DNA from: Xanthomonas cannabis pv. cannabis
GTDB lineage: Bacteria; Pseudomonadota; Gammaproteobacteria; Xanthomonadales; Xanthomonadaceae
Length of the DNA: 51,601 nt
Assembly: GCF_000802365.1 (NCBI RefSeq)
Contig: NZ_JSZE01000019.1
Coordinates: 1 to 51,601, forward strand
Direction of reading: 5' to 3'
The notes beneath the pieces are model-generated. The model had not been told where the DNA came from. It searched no databases and saw only the letters and a list, made by a program, of their open reading frames with translations. The position numbers and the translations under genes are program-made. Within the stretch, counting starts at the first letter, position 1; every line of letters begins with the position of its first letter. Below, in pieces: positions 1-51,601 of this stretch.

Positions 1-224
1 ATGCGGCCGGTTACTACAGCTACAAATGGGCCGAAGTGCTCAGCGCCGATGCCTATGCCGCGTTCGAGGAAGCGCCCGAGCAGGTAGCCGAGACCGGCGC
101 CCGTTTCCGCCACGAGGTGTTGTCGCGTGGCGGCAGCCGCAGCGCGGCCGACAACTTCCGCGCCTTCCGTGGCCGCGCGCCCCGGATCGACGCGTTGCTG
201 CGGCATAACGGCATGGCCGGCTGA
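1..224 (+). CDS. M3-family zinc metallopeptidase (oligopeptidase A / dipeptidyl carboxypeptidase), C-terminal end only
   Basis: Only the last ~73 codons are present; the reading frame enters from the left edge (first full codon at base 3) and stops at 222-224. The visible peptide starts AAGYYSYKWAEVLSADAY and later carries a GGSR motif and an FRGRAP segment. These are the standard C-terminal signature of M3 thimet-type oligopeptidases such as Dcp and PrlC, in which the GYYSY region lines the substrate channel. The catalytic HEXXH motif would lie upstream, outside the window. These enzymes degrade short peptides in the cytoplasm or periplasm; Dcp and PrlC cannot be told apart from this tail. 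Confidence 0.85.
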   Translation, partial: AAGYYSYKWAEVLSADAYAAFEEAPEQVAETGARFRHEVLSRGGSRSAADNFRAFRGRAPRIDALLRHNGMAG

Positions 225-322
225 ACCGGGAATGGGGAATCGGGATCGGGGAGTGGCAAGGGCGATCTCCCGGCACACCGATTCCCCATTCCCCATTCCG
301 CGCGGCGTCCAGCGCCGCGTAG

Positions 323-1531
323 TTACACCCGGCCGAACACCAGCGTGCCGTTGGTGCCGCCAAAGCCGAAGCTGTTGGACATCACCGTGTTCAAGCTGGC
401 GTTCTGGGTTTGCCGCAGGATCGGGAAACCTTCCGCGCGCGGGTCCAGTTCTTCGATATGCGCCGAGCCGGCCATGAACCCATCGCGCAACATCAGCAGG
501 CTGAAGATCGCTTCGTGCACGCTGGCCGAGCCCAGCGAATGGCCGGACAACGCCTTGGTCGAGGACAGCGGCGGCACGTTGTCGCCGAACACCTCGCGCA
601 CTGCGCCCAGTTCGGTGACATCGCCCAGCGGTGTCGAGGTGCCGTGCGTGTTGAGGTAATCGATGGGGCGATCCAGCCCCTGCATGGCCATGTGCATGCA
701 ACGCACCGCGCCCTCGCCGCTGGGGGCGACCATGTCCGCGCCATCGGAAGTCACGCCGTAGCCCAGCAATTCGGCATGGATGCGTGCGCCGCGCGCGATG
801 GCGTGGTCGTAGTCTTCCAGCACCAGCATGCCGCCGCCGCTGCTGATGACGAAGCCGTCGCGCTGCGCGTCGTACGGGCGCGATGCCACCGCCGGGCGAT
901 CGTTGAAGCCGGTGGACAGCGCACCCATCGCATCGAACATCACGCTCATGGTCCAGTGCAGTTCTTCGCCGGCGCCGGCGAACATCACGTCCTGCGCGCC
1001 ATGGCGGATCAGATCCGCTGCCGCACCGATGCAATGCGCCGAGGTCGCACACGCGGCTGACAACGAATAGCTCAGCCCACGGATCTTGAACGCGGTGGCC
1101 AGCGAGGCCGATACCGCCGAGCACATCGTGCGCGGCACCATGTACGGGCCGACCTTGCGCACGCCACGGTTGCGCAGCAGATCGGCGGTTTCCACCTGCC
1201 ACTGGCTGGAGCCGCCGCCGGAGCCGGCGATCACGCCGGTGCGCAGATCGCTGACCTGTTCGGCACTCAAGCCGGCATCGGCGATCGCATCGCGCATGGC
1301 CAGATAGGCGTACGCCGAGGCATCGCCCATGAAGCGCTTGAGCTTGCGGTCGATCAACGCGTCCAGGTCCAGTGTGACCGCGCCCCCCACCTGGCTGCGC
1401 AAACCGGCATCGGCATGATCGGGCAGTGCGGTGATGCCGGAGCGGCTTTGGCGCAGTGCAGTGGAGACAGTGTCCAGATCATTGCCCAGACACGAATTGA
1501 TGCCCATTCCGGTAACGACAACACGGCGCAT
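323..1531 (-). CDS. fabB: 3-oxoacyl-ACP synthase I (FabB)
   Basis: This 402-residue protein is a condensing enzyme of type II fatty-acid synthesis that extends acyl-ACP with malonyl-ACP, including the unsaturated intermediates made by FabA. The catalytic triad is visible: nucleophile Cys161 in [12 protein letters not shown], His296 in [11 protein letters not shown] and His331 in [10 protein letters not shown]. The glycine-rich end [12 protein letters not shown] is typical of KAS enzymes. Length matches E. coli FabB (about 406). The ATG at 1531 overlaps the fabA stop by one base (TGATG on the minus strand), so the two genes are translationally coupled. The fabA-fabB pairing argues for FabB rather than FabF. 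Confidence 0.97.
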
Positions 1532-2046
1532 CAGAAGCTCTCCGTTGAAGTGAACATGCCCACGCGCAGATCCTTGGCGGTATAGATCTCACGCCCGTCA
1601 ACGAGCATGCGTGCATCGGTCTGCGCCATCACCAGCTTGCGGTTGATCACGCGGCTGACATCGATCTCGTAGCTCACCAGGGTGGCGCTGGGCAGCACCT
1701 GTCCGGTGAACTTGACCTCCCCACAGCCCAGGGCGCGGCCGCGGCCGGGCGCGCCGATCCAGGTCAGGAAAAAGCCGGTGAGCTGCCACATCGCATCCAG
1801 GCCCAGGCAACCGGGCATCACCGGGTCACCGATGAAATGGCAGCCGAAGAACCACAGGTCCGGGCGGATATCCAATTCGGCGCGAATTACGCCCTTGCCG
1901 TGTGCACCGCCGGTGTCGCTGATCTCGGTGATGCGGTCGAACATCAGCATCGGATCGTTCGGCAGCCTGCCGCTGTCGGGCCCAAACAATTCTCCACGCG
2001 CGCTGGCAAGCAATTGGTCGCGCGAGTACGCACTTTGACGAGTCAT
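1531..2046 (-). CDS. fabA: 3-hydroxydecanoyl-ACP dehydratase/isomerase (FabA)
   Basis: This 171-residue enzyme dehydrates 3-hydroxydecanoyl-ACP and isomerises the product to the cis-3 form, the branch point to unsaturated fatty acids. The core [20 protein letters not shown] carries catalytic His70 and Asp84 at the same numbers as E. coli FabA, which supports the chosen ATG at 2046 ([22 protein letters not shown] aligns with the family N-terminus). A longer in-frame start at 2112 would add 22 unconserved residues. It is the first gene of a fabA-fabB operon and is divergent from dinB. Cytoplasmic homodimer. Confidence 0.97.
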
Positions 2047-2381
2047 GACGAACGTGTCCTGCAAGGAGCGAGAGGCAAGGTCGGCAAGGGTGCATGAGCC
2101 CGCGCGGTTCAATCAAACGTTTTATCCGTACGCATGCGTGCTGTTTCCAGCCGTTTGCGCTGTTCATCAGGGCCGGATTGCATGTGGAACGGCAGCATGC
2201 CGACATGCCGTCTCTGGGGAGCGCATGGTTGGCTCTGCAGCTGTGCCTTCCAGGCGTGATCGCTGGTGTTCGATGGCCGGTCGCGCCCGTTTGCCGCTTA
2301 CATCGTGCGCGATCGCCGCTCAAGGCATGAGACGGCGCTGGCTTATCATGGATGCAGACCTGCAATAGAGAAACCAGCTTG
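2047..2381. other. Divergent intergenic region between fabA and dinB
   Basis: The 335 bases contain no convincing gene. They must hold the fabAB promoter (minus) and the dinB promoter (plus). A self-complementary AAACGTTT lies at 2115-2122, about 70 bases upstream of the fabA start, within an AT-rich patch and is a possible operator, but such an 8-mer can occur by chance. No clear -10/-35 pair stood out for either gene, and I saw no LexA box in front of dinB. Confidence 0.4.
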
Positions 2382-3461
2382 ATGCGCAAGATCGTGCACG
2401 TGGACATGGATGCGTTCTACGCATCCGTGGAGCAACGTGACGACCCAGGCCTGCGCGGCAAGCCGGTGGTGGTGGCCTGGCGCGGCGCGCGCTCGGTGGT
2501 GTGCGCGGCCTCATACGAAGCGCGCACCTTCGGCATCCGCTCGGCGATGCCGGCCCTGCGCGCCGAGCGCCTGTGTCCGGATGCGGTGTTCGTGCCGCCG
2601 GATTTTGCCCGCTACAAGGCGGTGTCGCGGCAGGTGCGCGAGATCTTCCATCGGCATACCGATCTGGTCGAACCGCTGTCGCTGGACGAAGCCTATCTGG
2701 ATGTCACCCAGGCCAAGACCGGCCTGCAGCTGGCCACCGAAATCGCGCAGCTGATCCGCACCCAGATCCGTGAAGAAACCCAGCTCACCGCATCGGCCGG
2801 CATCGCGCCGAACAAGTTCCTGGCCAAGATCGCCTCGGACTGGCGCAAGCCCGATGGCCAGTTCGTGATCGCGCCCAGCCGCGTGGACGCGTTCCTGCTG
2901 CCGCTCAAGGTCAATCGCATTCCCGGCGTGGGCAAGGTGATGGACGGCAAGCTGGCGGCGTTGGGCATCGTCACCGTGGCCGATCTACGCCTGCGCCCGC
3001 TGGAAGAATTGCAGGCGCATTTCGGCAGCTTCGGGCAGAGCCTGTATCGCCGCGCGCGGGGCATCGATGAGCGCCCGGTGGAGCCGGACCAGGAAGTGCA
3101 ATCGGTCTCTTCGGAAGACACCTTCAGCGAAGATCTTGCGCTTGATGCGCTGGACCCGCACATCCTGCGCCTGGCCGAAAAAACCTGGCTGGCCACGCGC
3201 CGCACCGAACGCATCGGCCGGACGGTGGTGCTGAAATTGAAGACCTCCAATTTTCGTATCTTGACGCGCTCCCACACGCCCGAGCAGCCACCGGCCTCGT
3301 TCGAGGCGTTGGCGCAGATTGCGCTGGCGCTGACCCGACGCGTGGAGTTGCCCGGCGACACGCGCTATCGCCTGGTCGGTGTCGGGCTGAGCGGTTTCAG
3401 CGATGTGGAAGAGGGCGCGGTGCAGGGGCAGTTGTTCGGCGAGGTCTCGCAGGCGCCGTGA
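2382..3461 (+). CDS. dinB: DNA polymerase IV (Y-family translesion polymerase)
   Basis: This 359-residue error-prone polymerase extends mismatched ends and bypasses lesions. The N-terminus MRKIVHVDMDAFYASVEQRD carries the metal-binding Asp8, and SLDEAYLDV holds the second acidic pair. The helix-hairpin-helix thumb motif (RIPGVGKVMDGKLAALGI) follows, then the little-finger domain. The C-terminus ends in GQLFGEVSQAP, where QLFGE resembles a beta-clamp-binding motif. The start is placed at the ATG 2382 because homology begins there; an upstream ATG at 2352 would add 10 unrelated residues. The gene stands alone, divergent from fabA. Confidence 0.96.
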   Translation: MRKIVHVDMDAFYASVEQRDDPGLRGKPVVVAWRGARSVVCAASYEARTFGIRSAMPALRAERLCPDAVFVPPDFARYKAVSRQVREIFHRHTDLVEPLSLDEAYLDVTQAKTGLQLATEIAQLIRTQIREETQLTASAGIAPNKFLAKIASDWRKPDGQFVIAPSRVDAFLLPLKVNRIPGVGKVMDGKLAALGIVTVADLRLRPLEELQAHFGSFGQSLYRRARGIDERPVEPDQEVQSVSSEDTFSEDLALDALDPHILRLAEKTWLATRRTERIGRTVVLKLKTSNFRILTRSHTPEQPPASFEALAQIALALTRRVELPGDTRYRLVGVGLSGFSDVEEGAVQGQLFGEVSQAP

Positions 3462-3580
3462 GCGCGTGCCCGCCGGCGTTGCCGCGCGCGTAGACGGGTA
3501 AAACGGCTGCGCTCGCGCGGTGACGCGGCCTGAATCCCGCACTGCATACACTGCCGCGTTCCCCGCACGAGGCCATCCGA

Positions 3581-4231
3581 ATGTTTGCGTATCCGCTGGT
3601 GATTTTCGATCTGGACGGCACCCTGGTGGACAGCGCGCCCAATATCGCCGAAGCCCTCAATGACACCTTGCAGGAGCTGGGGCTGGAGCAGTTCAGCGAA
3701 TCCACCATCCGCGGCTGGATCGGCGAAGGGGTGCAGGCGCTCCTGGCCGCTGCACTGCGCGAAGCCGGCAGCACGGACGATGCGGCCACGGTCATGCCGG
3801 TGATGATGCGGCATTACGAAGCATGCCTGCTGCACGACCCGCAGCTGTACCCGGGTGTCGCGCAGGCATTGCACGGCCTGCGCGATGCCGGGGCGACGCT
3901 GGCGCTATGCACCAACAAGCCATCGCGATTCATCGCACCGCTGCTGGAGCATCTGGGCATCGCCGCGTCCTTCAGCAGCGTGCTTGGTGGCGATTCGTTG
4001 CCGCAGCGCAAGCCCGACCCGACGCCGCTGCTGCACCTGGCCACGCAGTTCCGGTACACGCCGCAGCAATGTTTGATGGTCGGCGATTCGGGCACTGACG
4101 CGGCAGCGGCGAATGCCGCCAATATGCCGCTGGCCATGGTGCGTTACGGTTATCTGCGCGGCTTCGACGTGCAGGGCTCCGGTGCGGTGGCCATTGTCGA
4201 TGACATGCGGGAACTGCTGGCGTTGACGTAG
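3581..4231 (+). CDS. gph: Phosphoglycolate phosphatase (HAD superfamily)
   Basis: This 216-residue HAD hydrolase dephosphorylates 2-phosphoglycolate, which arises from repair of oxidised DNA ends. Motif I is FDLDGTLVDSAP with nucleophile Asp10 and general acid Asp12. The motif II Thr lies in LCTNKPSRF, the motif III Lys in QRKPDPTPLLH, and motif IV is MVGDSGTDAAAA. The alpha-helical cap (residues ~15-85) is that of Gph-type enzymes. Xanthomonads carry more than one gph-like gene, so the substrate is inferred from family. It follows dinB by 119 bases on the same strand. Confidence 0.9.
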   Translation: MFAYPLVIFDLDGTLVDSAPNIAEALNDTLQELGLEQFSESTIRGWIGEGVQALLAAALREAGSTDDAATVMPVMMRHYEACLLHDPQLYPGVAQALHGLRDAGATLALCTNKPSRFIAPLLEHLGIAASFSSVLGGDSLPQRKPDPTPLLHLATQFRYTPQQCLMVGDSGTDAAAANAANMPLAMVRYGYLRGFDVQGSGAVAIVDDMRELLALT

Positions 4232-4608
4232 TCTGCTCGGCGGGACCAGCGCAGGAACAGGCATCGCCCGCCACGTCGTGCAGCGACGACCATCGCCGGA
4301 GCTGGCGGCGTAGGTCGCCCTAGGTGATGGTCTTTCGCGTGATCGCCGCCCCGGCCAGCTGCCAGGTGCCGCCACCGCGATCCACGCGCGTCATCGGTGG
4401 TGGATGAGCTGCGCCACGCTGCGCAGCCCGTACACGGCCACGCCCGCATGGCGTTTCGTTTTGAGAATGAATCGCATCTGTGTAGAATGCGCGGCCAGGC
4501 TTGACTGCATCGGCGCGCCCGCGCGTCGTTACGCCTGTTGACGCATTACCCCCACCGTATCACCTCAAGCCGTCGCCAGAGGTCTATCTCCTGTCGAGAG
4601 GTTTGAGA
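4232..4608. other. Intergenic region upstream of the ferric-catecholate receptor
   Basis: The 377 bases before the chosen receptor start contain no recognisable gene. The right end holds a promoter-like element (4461-4488, listed separately) and then a leader of about 120 bases. The receptor frame can be extended back to a TTG at 4501, but that adds 36 residues ahead of a normal signal peptide and I regard them as untranslated. Confidence 0.5.
4461..4488 (+). promoter_or_regulatory. Candidate sigma-70 promoter overlapping a Fur-like site
   Basis: TTGAGA (4461-4466), a 16-base spacer and TAGAAT (4483-4488) form a reasonable promoter. The segment GAGAATGAATCGCAT inside it resembles the inverted repeat of a Fur box (GATAATGATAATCATTATC), with about 10 of 19 positions matching. 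A Fur site here would fit iron repression of the receptor and esterase. The match is partial, so the call is tentative. Confidence 0.4.
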
Positions 4609-6876
4609 ATGTCCGCATCACGCCGGTCATGGATGTCTGCGTCTGCATGTCGTCCCGTGTTGTCCCACCGTCAGCTGGTCCAGGCTATTGCGCTCTGCTG
4701 TGGCAGCGGCATTTGCAGCGCATCGGCTGAAGACGTTGCCGCTGAGCCGCGGTCGCTGGACACCGTGCACGTCACCGCCGCGCAGATTGCACGCCAGGCC
4801 TTGGGGTCATCCGTGATCACCGCCGAAGACATCGAACGGCGGCCACCGGTCAACGATCTGTCGCAGTTGCTGCGCACCATGCCGGGCGTCAACCTCACCG
4901 GCAACAGCGCCTCCGGCCAGTACGGCAACAACCGCCAGATCGATCTGCGCGGCATGGGCCCGGAAAACACGCTGATTCTGGTCGATGGCAAACCGGTGGG
5001 ATCGCGCGATGCGGTGCGCATGGGCCGCAGCGGCGAGCGTAATACGCGCGGCGACACCAACTGGGTGCCGGCCGAAGCGGTGGAGCGCATCGAAGTGCTG
5101 CGTGGCCCGGCCGCGGCACGGTATGGCTCCGGTGCCTCCGGCGGCGTGGTCAACATCATCACCAAGAAGCCGACCGGCGATCTGAGCGGCTCGATGAGCA
5201 TGTTCGGCCTGGTGCCGCAGCACAGTGCCGAAGGCGGCGGCCAGCGTGCCGGCTTCCAGCTCAGCGGACCGCTGACCGATACCTTCTCCTTCCGCCTGTA
5301 TGGAAACCTCAACAAGACCGATCCGGATTCGCTGGAGCTCAATCGCCGCTTCGCCAGCAGTACTGCGGCGGTGCCGCCGGCCGGGCGCGAGGGCGTGCGT
5401 AACAAGGACATCAACGGCCTGCTGCGCTGGGATCCGAGCGAAGGCCAGGTGATCGAACTCGATGCCGGCCTCAGCCGCCAGGGCAATCTGTATGCCGGCG
5501 ATCGCGCGGTCAGCGCCGATGGCCTGGCCGGTGCCGATCTGGGCGCACTGTTCGGCAGCGAAACCAACACCATGATCCGCCGCACCGCCTCGCTGACCCA
5601 TCGCGGCACCTGGGCGCTCGGCACCTCCCGCCTCACCGCCGCGTACGAAGGCACCGACAATACCCGCCTCAACGAAGGCCTGGCCGGCGGATCGGAAGGC
5701 TCCATTGCCGCGGGCCTGCTGGACTCCACCGCCACGCTCGACAATCTCAATATCGATGGCGAATTCAATCTGCCCCTGCAGGCCTGGGCCGAGCAGGTGC
5801 TGACGTTCGGCTTCGAGCGCCGCCAGAGCCGCCTCAGCGATGCGTATTCGACGTCGCAGACGGTGAGTGCCGGCGGTGGTTTCCCCGGCCTTCCCAACGG
5901 GACGCGCAGCCCGCGCAGCGAGGCCACGCTCAGCGCGGTGTATCTGGAAGACAACATCTACGCCAGCGAGCGGCTGACGCTGACGCCGGGTGTGCGGCTG
6001 GATCACCACAGCCAGTTCGGCAACAACCTCAGCCCCAGCCTCAACGTGCAGTACAAGCTCAGCGAAGACTGGTTGCTCAAGGGCGGCATCGCGCGCGCCT
6101 TCAAGGCGCCCAACCTGTATCAGTCCAACGCCAATTATCTGTATTACACGCGCGGCAATGGCTGTCCGGTGCTGTTCCCCAATCTTGGCTCGGGCTGCTA
6201 TATCCAGGGCAACGACGATCTCGATCCGGAGACCAGCATCAACAAGGAAGTCGGTATCGAGTGGGCCCCACAGACCGGTCACCATGCCTCACTGACGTAC
6301 TTCCATAATGCCTACGACGACAAGATCGTCGCCGGGATGGTGCCGGTCGGCGTCACGGTCGACAGACGCGGGCAGGTGTTCCAGTGGACCAATGCATCGG
6401 AAGCGATCGTGCAAGGGGTGGAAGGCAATCTCACCCTGCCGCTGCTGGGCGAGCAGGGCCGCGTGTTGAAGTGGAATACCAATGTCACCTACATGATCGA
6501 GAACAAGAACACCGCAACTGATCAGCCGCTATCGGTGATCCCGGAATACACGGTCAACACCACGCTCGATTGGCAACCGACCCAGGCCTTGTCGTTGCTG
6601 CTTACCGGCACCTTCTACGGCAAGCAGGAGTCGGCCACGCAATCGAGCACCAGCGGTGGCGCCATCGCCCCCGACGCGCGCGACCCCTACGATCTATGGG
6701 GCGTCAGTGCACGTTACCGCATCACCCGTAAGGTCAGCGTGGGCATCGGTGTGGACAATCTGTTCGACACCCGCCTGTTCCGCGAAGGCACCAATAACAC
6801 CGGCGGTGCAGCGGGTGCAGCCACCTACAACGAGCCCGGTCGCGCGTATTGGGCGAGCCTGAGTTTTGGTTTCTAA
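4609..6876 (+). CDS. TonB-dependent ferric-catecholate (enterobactin-type) receptor
   Basis: This 755-residue outer-membrane receptor closely follows FepA/PfeA/BfeA. After a signal peptide (residues 1-40, ending SASA) come a TonB-box-like LDTVHV (50-55), the plug domain with LRTMPGVNLTGNS, NNRQIDLRGMGPENTLI and RYGSGASGGVVNIITKKP, and then a 22-strand-type barrel ending in the aromatic residue Phe (SLSFGF). Two cysteines in a barrel loop (GNGCPVLFPNLGSGC) match the disulfide loop of FepA-type receptors. The ATG at 4609 is chosen for its upstream GAGAGG ribosome site and normal signal peptide. It is followed 52 bases later by a periplasmic esterase, the PfeA-PfeE/FepA-IroE pairing. Expected role: import of ferric catecholate siderophores, probably made by other bacteria. 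Confidence 0.93.
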   Translation: MSASRRSWMSASACRPVLSHRQLVQAIALCCGSGICSASAEDVAAEPRSLDTVHVTAAQIARQALGSSVITAEDIERRPPVNDLSQLLRTMPGVNLTGNSASGQYGNNRQIDLRGMGPENTLILVDGKPVGSRDAVRMGRSGERNTRGDTNWVPAEAVERIEVLRGPAAARYGSGASGGVVNIITKKPTGDLSGSMSMFGLVPQHSAEGGGQRAGFQLSGPLTDTFSFRLYGNLNKTDPDSLELNRRFASSTAAVPPAGREGVRNKDINGLLRWDPSEGQVIELDAGLSRQGNLYAGDRAVSADGLAGADLGALFGSETNTMIRRTASLTHRGTWALGTSRLTAAYEGTDNTRLNEGLAGGSEGSIAAGLLDSTATLDNLNIDGEFNLPLQAWAEQVLTFGFERRQSRLSDAYSTSQTVSAGGGFPGLPNGTRSPRSEATLSAVYLEDNIYASERLTLTPGVRLDHHSQFGNNLSPSLNVQYKLSEDWLLKGGIARAFKAPNLYQSNANYLYYTRGNGCPVLFPNLGSGCYIQGNDDLDPETSINKEVGIEWAPQTGHHASLTYFHNAYDDKIVAGMVPVGVTVDRRGQVFQWTNASEAIVQGVEGNLTLPLLGEQGRVLKWNTNVTYMIENKNTATDQPLSVIPEYTVNTTLDWQPTQALSLLLTGTFYGKQESATQSSTSGGAIAPDARDPYDLWGVSARYRITRKVSVGIGVDNLFDTRLFREGTNNTGGAAGAATYNEPGRAYWASLSFGF

Positions 6877-6928
6877 CAGCAATTTAGCACCGCGCGCGAA
6901 CGTGGGCGCAGGACAAGGAGAGCATGCA

Positions 6929-7885
6929 GTGACGCGACATGATTCCTGGCGGCCTGCGTGTGCCGGTGTGCTGATGTGGATCGTCGGCACGGTGCCGGCA
7001 TTCGCACAGCCGGACCTGAGCCGCACGATCGGCAGCACAGTTGCCGATCGTCCCAGTGCCTCGTATGTCTTCAGCGCATTGCGCCTGGATTCGGCCGATG
7101 GCCAACGCCACTACCGCGTGCGCATTGCCACCCCCAAAGCGGCGCCGCCGGCCGCGGGATATCCGGTGGTGTATCTGCTGGATGGCAATGCGGCATTGAT
7201 GGAACTGGATGAACGCCTGCTCGACAGCCTGTCCACCCACGGCGATGCGCCGGTGCTGGTGTTCATCGCCGACGACAGCGCGTTGCGCATCGATGCGATG
7301 GGGCGCAGCCTGGACTACACGCCTGCGCGCTACGGCGACGGGCGGGTGGAAACCGATCCGCTGAATCCGCAGCGCAGGACCGGCGGCGCGGCAGCATTCA
7401 CGCAGCTAATCGCAACACGCATTCGCCCACAGGTGCAAGCGCGTGTGGCGGTGGATCGTCAGCGGCAGACCCTGTGGGGCCATTCGTATGGCGGGCTGTT
7501 CGTGCTGCAGGTGTTGCTGACGCAGCCGCAGTTGTTCCAGCACTACGTCGCGGTCGATCCATCGCTGTGGTGGGGCGATGGACTTGTCATGCAGCAGGCA
7601 CGGCGTGTGGTCGCCCATGCACGGGAGGGTTCGGCAGGCACGCAGCCATCCAGGCGTCGGCTGACGCTGATGGCAGGTGAGGGCGCATCACCAGCGAACA
7701 ATGCAAAACCGGATCGTCCGGTGCGGCCGCGTGCAGATCCACAGGCCGCACAGCGCCTCGTCACGTTGCTGTCGTCGTTACCTGGCCTCACCGCCGACTA
7801 TCAACCGCTGCCAGGCCTCAGCCATGGCCAGACGTTAGGCGCATCGCTCGCGCCAACGTTGCAGGATGTAGCGACGCATCGATGA
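6929..7885 (+). CDS. Periplasmic esterase of the IroE/PfeE type (ferric-siderophore hydrolase)
   Basis: This 318-residue alpha/beta hydrolase is of the Esterase-D/Fes superfamily. The GTG at 6929 is chosen because AAGGAG sits 8 bases upstream and it opens a clear signal peptide (about 26 residues, ending AFA-QPDL); longer in-frame versions start within the receptor gene. The nucleophile elbow is GHSYGG with Ser186, and the likely catalytic His299 lies in GLSHGQTLG. The YPVVYLLDGNAAL strand near the N-terminus is typical of IroE. It would linearise ferric-enterobactin-like trilactones in the periplasm so that iron can be released. Operon with the receptor upstream, presumably iron-regulated. 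Confidence 0.87.
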   Translation: MTRHDSWRPACAGVLMWIVGTVPAFAQPDLSRTIGSTVADRPSASYVFSALRLDSADGQRHYRVRIATPKAAPPAAGYPVVYLLDGNAALMELDERLLDSLSTHGDAPVLVFIADDSALRIDAMGRSLDYTPARYGDGRVETDPLNPQRRTGGAAAFTQLIATRIRPQVQARVAVDRQRQTLWGHSYGGLFVLQVLLTQPQLFQHYVAVDPSLWWGDGLVMQQARRVVAHAREGSAGTQPSRRRLTLMAGEGASPANNAKPDRPVRPRADPQAAQRLVTLLSSLPGLTADYQPLPGLSHGQTLGASLAPTLQDVATHR

Positions 7886-7991
7886 CCTTCCATCAAGCAG
7901 GCGTTCGAGGATAACCCGCTCGACAAGCACGCTGCTGCGGATCGCAGTGTTGGCGCCCACGCATGCTGCGGTGACACCTCGGCGTAGGCAC

Positions 7992-8384
7992 TTAATCCTC
8001 GCGCGTTTCGCTCAGGTCCGCAGTATCTGCGCCTGCTTCGCCCATGTCGCCATGCGCGTCGTCATTGTCGGCACGCGCGTAATGCACGGTTTCCACCGGT
8101 CCGCCAACCGCGCGGCCGCGCACCGGCAACAGCGCGCTGGCCGCTTCGTATTCGGCCAGCAGGGCGTGGCGCCGCGCTTCCGGCACGTCCTGCCAGTGGC
8201 AATCGGACAGCGCACCTTCCAGCGAATACAGCAGATTGAGGCTGGGCTTGAAGCCGGCACGGCGTACCTTCACGAATGCGCCCACCGCACCGACGGCTTG
8301 CAGGTCCTGCTGCGTGCGCAGCCCGACCTGGCGCAGCCATGCCGCGCTCTTGGGGCCGATGTTGCGCAGCCGTTCGGTGGTCAC
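7992..8384 (-). CDS. TfoX/Sxy C-terminal-domain protein
   Basis: This 130-residue protein consists mainly of a TfoX C-terminal domain: the opening TTERLRNIGPKSAAWLRQVG is the helix-hairpin-helix-like start of that family, and FKPSLNLLYSLEGAL is also diagnostic. The N-terminal TfoX domain found in Sxy/TfoX competence regulators is absent. The last 30 residues form an acidic tail rich in Asp, Glu and Ala. The GTG start at 8384 overlaps the msrC stop by four bases (GTGA), so it is coupled to msrC. The function of stand-alone C-terminal domains is not established; a role in competence is only an inference. Confidence 0.8.
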   Translation of the reverse strand: MTTERLRNIGPKSAAWLRQVGLRTQQDLQAVGAVGAFVKVRRAGFKPSLNLLYSLEGALSDCHWQDVPEARRHALLAEYEAASALLPVRGRAVGGPVETVHYARADNDDAHGDMGEAGADTADLSETRED

Positions 8385-8863
8385 GTCAGCGCATCCACAA
8401 AGACCTGCGCAATCGCTTCCAGGCCGCGTTGGTCGTCCGCATCGAAGCGGTCCAGCTCCGGGCTGTCCAGATCCAGCACGCCGATTAACGCATCGCCCTT
8501 GACCAGCGGAATCACCAGCTCCGAGCGCGATGCCGAGTCGCAGGCGATATGCCCGGGAAACGCATCCACGTCGGCAATGCGCTGGCTCTGCCGGGTGCTG
8601 GCCGCTGCGCCGCACACGCCCTTGTCCAGCGGAATGCGCACGCATGCCGGAAGACCCTGGAACGGTCCCACCACCAGTTCGCGGCCGTCGTAGAAATAAA
8701 ATCCGGCCCAGTTGAGCGAGGGCAGGGAGTTGAAGATCAGCGCAGCCAGATTGGCGGCATTGGCGATCCGGTCCGGCTCGCCGTGCACCAGGGCCTGGGC
8801 CTGGGCGGTTAGCTGGGCATATTGTTCCGGCTTGCTGCCGGTCAGCGAAGAGGTGGCGAACAT
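8381..8863 (-). CDS. msrC: Free methionine-(R)-sulfoxide reductase (GAF-domain, fRMsr)
   Basis: This 160-residue single GAF-domain enzyme reduces free methionine-R-sulfoxide with thioredoxin. Typical signatures are NWAGFYFYDG, VGPFQGLPACVRIPLDKGVCG and FPGHIACDSASRSELVIPL. Three cysteines in that stretch (in ACV, VCG and ACD) correspond to the active-site cysteines of the family, and the length matches. It is the first gene of a two-gene operon with the TfoX-C protein and is divergent from bioD. Confidence 0.93.
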   Translation of the reverse strand: MFATSSLTGSKPEQYAQLTAQAQALVHGEPDRIANAANLAALIFNSLPSLNWAGFYFYDGRELVVGPFQGLPACVRIPLDKGVCGAAASTRQSQRIADVDAFPGHIACDSASRSELVIPLVKGDALIGVLDLDSPELDRFDADDQRGLEAIAQVFVDALT

Positions 8864-8940
8864 GGCCGAAGTTTAGCAGCGGTGCTCTGCGGCGGCATGG
8901 CGCGCTAGCGCAGGGCAGCCGTGCAACGCGGCGCTTCGCG

Positions 8941-8976
8941 GCGCCCCCCGGCGCCCCCCGGCGCCCCCCGGCGCCC
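8941..8976. repeat. Short tandem repeat, 10-base unit GCGCCCCCCG
   Basis: Three exact head-to-tail copies (8941-8950, 8951-8960, 8961-8970) are followed by a partial copy (8971-8976). They lie in the 229-base divergent gap between msrC and bioD. The C-runs make this a likely slippage site; any effect on the flanking promoters is speculative. Confidence 0.9.
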
Positions 8977-9092
8977 GTGGCCGGCGCGCCGCCTGCCGCA
9001 GCAACTGCTTGCCGGCTCAGCGTCGAGTACGGATGCGCACGCTATGCTGCGCGCCCTCACGGCAATGGCGGCGCGGCCGCAGGACCTGACCG

Positions 9093-9767
9093 ATGCAGCA
9101 TCCGGCGTTTTATGTCACCGGCACCGATACCGGAATCGGCAAGACCATGGGCAGCACCGCGTTGCTGCACGCCTTACGGGCGCGGGGGCGCACGGCGGTG
9201 GGCATGAAGCCGGTGGCCAGCGGGTGCGAGCGCACCGCGCAGGGCTGGCGCAACGAGGACGCGCTGGCCCTGCAGGCCGCCAGCGACCCGCAGCCGGACT
9301 ACGCCACGCTCAACCCCTACGCCTTGCCCGCACCGCTGGCACCGGAACTGGCGGCAGCCGATGTCGGCGTGACGCTGTCGCTGGACCCGATCACCCAGGC
9401 GTTTGCGCAACTGCGCGCGCAGGCCGACGTCGTGGTGGTGGAAGGCGTCGGTGGCTGGGCCGCGCCGCTTAGCGCCGATCTGGATCAGGCCGACCTGGTG
9501 CGCGCGTTGCGGCTGCCGGTGGTGCTGGTGGTCGGCGTGCGGCTGGGCTGCATCAACCATGCGCGCCTGACCGCCGCTGCCATCGCCGCCGACGGCCTGG
9601 ACTGCATCGGCTGGATCGCCAACGAGGTGGATCCGCAGATGGAACGCACCGAAGACAACATCCGCATGCTGCACGCGCGTCTGGCGATGCCGTGCTGGGG
9701 ACGGATTCCGTGGCGGCCGGGTGCCGATGCCGCCAGCCAGGCGCAGGGGCTGCAGTTGCCGGCTTAG
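9093..9767 (+). CDS. bioD: Dethiobiotin synthetase
   Basis: This 224-residue ATP-dependent carboxylase closes the ureido ring of 7,8-diaminopelargonate to give dethiobiotin, the penultimate step of biotin synthesis. The P-loop GTDTGIGKT is at residues 10-18, followed by GMKPVASGCE, the VVEGVGGWAAPL metal/substrate motif and the RLGCINHARLT segment, all characteristic of BioD. The ATG at 9093 has an AGGA ribosome site upstream. No other bio gene lies in the window, so it is detached from the bioF/bioH/bioC cluster. Confidence 0.95.
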   Translation: MQHPAFYVTGTDTGIGKTMGSTALLHALRARGRTAVGMKPVASGCERTAQGWRNEDALALQAASDPQPDYATLNPYALPAPLAPELAAADVGVTLSLDPITQAFAQLRAQADVVVVEGVGGWAAPLSADLDQADLVRALRLPVVLVVGVRLGCINHARLTAAAIAADGLDCIGWIANEVDPQMERTEDNIRMLHARLAMPCWGRIPWRPGADAASQAQGLQLPA

Positions 9768-10003
9768 GTCAGACCCGGCAAGCACGCGAGCCTGCTGGCA
9801 CGCAGCGTGGTCGGCATCTGGTTAGTCTGCGCCCAACGCGCGTGTTATGGCTGACCAGATAGTGCATGCACGCTTCACGCGCCGGCAGTTCGCGCGGTCA
9901 CTGCGTTCCTGTAAGCAACACGCTTGCGGGGTCACCGCAGAAGCTGCGCACCTGCAGCGTCCCCGAGCCAAACCTGCGCAGCGAAAACCCAGCGATCGGA
10001 CAA

Positions 10004-10038
10004 TAAAAAAGCCCGACAGAGGGAGGGATCTGTCGGGC
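10004..10038 (-). terminator. Rho-independent terminator of the phasin gene
   Basis: Perfect 9-base inverted repeat GCCCGACAG (10011-10019) / CTGTCGGGC (10030-10038). On the minus strand it is followed by TTTTTTATT, a classic U-tract. It lies about 50 bases past the phasin stop. Confidence 0.85.
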
Positions 10039-10090
10039 CGGATTGCACGGGGGGAGGGACCCATGCAAAGACGCTGAATTTTATTGGCGG

Positions 10091-10426
10091 TTACTTGCGC
10101 CGGGTCTTGCCTGCTGCGCCGGCTTGCTCGCTGCCGGTGTCGAACTGCTGCTTGGCGAATTGCCCAAGCTCGCTGGACATCTTCAACCCCATTCCCACCA
10201 CTTCCTGATTGACCGAAGCCAGGCGTTCCAGGTTGTCGCGGGCCAGTTGCAGTCCTTTCGGCCAGAGCGTCTGGTAGGCGCCCAGGTCGCGTGCCTGCGC
10301 AAACTCACCGAAGAAGCTGGTGGTCGCGTTAACGTTCTGTTCCAGCGTGTCCAATGCCAACTGGTTGGCACGTGCTGCGGCAGAGGCGAACTGACTGGTG
10401 AAGCTGTTTTCGAACTGCGCCGACAT
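10091..10426 (-). CDS. Phasin family protein
   Basis: This 111-residue, mostly helical small protein matches the phasin family: an N-terminal stretch FENSFTSQFASAAARANQLAL, then NVNATTSFFGEFAQARDLGAYQTLWPKGLQLARDN in the middle, where the Ala/Gln/Leu-rich amphipathic helix recurs across the family. Phasins coat polyhydroxyalkanoate granules, but xanthomonad versions are often found without a linked PHA synthase, and none is seen here. A basic tail (KTRRK) closes the protein. Monocistronic, with its own terminator. Confidence 0.85.
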   Translation of the reverse strand: MSAQFENSFTSQFASAAARANQLALDTLEQNVNATTSFFGEFAQARDLGAYQTLWPKGLQLARDNLERLASVNQEVVGMGLKMSSELGQFAKQQFDTGSEQAGAAGKTRRK

Positions 10427-10574
10427 TGCGAACCCCTTGGGGAAGCGTGTGACCGTTTGTTGCGTTGCAGCATACGCCGATATTGTTGCGATGCAACACG
10501 TTTACTGAAGATTTGCCAACTCTCTGCAGAAGCGCTTCTAGATCAAATGGTTAGAGAAGATCCGAAACGACAGA

Positions 10575-10593
10575 AGCCGCCCAATCGGCGGCT
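10575..10593 (-). terminator. Hairpin downstream of queD, weak terminator candidate
   Basis: AGCCGCC (10575-10581) pairs perfectly with GGCGGCT (10587-10593) across a 5-base loop. On the minus strand it is followed by TTCTGTCGTTTC, a broken T-rich tail. It lies about 25 bases beyond the queD stop. Confidence 0.5.
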
Positions 10594-10618
10594 CTAGACA
10601 CGGGACTGCGCGAACTAA

Positions 10619-10972
10619 TTAGCCGCGATAGCGGCAGCCGGACGTACAGGTCTCATGCACCACAATCTCGCTCAGCTGCGGCAGCGCCGGCTTGAGCTGC
10701 TGCCAGATCCAGATCGCCAGCCGCTCGCTGGTGGGGTTTTCCAGCCCTTCAATGTCGTTGAGGTAATGGTGGTCAAGCCGGTCGTAGATCGGCTGGAAGG
10801 CGGCCTTGATGTCGCCGAAGTCCATGATCCAGCCGGTCTCGGCACCGGGTTCGCCGCTGACGTGCAGTTCGACCCGAAACGAATGCCCGTGTAGGCGGGC
10901 GCATTTGTGCCCAGGCGGCACATTGGGAAGACGGTGCGCGGCCTCGAGCGTAAAGACTTTGAAGATATCCAT
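10619..10972 (-). CDS. queD: 6-carboxy-5,6,7,8-tetrahydropterin synthase
   Basis: This 117-residue member of the 6-pyruvoyl-tetrahydropterin synthase fold makes 6-carboxytetrahydropterin from dihydroneopterin triphosphate, an early step to queuosine. Zinc ligands are in TLEAAHRL and in CARLHGHSF, and the cysteine of [10 protein letters not shown] is the expected catalytic residue. The C-terminal [14 protein letters not shown] carries the conserved Glu. The start is ambiguous between the ATG at 10972 (MDIFKV) and one at 10981 (MPRMDIF); the shorter fits the family better. No other que gene is adjacent. Confidence 0.93.
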
Positions 10973-11225
10973 GCGCGGCATTGTAAGTGCGCCGGGCCGT
11001 CTGCAGCCGACGGCCAGCGCAACGCGCAGCGATATGGCCGCGTCACGGTGCCAAATCGGCGATCGCCTGGTTGCACTCCCCACATGCAGCGCAGCGTCGA
11101 GGTTCGACGCGCTGGCCAGCGCGCCCGTGTGTCTGTATGCGTCACCGCAGCGCATATCCGTATGCAGATATGTAATTTTTGTTAGTAAAACGCACATGGC
11201 TCACTGCACAGCCCCCTGTTCATGG

Positions 11226-11664
11226 ATGCCGTGCGTGAAGCGCCCTACGCCTTACCTGCTGTCTCTTGCCGTGATTCCCCTTGCACACGCCGACGAGGCG
11301 ACACCCGTGCCGGGTAAGACCCTGGCTACGGCTGCAGACCAGCGCCAAGCGCTACGACGCTGCACTGGCCGCGCGTGGTGGCAACCTGGAGGCGAACGTG
11401 CGCGGCAAGCTCAATGGCTCGCTGCAAGGCATCGATCAAACGCTGCTGGTCGCGGGCGGTTTGCCGGGCCGGCCGTGGTACCGCAACCTGATCTACGCAC
11501 CGGGCCTGGCCACCGGCTACGAGGTCAAGACCTTGCCAGGTATCCGCGAAGCGCTGGAAGACCGGCGCTGGGACGATCTGCGCAACTACATCGTGCAGAC
11601 CGCAGCGGTGCTGGATCGGTATCGCGAGGCCATCGATCGCAATACCGCGTTGATCGAGGGCTAG
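11226..11664 (+). pseudogene. Decayed M28-family peptidase (glutamate carboxypeptidase II-like), internal deletion
   Basis: Two pieces of one secreted peptidase remain. The first (from 11226) reads as a signal peptide with LLSLAVIPLAHADEA and then runs into unrelated sequence. The second, in another frame (about 11335-11664), gives ~105 residues including LPGRPWYRNLIYAPG and LPGIREALEDRRWDDLRNYI. This is the transferrin-receptor-like dimerisation domain that ends M28B peptidases (NAALADase type). The catalytic zinc domain, several hundred residues, is missing and the frames do not join, so the gene is broken by a large internal deletion. The junction lies near 11320-11345. Confidence 0.75.
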
Positions 11665-11788
11665 CAGAGCGCTGCACGGCAAAACTGGCAGTACGCGGCC
11701 TCAGCGATGCCGCCGCAGCTGCCGGTCTTGCCTGATGCCTGTTGCGCGCAGCCGGTTCGCTACAGCGCATCCTCTGCACCGCGCCCAC

Positions 11789-11818
11789 AAAAAAGCCGCC
11801 CGGAAAGGGCGGCTTTTT
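11789..11818. terminator. Bidirectional Rho-independent terminator
   Basis: GCCGCCC (11795-11801) and GGGCGGC (11807-11813) flank a GGAA loop. A six-base A-run precedes and a five-base T-run follows, so it can terminate in both directions: the helicase gene on the minus strand and anything from the peptidase remnant on the plus strand. Confidence 0.9.
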
Positions 11819-11863
11819 CAATTCAACGCCAACCTAAGCGTCGGTCACACTGGCGCGCAGGAA

Positions 11864-13246
11864 TCAGCGGGTGCCGCTCGGACGCTGGCCGCCACGGCCA
11901 CCATCGCGACGGCCGGCGCCCGCACCGGCATTGGCCTGACGCGGCCCGCTGCTGCGCTGGCCACCCGGCTTCTTCGGGCCGGCATGCGCGTGCGCCTGGC
12001 GCGGGGCATCGCCATGCGGACGACGCGCGTGGCTCTTGCGTGGTGCGCGGTCGCCGCCCGGCTGTTCGGCACGGCCCGGCGCGCTGTTGCCCCAGCGGAT
12101 CGGGGTCTGCGGCTCGTAGCCCGGCACGTCGCGGATTTCGACATCGCGGCCCAGCATGCGCACGATCTGGCGCAGCAGCTTGGCTTCGTCCTGCGCCACC
12201 AGCGAAATCGCCTCGCCGGTGGAGCCGTTACGGCCGGTGCGGCCGATGCGGTGCACGTAGTCCTCGGCCACCATCGGCAGGTCGTAGTTGATGACCTTCG
12301 GCAGCTGGTCGATATCGATACCGCGCGCGGCGATGTCGGTGGCCACCAGTACGGTGACGCGGCCGGCCTTGAAGTCGCTCAGTGCACGCATGCGCTGGCC
12401 CTGGCTCTTGTTGCCGTGGATCGCCGCGGTCTTGATGCCGGACTTCTCCAGGAACAGCGCCAGCTTGTCGCTGCCATGCTTGGTGCGCGCGAACACCAGG
12501 GTCTGCTCGCGGCTGTCCTGCGCCAGCAGGTGCAGCAGCAGGTCACGCTTGCGCGCGCCATCGACCGGGTGTACGCGGTGGGTGATGCTCTCGGCCACGG
12601 TGTTGCTCGGGGTGACCTGGATCTGCATCGGGTTGCGCATGAACTCCAGCGCCAGCTGCTTGATGTTCTCTTCGAAGGTGGCCGAGAACAGCAGGGTCTG
12701 GCGGTTCTGGCGCGGCAGCTTGGTCAGGATGCGCTTGATCGACGGCAAAAAGCCCATGTCGAGCATGCGGTCGGCTTCGTCCAGGATCAGCACTTCGATG
12801 CCGGACAGGTCCACGCTGCGACGCTCGATATGGTCGATCAGGCGGCCCGGGCAGGCGATCAGCAGGTCCACGCCACGGCGCAGCGCGTCGAGCTGGTTGC
12901 CCATGCCCACGCCGCCGTAGATCACCGCGCTGGGAATGCGCAGGTACTTGCTATAGCCGCGCAGGCTGTCATGCACCTGGGTGGCCAGCTCGCGGGTGGG
13001 GGTCAGGATCAGCGCGCGCGGCTTGCGCGGGCCGTTGACCGGCTGCGGCGAGGTGCCCAGGTGCTGCAGCAGCGGCAGGCCGAACGCGGCGGTCTTGCCG
13101 GTGCCGGTCTGTGCGCCGGCCAGCAGGTCGTGGCCTTCCAGCACCAGCGGGATCGCCTGCTGCTGGATCGGGGTAGGGGTTTCATAGCCCTGCTCGGCCA
13201 ACGCGCGCAGCAGGAAGGGCGCAAGGCCCAGGGATTCAAAAGACAT
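11864..13246 (-). CDS. rhlE: DEAD-box ATP-dependent RNA helicase, RhlE type
   Basis: This 460-residue protein remodels RNA duplexes in the cytoplasm. Q motif TPTPIQQQAIP, Walker A AQTGTGKT (Lys51), PTRELA, DEAD at 156-159 (LDEADRMLDMGF), SAT at 188-190 and HRIGRTGRNGSTGEA are all present and in order. The last ~85 residues are a low-complexity basic tail rich in Arg, Gly, Pro and Ala, typical of RhlE and probably RNA-binding. The ATG at 13246 is preceded by GGAG; longer forms in the same frame (up to 13522) carry no conserved residues. Cold-shock or ribosome-assembly roles are known for the family. Confidence 0.94.
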   Translation of the reverse strand: MSFESLGLAPFLLRALAEQGYETPTPIQQQAIPLVLEGHDLLAGAQTGTGKTAAFGLPLLQHLGTSPQPVNGPRKPRALILTPTRELATQVHDSLRGYSKYLRIPSAVIYGGVGMGNQLDALRRGVDLLIACPGRLIDHIERRSVDLSGIEVLILDEADRMLDMGFLPSIKRILTKLPRQNRQTLLFSATFEENIKQLALEFMRNPMQIQVTPSNTVAESITHRVHPVDGARKRDLLLHLLAQDSREQTLVFARTKHGSDKLALFLEKSGIKTAAIHGNKSQGQRMRALSDFKAGRVTVLVATDIAARGIDIDQLPKVINYDLPMVAEDYVHRIGRTGRNGSTGEAISLVAQDEAKLLRQIVRMLGRDVEIRDVPGYEPQTPIRWGNSAPGRAEQPGGDRAPRKSHARRPHGDAPRQAHAHAGPKKPGGQRSSGPRQANAGAGAGRRDGGRGGQRPSGTR

Positions 13247-13624
13247 CAGGAAGCTCCAAGTAAAGCGTCGCCGCCAGGCACAGCCCGGAGCGCAGACGCA
13301 TTGCAGATGCAAAAAGGTGAGGCTCGGAGCGTTCCCGTGAACCGCGCTGCGAGATGGTGGAACAACCCGATCAAAGAGCGATGGGTTTGTCGGCACCACG
13401 AAAGGCGTCGGGTGGGGCGGGCGAGCGGATCGATCGATCCTGGCCTCGCCGGCGGTCCCAAAGGGAAACGGACGGCCGCATGCAGACTCGGCAAGTGTAC
13501 GCGGGTTTGGCGCGCTGCACAAAATTCACGTAGTGCGGTTGTGCTGCGGCTCAGTTGTTTCAGGTGTAACGGATGCCGCGGCAGGTCGTACAATCGGCCG
13601 ATCCGTCACTGCAGCAGGAAGGTC

Positions 13625-14614
13625 ATGAAGCTAGGTTCCCTGAAGGAAGGCGGCCGCGACGGCAGCCTGATCGTGGTCTCCCGCGACCTTGGCAAGGCAG
13701 TCCGCGCCACCGGCATCGCGCCGACCCTGCAGCGCGCGCTGGAGGACTGGAGCAATGTCGCGCCGCGGCTGAATGCCTTGTCGGCCTCGCTCAATGACGG
13801 CAGCGCCGACGGCGTGTTCGATCTGGATATGCAGGCCCTGGCCGCGCCGCTGCCGCGCGCCTACGAGTTCGTCGACGGCAGTGCCTACCTGCCACACGTG
13901 GAGCGCGTACGCCGCGCGCGCAACGCCGAGGTGCCGGAGAGCTTCTACACCGACCCGTTGATGTACCAGGCCACCAGCGCCGGCTTCTACGGCCCGCGCG
14001 ATGCCATCAAGGTGATCAGCGAAGAGCACGGCATCGACCTGGAAGCCGAGCTGGTGGTCATCACCGATGACGTGCCGATGGGCGCTTCGTCCGAGCAGGC
14101 AGCTGGGCACATACAGTTGGTCGGCCTGGTCAACGATGTCTCGCTGCGCAACCTGATCCCGGCCGAGCTCGCCAAGGGCTTCGGTTTTGTGCAATCCAAG
14201 CCGCGCTCGGCGCTGTCGCCGGTCTTCGTGACCCCGGACGAGCTGGGCGATGCCTGGCGCGACAGCAAGGTGCATCTGCCGTTGGTGACCCACGTCAACG
14301 GCACCTGGTTCGGTGCGCCGGAAGCCGGCAACGACATGCAGTTCGACTTCGCCCAGCTGATCGCCCATGCCGCCAAGACCCGCCCATTGTCGGCCGGCAC
14401 GATCGTCGGCTCGGGCACGATTGCCAACCAGGACACCAGCCTGGGTGCCTCGTGTTTTGCCGAACAGCGCGTGGTCGAGACCCTGCGCGACGGCAAGCCC
14501 AGCACGCCGTTCATGGCCTTCGGCGACGTGGTGCGGATCGAGATGTTCGCGGCCGACGGCGCCAGCATCTTCGGGGCGATCGAGCAGCGCGTCGAACGGC
14601 AGCCGCTGCCGTGA
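13625..14614 (+). CDS. Fumarylacetoacetate hydrolase family protein (tyrosine degradation)
   Basis: This 329-residue FAA-hydrolase-fold enzyme would split fumarylacetoacetate to fumarate and acetoacetate, the last step of homogentisate breakdown. Family features seen are ELVVITDDVPMG (metal-binding Asp/Glu region), VGLVNDVSLRNL and the end segment TIVGSGTIANQD. The ATG at 13625 follows an AGGAAGG ribosome site and starts at a conserved MKLGSLKEGGRDGSL. It is 43 bases ahead of maiA, so the two form an operon for the final steps of tyrosine catabolism. Other FAH-fold activities are possible, but the neighbour supports this one. Confidence 0.9.
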   Translation: MKLGSLKEGGRDGSLIVVSRDLGKAVRATGIAPTLQRALEDWSNVAPRLNALSASLNDGSADGVFDLDMQALAAPLPRAYEFVDGSAYLPHVERVRRARNAEVPESFYTDPLMYQATSAGFYGPRDAIKVISEEHGIDLEAELVVITDDVPMGASSEQAAGHIQLVGLVNDVSLRNLIPAELAKGFGFVQSKPRSALSPVFVTPDELGDAWRDSKVHLPLVTHVNGTWFGAPEAGNDMQFDFAQLIAHAAKTRPLSAGTIVGSGTIANQDTSLGASCFAEQRVVETLRDGKPSTPFMAFGDVVRIEMFAADGASIFGAIEQRVERQPLP

Positions 14615-14657
14615 GCTGCGTTGCCGCGTCGCGTGATGTCGCCACCGGCTGCCGCGC

Positions 14658-15320
14658 ATGAGCATGCCGCTGGAGCTGTTTTCGTACTGGCGCTCCAGTG
14701 CTGCCTATCGCGTGCGCATCGGTCTGCACCTGAAGGCGTTGGACTATCGTGCGCATCCGGTGCATCTGGTGCGCGGCGGTGGCGAACAGCATGCGCCGGC
14801 CTATGCGCAGCTCAATCCGCAGGAACTGGTACCCACCCTGCGGCATGGCCCGTTGGTGATCGCGCAATCGCTGGCGATCCTGGAGTATCTGGAAGATGCC
14901 TTCCCCGAGACGCCTCGTCTGCTCCCGGCAGCGCCTGCCGAGCGCGCCCGCGTGCGTGCGCTGGCGCAGGTCATTGCCTGCGATGTGCATCCGCTCAACA
15001 ACCTGCGCGTCATGCAGTTGCTGGAGCGCGAGTTCGCGCTGGATGCAGCGCAGCGCCAGCACTGGACGCGGCACTGGATGGAGCGCGGCTTTGCCGCACT
15101 GGAACAGCAGCTGGCACGCGACCCGCTCACTGGCCGCTTCTGTCATGGCGATGTGCCAGGCCTGGCCGATGGGGTATTGATCCCGCAGCTCTACAACGCG
15201 CACCGGTTCGAGGTCGATCTGGGCCCGTATCCCACCCTGCAGCGCATCGAACAGGCCTGCCTGGCGTTACCGGCCTTCGACGCGGCACGACCGGAGATGC
15301 AGGTGGATGCGGTGGCGTGA
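14658..15320 (+). CDS. maiA: Maleylacetoacetate isomerase (zeta-class glutathione S-transferase)
   Basis: This 220-residue GST-fold enzyme converts maleylacetoacetate to fumarylacetoacetate with glutathione. The zeta-class signature SSAAYRVRIGL sits at about residues 13-23 (SYWRSSAAYRVRI), followed by NPQELVPTL and the glutathione-contact QSLAILEYLED. The helical C-terminal domain includes CDVHPLNNLRV, also diagnostic of MaiA. It supplies the substrate of the upstream hydrolase. A composite repeat element begins only 16 bases after the stop. Confidence 0.95.
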   Translation: MSMPLELFSYWRSSAAYRVRIGLHLKALDYRAHPVHLVRGGGEQHAPAYAQLNPQELVPTLRHGPLVIAQSLAILEYLEDAFPETPRLLPAAPAERARVRALAQVIACDVHPLNNLRVMQLLEREFALDAAQRQHWTRHWMERGFAALEQQLARDPLTGRFCHGDVPGLADGVLIPQLYNAHRFEVDLGPYPTLQRIEQACLALPAFDAARPEMQVDAVA

Positions 15321-15336
15321 GGGCTGCGCATCGAGG

Positions 15337-15672
15337 CCCTCATCCGCCCTTCGGGCACCTTCTCCCGTGGGACGGGAGAAGGGAAAGCCGGGCGTCTGGC
15401 CAGATCCGGGCCGTTGCGATGCTGGTTGATGTTGCGACGCAAAGCTGTACGGTTCAAAGCGCAAGCCCCAAGGCACCGCACGCTCACTGGTGTCCCTTCT
15501 CCCGCGGCACGGGAGAAGGGCAGGCCGGGCGTCTGATTCGAACCGGGCCGTTGCGATGCTGGATGAAGTTGCGACGCAAAACCGTACGTTTCAAAGCGCC
15601 AGCGCCAAGGCACCTCACTGTTGTCCCTTCTCCCGCATGCGGGAGAAGGTGGCGCGCAGCGCCGGATGAGGG
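15337..15672. repeat. Composite palindromic intergenic repeat with inverted ends
   Basis: The element starts CCCTCATCCG (15337-15346) and ends with its reverse complement CGGATGAGGG (15663-15672). Inside are three hairpins of the form CCTTCTCCCG...CGGGAGAAGG at 15358-15382, 15494-15520 and 15625-15649. The two spacers between hairpins are clearly homologous to each other (about 137 and 131 base period; both contain GCCGTTGCGATGCTGG and GTTGCGACGCAAA), so the inside is an imperfect tandem duplication. It resembles the CCCTTCTCCCG-type REP/MITE-like repeats that I associate with Xanthomonas genomes. No ORF inside is credible; it fills most of the 462-base gap between maiA and the pilus ATPase gene. 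Confidence 0.85.
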
Positions 15673-15782
15673 CGCCTGTCGCATCGGCATCGCGAACGAG
15701 GAGCTCGTCGCAGCGTCCGCCCTGACAGTTCAGGAGCCGGCAACCCGAGCGCTGCAATGACCGGCCATCGCCGCCAGACTGA

Positions 15783-16916
15783 TCAGATGAACCCGTGACT
15801 GATCTTCGGCGAAGCCGCCGCTTCGTAATCCGCGTAAGGATCGTGCTCGCCCGAGCCCCCTTCCGACAGGCGGAATTTCAGCGCCAGGCCATCGCGTGAA
15901 TCGGCCGCGCGCAGCGCCTCTTCCTGCTCGATCTCACCGGTCTTGACCATCCGGAACAGGCATTGGTCGAAGGTCTGCATGCCTTCTTCCAGCGACTCTT
16001 CCATCGCCTGCTTGACCTCGTGCACCTGCCCGCGCCGCAGCAAGTCGCGGATCATCGGCGTGTTGAGCAGTACCTCGGTCGCCGGCCGGCGGCGTCCGTC
16101 CACGCCCTTGACCAGGCGCAGCGACACCACCGCGCGCAGATTCAGCGCCAGATTCATCAGCACGTTCTTGTGCGCGCTCTCGGGGAAGAAATTGAGGATG
16201 CGCTCGATGGTCTGGTCGGCATTGTTGGAGTGCAGCGTTGCCAAGCACAGGTGGCCGGTTTCGGCGAACGCGATGGCCGCCTCCATGGTCTCGGCGTCCA
16301 GGATCTCGCCGATCAGGATCACGTCCGGCGCCTCGCGCATCGCGTTCTTCAGCGCGCTCTGGAAGGCGTGTGTGTCCAGGCCCACCTCGCGCTGGTTCAC
16401 GATCGACATCTTGTGCTTGTGCAGATACTCGATCGGGTCCTCGATGGTGAGGATGTGCCCGGTGGTGGTGCTGTTGCGGTGGTCGATCATCGAGGCCAGC
16501 GAGGTCGACTTGCCCGAGCCGGTGGACCCCACCACCAGCACCAGCCCGCGCGGGGTCATGATGACGTCCTTGAGCACCTGCGGCAGGTTGAGCTCTTCGA
16601 TGCTCGGGATGCGGCTGCGGATGGCGCGGATCACCATGCCCACTTCGCCGCGCTGCTTGAACACGTTGACGCGGAAGCGGCCCGCGTCGGGCAGGGCGAT
16701 GGCCATGTTGAGCTCGAGCTCGCGCTCGAACTGCGGCACCTGGCCTTCGTCCATCAAGGAATAGGCGATTTTCTTGACCATTCCCGGCGGCAACCCCGTA
16801 TTGCCGAGCGGGTAGAGCTTGCCTTCGATCTTGATGTACACCGGCGCGCCGGTGGTCAAGAACATGTCCGAGGCATTCTTTTCGGTCATCAGCTTCAGGA
16901 AGTAGCCGATATCCAT
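15783..16916 (-). CDS. Type IV pilus retraction ATPase, PilU-like (PilT/PilU family)
   Basis: This 377-residue hexameric motor acts at the cytoplasmic base of type IV pili, driving or assisting retraction in twitching. Walker A GSTGSGKST is at residues 130-138, the Asp box ILTIEDPIEYLH and the Walker B region PDVILIGEILDAETM follow, and the His box is HLCLATLHSNNA. The long extension past the core (DPYADYEAAASPKISHGFI) and the overall length favour PilU over PilT. The ATG at 16916 has GGGGAA upstream; a TTG at 16922 is the alternative. It is not next to a second PilT-type gene here. Confidence 0.9.
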   Translation of the reverse strand: MDIGYFLKLMTEKNASDMFLTTGAPVYIKIEGKLYPLGNTGLPPGMVKKIAYSLMDEGQVPQFERELELNMAIALPDAGRFRVNVFKQRGEVGMVIRAIRSRIPSIEELNLPQVLKDVIMTPRGLVLVVGSTGSGKSTSLASMIDHRNSTTTGHILTIEDPIEYLHKHKMSIVNQREVGLDTHAFQSALKNAMREAPDVILIGEILDAETMEAAIAFAETGHLCLATLHSNNADQTIERILNFFPESAHKNVLMNLALNLRAVVSLRLVKGVDGRRRPATEVLLNTPMIRDLLRRGQVHEVKQAMEESLEEGMQTFDQCLFRMVKTGEIEQEEALRAADSRDGLALKFRLSEGGSGEHDPYADYEAAASPKISHGFI

Positions 16917-17014
16917 GCGCAATGGTTCCCCAACAAACAGCAGCGTCTCGTTGCAAGTCCGCCGCAGGCTTCCGACAATGGCCGTGCTCGAGACTTCTCG
17001 CTACGGCTCCCCTA

Positions 17015-17398
17015 ATGACGGCTAGCTTCGCATACTTGCGGCGATCCCTGTATGGCATCGCCTGTTTCATGGTTTTTTCCTCTCCGGCCGCCGCCCAGGT
17101 GGCACCGGAGCTCACCGCCGCCGAACAGGCGGTGCAACGCGCCACCCAGGCCGATGCCGACCAATACGCCCCGGATCTGGTCAACCTGGCCCGCCAGGAA
17201 TTGATGCAGGCCCAGCAGGCGCAACTGGACAAGCGCCAGCGCAAGCAGGTGCCGCAGATCGCCTTGCGCGCAGCGGCTGACGCCGATCTGGCCAAGGCCC
17301 GCAGCGAGGAGGCGGTGGTCACCGCCCAGCTGGAACAGCGCAAGCGGGAAGTGGCGCAGTTGCAGAACAGCCTCAACACCGGGGAAGGTGGCCGATGA
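17015..17398 (+). CDS. DUF4398 domain envelope protein
   Basis: This 127-residue secreted protein has a signal peptide of ~30 residues (YLRRSLYGIACFMVFSSPAAA). The rest is a charged helical domain with the ELTAAEQAVQRA start and the YAPDLVNLARQELMQAQ segment typical of DUF4398, ending in a likely coiled coil. The ATG at 17015 is picked because it opens the signal peptide. Its stop overlaps the start of the OmpA-like gene by four bases (ATGA), so the two proteins are made together and may interact in the periplasm. Function unknown. Confidence 0.8.
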   Translation: MTASFAYLRRSLYGIACFMVFSSPAAAQVAPELTAAEQAVQRATQADADQYAPDLVNLARQELMQAQQAQLDKRQRKQVPQIALRAAADADLAKARSEEAVVTAQLEQRKREVAQLQNSLNTGEGGR

Positions 17399-18285
17399 AA
17401 GTGCGCCCACTGCTCTACATCGGTGTATTGAGCCTGGCCAGCTTGCCGCCGCTGGCGATGGCGGCCAAGGACGACCCGCAGGCCGACGCGCTCGACCGGC
17501 GCCTGGCGGCGCTGCAGAACGACCCGCAGACCAATGACTTGGCCCGCTTCGAGCGGCTGCAGGCCCAGCAAAGCGTGGCCGCACTGGCCGAGGCCAAGCG
17601 CCGCGACCGCGACGAGCTGGTGTTCCTGGCCGACCGCCGGGTCGAAATTGCCGAGCTCACCGCCCGCACCGCATTGGCGCGGCGCGAGCTGGATCGGCTG
17701 GAAGGCACCCGCAACGACCTGCTGATCGAAGCCAGCCGCCGCGATGCCTCGCGCGCGCGCCAGGAGGCCGAGCGCCTGCGCGTGCAGGCGCAGATCCAGG
17801 CCGAAGAGGCCGAGCGCATGCGTCAGGCCGCCGAACAGGAGACCCTGGCCCGGCAGGATGCCGAGCTGGCCCTCACTAGCGTGGCCGGCAAGCAGACCGC
17901 CAAGCTCAATGCCGCCCAGCAGAAGGCCGTGCAGCTGGCGCACGAGGAGGCCGAACTGGTGGCCGGGGCCAAGTTGCCGGCTGCCAAGTTCGATAGCCGC
18001 GGCGAAGTGTTTTCCCTGGGTAGCGGTGCCTTCGGTGGCAAGACGGCGTTGTCCGGCGATGCGGCCGGGCAGGCCAAGGCCCTGGCCGAATACCTGAACA
18101 TCGGCAAGAAGGGCCGGGTCAGCATCGTTGGCTTCGACAACGACGCGGCCACGGCCAAGAAGCGTGCCGAGGCGGTACGCGATGCGTTGGTGGCCGGCGG
18201 GGTGGCTGCGTCGCGGTTGCAGGTCACCGGCGCCAAGGGTGCCGCCAGCAAGACGCGGGCGGCCGAGGTCGTTGTCGCGCCCTGA
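17395..18285 (+). CDS. OmpA-like periplasmic protein with coiled-coil stalk and degenerate C-terminal domain
   Basis: This 296-residue protein has a signal peptide (residues ~1-23, ending AMA), then a long Ala/Glu/Arg-rich coiled coil (~30-195), then an OmpA-C-like domain (~200-290). The usual peptidoglycan-binding motif is altered: the expected GHTD region reads GFDNDA, the helix KKRAEAVRDALVAGGV is kept, and the final NRRVE is replaced by TRAAEVVV. It may therefore bind peptidoglycan weakly or not at all. Translationally coupled to the DUF4398 gene; the pair is divergent from the pilus ATPase gene. Confidence 0.8.
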   Translation: MKVRPLLYIGVLSLASLPPLAMAAKDDPQADALDRRLAALQNDPQTNDLARFERLQAQQSVAALAEAKRRDRDELVFLADRRVEIAELTARTALARRELDRLEGTRNDLLIEASRRDASRARQEAERLRVQAQIQAEEAERMRQAAEQETLARQDAELALTSVAGKQTAKLNAAQQKAVQLAHEEAELVAGAKLPAAKFDSRGEVFSLGSGAFGGKTALSGDAAGQAKALAEYLNIGKKGRVSIVGFDNDAATAKKRAEAVRDALVAGGVAASRLQVTGAKGAASKTRAAEVVVAP

Positions 18286-18639
18286 TGGCAAGTGGTTGGA
18301 AGTTAAGGTCTTTTAACTCCGGCATGACGCCCGGTTGAACCGCAGTCACTGATTGACGCCAAGAAGCGGCGGAGCGGCCCTTTCGGCCTTGAACCCCCTG
18401 CGCGACCGGCGTAGGGTCGTACTTCCAGGCAGCAACTCCGCTGCCTGGAAAGTACGGAGGGCCGGGCCAGTGACGCAAGGGCACGCAGCGACGCAACGTG
18501 GTGGAAGAGCAGGTGGTCTCGCCAGCGCGTGTGCCGTTGTCCCCTTTGCCACCGTGACTCGTGGGTCTTCCATCCCCAAGCAGCGCCCCGTGCCGCCCGC
18601 GGCCGGGGCGTTCTTGTTTTAAGTGAAGGAGGCAACGCC
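18286..18639. other. Structured intergenic region with several hairpins, possible small RNA or leader
   Basis: The 354 bases hold no convincing protein gene. A near-perfect 14-pair hairpin lies at 18419-18455 (GTACTTCCAGGCAG against CTGCCTGGAAAGTAC, one bulge). A short palindrome is at 18301-18318 (AGTTAA/TTAACT). CGCCCCG (18584-18590) pairs with CGGGGCG (18604-18610) followed by TTCTTGTTTT, which reads as a plus-strand terminator directly before the next gene. The GGAAGA at about 18502 can also pair with TCTTCC near 18568. This layout would suit a small RNA ending at about 18620, or an attenuator-type leader for the YdcH-like gene. No known RNA family was recognised. Confidence 0.4.
18584..18620 (+). 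terminator. Terminator-like hairpin with T-rich tail
   Basis: CGCCCCG (18584-18590) and CGGGGCG (18604-18610) can pair, with an inner GC-rich stem in the 13-base loop, followed by TTCTTGTTTT. It ends only 20 bases before the YdcH-like start codon, so either it ends an upstream transcript or it attenuates the next gene. Confidence 0.55.
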
Positions 18640-18858
18640 ATGTTCGAAGGGCAACCGCAGACCGAAATCGACGCATTGATCAAGTCCGATCCCGAGTTCA
18701 AGCAGCTGTACCAACGCCACAAGCTCTTGAACAAGAAATGCATGGATGCCGAACTTGGGGTGCTCCCCATCGACGACGTGACCTTGGGCCAGATGAAACG
18801 CGAGAAGTTGCAGGCCAAAGAAAAGCTCACCCGGATGTACGACCAGCTCACGCACTGA
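18640..18858 (+). CDS. YdcH/DUF465 family small protein
   Basis: This 72-residue helical protein contains HKLLNKKCMDAE and TLGQMKREKLQAKEKLTRM, the two-helix hairpin pattern of DUF465 (YdcH) proteins. The ATG at 18640 has a strong ribosome site (GAAGGAGG, 7 bases upstream). The function of the family is unknown. A terminator follows at 18891-18941 and a terminator-like hairpin precedes it, so it is probably monocistronic. Confidence 0.88.
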   Translation: MFEGQPQTEIDALIKSDPEFKQLYQRHKLLNKKCMDAELGVLPIDDVTLGQMKREKLQAKEKLTRMYDQLTH

Positions 18859-18890
18859 TCCTTCCCCACCGCTAGAACAAGTTCACCGTC

Positions 18891-18941
18891 GCGGGCGGTG
18901 GCGGCCTCCTCGTCGGCTTGCCACCGTCCGCGTCTTTATTT
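18891..18941 (+). terminator. Terminator after the YdcH-like gene
   Basis: GCGGGCGGTGGC (18891-18902) pairs with GCCACCGTCCGC (18920-18931) with one mismatch across a 17-base loop, followed by GTCTTTATTT. Confidence 0.7.
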
Positions 18942-19090
18942 GGCCAGCACCGGTCGTTGCATGTTGCCAAGGGCGGTTGGGCACGCTTGTTCATCGGGGC
19001 GCGCAATCGCTTCACGCCTGAATGAGCATTCCCCGCCGGTTCGTCGGATAATGACCGGTCTAGCCCGCGCGGCGCAGCGACGATATCCCG

Positions 19091-20461
19091 ATGGCGATTC
19101 ATTCCTCCGTACTCGAACTGATTGGCAACACGCCGATCGTCAAGGCCCAGCGCCTGGACACCGGCGTCTGCGAGCTGTTCCTCAAGCTGGAGGCGAACAA
19201 TCCCGGCGGATCGATCAAGGACCGCATCGGCCTGTCGATGATCGAGGCAGCTGAGCAGCGCGGCGACCTGAAGCCCGGCGCCACCCTGGTGGAAGGCACC
19301 GCCGGCAATACCGGCCTGGGTCTGGCCCTGGTGGCGCAGCAGAAGGGCTACCAGCTGATCCTGGTGGTGCCGGACAAGATGAGCCGCGAGAAGATCTTCA
19401 ATCTCAAGGCCATGGGCGCCAACGTGGTGCTGACCCGCTCGGACGTGGCCAAGGGCCACCCGGAGTATTACCAGGACCTGGCCGCCAAGATCGCCGCCGA
19501 GACCCCGGGCGCTTACTTCATCAACCAGTTCGGCAATCCGGACAACCCGGCCGCGCACGAATTCGGCACCGGCCCGGAAATCCTGGCGCAGATGGACGGC
19601 CAGCTGGACGCGATCGTGTTCGGCTGCGGCAGCTCCGGCACCATGACCGGCCTGTCGCGCGCGTTCGCCAGCGCCTCGCCGCACACCGAACTGGTGCTGG
19701 CCGACCCGGTCGGCTCGATCCTGACCCAGTACATCGAAGAAGGCACGGTCAGCGAAAAGTCCGGCAGCTGGCTGGTCGAAGGCATCGGCGAGGACTTCCT
19801 GCCGGATATCTCCGACTTCACGCGCGTCAAGAAGGCCTATTCGATCAGCGACGCGGAGAGCTTCCACACCGCGCGCGAGCTGCTGGCCAAGGAGGGCATC
19901 CTCGGCGGCTCGTCCACTGGCACCCTGCTGGCCGCAGCGCTGAAGTATTGCCGCGAGCAGACCACGCCCAAGCGCGTGCTGGTGTTCGTGTGCGATACCG
20001 GCAACAAGTACCTGTCGAAGATGTACAACGACTACTGGATGCTGGACAACGGCTTTTTGGAGCGCCCGCAGCACGGCGACCTGCGCGACCTGATCCTGCG
20101 CCCGTACAACAAGCGCGACACCGTCGTGGTCGGCCCGAAGGACCTGCTGACCACCGCGTACCAGCGCATGAAGCTGTACGACGTCTCGCAGTTGCCGGTG
20201 ATCGACGACGGCGAGCTGGTCGGCATCGTCGACGAGAGCGACGTGCTGCTGCATGTATATGGCGACGAGGCGCGCTTCCGCGACCCGATTTCCACCGCCA
20301 TGGTCAGCAAGCTTGATCGCCTGGATGTCGCGTCGCCGATCGAAGCGCTGCTGCCGGTGTTCGACCGCGGGCAGGTTGCCATCGTCATGGACGGCAAGCA
20401 GTTTCTGGGCCTGATCACCCGTATCGACCTGCTCAACTACCTGCGCCGCCGCGTGCAGTGA
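19091..20461 (+). CDS. Cystathionine beta-synthase with C-terminal CBS pair
   Basis: This 456-residue PLP enzyme condenses homocysteine with serine to cystathionine. The PLP lysine is in NPGGSIKDRIGLSM, the phosphate loop in EGTAGNTGLGLAL, and the GSSGTMTG loop follows. Residues ~340-456 form two CBS domains (TVVVGPKDLL...LPVIDDGELVGIVDESDVL and the final RGQVAIVMDGKQFLGLITRIDLL), a regulatory module as in eukaryotic CBS but without a haem-binding N-terminus. The gene is 102 bases upstream of the cystathionine gamma-synthase/lyase gene, indicating a transsulfuration unit. A CBS-domain cysteine synthase is the alternative reading. Confidence 0.92.
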   Translation: MAIHSSVLELIGNTPIVKAQRLDTGVCELFLKLEANNPGGSIKDRIGLSMIEAAEQRGDLKPGATLVEGTAGNTGLGLALVAQQKGYQLILVVPDKMSREKIFNLKAMGANVVLTRSDVAKGHPEYYQDLAAKIAAETPGAYFINQFGNPDNPAAHEFGTGPEILAQMDGQLDAIVFGCGSSGTMTGLSRAFASASPHTELVLADPVGSILTQYIEEGTVSEKSGSWLVEGIGEDFLPDISDFTRVKKAYSISDAESFHTARELLAKEGILGGSSTGTLLAAALKYCREQTTPKRVLVFVCDTGNKYLSKMYNDYWMLDNGFLERPQHGDLRDLILRPYNKRDTVVVGPKDLLTTAYQRMKLYDVSQLPVIDDGELVGIVDESDVLLHVYGDEARFRDPISTAMVSKLDRLDVASPIEALLPVFDRGQVAIVMDGKQFLGLITRIDLLNYLRRRVQ

Positions 20462-20563
20462 TCGCATGCAGTGATCAGCCAGCGCCGCGCGCCCGGATGA
20501 GACGCGCGGCACCGGCCATTCAGACCTGCTTGCTACAATCCGCCACTTTTTCCGGGAACCTCC

Positions 20564-21763
20564 ATGTCCAATCGCACCACCAATAGCCATGATGGCGAGC
20601 GCGCACTGTCGCTCGCGACGCTGGCGATCCATGGAGGGCAGTCGCCGGATCCCAGTACCGGGGCGGTGATGCCGCCGATCTATGCGACGTCCACCTATGC
20701 GCAGTCCAGCCCGGGCGAGCATCAGGGTTTCGAGTACTCGCGCACCCACAACCCCACGCGCTTTGCCTATGAGCGCTGTGTTGCATCGCTGGAAGGGGGC
20801 ACGCGTGCATTCGCGTTCGCCTCCGGCATGGCCGCCACCTCCACGGTGATGGAACTGCTGGATGCCGGCAGCCACGTGGTGGCGATGGACGACCTGTACG
20901 GCGGCACCTTCCGCCTGTTCGAGCGCGTGCGCCGCCGCACCGCCGGCCTGGATTTCAGCTTCGTCGATCTGACCGACGCAGCCGCATTCGAAGCCGCGAT
21001 CCGCCCCGACACCAAGATGGTGTGGATCGAAACCCCGACCAACCCGATGCTCAAGCTGGTCGACATCGCCGCCATTGCCGCGATCGCGCGCAAGCACGGC
21101 CTGGTGATCGTGGTCGACAACACCTTCGCCTCGCCGATGCTGCAACGCCCGCTCAGCCTGGGCGCCGACATCGTCGTGCACTCGGCCACCAAGTACCTCA
21201 ACGGTCACTCGGACATGGTCGGCGGCATCGCCGTGGTCGGCGACAACACCGAACTTGCCGAGCAGATGGCCTTCCTGCAGAACTCCATCGGCGGCGTCCA
21301 GGGCCCGTTCGACAGCTTCCTCGCGTTACGCGGATTGAAGACGTTGCCGCTGCGCATGCGCGCCCATTGCGAAAACGCTCTGGCGCTGGCGCAGTGGCTG
21401 GAGACGCATCCCGCGATCGAGAAGGTGATCTACCCCGGCCTGCCTTCGCACCCGCAGCACGCACTGGCCCAGCGCCAGATGTCCGGCTTCGGCGGCATCG
21501 TCTCGATCGTCCTCAAGGGCGGCTTCGACGCGGCCAAGCGTTTTTGCGAGAAGACCGAACTGTTCACCCTGGCCGAATCGCTGGGCGGCGTGGAAAGCTT
21601 GGTCAACCATCCCGCCGTCATGACCCACGCCTCCATCCCCGTGGCCCGCCGTGACCAGCTTGGTATCAGCGATGCACTGGTAAGGCTGAGCGTGGGGGTT
21701 GAGGATGTGGGGGATTTGCGGAGTGATCTGGAGCGGGCCCTCGAGGCATTCCGTTCTCCATGA
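20564..21763 (+). CDS. metB: Cystathionine gamma-synthase / gamma-lyase (PLP, Cys/Met metabolism family)
   Basis: This 399-residue enzyme has YSRTHNPTRFAYE near the start, ASGMAATSTVMELLDAGSHVV, VDNTFASP and the PLP lysine in HSATKYLNGHSDMVGG. In Xanthomonas this gene is called metB and marks the left border of the O-antigen locus. With a beta-synthase upstream it may act mainly as a gamma-lyase (reverse transsulfuration); sequence alone does not settle this. The last ~30 codons use GGG, GTT, TTG and AGT more than the rest of the gene, and the stop overlaps the next gene by four bases. Confidence 0.93.
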   Translation: MSNRTTNSHDGERALSLATLAIHGGQSPDPSTGAVMPPIYATSTYAQSSPGEHQGFEYSRTHNPTRFAYERCVASLEGGTRAFAFASGMAATSTVMELLDAGSHVVAMDDLYGGTFRLFERVRRRTAGLDFSFVDLTDAAAFEAAIRPDTKMVWIETPTNPMLKLVDIAAIAAIARKHGLVIVVDNTFASPMLQRPLSLGADIVVHSATKYLNGHSDMVGGIAVVGDNTELAEQMAFLQNSIGGVQGPFDSFLALRGLKTLPLRMRAHCENALALAQWLETHPAIEKVIYPGLPSHPQHALAQRQMSGFGGIVSIVLKGGFDAAKRFCEKTELFTLAESLGGVESLVNHPAVMTHASIPVARRDQLGISDALVRLSVGVEDVGDLRSDLERALEAFRSP

Positions 21764-23139
21764 CTGCGTCGCCGCAACGAAAGGACTTCTTCGCTTACTG
21801 GCGGAGCGGGCTGGCCGGCCTTCGCCTGCAGTCGTGGGTACGCCAACAGTCCTGGTTGCAGCGGATCTATCGCGTTTTTCCGCAGAATTGGCGTGACCGC
21901 GTTTCTTCCACACTATCCGCCCGCTCTTTGGTTCAAACGCGGTTCCAGCGCACGGATGCCTGGAAGCTGGACTCAAAAGGCGCTGACGCTCCCTTGCCGA
22001 TGAACGCTGATTTCTCCGTCACCGAGATTCCATCGGTGGGAATCAACATTGTTGGCTATCTCCGTGGCGAATTCGGGCTGGCGGAGAGTGCAAGGATGTA
22101 TGCGCGTGCGCTGATCAGCGCTGGCGTGCCCGTGTCGTTGTATGACCTGGACATGGGGCTTCCGCACTCCTGGGACGACCGGAGCCTGGATGGTCTCATC
22201 GACCAGCGCATGCCGCACCAGGTCACCGTCGTCTTCGTTAATCCCGACTACCTCGACGCCGCGTTCGAGAAGATCGGCCGGGCCCGCATGGAAGGACATT
22301 ACGTCATTGCATGCTGGTTCTGGGAACTTGAAGTGATTCCGCCAAGTTGGCTGAGTGCCATTGCACTGGTGGACGAGATCATGGTGGCCTCACGTTTCAT
22401 AGAGGATGCATTCCGCAGCGTGACCGGCAAACCGATCATGCGACTCCCGCTGCCGCTCTCTGACCAGCGTGATAGCGGCTTGCAGCGACAGGACTTCGGG
22501 CTGGATCCGGAAACCTTCGTTTTTCTTTTCACTTTTGATTTCCACTCTTTCGTGGCCAGGAAAAATCCACAGGCTGTGGTCAGTGCATTCAGGCATGCGT
22601 TTCCCGAAGGCCGCAACGACGTGCGTCTGGTCGTGAAGTCAAGCAATGGGCATATGTACCCCGAACAGATGGCAGAACTCCTGAGCCTGGTCGCGGCAGA
22701 CAAGCGGATCCTGCTGCGGGACGAGGTGATCGACAGGATGCATGTGCGCGCACTGCAGCGATGCTGTGACGTGTACGTATCGCTGCATCGGGCCGAAGGC
22801 TTCGGGTTGGGGCTTGCCGAGTGCATGTCACTCGGCAAGCCGGTCATTGCAACGGGCTGGTCGGGCAATATGGAGTTCATGACGGACAGCAACTCCTGCC
22901 TCGTAGATTACGACCTGGTGCCGGTTGCGGGCCGATATCCGGAGTCGGATGGCGCGCGCTGGGCAGAGCCGCGCATCGCATCTGCCGCAGCTGCCATGCG
23001 TCGGCTTGCGGACGACCCGTCACAGGCGCGGCGGCTGGGCGAAGCAGCCAGGGCCGATATCTGCACAAGGCTTGCTCCCCGAAGCGTAGCGGAGCATCTG
23101 CTGGCAAGGGCTGCGAACGTGGTCGCGTCAACGCACTGA
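21760..23139 (+). CDS. Family 4-type glycosyltransferase, first gene of the O-antigen island
   Basis: This 459-residue cytoplasmic glycosyltransferase has a GT-B fold. Residues ~85-110 (GINIVGYLRGEFGLAESARM) form the acceptor-side glycine-rich start seen in many O-antigen enzymes. The donor-binding C-terminal half has an EX7E motif in AEGFGLGLAEC (~345-355) and a GWSGNMEFM loop. It likely adds D-rhamnose from GDP-D-rhamnose, inferred from gmd/rmd in the same block. Its ATG lies inside the metB stop (ATGA), so it is coupled to a housekeeping gene. No signal peptide or membrane segment is seen. Confidence 0.88.
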   Translation: MTASPQRKDFFAYWRSGLAGLRLQSWVRQQSWLQRIYRVFPQNWRDRVSSTLSARSLVQTRFQRTDAWKLDSKGADAPLPMNADFSVTEIPSVGINIVGYLRGEFGLAESARMYARALISAGVPVSLYDLDMGLPHSWDDRSLDGLIDQRMPHQVTVVFVNPDYLDAAFEKIGRARMEGHYVIACWFWELEVIPPSWLSAIALVDEIMVASRFIEDAFRSVTGKPIMRLPLPLSDQRDSGLQRQDFGLDPETFVFLFTFDFHSFVARKNPQAVVSAFRHAFPEGRNDVRLVVKSSNGHMYPEQMAELLSLVAADKRILLRDEVIDRMHVRALQRCCDVYVSLHRAEGFGLGLAECMSLGKPVIATGWSGNMEFMTDSNSCLVDYDLVPVAGRYPESDGARWAEPRIASAAAAMRRLADDPSQARRLGEAARADICTRLAPRSVAEHLLARAANVVASTH

Positions 23140-23222
23140 CGGTGACTTTTTTCGATCCTGTGATGTAGCGATCTGGTTACCCCGCTTCACCAAAGTAGTG
23201 AAAACTTTCAGAGGTAGCAACG

Positions 23223-24014
23223 TTGGATATGATCCGGTCCGTATGGGCCTTCCGATACTTCATCCTGTCGTCGATCAGGAATGACCTGCGTCTGCGCTTC
23301 CTGCGCAGCAAACTCGGTGCATTGTGGATGATCATCCACCCGCTCATGCAGGTGCTGATCTTTGCAACGATTCTTTCCGAGGTGCTGGCCGCAAAGCTGC
23401 CAGGGGTCAATAACAAGTTTGCTTACGCACTGTATCTGATGGCGGGAACGCTTTGCTGGACCCTGTTTGCCGAATGCATTGGCAAGTGTGTTTCATTGTT
23501 CGTGGATAACGGCAATTTGATGAAGAAGCAGGCCTTCCCGCGGATATGTCTCCCACTCATTGCCGGCGGCACCGTTATGGTGAACAACCTGTTGCTGTTC
23601 CTGGCAATCATCATCGTGTTCGCTATCCTGGGGCACACTTTGGGCGCGCAGGCAGCCTGGCTGCCGCTGCTGATGCTGCTGACGTTGGCTTTCGCGATGT
23701 CGATTGGATTGCTGCTCGGCGTCTTCAATGTCTTCGTGCGTGACATCGGGCAGGTTGTGCCGGTCGTTCTGCAGGCAATGTTCTGGGTGACGCCTATCGT
23801 TTACACCATCGATATCCTTCCCGCGCAGACCCAGGAACTCTTCAAGCTCAATCCCCTGTTCCCGCTTGTCAGCGCTTATCAGGGGGTACTTCTTTACGGA
23901 CGTTCCCCGGCGTGGATCGAGCTTGTCCCGCTCATGCTGGCGACCCTCGTCCTATGTGTCCTGTCCTTGGTCGTTTTTCGCCGCGCGAGTGCCGAAATGG
24001 TGGATGCCCTATGA
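23223..24014 (+). CDS. wzm: O-antigen ABC transporter permease (Wzm)
   Basis: This 263-residue inner-membrane protein has about six transmembrane helices and the ABC-2 polysaccharide-export pattern: an N-terminal RNDLRLRFLRSKLGALWMIIHPL amphipathic/elbow region and FRRASAEMVDAL at the end. With Wzt it moves undecaprenyl-linked O-polysaccharide to the periplasm. The TTG at 23223 is taken as start because AGAGG lies 8 bases upstream; an ATG at 23229 is the alternative and would drop two residues. It overlaps wzt by four bases. Confidence 0.92.
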   Translation: MDMIRSVWAFRYFILSSIRNDLRLRFLRSKLGALWMIIHPLMQVLIFATILSEVLAAKLPGVNNKFAYALYLMAGTLCWTLFAECIGKCVSLFVDNGNLMKKQAFPRICLPLIAGGTVMVNNLLLFLAIIIVFAILGHTLGAQAAWLPLLMLLTLAFAMSIGLLLGVFNVFVRDIGQVVPVVLQAMFWVTPIVYTIDILPAQTQELFKLNPLFPLVSAYQGVLLYGRSPAWIELVPLMLATLVLCVLSLVVFRRASAEMVDAL

Positions 24015-25297
24015 GCCCTGTGTTGATGGTTGAGGGGCTTGGGAAGTCCTACCGTGTCTGGGGTAGTGAGTGGCTACGCGCTGCCAACTGGTTCGGGTTG
24101 AAGGTCAAGCCGCGAGAGGAGCACTGGGTTCTGCGGAATGTCGGGTTTTCAGTCGCTCCGGGTGAGTCAATCGGGATCATGGGGCGCAATGGCGCCGGAA
24201 AGAGCACATTGCTCAAGCTGATCACCGGCACGTCGCAACCGACCGAAGGACGCATCATCCGGCATGGCCGTATCGCCGCGATTCTCGAGCTCGGCATGGG
24301 TTTCAATCCGGACCTGAGTGGCCGGGAGAATGCCAGACATTCTGCCGGGCTCATGGGTTACACATTGGAACAAATCGACAAGGTGTTGCCCGAGATACAG
24401 GAGTTTGCCGAGATCGGAGAGTATTTCGATGAGCCGGTACGCACCTACTCAAGCGGCATGCAGGTGCGCGTCGCGTTTGCGGTGGCCACCGCATTTCGGC
24501 CCGATGTGCTCATCGTCGACGAAGCATTGTCGGTGGGCGATGCGTATTTCCAGGCGAAGTGCTTCAAGCGCATCCAGTCTTACAAGGACGAGGGTATGAC
24601 GCTCATCCTGGTCAGTCACGCGGTCGGAGATGTTGTCAAACACTGCGATCGTGCCATTTTGATCAAGGACGGTAGCGTGCATGCCGATGGCCCCTCGCGT
24701 GAGGTCTCGAACCTTTATCTGGACGAGTTGTTCGGCAAGAAGCCTGCAGCGCTTCAGGCACAGGCCGATGATGCACCAGGCCAGATGCAGGCTGGGAATG
24801 AGGATATCTTTCATACGCGTCCTTACTACAATACGGGCGAGCACCGTTGGGGGCAGGGCGGAGCACGAATTCTCGATTATGTCGTTGTCAGCGGCGGCGA
24901 GGAATTTCCTGCTCGCGTAGAGAGCGGTACCAGGACGGTATTTTACGTCAAGATCGCCTTCGATCAGGATTTTGACAGTGTAGTGCCCGGGTTTTTGATT
25001 AAAACCCTCGAGGGTCTATTCCTCTATGGCACCAACTCCTTCCTTTCCAGTGGAGGGCGGGCAGGGATTTCGGTAAAAGCGGGGCAGGTAATCGTCTGCA
25101 AGTTCAGCATGCCTCTCGACCTCAATGAAGCGAACTATCTGGTCTCGCTCGGCATTTCCAGTGGTGACCCGCTTGTGGAATTGACGCCGCTGGATCGTCG
25201 TTACGACGCCATCGTGCTGAACGTCGCAAGAGGGATGCAATTCTGGGGGATGATGGACCTCAAGGCCGATTTCGAAATCGTAGAAGCGTTGTCATGA
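24011..25297 (+). CDS. wzt: O-antigen ABC transporter ATPase with carbohydrate-binding tail (Wzt)
   Basis: This 428-residue protein has an N-terminal ATPase (residues ~1-245) with Walker A GRNGAGKST (58-66), signature YSSGMQVRVA (146 onward) and Walker B DVLIVDEALSVGD. The C-terminal ~150 residues form an extra domain matching the position of the Wzt carbohydrate-binding module, which in E. coli O8/O9a recognises the capped non-reducing chain end. Long Wzt proteins of this kind go with a separate chain-terminating enzyme, and such an enzyme is the next gene. Coupled to wzm by an ATGA overlap. Confidence 0.93.
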   Translation: MSPVLMVEGLGKSYRVWGSEWLRAANWFGLKVKPREEHWVLRNVGFSVAPGESIGIMGRNGAGKSTLLKLITGTSQPTEGRIIRHGRIAAILELGMGFNPDLSGRENARHSAGLMGYTLEQIDKVLPEIQEFAEIGEYFDEPVRTYSSGMQVRVAFAVATAFRPDVLIVDEALSVGDAYFQAKCFKRIQSYKDEGMTLILVSHAVGDVVKHCDRAILIKDGSVHADGPSREVSNLYLDELFGKKPAALQAQADDAPGQMQAGNEDIFHTRPYYNTGEHRWGQGGARILDYVVVSGGEEFPARVESGTRTVFYVKIAFDQDFDSVVPGFLIKTLEGLFLYGTNSFLSSGGRAGISVKAGQVIVCKFSMPLDLNEANYLVSLGISSGDPLVELTPLDRRYDAIVLNVARGMQFWGMMDLKADFEIVEALS

Positions 25298-25336
25298 CGG
25301 CGTCAGGATCTACCATCACATCAGAGAACATCAGTC

Positions 25337-27625
25337 ATGACTGAAACAATGCATATTGGCGCGCGCGTGGCCGCTCTGCCTGAGAAATATCAGCCCATTT
25401 TCGGACACCCCGAGCTTTCGGAGGGAAGTTCGCGCGGCTGCGAAGACAGGTTCGTGCTGATTCGCGAATGTGCGCAACGTCTCCAGGGAGAGCTTGGTCG
25501 CCCGCTGCGGGTGCTGGATCTGGGCTGCGCCCAGGGATTTTTTTCCCTCAGCCTTGCGGCGGACGGACATCAGGTCCACGGTGTGGATTTTCTGGATCTC
25601 AATGTCGATGTGTGCCAGGCGTTGGCCCAGGAGCACCCGATGTTCGCTGCGTCTTTCGAGCACGGCACCGTGGAAGACGTGATCGCGCGGCTTGATCCAG
25701 ATCAGTACGACTTTGTCCTGGGGCTGAGTGTCTTCCATCATCTGGTGCATTCCCAGGGAATTGCGCGAGTGACCGGATTATGCCGCAAGCTCTCCGAAGT
25801 CACGGACGCTGGAATCTTCGAGCTGGCATTGCGGGAGGAGCCGCTGTACTGGGGGCCCTCTCTGCCGCACGACCCGGCGGAGTTGTTGACCGATTATGCT
25901 TTCACCAGATTGTTGTCGAGGCAGGCGACCCATCTGTCTTCGATTTCCAGGCCGCTGTACTTCGCCAGCAGCAAGTTCTGGTACGTGGGTGAGGCTGTCG
26001 GCAGGTTCAGTTCCTGGTCGGGCGAGGCGCATGCCTATGGACGAGGAACGCATCAGTACAGCAGGCGCTATTATTTCGGCGACAATGTGTTCGTCAAGAA
26101 GATGACGATGGGCATCGGTGGTCGCGCGGAAATCAATTGGCAGGAGTTCAATAACGAGGTCGAGTTTCTCAGAAATCCTCCTGCATCGTATCCCGTACCA
26201 AAGCTGATTGCTGCCTTGGACGATGCATCGGATTTGTTCCTCGTCAGGGAGATGGACGACGGACGCCTGCTTTCGGAGTTGATCGACGACGGCTCGCCCT
26301 ATGATCCGGATAAAGTAGTTTCTGAATTGCTTGAGCAATTGGTAATGCTCGAACGTGTAGGTCTCTATCACAATGACGTGCGTTGCTGGAATGTTCTGAT
26401 TACGCAGGACGGCAAGGCCGTTCTGATCGACTATGGCGCCATTTCTGCCGAAGCCACCGACTGCTCCTGGCTGGGCGATCTGTTGTTGTCTTTCCTAATC
26501 ACAGTCAAGGAAATCCTGCAGCGTCGCATTGTTCCGGCCAATCCCGGTCGGGAGCCGGCGCTGGACTTCATGACGCTTCCGCCGCGTTATCGCAATGCAT
26601 TCATCCAGGCATTCGGAAGTGATCAAGCGCGCTGGACGTTTGCAGAGCTCCAGGAGTGTCTAGCGCGTTCCGAATCCGTCGCGCTACATGCGCCAGAGTG
26701 GACTTCGCTTTACAGCCACATGCAACAGGCGCTGCTGAGCTACAACACACGCCTTGGGGCGCTCTATACGCAGAACGAGCATGACCGTGTTGAGCTTGCG
26801 GCACGCGCATCCTTGATTGAGCGCCTGCAAGTAGGTGCTCAGCAGGCCCAGGACAAGCTTGCAACCCTTCAGCTGGAAGCAGAGACGGCCGATAACCGCT
26901 ACCGCGATCTGGAAAAGGTGAGTAGCGAACTGCAGGAGTGGGCAAAAGATCTGGAAAAGCGCACTGCCGAAGCCGAGGACAGGGAGAAACAGCTTAACAA
27001 GGGCATGGCGGATCGGGAGGCCGAGAACGCAAGGCTAGTCTCGCAGATTTCGGTGCTCGAGTCCGAGCTGGAAGAGCGTCAACGGGTTCGTGAACTGTCG
27101 GAATTGCTTGCTGCTGACCTAAGTCGTGTGGTCGAGGAGCGCGATGGCATGCAGGTCAGCATGTCGGAGATGGAGCGCGTCAAGACGCAGCAGCAGTCAA
27201 CCATCGACGAACTGCAGGCAAGAGTTGTTTCCCTGGTTCAGCGTGTCAATAGCTCGGAGACCACCAGTGCTACCGACGCACGCAGGGTCAAGGAGCTGCA
27301 ACTGGATCTGTCCCATCGTTTGCGGGCGCTTGAGGAGGCGCGTAGCCGTATTCGTGAACTTGAGATGGCAGTGGATATCCTAGAGGGCCAGATCGGAGAG
27401 CTCCATACGAGCCGTTCATGGCGTGTGACAGCACCTCTGAGATGGGTCACCATGAGGGTGACCAAGCGTGGCGGACCTCTTGCGGCTCAGACATCGCCGC
27501 GGCTGGTGCGTACAGAGCCCGTCCTCGCTGAGGACGAGGTGGCAACACCCGCCGATGTGGCAATCGATAAGCAACTTGCAGCGCTGGACCAGCTGGGTAG
27601 CCGTATCAGGAAATCGAAGAAGTAA
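25337..27625 (+). CDS. WbdD-like O-antigen chain terminator: methyltransferase + kinase + coiled coil
   Basis: The 762-residue protein has three parts in the order of E. coli WbdD. Residues ~1-210 are a SAM methyltransferase (LDLGCAQGFFSLSLA at ~57-71, then GLSVFHHLVH). Residues ~230-450 are a protein-kinase-like domain with HNDVRCWN (His345, Asp347) and IDYGAI (Asp365). Residues ~460-690 are a long coiled coil, ending in LHTSRSWRVTAPLRW, which matches the conserved SRSWR end region of WbdD. In O8/O9a the kinase and methyltransferase cap the glycan and the coiled coil acts as a length ruler and scaffold. It lies 39 bases after wzt. Predicted role: phosphomethyl or methyl capping of a D-rhamnan chain. 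Confidence 0.88.
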   Translation: MTETMHIGARVAALPEKYQPIFGHPELSEGSSRGCEDRFVLIRECAQRLQGELGRPLRVLDLGCAQGFFSLSLAADGHQVHGVDFLDLNVDVCQALAQEHPMFAASFEHGTVEDVIARLDPDQYDFVLGLSVFHHLVHSQGIARVTGLCRKLSEVTDAGIFELALREEPLYWGPSLPHDPAELLTDYAFTRLLSRQATHLSSISRPLYFASSKFWYVGEAVGRFSSWSGEAHAYGRGTHQYSRRYYFGDNVFVKKMTMGIGGRAEINWQEFNNEVEFLRNPPASYPVPKLIAALDDASDLFLVREMDDGRLLSELIDDGSPYDPDKVVSELLEQLVMLERVGLYHNDVRCWNVLITQDGKAVLIDYGAISAEATDCSWLGDLLLSFLITVKEILQRRIVPANPGREPALDFMTLPPRYRNAFIQAFGSDQARWTFAELQECLARSESVALHAPEWTSLYSHMQQALLSYNTRLGALYTQNEHDRVELAARASLIERLQVGAQQAQDKLATLQLEAETADNRYRDLEKVSSELQEWAKDLEKRTAEAEDREKQLNKGMADREAENARLVSQISVLESELEERQRVRELSELLAADLSRVVEERDGMQVSMSEMERVKTQQQSTIDELQARVVSLVQRVNSSETTSATDARRVKELQLDLSHRLRALEEARSRIRELEMAVDILEGQIGELHTSRSWRVTAPLRWVTMRVTKRGGPLAAQTSPRLVRTEPVLAEDEVATPADVAIDKQLAALDQLGSRIRKSKK

Positions 27626-27674
27626 GGACAAGGATTGCCATGTGCAGGCAAGGACATCACGAAGGGGAATGTAG

Positions 27675-28736
27675 GTGAAGAGAGTTATTGTGCTTGGCGC
27701 GCAAGTGCCGTTTGTCAGAGGCGGTGCGGAGCTGCTCAATGAGGAGCTGGTCAAGCAGATCAATCTGTGGGGCAAGCAACGCCAGGTCGTCGCAGAGCTG
27801 GTGCAGTTGCCATACAAGTGGTATCCAGAAACGGAAATTCTGTCTTCCATGCTGGCATGGAGGTTGTTGAATTTGAACGAGAGCAATGGTCAGAAGATCG
27901 ACCTGTGCATCTGCACCAAGTATCCGACGTATGCGGCTTCGCATGCCAATAAGGCCCTTTGGCTCGTGCATCAGCACCGAGTGCTTTATGACCTGGAACG
28001 CACGCGTTTCGATCAGCCCCACCTGACCGCGAAGGATTCGGCGGTGCGTGATGCCCTGCGGGCCTCCGATCGCGAGCTGCTGGCGGAAATCGAGCCGCGC
28101 TACACCATTTCTCAGACGGTCACCGACCGTCTACTGCAGCACAGCGGCCTGGGTTCTGAGGTTCTCTATCCGCCGTCGAAGCTGGCGCCATTCATCACCT
28201 CGGGAGACTATGGCGATTACGTGCTGTGTATCGGTCGTCTTGAGTCGATGAAGCGTCCCGATCTGCTGATCCGGGCTGCAAAGCATGTTCCCCATGCGAA
28301 GGTGGTCATCGCCGGAACCGGTGCCAGCGAATATGCCCACTCTCTGGCACCGCTGATCCGCGAGCTGGGCCTGACGGATCGCGTCGAGCTTGCAGGTTTC
28401 GTGGAAGACGAGAAGCTGCTTGAGCTGATTGCCAACTGCCGTGCGGTCTTCTATTCGCCGGTGGATGAGGATTACGGATTTGCGACGTTGGAAAGCTTCG
28501 CCGCCTACAAGCCGGTCATTACGGTTAAGGATAGCGGCGAGGTGGGCAGGATCGTCGAGTCCACCGGTAGCGGTTGGGTCACTAGCCCTACGCCAGAGGC
28601 GATCGCTGAAAGCCTGCTTGATTGTTACGCAAAAGCACCAGCGCAACTTCGTGCATTGGCCGAGGCTGGACAGCACATGAGTACCTCCATTACCTGGGAT
28701 CGCGTGATAAGCAATCTGGTGGAGAGCCGGCTTTGA
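27675..28736 (+). CDS. Family 4 glycosyltransferase
   Basis: This 353-residue GT-B enzyme has an N-terminal VPFVRGGAELLNEEL loop, YVLCIGRLESMKRPDLLI at the start of the donor domain, and an EX7E motif in DEDYGFATLESF. The GTG start at 27675 has AAGGGG about 8 bases upstream. It is predicted to be cytoplasmic and to add a sugar to the lipid-linked O-antigen chain. The stop overlaps the next gene's TTG start by four bases, so the two glycosyltransferases are coupled. Confidence 0.88.
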   Translation: MKRVIVLGAQVPFVRGGAELLNEELVKQINLWGKQRQVVAELVQLPYKWYPETEILSSMLAWRLLNLNESNGQKIDLCICTKYPTYAASHANKALWLVHQHRVLYDLERTRFDQPHLTAKDSAVRDALRASDRELLAEIEPRYTISQTVTDRLLQHSGLGSEVLYPPSKLAPFITSGDYGDYVLCIGRLESMKRPDLLIRAAKHVPHAKVVIAGTGASEYAHSLAPLIRELGLTDRVELAGFVEDEKLLELIANCRAVFYSPVDEDYGFATLESFAAYKPVITVKDSGEVGRIVESTGSGWVTSPTPEAIAESLLDCYAKAPAQLRALAEAGQHMSTSITWDRVISNLVESRL

Positions 28737-30505
28737 GTACGCCGTTTCGCATCGCAATGGTTGGGCCGCATCCTCCGGAGCGCTCAGGCATTGCCGAGTA
28801 CACGGCAGGCCTGTCGAATTTGCTGCGCGACCAGGGCATGCAAGTCGATGCATTTACCCTGGAAGATCTTACTCGCCTCGGGGTGAGCGTCGCCGTCGGC
28901 AGATTGCTCGACGCAGATGCGATCGTTTACCAGATGGGCAACCACCCGGCGTTTCACGGCTGGATGCTGCCCTTGATGGCAGCAGCGCCGGGGATCGTGC
29001 ATTTGCATGACCTGGTATTGCATCACATGGCTGCCGGAGTGCTTAACGACGAAGGCCGGCTACTCAACGGCGACTATCTGGGTCTGCTGGAAAAGTGGTG
29101 TTCGGTCACTGATGTCCGGACCGCGAGTCTGGCGCTTCGTAGTGGATCGCCTGTCTGGAATCGGGAGGACGTGGTGCGTTTCCCGCTGCACCAAGTGGCG
29201 ACCAAGCTGGCCACCGAGGTGGTGGTGCATTCACAGTATGCGGCCGATCGCGTCAATAGAGATTTTCCCTGGCTCCCCGTCACGGTAGTGCCACAACTGT
29301 ACCCGGTCGTTGCTCCGCACCGCGTCCGCGACGGCCTTCGTACTATCGCACTATTGGGTGGTGGACAGGCCAATCGCCGCTTCGACTGGGTCGTGCAGGC
29401 ATTGGCGATGATCGACGCCGATCTGGATGAACCCATCACGCTGGAGATTGCTGGCCAGGTGGAGGAGGCCGTACTCTTACAGTTGGAAGCTCTTGCCGAC
29501 CTGCGCAACGTGCGGTTGGTCAACCACGGTCATGTCGATGATGATCAGTTCTGGAAGGTATTCGAGCGCGCGGATCTGATGATCGCGTTGCGCCAACCGA
29601 CGATGGGCGAGGCTTCGGCAGTCGTGTGCAAGGCAATGCAAGCTGGCCTTCCGAGCGTCGTATCCGATCACGGGTGGTACGCAGAACTGCCCGCTTCGGT
29701 CAGGAAACTCGCGCCGGACACGGAGTGCCCGCAGGCCCTTGCCGCATTGCTGCGCCAACTGGCACTTGACCCGGCAGCTTACGCCGCATGGGCTGAAGAG
29801 TGCTCCGATGCAGCAAGGCGGCCGGCGCTGGATCCGTATGTCGCTACCGAGCAGTATGCACGCCTGCTCAGACGGCATCGTGTCGTCTCCGATTTGAGGG
29901 ACCAGGTTGCCGATGCAGTCGTGAGCCTGAAGGTCGAAATCGACTCGCCGCTTGCCGAAGAGTTGCATCGAATCGACGTGCTGAGCAGCCTGCGTGGGGA
30001 CCGCTGGGTGAACCCAGCCCTGGCAGCATTGAATGATCAGGAACTCGATTCGCATGCGCGTGTAGTGGGAGCAACAGTGGGACCCTACCCCTACAGTGAG
30101 CCGCTGCCGGAAGAGGCCTTTCAGGGCCACGCTGCCGTTCCCGAGCAGGAGATGCTGGTTGCCCAACCATCCAGCACGGTCTCTTTGCGTGTCGAATTGA
30201 CCAACGACAGCGCATACTCCTGGTTCAGTCCGCTCGGTCACGCACTGCGCCCGTTCGGCATTTACCTCGGACACTTCTGGATTCATGCAGAAACACCGAC
30301 GGCAGTAGCCGAACAGCCCCGTCATTTTATTCACGATGCAGTCGCGCCGATGTCTTCTGCAGTCCACGATCTCACCGTCCGCGCTCCGGCAGTTCCAGGT
30401 GACTATTACCTGGAGATTGATCTAGTCCAGGAGTCGGTCTGCTGGTTCAAAAGCCGTGGCTTCTCACCGGCCCGACTTCTCATTCGAGTAGAAGCCGCTC
30501 AATAA
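28733..30505 (+). CDS. Glycosyltransferase with extra C-terminal beta-sandwich-like module
   Basis: The 590-residue protein starts at a TTG (28733) overlapping the previous stop (TTGA), with GGAG 8 bases upstream; MVGPHPPERSGIAEYTAGL is the family start. Residues ~1-400 are a GT-B glycosyltransferase (GEASAVVCKAMQAGLPSVVS in the donor domain). Residues ~480-590 are a separate module: VELTNDSAYSWF, later VRAPAVPGDYYLEIDLVQESVCWF. That module type occurs at the ends of other polysaccharide-locus glycosyltransferases, and its LVQESVxWF core also appears in the next gene. It may bind the growing chain. Predicted substrate: the D-rhamnan backbone. Confidence 0.85.
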   Translation: MSTPFRIAMVGPHPPERSGIAEYTAGLSNLLRDQGMQVDAFTLEDLTRLGVSVAVGRLLDADAIVYQMGNHPAFHGWMLPLMAAAPGIVHLHDLVLHHMAAGVLNDEGRLLNGDYLGLLEKWCSVTDVRTASLALRSGSPVWNREDVVRFPLHQVATKLATEVVVHSQYAADRVNRDFPWLPVTVVPQLYPVVAPHRVRDGLRTIALLGGGQANRRFDWVVQALAMIDADLDEPITLEIAGQVEEAVLLQLEALADLRNVRLVNHGHVDDDQFWKVFERADLMIALRQPTMGEASAVVCKAMQAGLPSVVSDHGWYAELPASVRKLAPDTECPQALAALLRQLALDPAAYAAWAEECSDAARRPALDPYVATEQYARLLRRHRVVSDLRDQVADAVVSLKVEIDSPLAEELHRIDVLSSLRGDRWVNPALAALNDQELDSHARVVGATVGPYPYSEPLPEEAFQGHAAVPEQEMLVAQPSSTVSLRVELTNDSAYSWFSPLGHALRPFGIYLGHFWIHAETPTAVAEQPRHFIHDAVAPMSSAVHDLTVRAPAVPGDYYLEIDLVQESVCWFKSRGFSPARLLIRVEAAQ

Positions 30506-30540
30506 TGAGCGGCGCACTCATCCACCACAGGTCCTTATCC

Positions 30541-31140
30541 ATGAAAAATAGTATGAAATCTCCTGCTTCCTTCGGTTCCATTGCCGTACTGGCAACGGTA
30601 ATCGCGTTCACTGGCTGCTCAAAGGCCCCGGAGGCAGAACAGCCAGTGAAGGCCGAGCCGCAGCAGGCTGCCCAGACCACCGAGGCTGGCGGCATGTCGA
30701 CTCCGCTGACGCAGGAGCAGGTTGGCGCACGCTACGCTATTGCCTCGGAGCCGGTGCTGGTCAATAACGGCGAACTGGTACGGATTGCGGTGTCAGTCAC
30801 CAATTCGGGCAAGGTCGCGATCAACTCCAAGGGCACACTGCCGGTCAATCTCGCCATCTCCCTGGTGGATGATTCCGGCAATTTCTCAAATCGGGACTTC
30901 CTGCGCGCTCCGCTTCCTGCTGAGGGGATTCCGGCGGGTGGTTCCGCTGAAGTGATCGCAGATGTGCCCAGCCAGGCCGTGATTGGGAAAACGCTGCGAC
31001 TCGGCCTCGTCCAGGAATCGGTGGCGTGGTTTAGCGACTTCAAGGTGGATTCGCTCGATTATGGTCCCCTCACTTCGTGCCAGGACCAGGGCAAGGAAAC
31101 GGTTTGCGGTGCAGGCGGAAAGCCTTTGGCCACGCGCTGA
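30541..31140 (+). CDS. Lipoprotein sharing a module with the upstream glycosyltransferase
   Basis: The 199-residue protein begins MKNSMKSPASFGSIAVL and has a lipobox VIAFTGC-SK, so it should be a lipoprotein anchored facing the periplasm; residues after the Cys are an Ala/Glu/Pro/Gln linker. Residues ~80-175 carry VSVTNSGKVAI and LGLVQESVAWFSDF (QESVAWF at 158-164), matching the tail module of the glycosyltransferase just upstream. Two cysteines near the end (SCQDQGKETVC) could form a disulfide. An in-frame ATG at 30505 would add 12 residues before the signal peptide and is less likely. I know of no such component in the classic O8/O9a system; its role is unknown. Confidence 0.8.
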   Translation: MKNSMKSPASFGSIAVLATVIAFTGCSKAPEAEQPVKAEPQQAAQTTEAGGMSTPLTQEQVGARYAIASEPVLVNNGELVRIAVSVTNSGKVAINSKGTLPVNLAISLVDDSGNFSNRDFLRAPLPAEGIPAGGSAEVIADVPSQAVIGKTLRLGLVQESVAWFSDFKVDSLDYGPLTSCQDQGKETVCGAGGKPLATR

Positions 31141-31199
31141 GACTCGACGATCACAGGAAGGAGCCGCGTTCAGTCTCGGCTCGATTCCGGAACTTATAA

Positions 31200-33174
<1,975 letters not shown>

Positions 33175-33284
33175 ATCAGTGGACGGCGGCAGATCGTGGA
33201 GCCGAACACGCGCAGGGCACGAGCGCTACCCTGGCATCACGACGATTGCAGATGTGCCGCTCAGATTACTGCCGCATGGAAGGG

Positions 33285-33314
33285 AGGCGCCGACTGCGTT
33301 GCAGTCGAGCGCCT
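33285..33314. terminator. Hairpin between the two converging O-antigen blocks
   Basis: AGGCGCCGACTGC (33285-33297), loop GTT, then GCAGTCG-A-GCGCCT (33301-33314): a 13-pair stem with one bulged A. No T-run follows on either strand, so it may terminate weakly or act as a barrier between convergent transcripts. The rest of the 146-base gap shows nothing. Confidence 0.5.
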
Positions 33315-33320
33315 CAGCAT

Positions 33321-35573
33321 TCATCTCGAGCACGCGGAAGTGCATAGCTCGAAGCTGGTAAGGCCGAAGGCAAGAGGGCGCTGATCGTCTGAGATGCCGA
33401 CCTGCGAGGGCGACACGGGCACCTCGTAGCTCAGAACCACGTGCACTACTTCGCCAGGCTGATGGGGCGCTACGGGTATCCTAAGCTCCAAGGGTGATGG
33501 CTCCCCGACAGTCACGCGCTTATCCAGCGATTGGATGCCGTTGACCTTGGCACGTATACGCAGGGTTCGCTGTGAACCAGCAAGGAAGGGGTTGCCACGG
33601 AGAATCAATATCACATTACCGGCGGTTGCAGTGGTCACCCGGTAGCGCAGTGAAGATGTCATACCTACTGACCAGACGCCCCATGCCTCATCTGTTGACC
33701 AACCTTCCGCCAAGAAAGTCCGAAGTGAAGGCAATGCAATCGCGGTGTCTGCTGTAGGTTCTCCGACCAGACTTTGCCTGGCAGCTTCCGCACTTGCGGG
33801 TTTTGTACCGCCAGGCAGGCGAAAGACGACGACGGCACCATCTTCGCGAACCATCGTCGGCGGCGTACCGAGCGCTTGTTCCCACTCGGCGACGACACCG
33901 GCACCTTGGTCGACATACCCTCTTTTATCGATATAGACGGCGTCGAACCCGTAGCGACGAAGGGCATCGAGTTGCGTACTGGCAGGCCGTGTTTCGAGAT
34001 TCCGGTAAAACAGGTCGCCTTCGCGCCCCTTCATGCCGCCATAGCTCCATTTGAGCTGCCGAGAATGCACAAATCCAACAACATGGTCATACGCATTCAA
34101 CCCGTTCTTCGGTGGCACTTCCGGGAAAGCCATGTACGGCAGCTGGTAGATCGCAGCACCGGCGGGCAGGGACGCTTCGATGCTGCCGATGAAGCGCTTG
34201 TCTCGCTCATACGCACCGCGTGCTCCAGCCTGGCACTCGCCACACACCGCTGGAGTCTGGTCCCATACGCCAAAGATCAACATGACAACGGCGGCGACCG
34301 AGGCAATGGTCACGCCGTGCCGGCGTCCCAGCTTGTCGGAAAGTGTCTGTATCGCAATTGCCACCGCCGCAAGGGTACTGAACGTCAGGAAGATGCTGGC
34401 CCGATTCCAGCCGCGGATGGACGGTGAAACGACGTGTGCGAAGAGTGATCCAAGACCACCGATGGTCATGAAGGCGAACAGCACGCCGGAAAGGATTGCA
34501 AGCAGCGCGATGCGCTCTTCAGCATGGCGCTCGGCCAGCCGTGCAAACATCACCAACGCAAGAATGGCCAGGCCGAGAGAACCTATCAGGCCGAGGGAAG
34601 CAGTCCTGTTTTCATTGACCAAGGGTGTGCTGGCCATGTACTGGGCGGTCACATTGGACAATTTTGCAGACCGATGTTCCGGCTGTGGCAGGATCAACTG
34701 CATGAATTTCACGCCATACAACTCCGACTCTGCGGGTGCACGTGCGGCAACTTCCGGGTTGCGACCGTTGATCCGTTCGTTGATCACGTTTGGTGCAATG
34801 TTCGCCAGCGTTCCAAGGGCAAGGAAAAAGATCGCAGGTGCGGCGATACGTGCGATCGACGTCCAATTCCTCTGGTAAAGCGCGATCAGGCAGCTGGTTC
34901 CGATCAGGATCAGGCCAAAAACCGTGTAGTAAACGCCGAAACAGCTCAAAACAAGATAAAGCGCGGCAAGGGCGATCTTGCGCGCAGGCCGCGCACGCAG
35001 GAAATCCAGCGAAGCATCCGAGCGCGCGATACGCACGGCGATCATGAAATAGATCGGGATGCTGAAGTAGCAGGTGTAAAAAATGTGCCGAAGTCGGAGG
35101 AAATGAAAAGGCGCCAGCGTAAATAGTATGGCGGTAGCGAAGGATAATGATCGGCCGACTTGCAGCCAGCGCATCACCCAGTACGCAGTCAGAAAATTCG
35201 CAGCGAAGCCTGCAAGGAAAAACAGGTTATGCGCCACGGCATTGCTGCTGGTCAGCATGCCGGCAAGCTTCAGGAAGAGAAAACTGCCGGCATCGGCCCC
35301 GGGATAGTCAAGAAAGGATGCGCCGAAAGGAAAGCCGCTCCGATCATTCTCGAAGATCCATCCTTCCATGGCGCGTTGCGTCAGCCAGAGGCTGCTCAGG
35401 GAGTCGTCGCTGTATGAAAAAGGGTAGGCAAGAATCGAAGACAGCCCGGCACGCCAGCCGACGACCAGGACGCTGCCGGCGATGACTGACAGCACGGCGC
35501 CGAATAGTAAGGCAAGCCAATCCGTCTTCAGGAGGAGGCCGGGCCGCGTCATTTGAGAAAGTGGGGTGCTCAT
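33321..35573 (-). CDS. Large GT-C-like membrane protein, predicted periplasmic glycosyltransferase
   Basis: The 750-residue protein has about eleven transmembrane helices in its first ~450 residues and a ~300-residue soluble end. The first loop carries acidic residues (PFSYSDDSLSS), where GT-C enzymes keep their catalytic Asp/Glu, and a second conserved-looking loop FGASFLDYPGADAG. The layout matches the third, strain-specific component of Gtr-type systems. With GtrA and the GtrB-like GT2 in the same operon it would transfer a lipid-carried sugar to exported O-antigen in the periplasm. It is the last gene of the minus-strand block. I cannot assign the sugar from this sequence alone. Confidence 0.75.
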   Translation of the reverse strand: MSTPLSQMTRPGLLLKTDWLALLFGAVLSVIAGSVLVVGWRAGLSSILAYPFSYSDDSLSSLWLTQRAMEGWIFENDRSGFPFGASFLDYPGADAGSFLFLKLAGMLTSSNAVAHNLFFLAGFAANFLTAYWVMRWLQVGRSLSFATAILFTLAPFHFLRLRHIFYTCYFSIPIYFMIAVRIARSDASLDFLRARPARKIALAALYLVLSCFGVYYTVFGLILIGTSCLIALYQRNWTSIARIAAPAIFFLALGTLANIAPNVINERINGRNPEVAARAPAESELYGVKFMQLILPQPEHRSAKLSNVTAQYMASTPLVNENRTASLGLIGSLGLAILALVMFARLAERHAEERIALLAILSGVLFAFMTIGGLGSLFAHVVSPSIRGWNRASIFLTFSTLAAVAIAIQTLSDKLGRRHGVTIASVAAVVMLIFGVWDQTPAVCGECQAGARGAYERDKRFIGSIEASLPAGAAIYQLPYMAFPEVPPKNGLNAYDHVVGFVHSRQLKWSYGGMKGREGDLFYRNLETRPASTQLDALRRYGFDAVYIDKRGYVDQGAGVVAEWEQALGTPPTMVREDGAVVVFRLPGGTKPASAEAARQSLVGEPTADTAIALPSLRTFLAEGWSTDEAWGVWSVGMTSSLRYRVTTATAGNVILILRGNPFLAGSQRTLRIRAKVNGIQSLDKRVTVGEPSPLELRIPVAPHQPGEVVHVVLSYEVPVSPSQVGISDDQRPLAFGLTSFELCTSACSR

Positions 35574-35642
35574 GTAATCAACAAGTAGGAATGGGGTGCT
35601 GCTCGGTCATGCGGTGGATCGCTTTTGGCCGGATGACTCGGC

Positions 35643-36083
35643 TCAATTGCGTCCCGCACGTTGTTTGTCGCCCTGTAGCAGCAGTTTGCTCAGAACGAAT
35701 GACACGGGCAGGGTCACTGCGATGGAAATCAGCGGTCCGATTGCTGCAGGCACCCCGAGATGCCCGACGGTGAGCTTCAATGCCAACGCCCCGAGTGCAT
35801 AAGTCACGGCATAGATAAGCGGGAACGCCGCAAATTTCAGCCAGCTATGTGCAGCGCGGAAGACATACCGTGTATTTATGAGGTAGCTGAGCAGGATGCC
35901 GGCACAAAAACTCGCCAGATACGCCCATTGGTAATGAATGAAGCGCAACAATACCCAGTACAGCACGAGGGTGACGCCCGTATTGAGCGCTCCGCCTACC
36001 AGAAAACGAAGCGCAACAACGATCCACGACCGGTCCCGTCCCCGTTGGACGGAGCCGGCGGCCTTCAGCTCATCCGGCCGCAT
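35643..36083 (-). CDS. GtrA-family membrane protein (lipid-linked sugar flippase)
   Basis: This 146-residue protein has four predicted transmembrane helices and family motifs [18 protein letters not shown] and [16 protein letters not shown]. GtrA proteins are thought to flip undecaprenyl-phosphate-sugar across the inner membrane. The ATG at 36083 is chosen ([10 protein letters not shown]); it overlaps the upstream WxcM-like gene by 14 bases. An earlier in-frame start at 36149 would lie deep inside that gene. It sits 69 bases upstream of the GT-C-like gene. Confidence 0.87.
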
Positions 36084-36999
36084 TCGCCAGACTCTTGAAG
36101 TCAGCGTAGTCGCGAATGTATTCGTCTGAGTCGTAGGGCTCGGAAGCAAATACCAGAAGAACAGCGTCCTTCGAGTACTTGTATTGGGTTCCCCAGATCA
36201 TCGGCGGCAGATGGATGCCCTGGTTCGGCGAGTTGAGTTCGACGTCGATGCGGCGGGTGCCGTCATCCGCAAGGACTCTGACCGAGCCGGAGACACAGAT
36301 CAGAAACTGATGGCAGCGCTTGTGCGCGTGTTCGCCGCGGGTCTCCTGGGTGGGGACGCCATAAACCAGGAAATACCTTCTTGCATTGAAAGGCAGGAAA
36401 CTATCGAAATCTCCCACGGAGAGCGAGCCACGCATGTCGGCAAAACTGGGCATCCGGTACAGCTTGACGCCCGGAACGGCAGTGTCGGTGATTCCCTGAT
36501 CAACCGGCAATGCGGCAGGCTGGTTTGCGTCCTTGTCGGAAACGTAGCCGACAATGCGTGCGGGATTACCAACCACAATGGCATTGGGCGGCACAGAACG
36601 CGTAACGACTGCGCCAGCGCCGATCATCGCACCACTGCCGATGGTGGTGCCGGCCAGGATGGTTGCATTGGCGCCAATCGAGGCGCCCGACTCGACCACG
36701 GTGCCGAGGAATTTCTCGGGATACACCCTGCTGCGCGGGAACAGGTCGTTGGTGAACGTTGCATTCGGCCCTACGAAAACGTCGTCGCCCAAACGCACGC
36801 CGTCCCACAGTTGCACGCCGCATTTGACAGTGACCCGGTCACCTACGATGACATCGGATTCAATGAAAACGCCGTCGCAGATATTGCAATCGCGACCAAG
36901 GCGGGCGCCGGGCAGCACGTGGGCAAATGCCCAGACGCGGGTGCCTTCGCCGATGGTGTCGCTCTCGCAAAGAGCATTGGGGTGCACGAAATGACTCAC
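36070..36999 (-). CDS. WxcM-like bifunctional enzyme: sugar N-acetyltransferase + dTDP-4-keto-6-deoxyhexose 3,4-ketoisomerase
   Basis: The 309-residue protein fuses two enzymes. Residues ~1-155 are a left-handed beta-helix acyltransferase with hexapeptide repeats ([20 protein letters not shown], then [20 protein letters not shown]-type turns) and would acetylate the 3-amino group. Residues ~175-300 are a cupin of the FdtA/QdtA type with [12 protein letters not shown] (His224, His226), which shifts the keto group from C4 to C3 of the RmlB product. Together with the DegT aminotransferase in the operon this gives dTDP-3-acetamido-3,6-dideoxyhexose (Fuc3NAc or Qui3NAc). Overlaps the upstream GT2 gene by four bases. 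Confidence 0.9.
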
Positions 37000-37967
37000 G
37001 GGTTATCCTTTTCGAAGTTTTCGACCGACTGCATGATCGACAGCGGACGTGCCTTGGTATTTTCGAACGCATGCCAGGCGTATGTGCCCACGATACCCAG
37101 GCCCAATGAATTGAGTGCGCCGAAGAAGAGAATGGTCAGGATGGTCAGGGTGTAGCCCGGCACTGCGACGAGTCCGGAAAACTTCGCGGCCAGCACCAGC
37201 GCACCGAGCAGCGTGGTAAATGCAAGCGCGATCAGGCCCAGCGCCGTCAGCATGCGGACCGGCAGGTCGGTGAACGCAAAGACGCTGTCGGACAGATACC
37301 GCAGTTTCTTGCTCAGGGTCCAGGCGCTCTTGCCGTGCTGCCGCTCGCGCCGCTGGTAACTGACGAATTCGCGCTTGCCGCCCAGCCAGAACAGCTGCGC
37401 AAGCAGGCTGGAATGGGCTTCGTTCAACAGCAACAGCCGCTCGAGGAAACCACGGCTGACAGCGAAGATATCCACGCCACCCTTGGGAATGTCCTTGATG
37501 ACCATGCGTCGATAGGTTGCCCAGAACAAGGTCGACGCCAGCTTCGAGGCCGCCGGATCGCTGCGCGCTTCGCGCACGCCGAAGGCCACGTCATAGCGCT
37601 CGCTGGCGTAGCGTTGCCAGAAGTCGATGACCAGCGTTGGGGGTTCCTGCAGATCGGCGGCCATGACCGCCGTCAGCTCCCCGGAGCTGAGCTGTAGTCC
37701 GGTCCGGATCGCCGGAAATGCGCCGAAGTTGCGGGTCAGCGTTGCCAGTTGCGAACGGAACGCGCAGCCAGGCAACTTTTCGCGCAGCAGGGCGTAGCTG
37801 CGGTCCGGGCTGCCGTCCACCACGAAAACCGCTTCGAAATCCCCGGCCACGCTCCGTGCGATGAAGTCGACGGCCTGTAGCAGGTCATCGATCGAACCCT
37901 CGTTGCCATAGATCGGAACGACGAGGCTGAGAGAAGGCGATTGCACGTTGCTCAGAACCGGTTGCAT
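36996..37967 (-). CDS. GtrB-like GT2 glycosyltransferase (undecaprenyl-phosphate sugar transferase)
   Basis: This 323-residue protein has a GT-A domain at residues ~1-230 with [24 protein letters not shown] and the MAADLQEPP metal-binding region, then two C-terminal membrane helices (~235-305). This is the architecture of GtrB/ArnC/DPM1 enzymes, which move a sugar from its nucleotide to undecaprenyl phosphate at the inner face of the membrane. The likely donor is the dTDP-3-acetamido-dideoxyhexose made by its neighbours. Overlaps the DegT gene by 16 bases and the WxcM-like gene by four. Confidence 0.9.
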
Positions 37968-39055
37968 GCTTCGATGACCCGGTCGACTTCCGCGTCGGTC
38001 AGCTCGGGGAAGCAGGGCAGTGTGGTGACGCGCGCCGCATCGGCTTCCGTGTTGGGCAGTACCACTGAATCAAATGCACCCGCATGGCAGGGCTGACGGT
38101 GGTCACACAACGGGTAATGGACTTCCGTCTGCACACCGGCGGCCTGCAAGTGTGCACGCAGTTGCTCACGGTCATCGCAACGCACGACGTACAGGTGCGC
38201 CACGTTGTCAGCGCCCACCTGGCCGGCTGCTTCGATCCTGGGGTTGGACAGCCCCTGGGCGTAGCGGTTGGCGATCTCCCTGCGACGCTGGTTCCAGCCA
38301 TCCAGCAGGGGAAGCATGTACCGCAGCATGGCGGCCTGCAGCTCGTCGAGGCGACTGTTGCGGCCACCCCGCAAGCTGTTGGTGTACTTGGCTGTCCATC
38401 CGTACTGACGCAGTTGCGCAGCTCTGGCGGCCAGCTCGTCGTCGTTTGTCACGATCGCGCCGCCATCGCCCAGTGCACCCAGATTCTTGGTCGGATAAAA
38501 GCTGAAGCAAGCGATATCGCCGAAGCTGCCTGCGCGATGGCCATTTCGCTCCGCGCCGTGGGCCTGGGCGCAGTCCTCCAGGACCTTGATGCCACGCGGT
38601 TGGCAAAGCGCGACGATCGCTTCGATGTCGGCAAGTTGGCCATACAGGTGGGTCACGATGACGGCCGCTGGCGCACTGCCGCCAGCGAGCACTGCTTCCA
38701 GCGCAGGTACGGACATCAGCCCAGTGCCCGCACCTGTATCGACAAACGCCGGCGAAGCGCCACATGCCAGGACTGCGCTGGTGCCATACATCGCGGCATT
38801 CGCAACAACGGCCACCGTATCACCGGGGCCGACGCCCAACGCCTTCAGGGAGAGCTCCAGGGCGTCGGTTCCATTGGCGACGCTGACGCAATGACGGACG
38901 CCGCAGTAGCTGGCGAACTCCTGCTCAAAGGCCTTCACGTTCGGACCGAGCACATAGTAGCCACTTGCGACAATAGTGCTTGCGATCTCAGACAGGGCAT
39001 CCTGTACGGGCGCGATGTGGCGGGACAACGAGTTGACGGGAATCAGAGCGTCCAT
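37952..39055 (-). CDS. DegT/DnrJ/EryC1 sugar aminotransferase (FdtB-like)
   Basis: This 367-residue PLP-dependent enzyme would add an amino group at C3 of the dTDP-3-keto-6-deoxyhexose. Features: NGTDALELSLKALGVGPGD, EDCAQAHGAERNG, and the PLP-binding Lys190 in FSFYPTKNLGALGDGG, followed by SRLDELQAAML. The ATG at 39055 gives the family start (IPVNSLSRHIAPVQDALSEI); the frame stays open to 39268 but without conserved residues. It is the first gene of the five-gene minus-strand block, which probably starts from a promoter in the 539-base gap upstream. Confidence 0.92.
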   Translation of the reverse strand: MDALIPVNSLSRHIAPVQDALSEIASTIVASGYYVLGPNVKAFEQEFASYCGVRHCVSVANGTDALELSLKALGVGPGDTVAVVANAAMYGTSAVLACGASPAFVDTGAGTGLMSVPALEAVLAGGSAPAAVIVTHLYGQLADIEAIVALCQPRGIKVLEDCAQAHGAERNGHRAGSFGDIACFSFYPTKNLGALGDGGAIVTNDDELAARAAQLRQYGWTAKYTNSLRGGRNSRLDELQAAMLRYMLPLLDGWNQRRREIANRYAQGLSNPRIEAAGQVGADNVAHLYVVRCDDREQLRAHLQAAGVQTEVHYPLCDHRQPCHAGAFDSVVLPNTEADAARVTTLPCFPELTDAEVDRVIEACNRF

Positions 39056-39494
39056 GGAATCCGAGGTATCAAGTGAAGTGTGGATGGATTTGAAATGCTG
39101 CGGCAGCAATGCACGGCCGAGAAGTCTTTGAGCAGAAGGATATCGCGTTCGACCGCTGGTCAGCGGGCGGGCCTGGCCCAGGCGAACGATTGGGGGAGCC
39201 GACCTAAATTGTTTGGTATGGCGCCGGACTTTCGGTGCAGCGCAGGATGTTTGAACCAGCACAAGCATCGGCCCCGCAATCGGTGCCGGCAGTGCATGGG
39301 CAGCGCTAGCTGCCAGATCCGCCTCCTTGCAGCTCGGTCTATCGCGTATCCGTCTTCATTCGCAGCACCCGGATTTGCCGATGCACCCGTTCCGGCGACG
39401 AGAGGCGACACAGAGCTGACGACCTTCAACCCACGTGCCGCCGGAACCTCGAAGCTCTGCAAGGGCATCTACGGTATCCCGATAAGTGATGCCA

Positions 39495-39500
39495 ATTATA
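39495..39500 (-). promoter_or_regulatory. Candidate -10 box for the minus-strand O-antigen block
   Basis: A perfect TATAAT reads on the minus strand, in an AT-rich spot of otherwise GC-rich DNA and facing the DegT gene about 440 bases away. No good -35 hexamer lies 16-18 bases upstream (TCCGCC at 17), and there is no extended -10, so this is tentative. Confidence 0.3.
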
Positions 39501-39515
39501 ACGGCACGTGCTGTC

Positions 39516-39538
39516 GTGGCGGACAGTTTGTCCGCCAC
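39516..39538. repeat. Perfect 10-base inverted repeat
   Basis: GTGGCGGACA (39516-39525) and TGTCCGCCAC (39529-39538) with a 3-base loop. It lies about 57 bases downstream of the etfA stop and could end etfBA transcription, but no T-run follows on either strand. Confidence 0.6.
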
Positions 39539-39594
39539 CCCCTGCGATCCTGACCGGCGCCGCGCAGCCGATTGGCCACGCGGCGCGCACCGCA

Positions 39595-40539
39595 TCAGCT
39601 CAACGCCTGTTCCAGCTCCGGCAACAGCGTGAACAAATCCCCCACCAACCCGATATCGGCAATCTCGAAGATCGGCGACTCCGGGTCCTTGTTGATCGCC
39701 ACGATCGTGCCGGCGTCCTTGATGCCGGTCAGATGCTGGATCGCCCCGCTGATGCCGATTGCCACGTAGAGCTCGGGGGCGATGATCTTGCCGGTCTGGC
39801 CGACCTGCAGCTCGTTGGGCACGTAGCCAGCGTCCACTGCGGCGCGCGAGGCGCCCACGGCGGCGCCGAGTTTGTCGGCCAGGCTGTAGATGTGCTGGAA
39901 GTTTTCCGCCGAACCGACGCCGCGGCCGCCGGAGACCACGCGCTTGGCGCTCTGCAGGTCCGGGCGATCGGAGCTGCCTGCGGCCAGGCCGACGAAGCGG
40001 CTGTGGGTCGGCAGCGTGGCGTCAACCGAGACGGATTCGACCGCCGCACTTCCGCCCTTGGCGGCCTCCGGCCACGACGCGCTACGAATGGTCGCAACCA
40101 CGATCTGGTCGGCCGGGGCCTTGACGGTGATGATGGCGTTGCCCGCATAGATCGGACGCTTGAAGGTATACGCGTCTTCGACAGTCATCAGATCGGAGAT
40201 CTGGTTGACGCCCAGCAATGCCGCCACGACCGGCATCAGATCCTTGCCAAAGGTGGTGGAGGGGCCGAAGACATGGGTGTAGCCCTGACCCGCCAGTTGG
40301 GCGATCTGCGGTCCCAGCACCTGCGCGATGGCGTGTTCGTTGGCCGCGTTGGCCACGGTCAATACACGCGCGACGCCGGCCAGCTGCGCGGCCTGTGCGG
40401 CAACGCCTGCTGGGTCGGCGGCCAGCACGACCACATCAATGGATTCGGCCGAGATCGCCTGTGCGGCGCTCAGTGTCTTGGCGGTGGCCGCATTGAGCTG
40501 GCCGTTGAGATGTTCGGCAACGATGAGAACCTTGGCCAT
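39595..40539 (-). CDS. etfA: Electron transfer flavoprotein alpha subunit
   Basis: This 314-residue alpha subunit binds FAD and passes electrons from acyl-CoA and other dehydrogenases to the quinone pool. The C-terminal FAD domain shows VSGGRGVGSAENFQHIY, AAVDAGYVPNELQVGQTGK and PELYVAIGISGAIQH, all family signatures. It overlaps the etfB stop by one base (TAATG on the minus strand). In Xanthomonas this gene is the conserved right border of the O-antigen locus. Confidence 0.97.
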   Translation of the reverse strand: MAKVLIVAEHLNGQLNAATAKTLSAAQAISAESIDVVVLAADPAGVAAQAAQLAGVARVLTVANAANEHAIAQVLGPQIAQLAGQGYTHVFGPSTTFGKDLMPVVAALLGVNQISDLMTVEDAYTFKRPIYAGNAIITVKAPADQIVVATIRSASWPEAAKGGSAAVESVSVDATLPTHSRFVGLAAGSSDRPDLQSAKRVVSGGRGVGSAENFQHIYSLADKLGAAVGASRAAVDAGYVPNELQVGQTGKIIAPELYVAIGISGAIQHLTGIKDAGTIVAINKDPESPIFEIADIGLVGDLFTLLPELEQALS

Positions 40540-41285
40540 TACAGCAACCCCTTCTGCTTGAGTGCGGCCACCAGTTCGGCGGCATCCTTGACCATCACTC
40601 CGCGGCTGCGCTTGGACGGCGCCGCGTAGTGGGTAGTGGTCAGGCTGTCATGCGCCGCGACCCCGAGATCGGCAAACGCCAGGGTTTCCAGCGGCTTGCT
40701 CTTGGCCTTCATGATGTCGGGCAGCTTGATGAAGCGCGGCTCGTTCAGGCGCAGATCGGTGGTGATCACCGCCGGCAGGTCCACCTCCAGCGTTTCCAGG
40801 CCGGCGTCGACCTCGCGGGTCACCGTGGCCTTGCCATCGGCAACGACGAGCTTGCCGGCGAAGGTCGCCTGCGGGCGGCCCCACAGGGTGGCCAGCATCT
40901 GGCCAGTCTGGCTGGCGTCGTCGTCGATCGCCTGCTTGCCCAGGATGACCAGGTCCGGCTGTTCCTTTTCTACCAGCTTGAGCAGGGCGCGCGCGGCGGT
41001 CAGCGGCTGGATCGCCGCGTCGGTGACCACGTGAATGGCGCGATTGGCGCCCATCGCAAGCCCGTTGCGCAGGTGCGCGGCCGCATCGGCCGGCGCCAGG
41101 GTGGCGACCACCACCTCGGTGGCGATGCCGGCGTCGCGCAGGCGCAGCGCCTCTTCCAGGGCGATTTCGTCGAACGGGTTGGGCGAGAGCTTGACGCCGT
41201 CGGTGACCACACCAGAGCCATCGGCCTTGACCTGAATGCGGACGTTGTAGTCCACCACGCGCTTGTAGGCGACGAGGATTTTCAT
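40539..41285 (-). CDS. etfB: Electron transfer flavoprotein beta subunit
   Basis: This 248-residue beta subunit begins MKILVAYKRVVDYNV and includes VILGKQAIDDDASQTGQMLA, the AMP-binding motif of the family. It forms the heterodimer with EtfA. It is the first gene of etfBA and is divergent from rmlB across 229 bases that show no obvious strong promoter. Confidence 0.97.
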   Translation of the reverse strand: MKILVAYKRVVDYNVRIQVKADGSGVVTDGVKLSPNPFDEIALEEALRLRDAGIATEVVVATLAPADAAAHLRNGLAMGANRAIHVVTDAAIQPLTAARALLKLVEKEQPDLVILGKQAIDDDASQTGQMLATLWGRPQATFAGKLVVADGKATVTREVDAGLETLEVDLPAVITTDLRLNEPRFIKLPDIMKAKSKPLETLAFADLGVAAHDSLTTTHYAAPSKRSRGVMVKDAAELVAALKQKGLL

Positions 41286-41514
41286 CGTGTACGAGATCCT
41301 TCAGCTGTTGCGGGAAGGCCCGGCCGCGGCGGCAGGCTCGGGAGTGGGGCCATTCTAACCGGGCAAGCAGCACCATGCGATGGCGTATGGATGCTGCGGC
41401 GCAACAGTTCCGCGCAGTGTTTGGACAATGCTTAGGCCCGGTATTGCCCGGACCGTATATCCTGTGTGGTTTGAAAATGCGGCGCCGCGCGCGCGCGACC
41501 AGGAGGGGTAGACA

Positions 41515-42570
41515 GTGGCGACTTGGCTAGTAACCGGCGGGGCCGGCTTCATCGGCGGAAATTTTGTTCTTGAGGCAGTCGCGCGCGGGATCCGCGTGAT
41601 CAATCTCGACGCGCTCACCTATGCGGGGAACCTGAACACGCTGGCGTCGCTGGAGGGCAATGCCGGCCATGTCTTCGTCAAGGGCGACATCGGCGACGGC
41701 GCGCTGGTGACCCGACTGCTGCAGGAACATCGGCCGGATGCGGTGCTGAACTTCGCTGCCGAAAGCCATGTGGATCGCTCGATCGAAGGCCCCGGCGCGT
41801 TCATCCAGACCAACGTGGTAGGCACCCTGGCATTGCTCGAGGCCGTGCGCGATTACTGGAAAGCGCTGCCGGACGCGCGTCGTGAGGCCTTTCGGTTCCT
41901 GCATGTGTCCACCGACGAGGTCTATGGAACGCTGGGCGAGACCGGCAAGTTCACCGAAACCACGCCGTACGCGCCCAATTCTCCGTACTCGGCATCCAAG
42001 GCGGCCTCGGACCATCTGGTGCGCGCTTTCCACCACACCTATGGGCTGCCGGTGCTGACCACCAACTGCTCGAACAACTACGGGCCGTACCACTTCCCGG
42101 AAAAGCTCATTCCGCTGGTGATCGCCAAGGCGCTGGCTGGTGAGCCGCTTCCGGTCTACGGCGACGGCAAGCAGGTACGCGACTGGTTGTTCGTCAGCGA
42201 CCACTGCGAGGCGATCCGCACCGTGCTGGCCAAGGGCAAGGTCGGCGAGACCTACAACGTGGGCGGCAACTCCGAACGCCAGAACATCGAGGTCGTGCAG
42301 GCGATCTGTGCGCTGCTGGACCAGCATCGCCCGCGTGAGGATGGCAAGCCGCGCGCAAGCCAGATCACCCATGTGACCGATCGGCCTGGACACGACCGTC
42401 GTTATGCAATTGATGCCTCCAAGCTGAAGAACGACCTGGGCTGGGAACCGGCGTATACCTTCGAGCAAGGCATCGCGCAAACGGTGGAGTGGTACCTGGC
42501 CAACCAGGCCTGGGTGCAGGGTGTGCTGGATGGCAGCTATCGGCTGGAACGGATCGGCGCCGCGGCGTAA
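41515..42570 (+). CDS. rmlB: dTDP-glucose 4,6-dehydratase
   Basis: This 351-residue SDR enzyme forms dTDP-4-keto-6-deoxy-D-glucose. NAD-binding [11 protein letters not shown] is at the start, the catalytic STDEVYG and [12 protein letters not shown] (Tyr-x3-Lys) follow, and [14 protein letters not shown] is typical of RmlB. The GTG at 41515 has AGGAGGGG upstream. It is the first gene of rmlBACD. Its product feeds both dTDP-L-rhamnose synthesis and the ketoisomerase of the accessory block. Confidence 0.97.
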
Positions 42571-42633
42571 CGCGAGCCCTTAGGCAAGAGCCTGCGCATG
42601 TAAGCGTGTGCGGGCCTCAACAGGACATACCTG

Positions 42634-43521
42634 ATGACACAACGTAAAGGCATCATTCTGGCCGGCGGCTCCGGCACGCGCCTGTATCCGATCACCAAGG
42701 GCGTCAGCAAGCAGCTGTTGCCGGTGTACGACAAGCCGATGATCTACTACCCGCTGAGCGTGCTGATGCTCGCGGGTATCCGCGACATCCTGATCATCAA
42801 CACGCCGCACGAGCAGGCGCTGTTCCAGACGCTGCTGGGCGATGGCTCTCAGTGGGGCGTCAATATTCAATACGCCGTGCAGCCCAGCCCTGACGGTCTG
42901 GCGCAGGCCTATCTGATCGGCCGCGAGTTTGTCGACGGCAAGCCGAGCTGCCTGGTGTTGGGCGACAATATCTTCCATGGGCATGGCCTGACCGATACCT
43001 TGCGCCGCGCAGATGCACGAGAGCAGGGTGCGACTGTCTTCGGTTACTGGGTCAATGATCCGAAGCGCTACGGCGTTGCCGAATTCGATCAGCAAGGCAA
43101 GGTCATCGACATTGCCGAAAAACCGGAAAAACCTCGTTCCAACTACGCGGTCACCGGCTTGTATTTCTATGACGGCAAGGCCAGCGACTACGCGGCTGCC
43201 TTGAAGCCCTCGCCACGCGGCGAGCTGGAGATCACCGATCTCAATCGTTGCTATCTCGATGCCGGCAACCTGCACCTGGAGCCCTTGGGGCGCGGGTATG
43301 CATGGCTGGATACGGGAACGCATCAGTCCTTGCACGAAGCGGCCAATTTCATCGAGACCATCCAGATGCGCCAGGGCCTGCAGGTGTGCTGCCCGGAAGA
43401 AATCGCGTTTGGCCAGGGCTGGATCGATGCAGAGCAGCTGGAGCGCCTGGCAGCGCCGTTGTTGAAGAATGACTATGGCAAGTATCTGACGGCATTGGCC
43501 AAGCGCGGGGTTGTCCATTGA
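42634..43521 (+). CDS. rmlA: Glucose-1-phosphate thymidylyltransferase
   Basis: This 295-residue enzyme makes dTDP-glucose from dTTP and glucose-1-phosphate. The nucleotidyltransferase motif [20 protein letters not shown] is near the N-terminus, and [19 protein letters not shown] and [16 protein letters not shown] are family signatures. Length matches E. coli RmlA (about 293). It lies 63 bases after rmlB and overlaps rmlC by four bases. Confidence 0.97.
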
Positions 43522-44075
43522 AAGTGATCGAAACGACGTTGCCCGGCTGCGTCGTCATCGAGCCTGCGGTCTTCGGCGATGCGCGCGGTCAGTTCTTCGA
43601 GACATGGAATGCAGAGCGCTTCGGGCAGCATGGGCTGCCGACGAGTTTTGTGCAAAGTAACGTCTCCACCTCCGCCAAGGGGGTGCTGCGCGGTCTGCAC
43701 TACCAGTGGCCCCGGCCACAGGGCAAGCTGGTAAGCGTGCTCGAAGGCGAGGTCTACGACGTTGCGGTGGATATCCGCGCTGGATCTCCCCACTTCGGGC
43801 GTTGGACCGCCGTTTTGCTGAGTGCAGAAAACCGCCGCCAAGTCTGGATACCCGAAGGCTTTGCACATGGGTTTGCAGTGCTTTCAGAGAGAGCGTTGTT
43901 CAGCTATCTCTGCACCGACGTCTACGTCAAGGAAGCAGATGCGGGTGTGCGTTGGAACGATGCGGCGATCGGCATCGACTGGCCGATCAGCGATCCGGTG
44001 CTCTCGGCCAAGGATGCCGCAGCGCCTTTCCTGGCGGATGTGCCGGGCGAGCGTCTGCCGGCCTTTGCACCGTGA
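43518..44075 (+). CDS. rmlC: dTDP-4-dehydrorhamnose 3,5-epimerase
   Basis: This 185-residue cupin-fold epimerase acts at C3 and C5 of the RmlB product. The catalytic His is in RGLHYQWP, the Asp in [10 protein letters not shown], and the C-terminal active-site Tyr in [14 protein letters not shown]. The ATG at 43518 overlaps the rmlA stop; the end overlaps rmlD (GTGA). Confidence 0.97.
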
Positions 44076-44971
44076 CGACATTGGTACTGGGAGCCAATGG
44101 ACAGGTCGGCACGGAATTGCTGCGGGCACTGGCGGATGATGGTCCGATCCTGGCCACCACCCGCAATGGCCGATTGCCGGACGGCGCCGCGTGTGAGGTG
44201 GCCGACTTCGACGCACCGCATTGCCTGAGCGAATTGCTGGATCGCCTTGCGCCCACCCGCGTCGTCAATGCGGCTGCCTACACCGCCGTCGATCGTGCCG
44301 AGCAGGAGCGTGATGCGGCCTTCCGTGCCAATGCCGAGGCGCCGGCGGTCATTGCGCAGTGGTGCGCGCGCGCCGGCGTGCCGCTGGTCCATTATTCGAC
44401 CGATTACGTCTTCAATGGGCAGGGCACTCGCCCCTATCGTCCGGACGACGCCACCGCGCCGCTCGGCGTCTACGGGCAGAGCAAACTGGCCGGCGAACAG
44501 GCGGTGCAGGCGGCCGGCGGCCGTCATCTGATCTTCCGTACCGCCTGGGTCTACGCGGCGCATGGAAACAATTTCCTGCGGACGATGCTGCGCGTGGGAG
44601 CCGAGCGCGATGTCCTGCGCGTGGTCGCCGACCAGATAGGCACGCCGACGCCTGCCGCGCTGATCGCCGACATCACGGCGCATGCGCTACGCCAGCCCGG
44701 TGAACCCTCCGGCCTGTGGCATCTGACCGCCGCCGGGCAGACCAGTTGGCACGGCTTCGCCGAAGCCATCTTCGCCCAGGCGCACGCGCGCGGGCTGATT
44801 GCCCGTGCGCCGCGCGTGGAGGCGATCACCACCGCCGACTATCCAACGCCGGCCACGCGCCCGGCCTATTCGCGACTGGATACCCACAGCCTGCAGGACA
44901 CGTTCGGCGTCCGCCTGCCCGACTGGCAGGACGGACTGAGCCAGGTGCTGGACACGCGCGCCCAGGGTTGA
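44072..44971 (+). CDS. rmlD: dTDP-4-dehydrorhamnose reductase
   Basis: This 299-residue SDR enzyme does the last step to dTDP-L-rhamnose. It has GANGQVGTELLRAL at the start, NAAAYTAVDRAEQE, STDYVFNG and YGQSKLAGEQAV (Tyr-x3-Lys). The GTG at 44072 overlaps the rmlC stop by four bases; a longer frame reading back into rmlC is not real. It ends the rmlBACD operon. Confidence 0.96.
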   Translation: MTTLVLGANGQVGTELLRALADDGPILATTRNGRLPDGAACEVADFDAPHCLSELLDRLAPTRVVNAAAYTAVDRAEQERDAAFRANAEAPAVIAQWCARAGVPLVHYSTDYVFNGQGTRPYRPDDATAPLGVYGQSKLAGEQAVQAAGGRHLIFRTAWVYAAHGNNFLRTMLRVGAERDVLRVVADQIGTPTPAALIADITAHALRQPGEPSGLWHLTAAGQTSWHGFAEAIFAQAHARGLIARAPRVEAITTADYPTPATRPAYSRLDTHSLQDTFGVRLPDWQDGLSQVLDTRAQG

Positions 44972-45313
44972 GCGGCTTCAATAGCGGCCTAGATCGGGGC
45001 GGCTTCAGCACCGACTCATAGCTTGCCTCTCGCTTCGGCTACCATCGGTGACTGGTCCACGCCAGGCCGGCGACCTGCTCTGCGCAGGTCGTGGCCAACG
45101 TGGATGTGCCGCTGAAGCGGATGCGATGCGTGATGCATGGGCTGGATATGTGCATGTGTGTGCGCTACGTCGCATCGGTTGGCACCGTGCAGGTTTTCGC
45201 GTGTCCCCCAGCGGGCGCGCCGGCCCATGACGGGCTCGGCCGTACCGTCATCACGCCATGACCTGCGCGCAGCGCGCTGCCTCCTCCCCCATCCAAAATC
45301 GCAAGGAATTCCA
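44972..45313. other. Intergenic region between rmlD and ugd
   Basis: The 342 bases hold no credible gene. A palindrome GACCTGC...GCAGGTC lies at 45071-45089, but without a T-run. An AAGGAA ribosome site sits directly before the ugd start. I see no clear promoter. Confidence 0.5.
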
Positions 45314-46480
45314 ATGAAGATCGCTGTCGCGGGTACCGGCTATGTCGGTCTGTCCAATGGCGTGTTGCTCGCCAAGCACCATGAGGTCGTGGCGCTGGAC
45401 ATCGTCGAGGCCAAGGTCAAGCTGATCAACGAAGGCCGCTCGCCGATCGTCGACAAGGAACTCGAGGCCGCGTTGGCCGAGGGTGGCCTGAACTTCAAGG
45501 CCACGCTGGACGCCAACGAAGCGTTTGCCGGCGCCGAGTTCGTGATCATTGCCACACCCACCGACTACGATCCGGACACCAATTACTTCAACACCAGCTC
45601 GATCGAGGTGGTGATCGCCAAGGTGCTGGAGATCAACACCCAGGCGACGATGGTGATCAAGTCGACCATCCCGGTGGGCTACGTTGCCAAGCTGCGCGCG
45701 CAGTTCGGCACCGACAACATCATCTTCTCGCCCGAATTCCTGCGCGAGGGCCGGGCGTTGTACGACAACCTGTATCCGTCCCGGATCATCGTCGGTGAGC
45801 GCTCGGCGCGCGCGGAAACCTTCGCGCGGCTGCTGCAGGAAGGCGCACTCAAGCCCGACGTGCCGGTGTTGTTCACCGAGCCTACCGAGGCCGAAGCAAT
45901 CAAGCTGTTCGCCAACACCTATCTGGCGATGCGGGTGTCCTACTTCAACGAACTGGACACCTACGCGCTCACCCACGGGCTGGACAGCCGCCAGATCATC
46001 GAAGGCATCTGCCTGGATCCGCGCATCGGCAGCCACTACAACAATCCGTCCTTCGGCTACGGCGGTTACTGCCTGCCCAAGGACACCAAGCAGTTGCTGG
46101 CCAACTACCAGAGCGTTCCGCAGACCATCATCCGGGCGATCGTCGATTCCAACACCACCCGCAAGGACTTCATTGCCGCCGACGTGCTGCGGCGCAATCC
46201 CAAGGTGGTTGGGATCTATCGCCTGATCATGAAAGCCGGCTCGGACAACTTCCGTTCGTCCAGCATCCAAGGCGTGATGAAGCGCCTCAAGGCCAAGGGC
46301 GTGGACATCATCGTGTACGAACCGACGCTGAGCGATCCGGAGTTCTTCCGCTCGCGCGTGGTCAATGACCTGGAGGCCTTCAAGCGCGAGGCCGACGTCA
46401 TCATCAGCAACCGCATGGCCGACGCGCTGCAGGACGTGCAGGACAAGGTCTATACGCGCGATCTGTTCGGCGACAACTGA
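45314..46480 (+). CDS. ugd: UDP-glucose 6-dehydrogenase
   Basis: This 388-residue enzyme oxidises UDP-glucose to UDP-glucuronate, a xanthan and cell-envelope precursor. NAD-binding [15 protein letters not shown] opens the protein (ATG 45314 with AAGGAA upstream). The catalytic cysteine is in [14 protein letters not shown], and [16 protein letters not shown] is a family signature. The short form, with the [19 protein letters not shown] region, is of the bacterial Ugd type. It is a single gene between rmlD and the converging xanB. Confidence 0.95.
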
Positions 46481-46701
46481 GCCCGGCAGGTCCTGCGTCT
46501 TGGCGCGTGGCGATGCCATTCGTCCAGGCCATCCATGATGTTGTCTTGGGCTACGGGGGCGTTCGCTGCCCTGCGGCGAACGCCCACGGGGCGGCAGTGG
46601 CATTGCCCGGTCGCATCCACGTGCGATGCAGCCTGCGCAAGCAGGCGACCTGTGACCTGTCTGCGCAGCGTGTTGTGATCGAAGCGAGGCAGGGATAACG
46701 C

Positions 46702-46725
46702 AAAACGGCGGCCATTGGCCGCCGT
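46702..46725 (-). terminator. Terminator downstream of xanB
   Basis: ACGGCGGCC (46705-46713) and GGCCGCCGT (46717-46725) flank a 3-base loop; on the minus strand the stem is followed by TTTGCGTT. It lies about 30 bases after the xanB stop. Confidence 0.7.
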
Positions 46726-46754
46726 CGATGTTGCCGTCTACGTCGAGTGCGTGA

Positions 46755-48158
46755 TCAGGCGCGGCCGTAGGTGTCCTCGAAACGCACGATGTCGTCTTCG
46801 CCCAGATAGCTGCCGGACTGCACTTCAATCAGTTCCAGCGGCAGCTTGCCCGGATTGCGCAGGCGATGCGTGACGCCCAGCGGGATGTAGGTACTCTGGT
46901 TTTCGGTCAGCAGCAGCACTTCCTCGCCACGGGTGACTTCGGCAGTGCCGCTCACCACGATCCAGTGTTCGGCGCGGTGGTGGTGCATCTGCAGGCTCAG
47001 CACGGCACCGGGCTTGACGGTGATGCGCTTGACCTGGTGACGCTGGCCCATGTCGATCGAGTCGTAGGCGCCCCACGGGCGATACACCTTGCGATGCCAG
47101 GTGGCTTCGGAGCGACCGTCGGACTTGATCCGGCCGACCACATCCTTCACTTCCTGGATGCGATCGCGGTGGCCGACCAGTACGGCATCCGGCGTCTCGA
47201 CGACGACGACGTCTTCCAGGCCGACCATGGCGATCAGGCGCGAACCATAGGCATAGGTGTTGCGGCAATCCAGCTGGATTACATCGCCATGATGCGCATT
47301 GCCCTGGCCATCCTGCTCGGACACATCCAGCAGCGACGACCACGAGCCAACGTCGTTCCAGCCGGCATCCAACGGCACCACGACTGCATCGGCGGTCTTT
47401 TCCATCACCGCGTAGTCGATCGAATCCGACGGGCTTGCTGCGAAAGCATCCTTGTCCAGGCGGGTGAAGTCGGCGTCGCGCTTGCCGTTCTGCCACGCGG
47501 TCTGGCAGGCATCGGCAATGGCCGGATGGAACTTGCGCAGTTCTTCCAGGTAGCGCGAAGCACGGAACAGGAACATGCCGCTGTTCCAGTAGTACTCGCC
47601 GCTGGCCAGGTAGCCTTGTGCGGTTGCCAGGTCGGGCTTCTCGACGAAGCGTTCGACCGCACTCGCGCCAGTGCCCGCGCCGGCCTTGATGTAGCCGTAG
47701 CCGGTTTCCGGTGCGGTCGGCTTGATGCCGAAGGTCACCAGCTTGCCCTGTTCTGCGGCTGCTGCAGCAACGTTGACCGCAGCCTGGAAGGCAGCCTCGT
47801 CGCCGATCACATGATCGGACGGCAGCACCAGCAACAGCGGGTCGGCGCCGTCGCGGGTCGCTTCCAGCGCAGCAACCGCGATGGCGGGGGCGGTATTACG
47901 GCCCTTGGGTTCCAGCAGGATGGCAGAGGGCTTGACGCCCAACTGCTGCAGCTGCTCGGCGGCCATGAAGCGGTGTTCCTCGTTCGCCACCACGATGGGA
48001 GCATGGCCCGCGACGGGAGCCGCGCGCAGCCAGGTGGCCTGCAACATGCTCTTGTCGCCGACCAGCGGCAGGAACTGCTTTGGATAGGACTCGCGCGACA
48101 GCGGCCACAGGCGCGTGCCGGAGCCGCCGGACAAGATAATCGGAAGGACGTCGCTCAT
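46755..48158 (-). CDS. xanB: Mannose-1-phosphate guanylyltransferase / mannose-6-phosphate isomerase
   Basis: This 467-residue bifunctional enzyme makes mannose-6-phosphate from fructose-6-phosphate and GDP-mannose from mannose-1-phosphate. Residues ~1-340 are the guanylyltransferase ([20 protein letters not shown]). Residues ~345-467 are the cupin isomerase ([28 protein letters not shown]). The length is that of XanB. GDP-mannose serves xanthan, LPS core and, through gmd/rmd, D-rhamnose for the O-antigen. It lies 45 bases downstream of xanA. Confidence 0.97.
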
Positions 48159-48203
48159 GAGCGGGGGGAACTCCAGTGCGTCAAAGTGGGGGAGGATGGT
48201 AAA

Positions 48204-49550
48204 TCAACCGCGCAGCAGATCGGAAATCTCTTGCGTGCGGCTTTCCAGCAGGGCGGCATCGCCGCGGGTTTCCACGTTCAGACGCAACAGCGGCTCGGTG
48301 TTGGAACTGCGCAGGTTGAAGCGCCATTGGCCAAAGTCCGCGCTGATGCCGTCGGTGTAGTCCAGCTCCGGCGACAGGTCGGCGTAGTGCTCCATCACGC
48401 GGGCAACCGCGGCCTTGGCGTCGGCCACCTTGAAGTTGATCTCGCCGCTGCAGGGGAACTTCTGCATGCGCGCCTCGACCAGATCGGCCAGCGAACGACC
48501 GGACTGCGACACCAGCTCGGCGATCAGCAGCCAGGGGATCATGCCGGAATCGGCGTAGGCGAATTCACGGAAGTAGTGGTGCGCGCTCATCTCGCCGCCG
48601 TATACGGCGTTCTCGCTACGCATCTTTTCCTTGATAAAGGCGTGGCCGCTCTTGCATAGCACCGGAATGCCGCCGGCTTCTTCGACCTGCTCGACCGTGT
48701 TCCAGGTCAGGCGCGGGTCGTGCACGACCTTGCCGCCCGGCTGCTTGGCCAGGATGGCTTGTGCGAGCAGGCCGACCAGGTAATAGCCTTCGATGAAGCG
48801 GCCGGTGTGATCGAAGAAGAAGCAACGATCGAAGTCGCCGTCCCACGCGATACCGAAATCGGCGCCGTGGTCCTTGACCGCCTTGGCAGTGGCGTCGCGG
48901 TTTTCCGGCAGCAGCGGATTAGGGATGCCGTTGGGGAAGTTGCCATCGGGCTCATGGAACACGCGGACGAACTCGAACGGCAGATGCGGCGCAAGCAGAT
49001 CCACGATCAGGCCGGCGCCGCCGTTGCCGGCATTGACCACCAGCTTGAGCGGCTTGAGCGTGCTGCGGTCCACGTAGCTGAGCAGGTGCTCCAGGTAGGC
49101 GGTCTTGTCGGTGCGGCTCTGCTCGGCGGCTGTGGGCTCGCCGGGTGCGGCGGTATCGGCCGCGACGGTGTCGCGGATGGCGAACAGGCCGGTATCGGAA
49201 CTGATCGGTCGCGCCTGCTCGCGGACCAGCTTCATGCCGTTGTAGTCCATCGGGTTGTGGCTGGCGGTGACCATGACGCCGCCAGCGGCCTTGAGGTAAT
49301 CGGTCTGGAAATAGACCTCCTCGGTGCCGCACAGGCCGATGTCGATGACCTCGCGGCCGCTGGCGCGCAGGCCGGCCGAGAGTGCTTCCTGCAGCGCCGG
49401 GCTGGCCAGGCGCACGTCGTGGCCCAGGACCACCGGCCCCTGATCCAGCTGCGCCGCCAGTGCCACGCCAATGCGGCGGGCCAAGTCCTCGTTGAGTTCA
49501 TCCGGCACACGGCCGCGGATGTCGTAGGCCTTGAAGGCGGGTAGCGTCAT
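48204..49550 (-). CDS. xanA: Phosphomannomutase / phosphoglucomutase
   Basis: This 448-residue alpha-D-phosphohexomutase interconverts the 6- and 1-phosphates of mannose and glucose. FKAYDIRGRVPDELN opens it, the phosphoserine loop is TASHNPMDYNG, the metal loop DGDFDR, and the sugar-specificity loop GGEMSAHHYFRE. The ATG at 49550 is chosen; a TTG at 49556 would add two residues. It provides glucose-1-phosphate for RmlA and UDP-glucose, and mannose-1-phosphate for XanB. Confidence 0.97.
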   Translation of the reverse strand: MTLPAFKAYDIRGRVPDELNEDLARRIGVALAAQLDQGPVVLGHDVRLASPALQEALSAGLRASGREVIDIGLCGTEEVYFQTDYLKAAGGVMVTASHNPMDYNGMKLVREQARPISSDTGLFAIRDTVAADTAAPGEPTAAEQSRTDKTAYLEHLLSYVDRSTLKPLKLVVNAGNGGAGLIVDLLAPHLPFEFVRVFHEPDGNFPNGIPNPLLPENRDATAKAVKDHGADFGIAWDGDFDRCFFFDHTGRFIEGYYLVGLLAQAILAKQPGGKVVHDPRLTWNTVEQVEEAGGIPVLCKSGHAFIKEKMRSENAVYGGEMSAHHYFREFAYADSGMIPWLLIAELVSQSGRSLADLVEARMQKFPCSGEINFKVADAKAAVARVMEHYADLSPELDYTDGISADFGQWRFNLRSSNTEPLLRLNVETRGDAALLESRTQEISDLLRG

Positions 49551-49684
49551 GGGCAATTCCTAGGGTGGGGGACACCCGAGTTTAGCGGGTGCGCCGTGTC
49601 TTGGGTGTGGCGGAATTGCGACCGAGGACAGGGAACAGTCAGCGGATAGAATGGCCGCTTCACATCAGCGAGGTGAGGGCGGTG

Positions 49685-50416
49685 ATGCGCAATGATGGAC
49701 GTGACAAGGCAGCCGGCAAGCGCTACGCCGATGCCGAGGCGGCGCTCGAGGGCGTGCTGGCCGATGGCCAGACCCTGGCCGTGGGCGGCTTCGGGTTGTG
49801 CGGGATCCCGGAGGCGCTGATCGCCGCCGTGCGCGACAGCGGGGTCGGCGGGTTGACGGTGATTTCCAACAATGCCGGGGTCGATGGGTTCGGGCTTGGT
49901 CAATTATTGGCCACGCGGCAGATTCGCAAGATGATCTCGTCCTACGTGGGCGAGAACAAGGAGTTCGAGCGTCAGTATCTGGCTGGCGAGCTCGAGCTTG
50001 AGTTCAACCCACAGGGCACGCTGGCCGAGCGCCTGCGTGCGGGCGGTGCGGGAATCCCTGCGTTCTACACCGCCACCGGCTACGGCACGATCGTGGCCGA
50101 GGGCAAGGAAACCCGCGAATTCGACGGCAAGCACTATGTGCTGGAAACCGCACTGCAGGCCGACGTCGCGCTGGTCAAGGCGTGGCGAGCCGATACCGCG
50201 GGCAACCTGGTGTTCCGCAAGACGGCGCGCAACTTCAACCCGGCCTGCGCCATGGCCGGTCGCGTCTGCATTGCCGAAGTCGAAGAAATCGTGGAGCTGG
50301 GCGCCATCGACCCGGACCACGTGCATCTCCCCGGTATCTACGTCGACCGCTTGGTGCTCAATGCCACGCCGGAAAAACGCATCGAACAGCGCACCGTGCG
50401 CGAAGGACAGCAGTAA
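49685..50416 (+). CDS. lpsI: 3-oxoacid CoA-transferase, alpha subunit
   Basis: This 243-residue family I CoA-transferase alpha subunit has [14 protein letters not shown], the [12 protein letters not shown] motif, and [16 protein letters not shown]. It forms a heteromer with the next gene and moves CoA between succinyl-CoA and acetoacetate-type acids. In Xanthomonas campestris the pair beside xanAB was named lpsI/lpsJ after a reported LPS link; the biochemical role in LPS is unclear. The ATG at 49685 has GAGG upstream and starts a conserved segment. It may also serve the acetoacetate released by tyrosine breakdown (fah-maiA in this window). Confidence 0.9.
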
Positions 50417-51054
50417 TGGCCTGGACCCGAGACCAGATGGCCGCCCGTGCGGCGCGCGAACTGACCGATGGCGCCTACGTCAACTTGGGAATTGGACTGC
50501 CGACGCTGGTGGCCAACCACATCCCGGAAGGCGTGGACGTGTGGCTGCAATCAGAGAATGGACTGCTCGGCATCGGCCCGTTTCCCACCGAGGACGAAGT
50601 GGATGCGGACTTGATCAATGCGGGCAAGCAGGCCGTCACCGCGCGCGCCGGTGCCAGTTATTTCGGCAGCCACGATTCGTTCGCGATGATCCGCGGCGGA
50701 CATATCGACCTGGCGATCCTGGGCGCAATGCAGGTCACCGACCGCGGCGACCTGGCCAACTGGATGGTGCCCGGCAAGATGGTCAAGGGCATGGGCGGCG
50801 CGATGGACCTGGTGGCCGGTGTCAAGCGCGTGGTGGTGCTGATGGAGCACGTCGCCAAGGACGGCAGCCACAAGATCCTGCGCGAATGCGACCTGCCACT
50901 GACCGGCGTCGGCGTGGTGGATCGCATCATCACCGACCTGGCGGTGTTCGATGTCACCGCTGACGGGTTGATGCTGGTGGAGGCGGCCGATGGAGTGGAG
51001 CTGGAAGAGTTACGCCAGAAGACAGGAGTGAAAATCTTGACGCCTCGACCGTGA
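50416..51054 (+). CDS. lpsJ: 3-oxoacid CoA-transferase, beta subunit
   Basis: This 212-residue beta subunit has the catalytic glutamate (Glu47) in [11 protein letters not shown], which forms the glutamyl-CoA intermediate, and [14 protein letters not shown] and [14 protein letters not shown] as family signatures. Its ATG shares one base with the stop of the alpha subunit (TAATG). A stable hairpin follows 9 bases after the stop. Confidence 0.92.
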
Positions 51055-51062
51055 GGCGAGGG

Positions 51063-51084
51063 CGGATGGCCTTCGGGTCATCCG
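51063..51084. terminator. Hairpin with TTCG loop between convergent genes
   Basis: CGGATGGCC (51063-51071), loop TTCG, then GGTCATCCG (51076-51084): nine pairs including one G-U, closed by an extra-stable C(UUCG)G tetraloop. No T-run follows. It overlaps the stop codon of the minus-strand gene. Confidence 0.55.
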
Positions 51085-51601
51085 GCCCGAACCAATCCCC
51101 GCCCAGTGAATCGATCGTCGAGTTGCAAATCCCCCAGCCACGGCGCCTGCCAGCGTCCGGAGCCGACGCATTGCAGCGGGATCTGTACCGAAGCTAGATC
51201 GAAATCCAGCAGGTAGCTTTCCTCCTGCATAACCCTGCAGACGTCTGCAATAAAGGCTAGTGCACCTTGATGCACCTGCGCAATTGTCGTCCACTGCGCT
51301 GGCGATCGCTCCGGACTGGCGTAGACCGCGGTCGTGCCCGCGTGCGCGCCCGTGAAATGTGAAAACTGCGGGGAAGGAGCGGTGAGAAGTGTTTCCAGAA
51401 GCAGATCGTGGCGCAGGATCGTCGATTGCTCCGGGTCCCCTTCGATACGGCCATCAAAATAGCGGGCGGCTGCCCAGCATTGATCGGAGATCTTTGTGGC
51501 GCGCCCGTTCAATGCAAAATAAACACCTCCCAGCGGCTGCCCGGTCAATCTTGCGAGGTTGGCCTGGATGGTGCCTGAGTAACCTATATCGGCCACCATG
51601 G
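51078..51601 (-). CDS. C-terminal part of a HAD-type polysaccharide-locus protein (partial)
   Basis: About 174 residues up to the stop at 51078-51080 are present, and the frame runs off the right edge of the window. The fragment starts with MVADIGYSGTIQANLARL; the DIGYSGT motif is what I associate with large HAD-superfamily proteins of polysaccharide clusters (COG5610-like), where it follows the hydrolase domain. YSGTIQ is followed by GGVYFALNG. The ATG at 51599 is almost certainly internal. Role unknown; its place beside lpsIJ suggests a cell-surface polysaccharide function. Confidence 0.6.
   Translation of the reverse strand, partial: MVADIGYSGTIQANLARLTGQPLGGVYFALNGRATKISDQCWAAARYFDGRIEGDPEQSTILRHDLLLETLLTAPSPQFSHFTGAHAGTTAVYASPERSPAQWTTIAQVHQGALAFIADVCRVMQEESYLLDFDLASVQIPLQCVGSGRWQAPWLGDLQLDDRFTGRGLVRAG

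Follow-up and report, generated by a model that had tools for sequence, protein, structure and literature searches.

Here we describe a small lipoprotein gene at positions 30541-31140 of a 51,601-nucleotide stretch of Xanthomonas cannabis pv. cannabis DNA (hereafter, the window), whose product carries a predicted Ig-like domain that is related, along its whole length, to the C-terminal module of the cytoplasmic glycosyltransferase encoded immediately upstream. The kinship between a lipoprotein and a glycosyltransferase suggests that related domains may grip the O-antigen chain both ahead of its export and once it has been exported. We consider the finding real, and the leading reading, to which we would give slightly less than an even chance, is that the protein would be a periplasmic, lipid-anchored domain holding the exported backbone. 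This idea leads with several corrections to the original prediction, namely that the gene is a known but misannotated one, that the kinship is old, that the role would be specific to one backbone type, and that the domain has ties to polytopic, GT-C-like proteins.

The LPS cluster that contains the gene extends between metB (20564-21763) and etfA/etfB (39595-41285), names that come from reading the flanking sequences together with locus descriptions in print. On the forward strand, the cluster comprises the glycosyltransferase gene wxcA (21760..23139, found by domain search and named by gene order); wzm, encoding an ABC-2 permease (23223..24014, domain search); wzt (24011..25297, start codon inferred), whose product bears a Wzt_C carbohydrate-binding domain (24839-25261); wxcB (25337..27625, named by gene order), encoding a WbdD-like methyltransferase/kinase with a coiled-coil-like C-terminal part, a likeness stated in PMC4878081; the GT4 glycosyltransferase gene wxcC (27675..28736, named by gene order); wxcD (28733..30505), encoding a GT4-type glycosyltransferase with a C-terminal module; the gene of the 199-aa lipoprotein (30541..31140); gmd (31215..32252); and rmd (32236..33174, an open reading frame named by gene order). 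On the reverse strand follow wxcO (33321..35573, named by gene order), encoding a polytopic protein of the branch cassette that is GT-C-like by hydropathy and size only, and wxcN (35643..36149, named by gene order), encoding a GtrA-type flippase candidate (PF04138, E 5.5e-20), beyond which genes matching wxcM, wxcL and wxcK are found in that order.

A wxc LPS cluster of Xanthomonas campestris was reportedly described by Vorholter et al. in 2001. In X. hortorum pv. vitians the cluster reads wxcA-wzm-wzt-wxcB-wxcC-wxcD-wxcE-gmd-rmd, then wxcO to wxcK (PMC12573098, PMC9040725), and since the gene order of the window is the same, the lipoprotein would be WxcE by position. Indeed, it is encoded between wxcD and gmd, it is exported, and it measures about 20 kDa; the WxcE of X. 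campestris pv. campestris (Xcc) is reported at 20,490 Da against 20,461 Da for the window protein, both being exported and both encoded in the wxcD-gmd interval. We therefore take the product to be WxcE (AAM39921 in Xcc) from gene order and size. The supposition that the gene was undescribed thus falls, as it is already named in a known cluster (PMC12573098, PMC9040725). Its product has been labeled either "glycosyltransferase" in a transposon-screen table (PMC12573098), an annotation that is corrected here, or "exported protein" (PMC2438364), and the excerpts covered from the later WxcE literature make no mention of a lipobox, a lipoprotein, an Ig-like domain or a kinship with WxcD. Copies in 12 other Xanthomonas genomes are 56-96% identical, the closest named genomes being X. 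arboricola, X. euroxanthea and X. hortorum (94-96% and 83% identity). The wxcE of X. hortorum pv. cynarae (L033/L005) looks mosaic, its first part resembling the window copy and its second part being of the L008/L009 type, and in genome G017 (L041) the wxcB frame is split.

The open reading frame, a lipobox, and the motifs TNSGKVAI and LVQESVAWF had been noticed from the sequence, as had the motifs TNDSAYSW and LVQESVCWF at the C-terminus of WxcD, and all of them are found where they were placed. The signal peptide (30541..30615) reads MKNSMKSPASFGSIAVLATVIAFTG directly before Cys26 (30616-30618) and ends in the FTG of an FTGC lipobox. Scored with a PROSITE-type pattern, each of the 28 family lipoproteins compared has a lipobox, a Rhodanobacter member included, and by signal peptide and lipobox WxcE is classed as a bacterial lipoprotein. 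An Asp at position +2 occurs in only 2 of these 28. After cleavage, the predicted mature protein has 174 aa, 17.95 kDa and a pI of 4.8. It begins with a flexible linker rich in Pro, Ala and Gln (30619..30702), of low pLDDT (means of 53, 49 and 73 over the first three blocks of ten mature residues), and continues with the Ig-like module (residues ~55-174, 30703..31062, delimited by profiles and model), which includes the LVQESVAWF signature (residues 156-164, 31006..31032). The tail carries the cysteines C180 and C189 (31078..31107), which would form a disulfide; the pair recurs in 22/28 lipoproteins and in two proteins in which the domain is fused to a polytopic one (L062, L063), whereas the WxcD module lacks it in its tail. 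The module alignments bring out conserved N, R, E and W residues, and neither Pfam nor NCBIfam yields any match for WxcE.

The corresponding module of WxcD spans residues 457-590 (30101..30502, forward strand). The motifs alone are thin evidence because BLASTP of WxcE against WxcD, as two sequences, returns a 13-residue match and nothing else (E 0.004 for a single comparison), and profiles were needed. By hhalign, a WxcE-only profile (19 rows) and a WxcD-only profile (6 rows) align over 119 columns with a probability of 94.7% (E 5.9e-8), and the former aligns with 18 diverse modules at 99.5% (E 1.7e-22). As a control, the same WxcE-only profile gave 0.1% (E 0.5) with the Wzt_C domain (PF14524) from its own operon, to which the module showed no relation in sequence, and a second Wzt_C comparison gave 0.4% (E 0.15). 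Furthermore, a profile of 20 modules (11 of WxcD type and 9 others, including one Desulfuromonadales lipoprotein and one domain of a polytopic protein from genome G099), from which all Xanthomonadaceae lipoproteins and Xanthomonas fusions were excluded, matches WxcE at E 3.5e-15 among 7880 ORFs, with 0/1220 shuffled decoys. A stricter profile, of 11 WxcD-type modules plus 1 other, reaches WxcE at E 0.008 only, and therefore the link between the two proteins rests on intermediates. A Nitrospirae lipoprotein, retrieved in a search with WxcE, is one such intermediate: of the window proteins, BLASTP ranks WxcD first for it (33% identity over 126 residues), and phmmer joins it to the WxcD module at E 2e-16. 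In the whole genome of the strain, the WxcE-only profile hits, besides WxcE itself, only the WxcD C-terminus (E 3.7e-5) at E <= 1e-4. Altogether, these profile comparisons show that WxcE ~55-174 is homologous to the C-terminal module of WxcD across the entire domain, beyond the 9-residue motif.

The original prediction of one module used on both sides of the inner membrane stands in part: a full-length homologous domain is found in the lipoprotein and in the cytoplasmic glycosyltransferase, but it is not one recently copied module. In a tree where WxcD is represented by three orthologues, the row of the window being left out, and which draws on an alignment list without rows more than 92% alike, WxcE groups at 99/98 with the G099 domains, which belong to GT-C-like proteins, and lies apart from WxcD with a support of 98/100 and a branch of 1.41 changes per site; the lipoproteins join the Xanthomonas fusion domains at 86/87 (not starred). 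A recent duplication as the origin of the two modules is rejected on this grouping, and they are better described, on the tree, as old relatives.

The fold comparison had been set beforehand as a test of the kinship, different folds being the outcome that would have spoken against it, and both regions are predicted to have the same fold class. The AlphaFold2 models of the WxcD module (mean pLDDT 88.3) and of mature WxcE (mean pLDDT 89.2, with 96-98 in the blocks of the domain core) are beta-sandwiches with a short helix following the LVQES-V-WF strand, and the tail of WxcE adds strands. Fold searches with both models return Ig-like domains, with the ILRUN FW domain in the first seven rows of each, and the FW domains of NBR1 and ILRUN are among the nearest solved folds. 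In sequence, the Pfam family N_BRCA1_IG (PF16158) is matched at E <= 0.01 by 6/18 diverse modules (best 4.2e-6) and weakly by 2/27 modules of a second set; the window modules of WxcE and WxcD have no match to it, the relatives tested first fall below the gathering cut-off, and a profile search of PDB sequences returned nothing convincing. The module is thus Ig-like as modeled and probably of the FW type, although an Ig-like fold is common and tells little about function.

A WxcE-type match was found in 37/395 genomes of the family, corresponding to 13 Xanthomonas lipoproteins, 14 lipoproteins of other genera, 3 Xanthomonas fusions, and 7 remaining cases that are either weak matches or modules within other proteins. 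One of the 14, in G248, has a stop within the matched stretch and is represented by its longest open piece. The possibility that the lipoprotein would be absent from similar loci is thereby answered, since it is present in 13/35 Xanthomonas genomes, in 14 more among the 395, and additionally in a Rhodanobacter MAG. Beyond the family, the WxcE profile matches 1/320 other genomes in a class sample (G551, Gammaproteobacteria), a candidate rejected as a lipoprotein since its 282-aa frame has no signal peptide by eye, and the module profile matches 2/348 other genomes in a phylum sample at 1e-5; phage and plasmid collections gave zero matches at E <= 0.01. The distant carriers are lipoproteins in a Nitrospirae MAG and a Desulfuromonadales MAG, and polytopic proteins in cyanobacteria, one of them PMT-like. 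In the Desulfuromonadales locus the module lipoprotein adjoins a GT2 glycosyltransferase which itself bears a module, with Wzt-like and WbdD-like genes in the same stretch, and the two modules are sisters in the tree (85/88, not starred). On this pair, the association of a lipoprotein with a glycosyltransferase module may have arisen more than once.

What WxcE would be attached to, in functional terms, is best approached by looking at what it travels with. Of 35 Xanthomonas genomes, 13 have both WxcE and the WxcD module and 22 have neither; in three of the latter, the domain is instead part of a polytopic fusion protein. Two types of downstream branch cassette exist, and WxcE tracks WxcD and not the cassette, although part of this co-occurrence could be explained by linkage alone. 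Genome G377 is illustrative: glycosyltransferases of 1039 and 838 aa stand in place of wxcA and wxcC-D-E, a replacement like the one described for Xav 85-10 (PMC2585010, PMC2238763), while wzm (74%), wzt (70%), wxcB (about 50%), gmd, rmd and the whole wxcO-K cassette, with a WxcO 76% identical, are retained; neither a module nor a lipobox-bearing ORF was found in the locus stretch. Therefore neither ABC export nor WxcO would need WxcE as such, and its proposal as a general Wzm/Wzt/WbdD component fails on this locus, whereas its tie to a particular backbone is borne out by the co-occurrence with WxcD (13/13) and by the G377 swap. WxcE thus seems to go with one backbone type, and not with export or branching in general. 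As to the cassettes themselves, the two types alternate between rmd and etfA in close Xanthomonas relatives (33321-39268 in the window) whose backbone genes are alike, and rmd varies with them, at about 60% or 82% identity.

Published phenotypes bear on the same question. In lettuce, wxcA to wxcE are all critical and wxcK to wxcO are not, gmd itself being critical too (PMC9040725). Insertions in wxcE confer resistance to phage PhiXhv-1 with a log2 fold change of 9.19, comparable to gmd (9.27) and wxcO (9.19), and infection by this phage also requires wxcK-O (PMC12573098). In Xcc B100, loss of wxcB removes the O-antigen, and mutants without wxcK or wxcN lose FucNAc and apparently have a longer rhamnan (PMC4878081). 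The insertion phenotypes place wxcE with the backbone genes, with the proviso of a possible polar effect on gmd: the wxcE-gmd gap measures 74 bp, and a scan for promoters and terminators found no promoter-like site and remained at chance level, so that the published insertions may be polar.

We propose, tentatively, the following course of events. WxcE would be exported and lipidated on Cys26, its Ig-like domain standing in the periplasm on a flexible linker. The rhamnan backbone, made by WxcA, WxcC and WxcD and exported by Wzm/Wzt, would then be held by WxcE, which would keep the undecaprenyl-linked chain positioned for periplasmic steps such as branching by WxcO and core ligation, while the related module of WxcD would grip the growing chain in the cytoplasm. 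Backbone binding, the steps served and the membrane of anchorage are what we infer from the observed features. Most companions of the module are sugar-chain enzymes, and it belongs to a family that the O-antigen machinery uses repeatedly as the C-terminal part of sugar- or chain-modifying enzymes. A stronger version, in which the same backbone would be checked twice by one domain family, by WxcD in the cytoplasm and by the enzyme-free WxcE as a dedicated post-export holder, seems doubtful to us, if worth keeping in mind. To our knowledge, a dedicated holder of this kind is absent from the described Wzm/Wzt/WbdD models, and what becomes of the undecaprenyl-linked O-polysaccharide after ABC export, until it is ligated or branched, is poorly defined; WxcE offers a concrete candidate for a factor that holds the chain in the periplasm, one that comes and goes with a chain-building enzyme.

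The kinship with polytopic proteins calls for a different explanation, which we judge quite unlikely: WxcE would be a detached subunit of a branch-adding GT-C enzyme (WxcO or its counterpart), presenting the acceptor and serving branching only. Polytopic proteins of three Xanthomonas genomes (L061-L063) and of G099 indeed bear the domain as a C-terminal fusion; in two loci (L058, L060) the lipoprotein gene lies directly 3' of a polytopic GT-C-like gene, with GtrA and GT2 genes upstream; and a GtrA-type gene, in many cases accompanied by a GT2 and a polytopic gene, lies within 6 kb of the WxcE homologue or fusion in 25/31 genomes. The latter resembles the periplasmic O-antigen glycosylation by GtrABC or GmlABC. 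GT-C-like proteins, defined here by at least 7 hydrophobic segments and a soluble C-terminal tail of at least 100 aa (by which 4/4 fusion loci score by construction), are encoded near the lipoprotein gene in 11/12 Xanthomonas and 7/14 other lipoprotein loci versus 1/20 control stretches, the controls being arbitrary chromosome stretches and not LPS loci. With the tail criterion off (350-950 aa, 7 or more segments), the counts become 11/12 and 8/14 but 10/20 in controls, and half of the non-Xanthomonas loci hold no GT-C-like protein in the stretch. In turn, the assignment of the fused polytopic proteins as GT-C-like is drawn from size and hydropathy: Pfam finds no glycosyltransferase in L062, L069 and L039, although the cyanobacterial L036 matches PMT_2, and the 10 segments counted by hydropathy in L061 and L063, an even number, would allow the fused domain on either side of the membrane. 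The phage screen, in which wxcE insertions resist a phage that also needs wxcK-O, would suit a branching subunit; against it stand the persistence of WxcO and its cassette in G377, the independence of the WxcE sequence from branch type, and the separation of wxcA-wxcE from wxcK-wxcO in planta.

Both lines would be reconciled if the backbone is the ligand, as a branching enzyme would need the domain for its acceptor, whether fused or free. A close described parallel is ORF12 (GT136) of Citrobacter youngae O1, a GT-C enzyme with a periplasmic, C-terminal Ig-fold CBM in a WbdD/Wzt-type O-antigen system; this domain binds the unbranched O-polysaccharide, and its deletion left activity, so that it was dispensable in the tests described (PMC11127046). 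By description, the two differ in that the domain is part of an enzyme in ORF12 and a separate lipoprotein in WxcE, and resemble each other in that WxcE-like domains also occur at polytopic-protein C-termini. In the same paper such periplasmic glycosylation systems comprise three components, and the word lipoprotein is absent from its text (PMC11127046). The occurrence of the WxcE-type domain as a fusion in some species and as a free, lipid-anchored protein in others suggests how polytopic sugar-transferring enzymes may have gained or lost a domain for chain binding.

The nearest solved folds raise another alternative, that the module is a protein-docking domain akin to the Nbr1 FW domain, and that WxcE would recruit or steady a periplasmic partner (permease, ligase or GT-C) without ever touching sugar. 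It is favored by the NBR1 and ILRUN neighbors and the N_BRCA1_IG matches above, as well as by the binding of the protein Ams1 to the Nbr1 FW domain (PMC9233695). We regard it as unlikely, considering that a fold match is silent on the ligand and that, with mostly sugar-chain enzymes as companions of the module, a common sugar ligand is simpler than docking. Finally, WxcE could be an outer-membrane or surface lipoprotein, an operon bystander with no role in O-antigen assembly. In Xcc, it was detected in an outer-membrane preparation with a low ESI-MS/MS score of 26 (PMC2438364, Table 2), in a fraction that, according to the authors, contains inner-membrane fragments (PMC2438364), and the rarity of Asp at +2 is in line with such a location. 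Conversely, the co-occurrence with WxcD in 13/13 Xanthomonas carriers, the placement of the family in or near LPS loci, the shared module, and the losses of phage sensitivity and in planta fitness upon insertion (PMC12573098, PMC9040725), gmd polarity being possible, make a bystander very improbable.

The module also appears in several other settings. Three Xanthomonas loci (L095, L096 and L097), outside the LPS stretches examined, encode large proteins that look by eye like RHS/YD-repeat proteins, with two Ig-like modules near the N-terminus, and therefore this type of domain also occurs beyond O-antigen systems. In two further proteins (L105, L107), a sulfotransferase-like N-terminus, assigned by eye, is followed by Wzt_C and a C-terminal module, the same genomes having a WxcE-like lipoprotein. 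In distant Proteobacteria, L098 and L099 are small proteins that consist mostly of the module, have no evident signal peptide, and adjoin very long glycosyltransferase-like or unassigned genes, while the cyanobacterial PMT-like protein L036 ends in two tandem modules.
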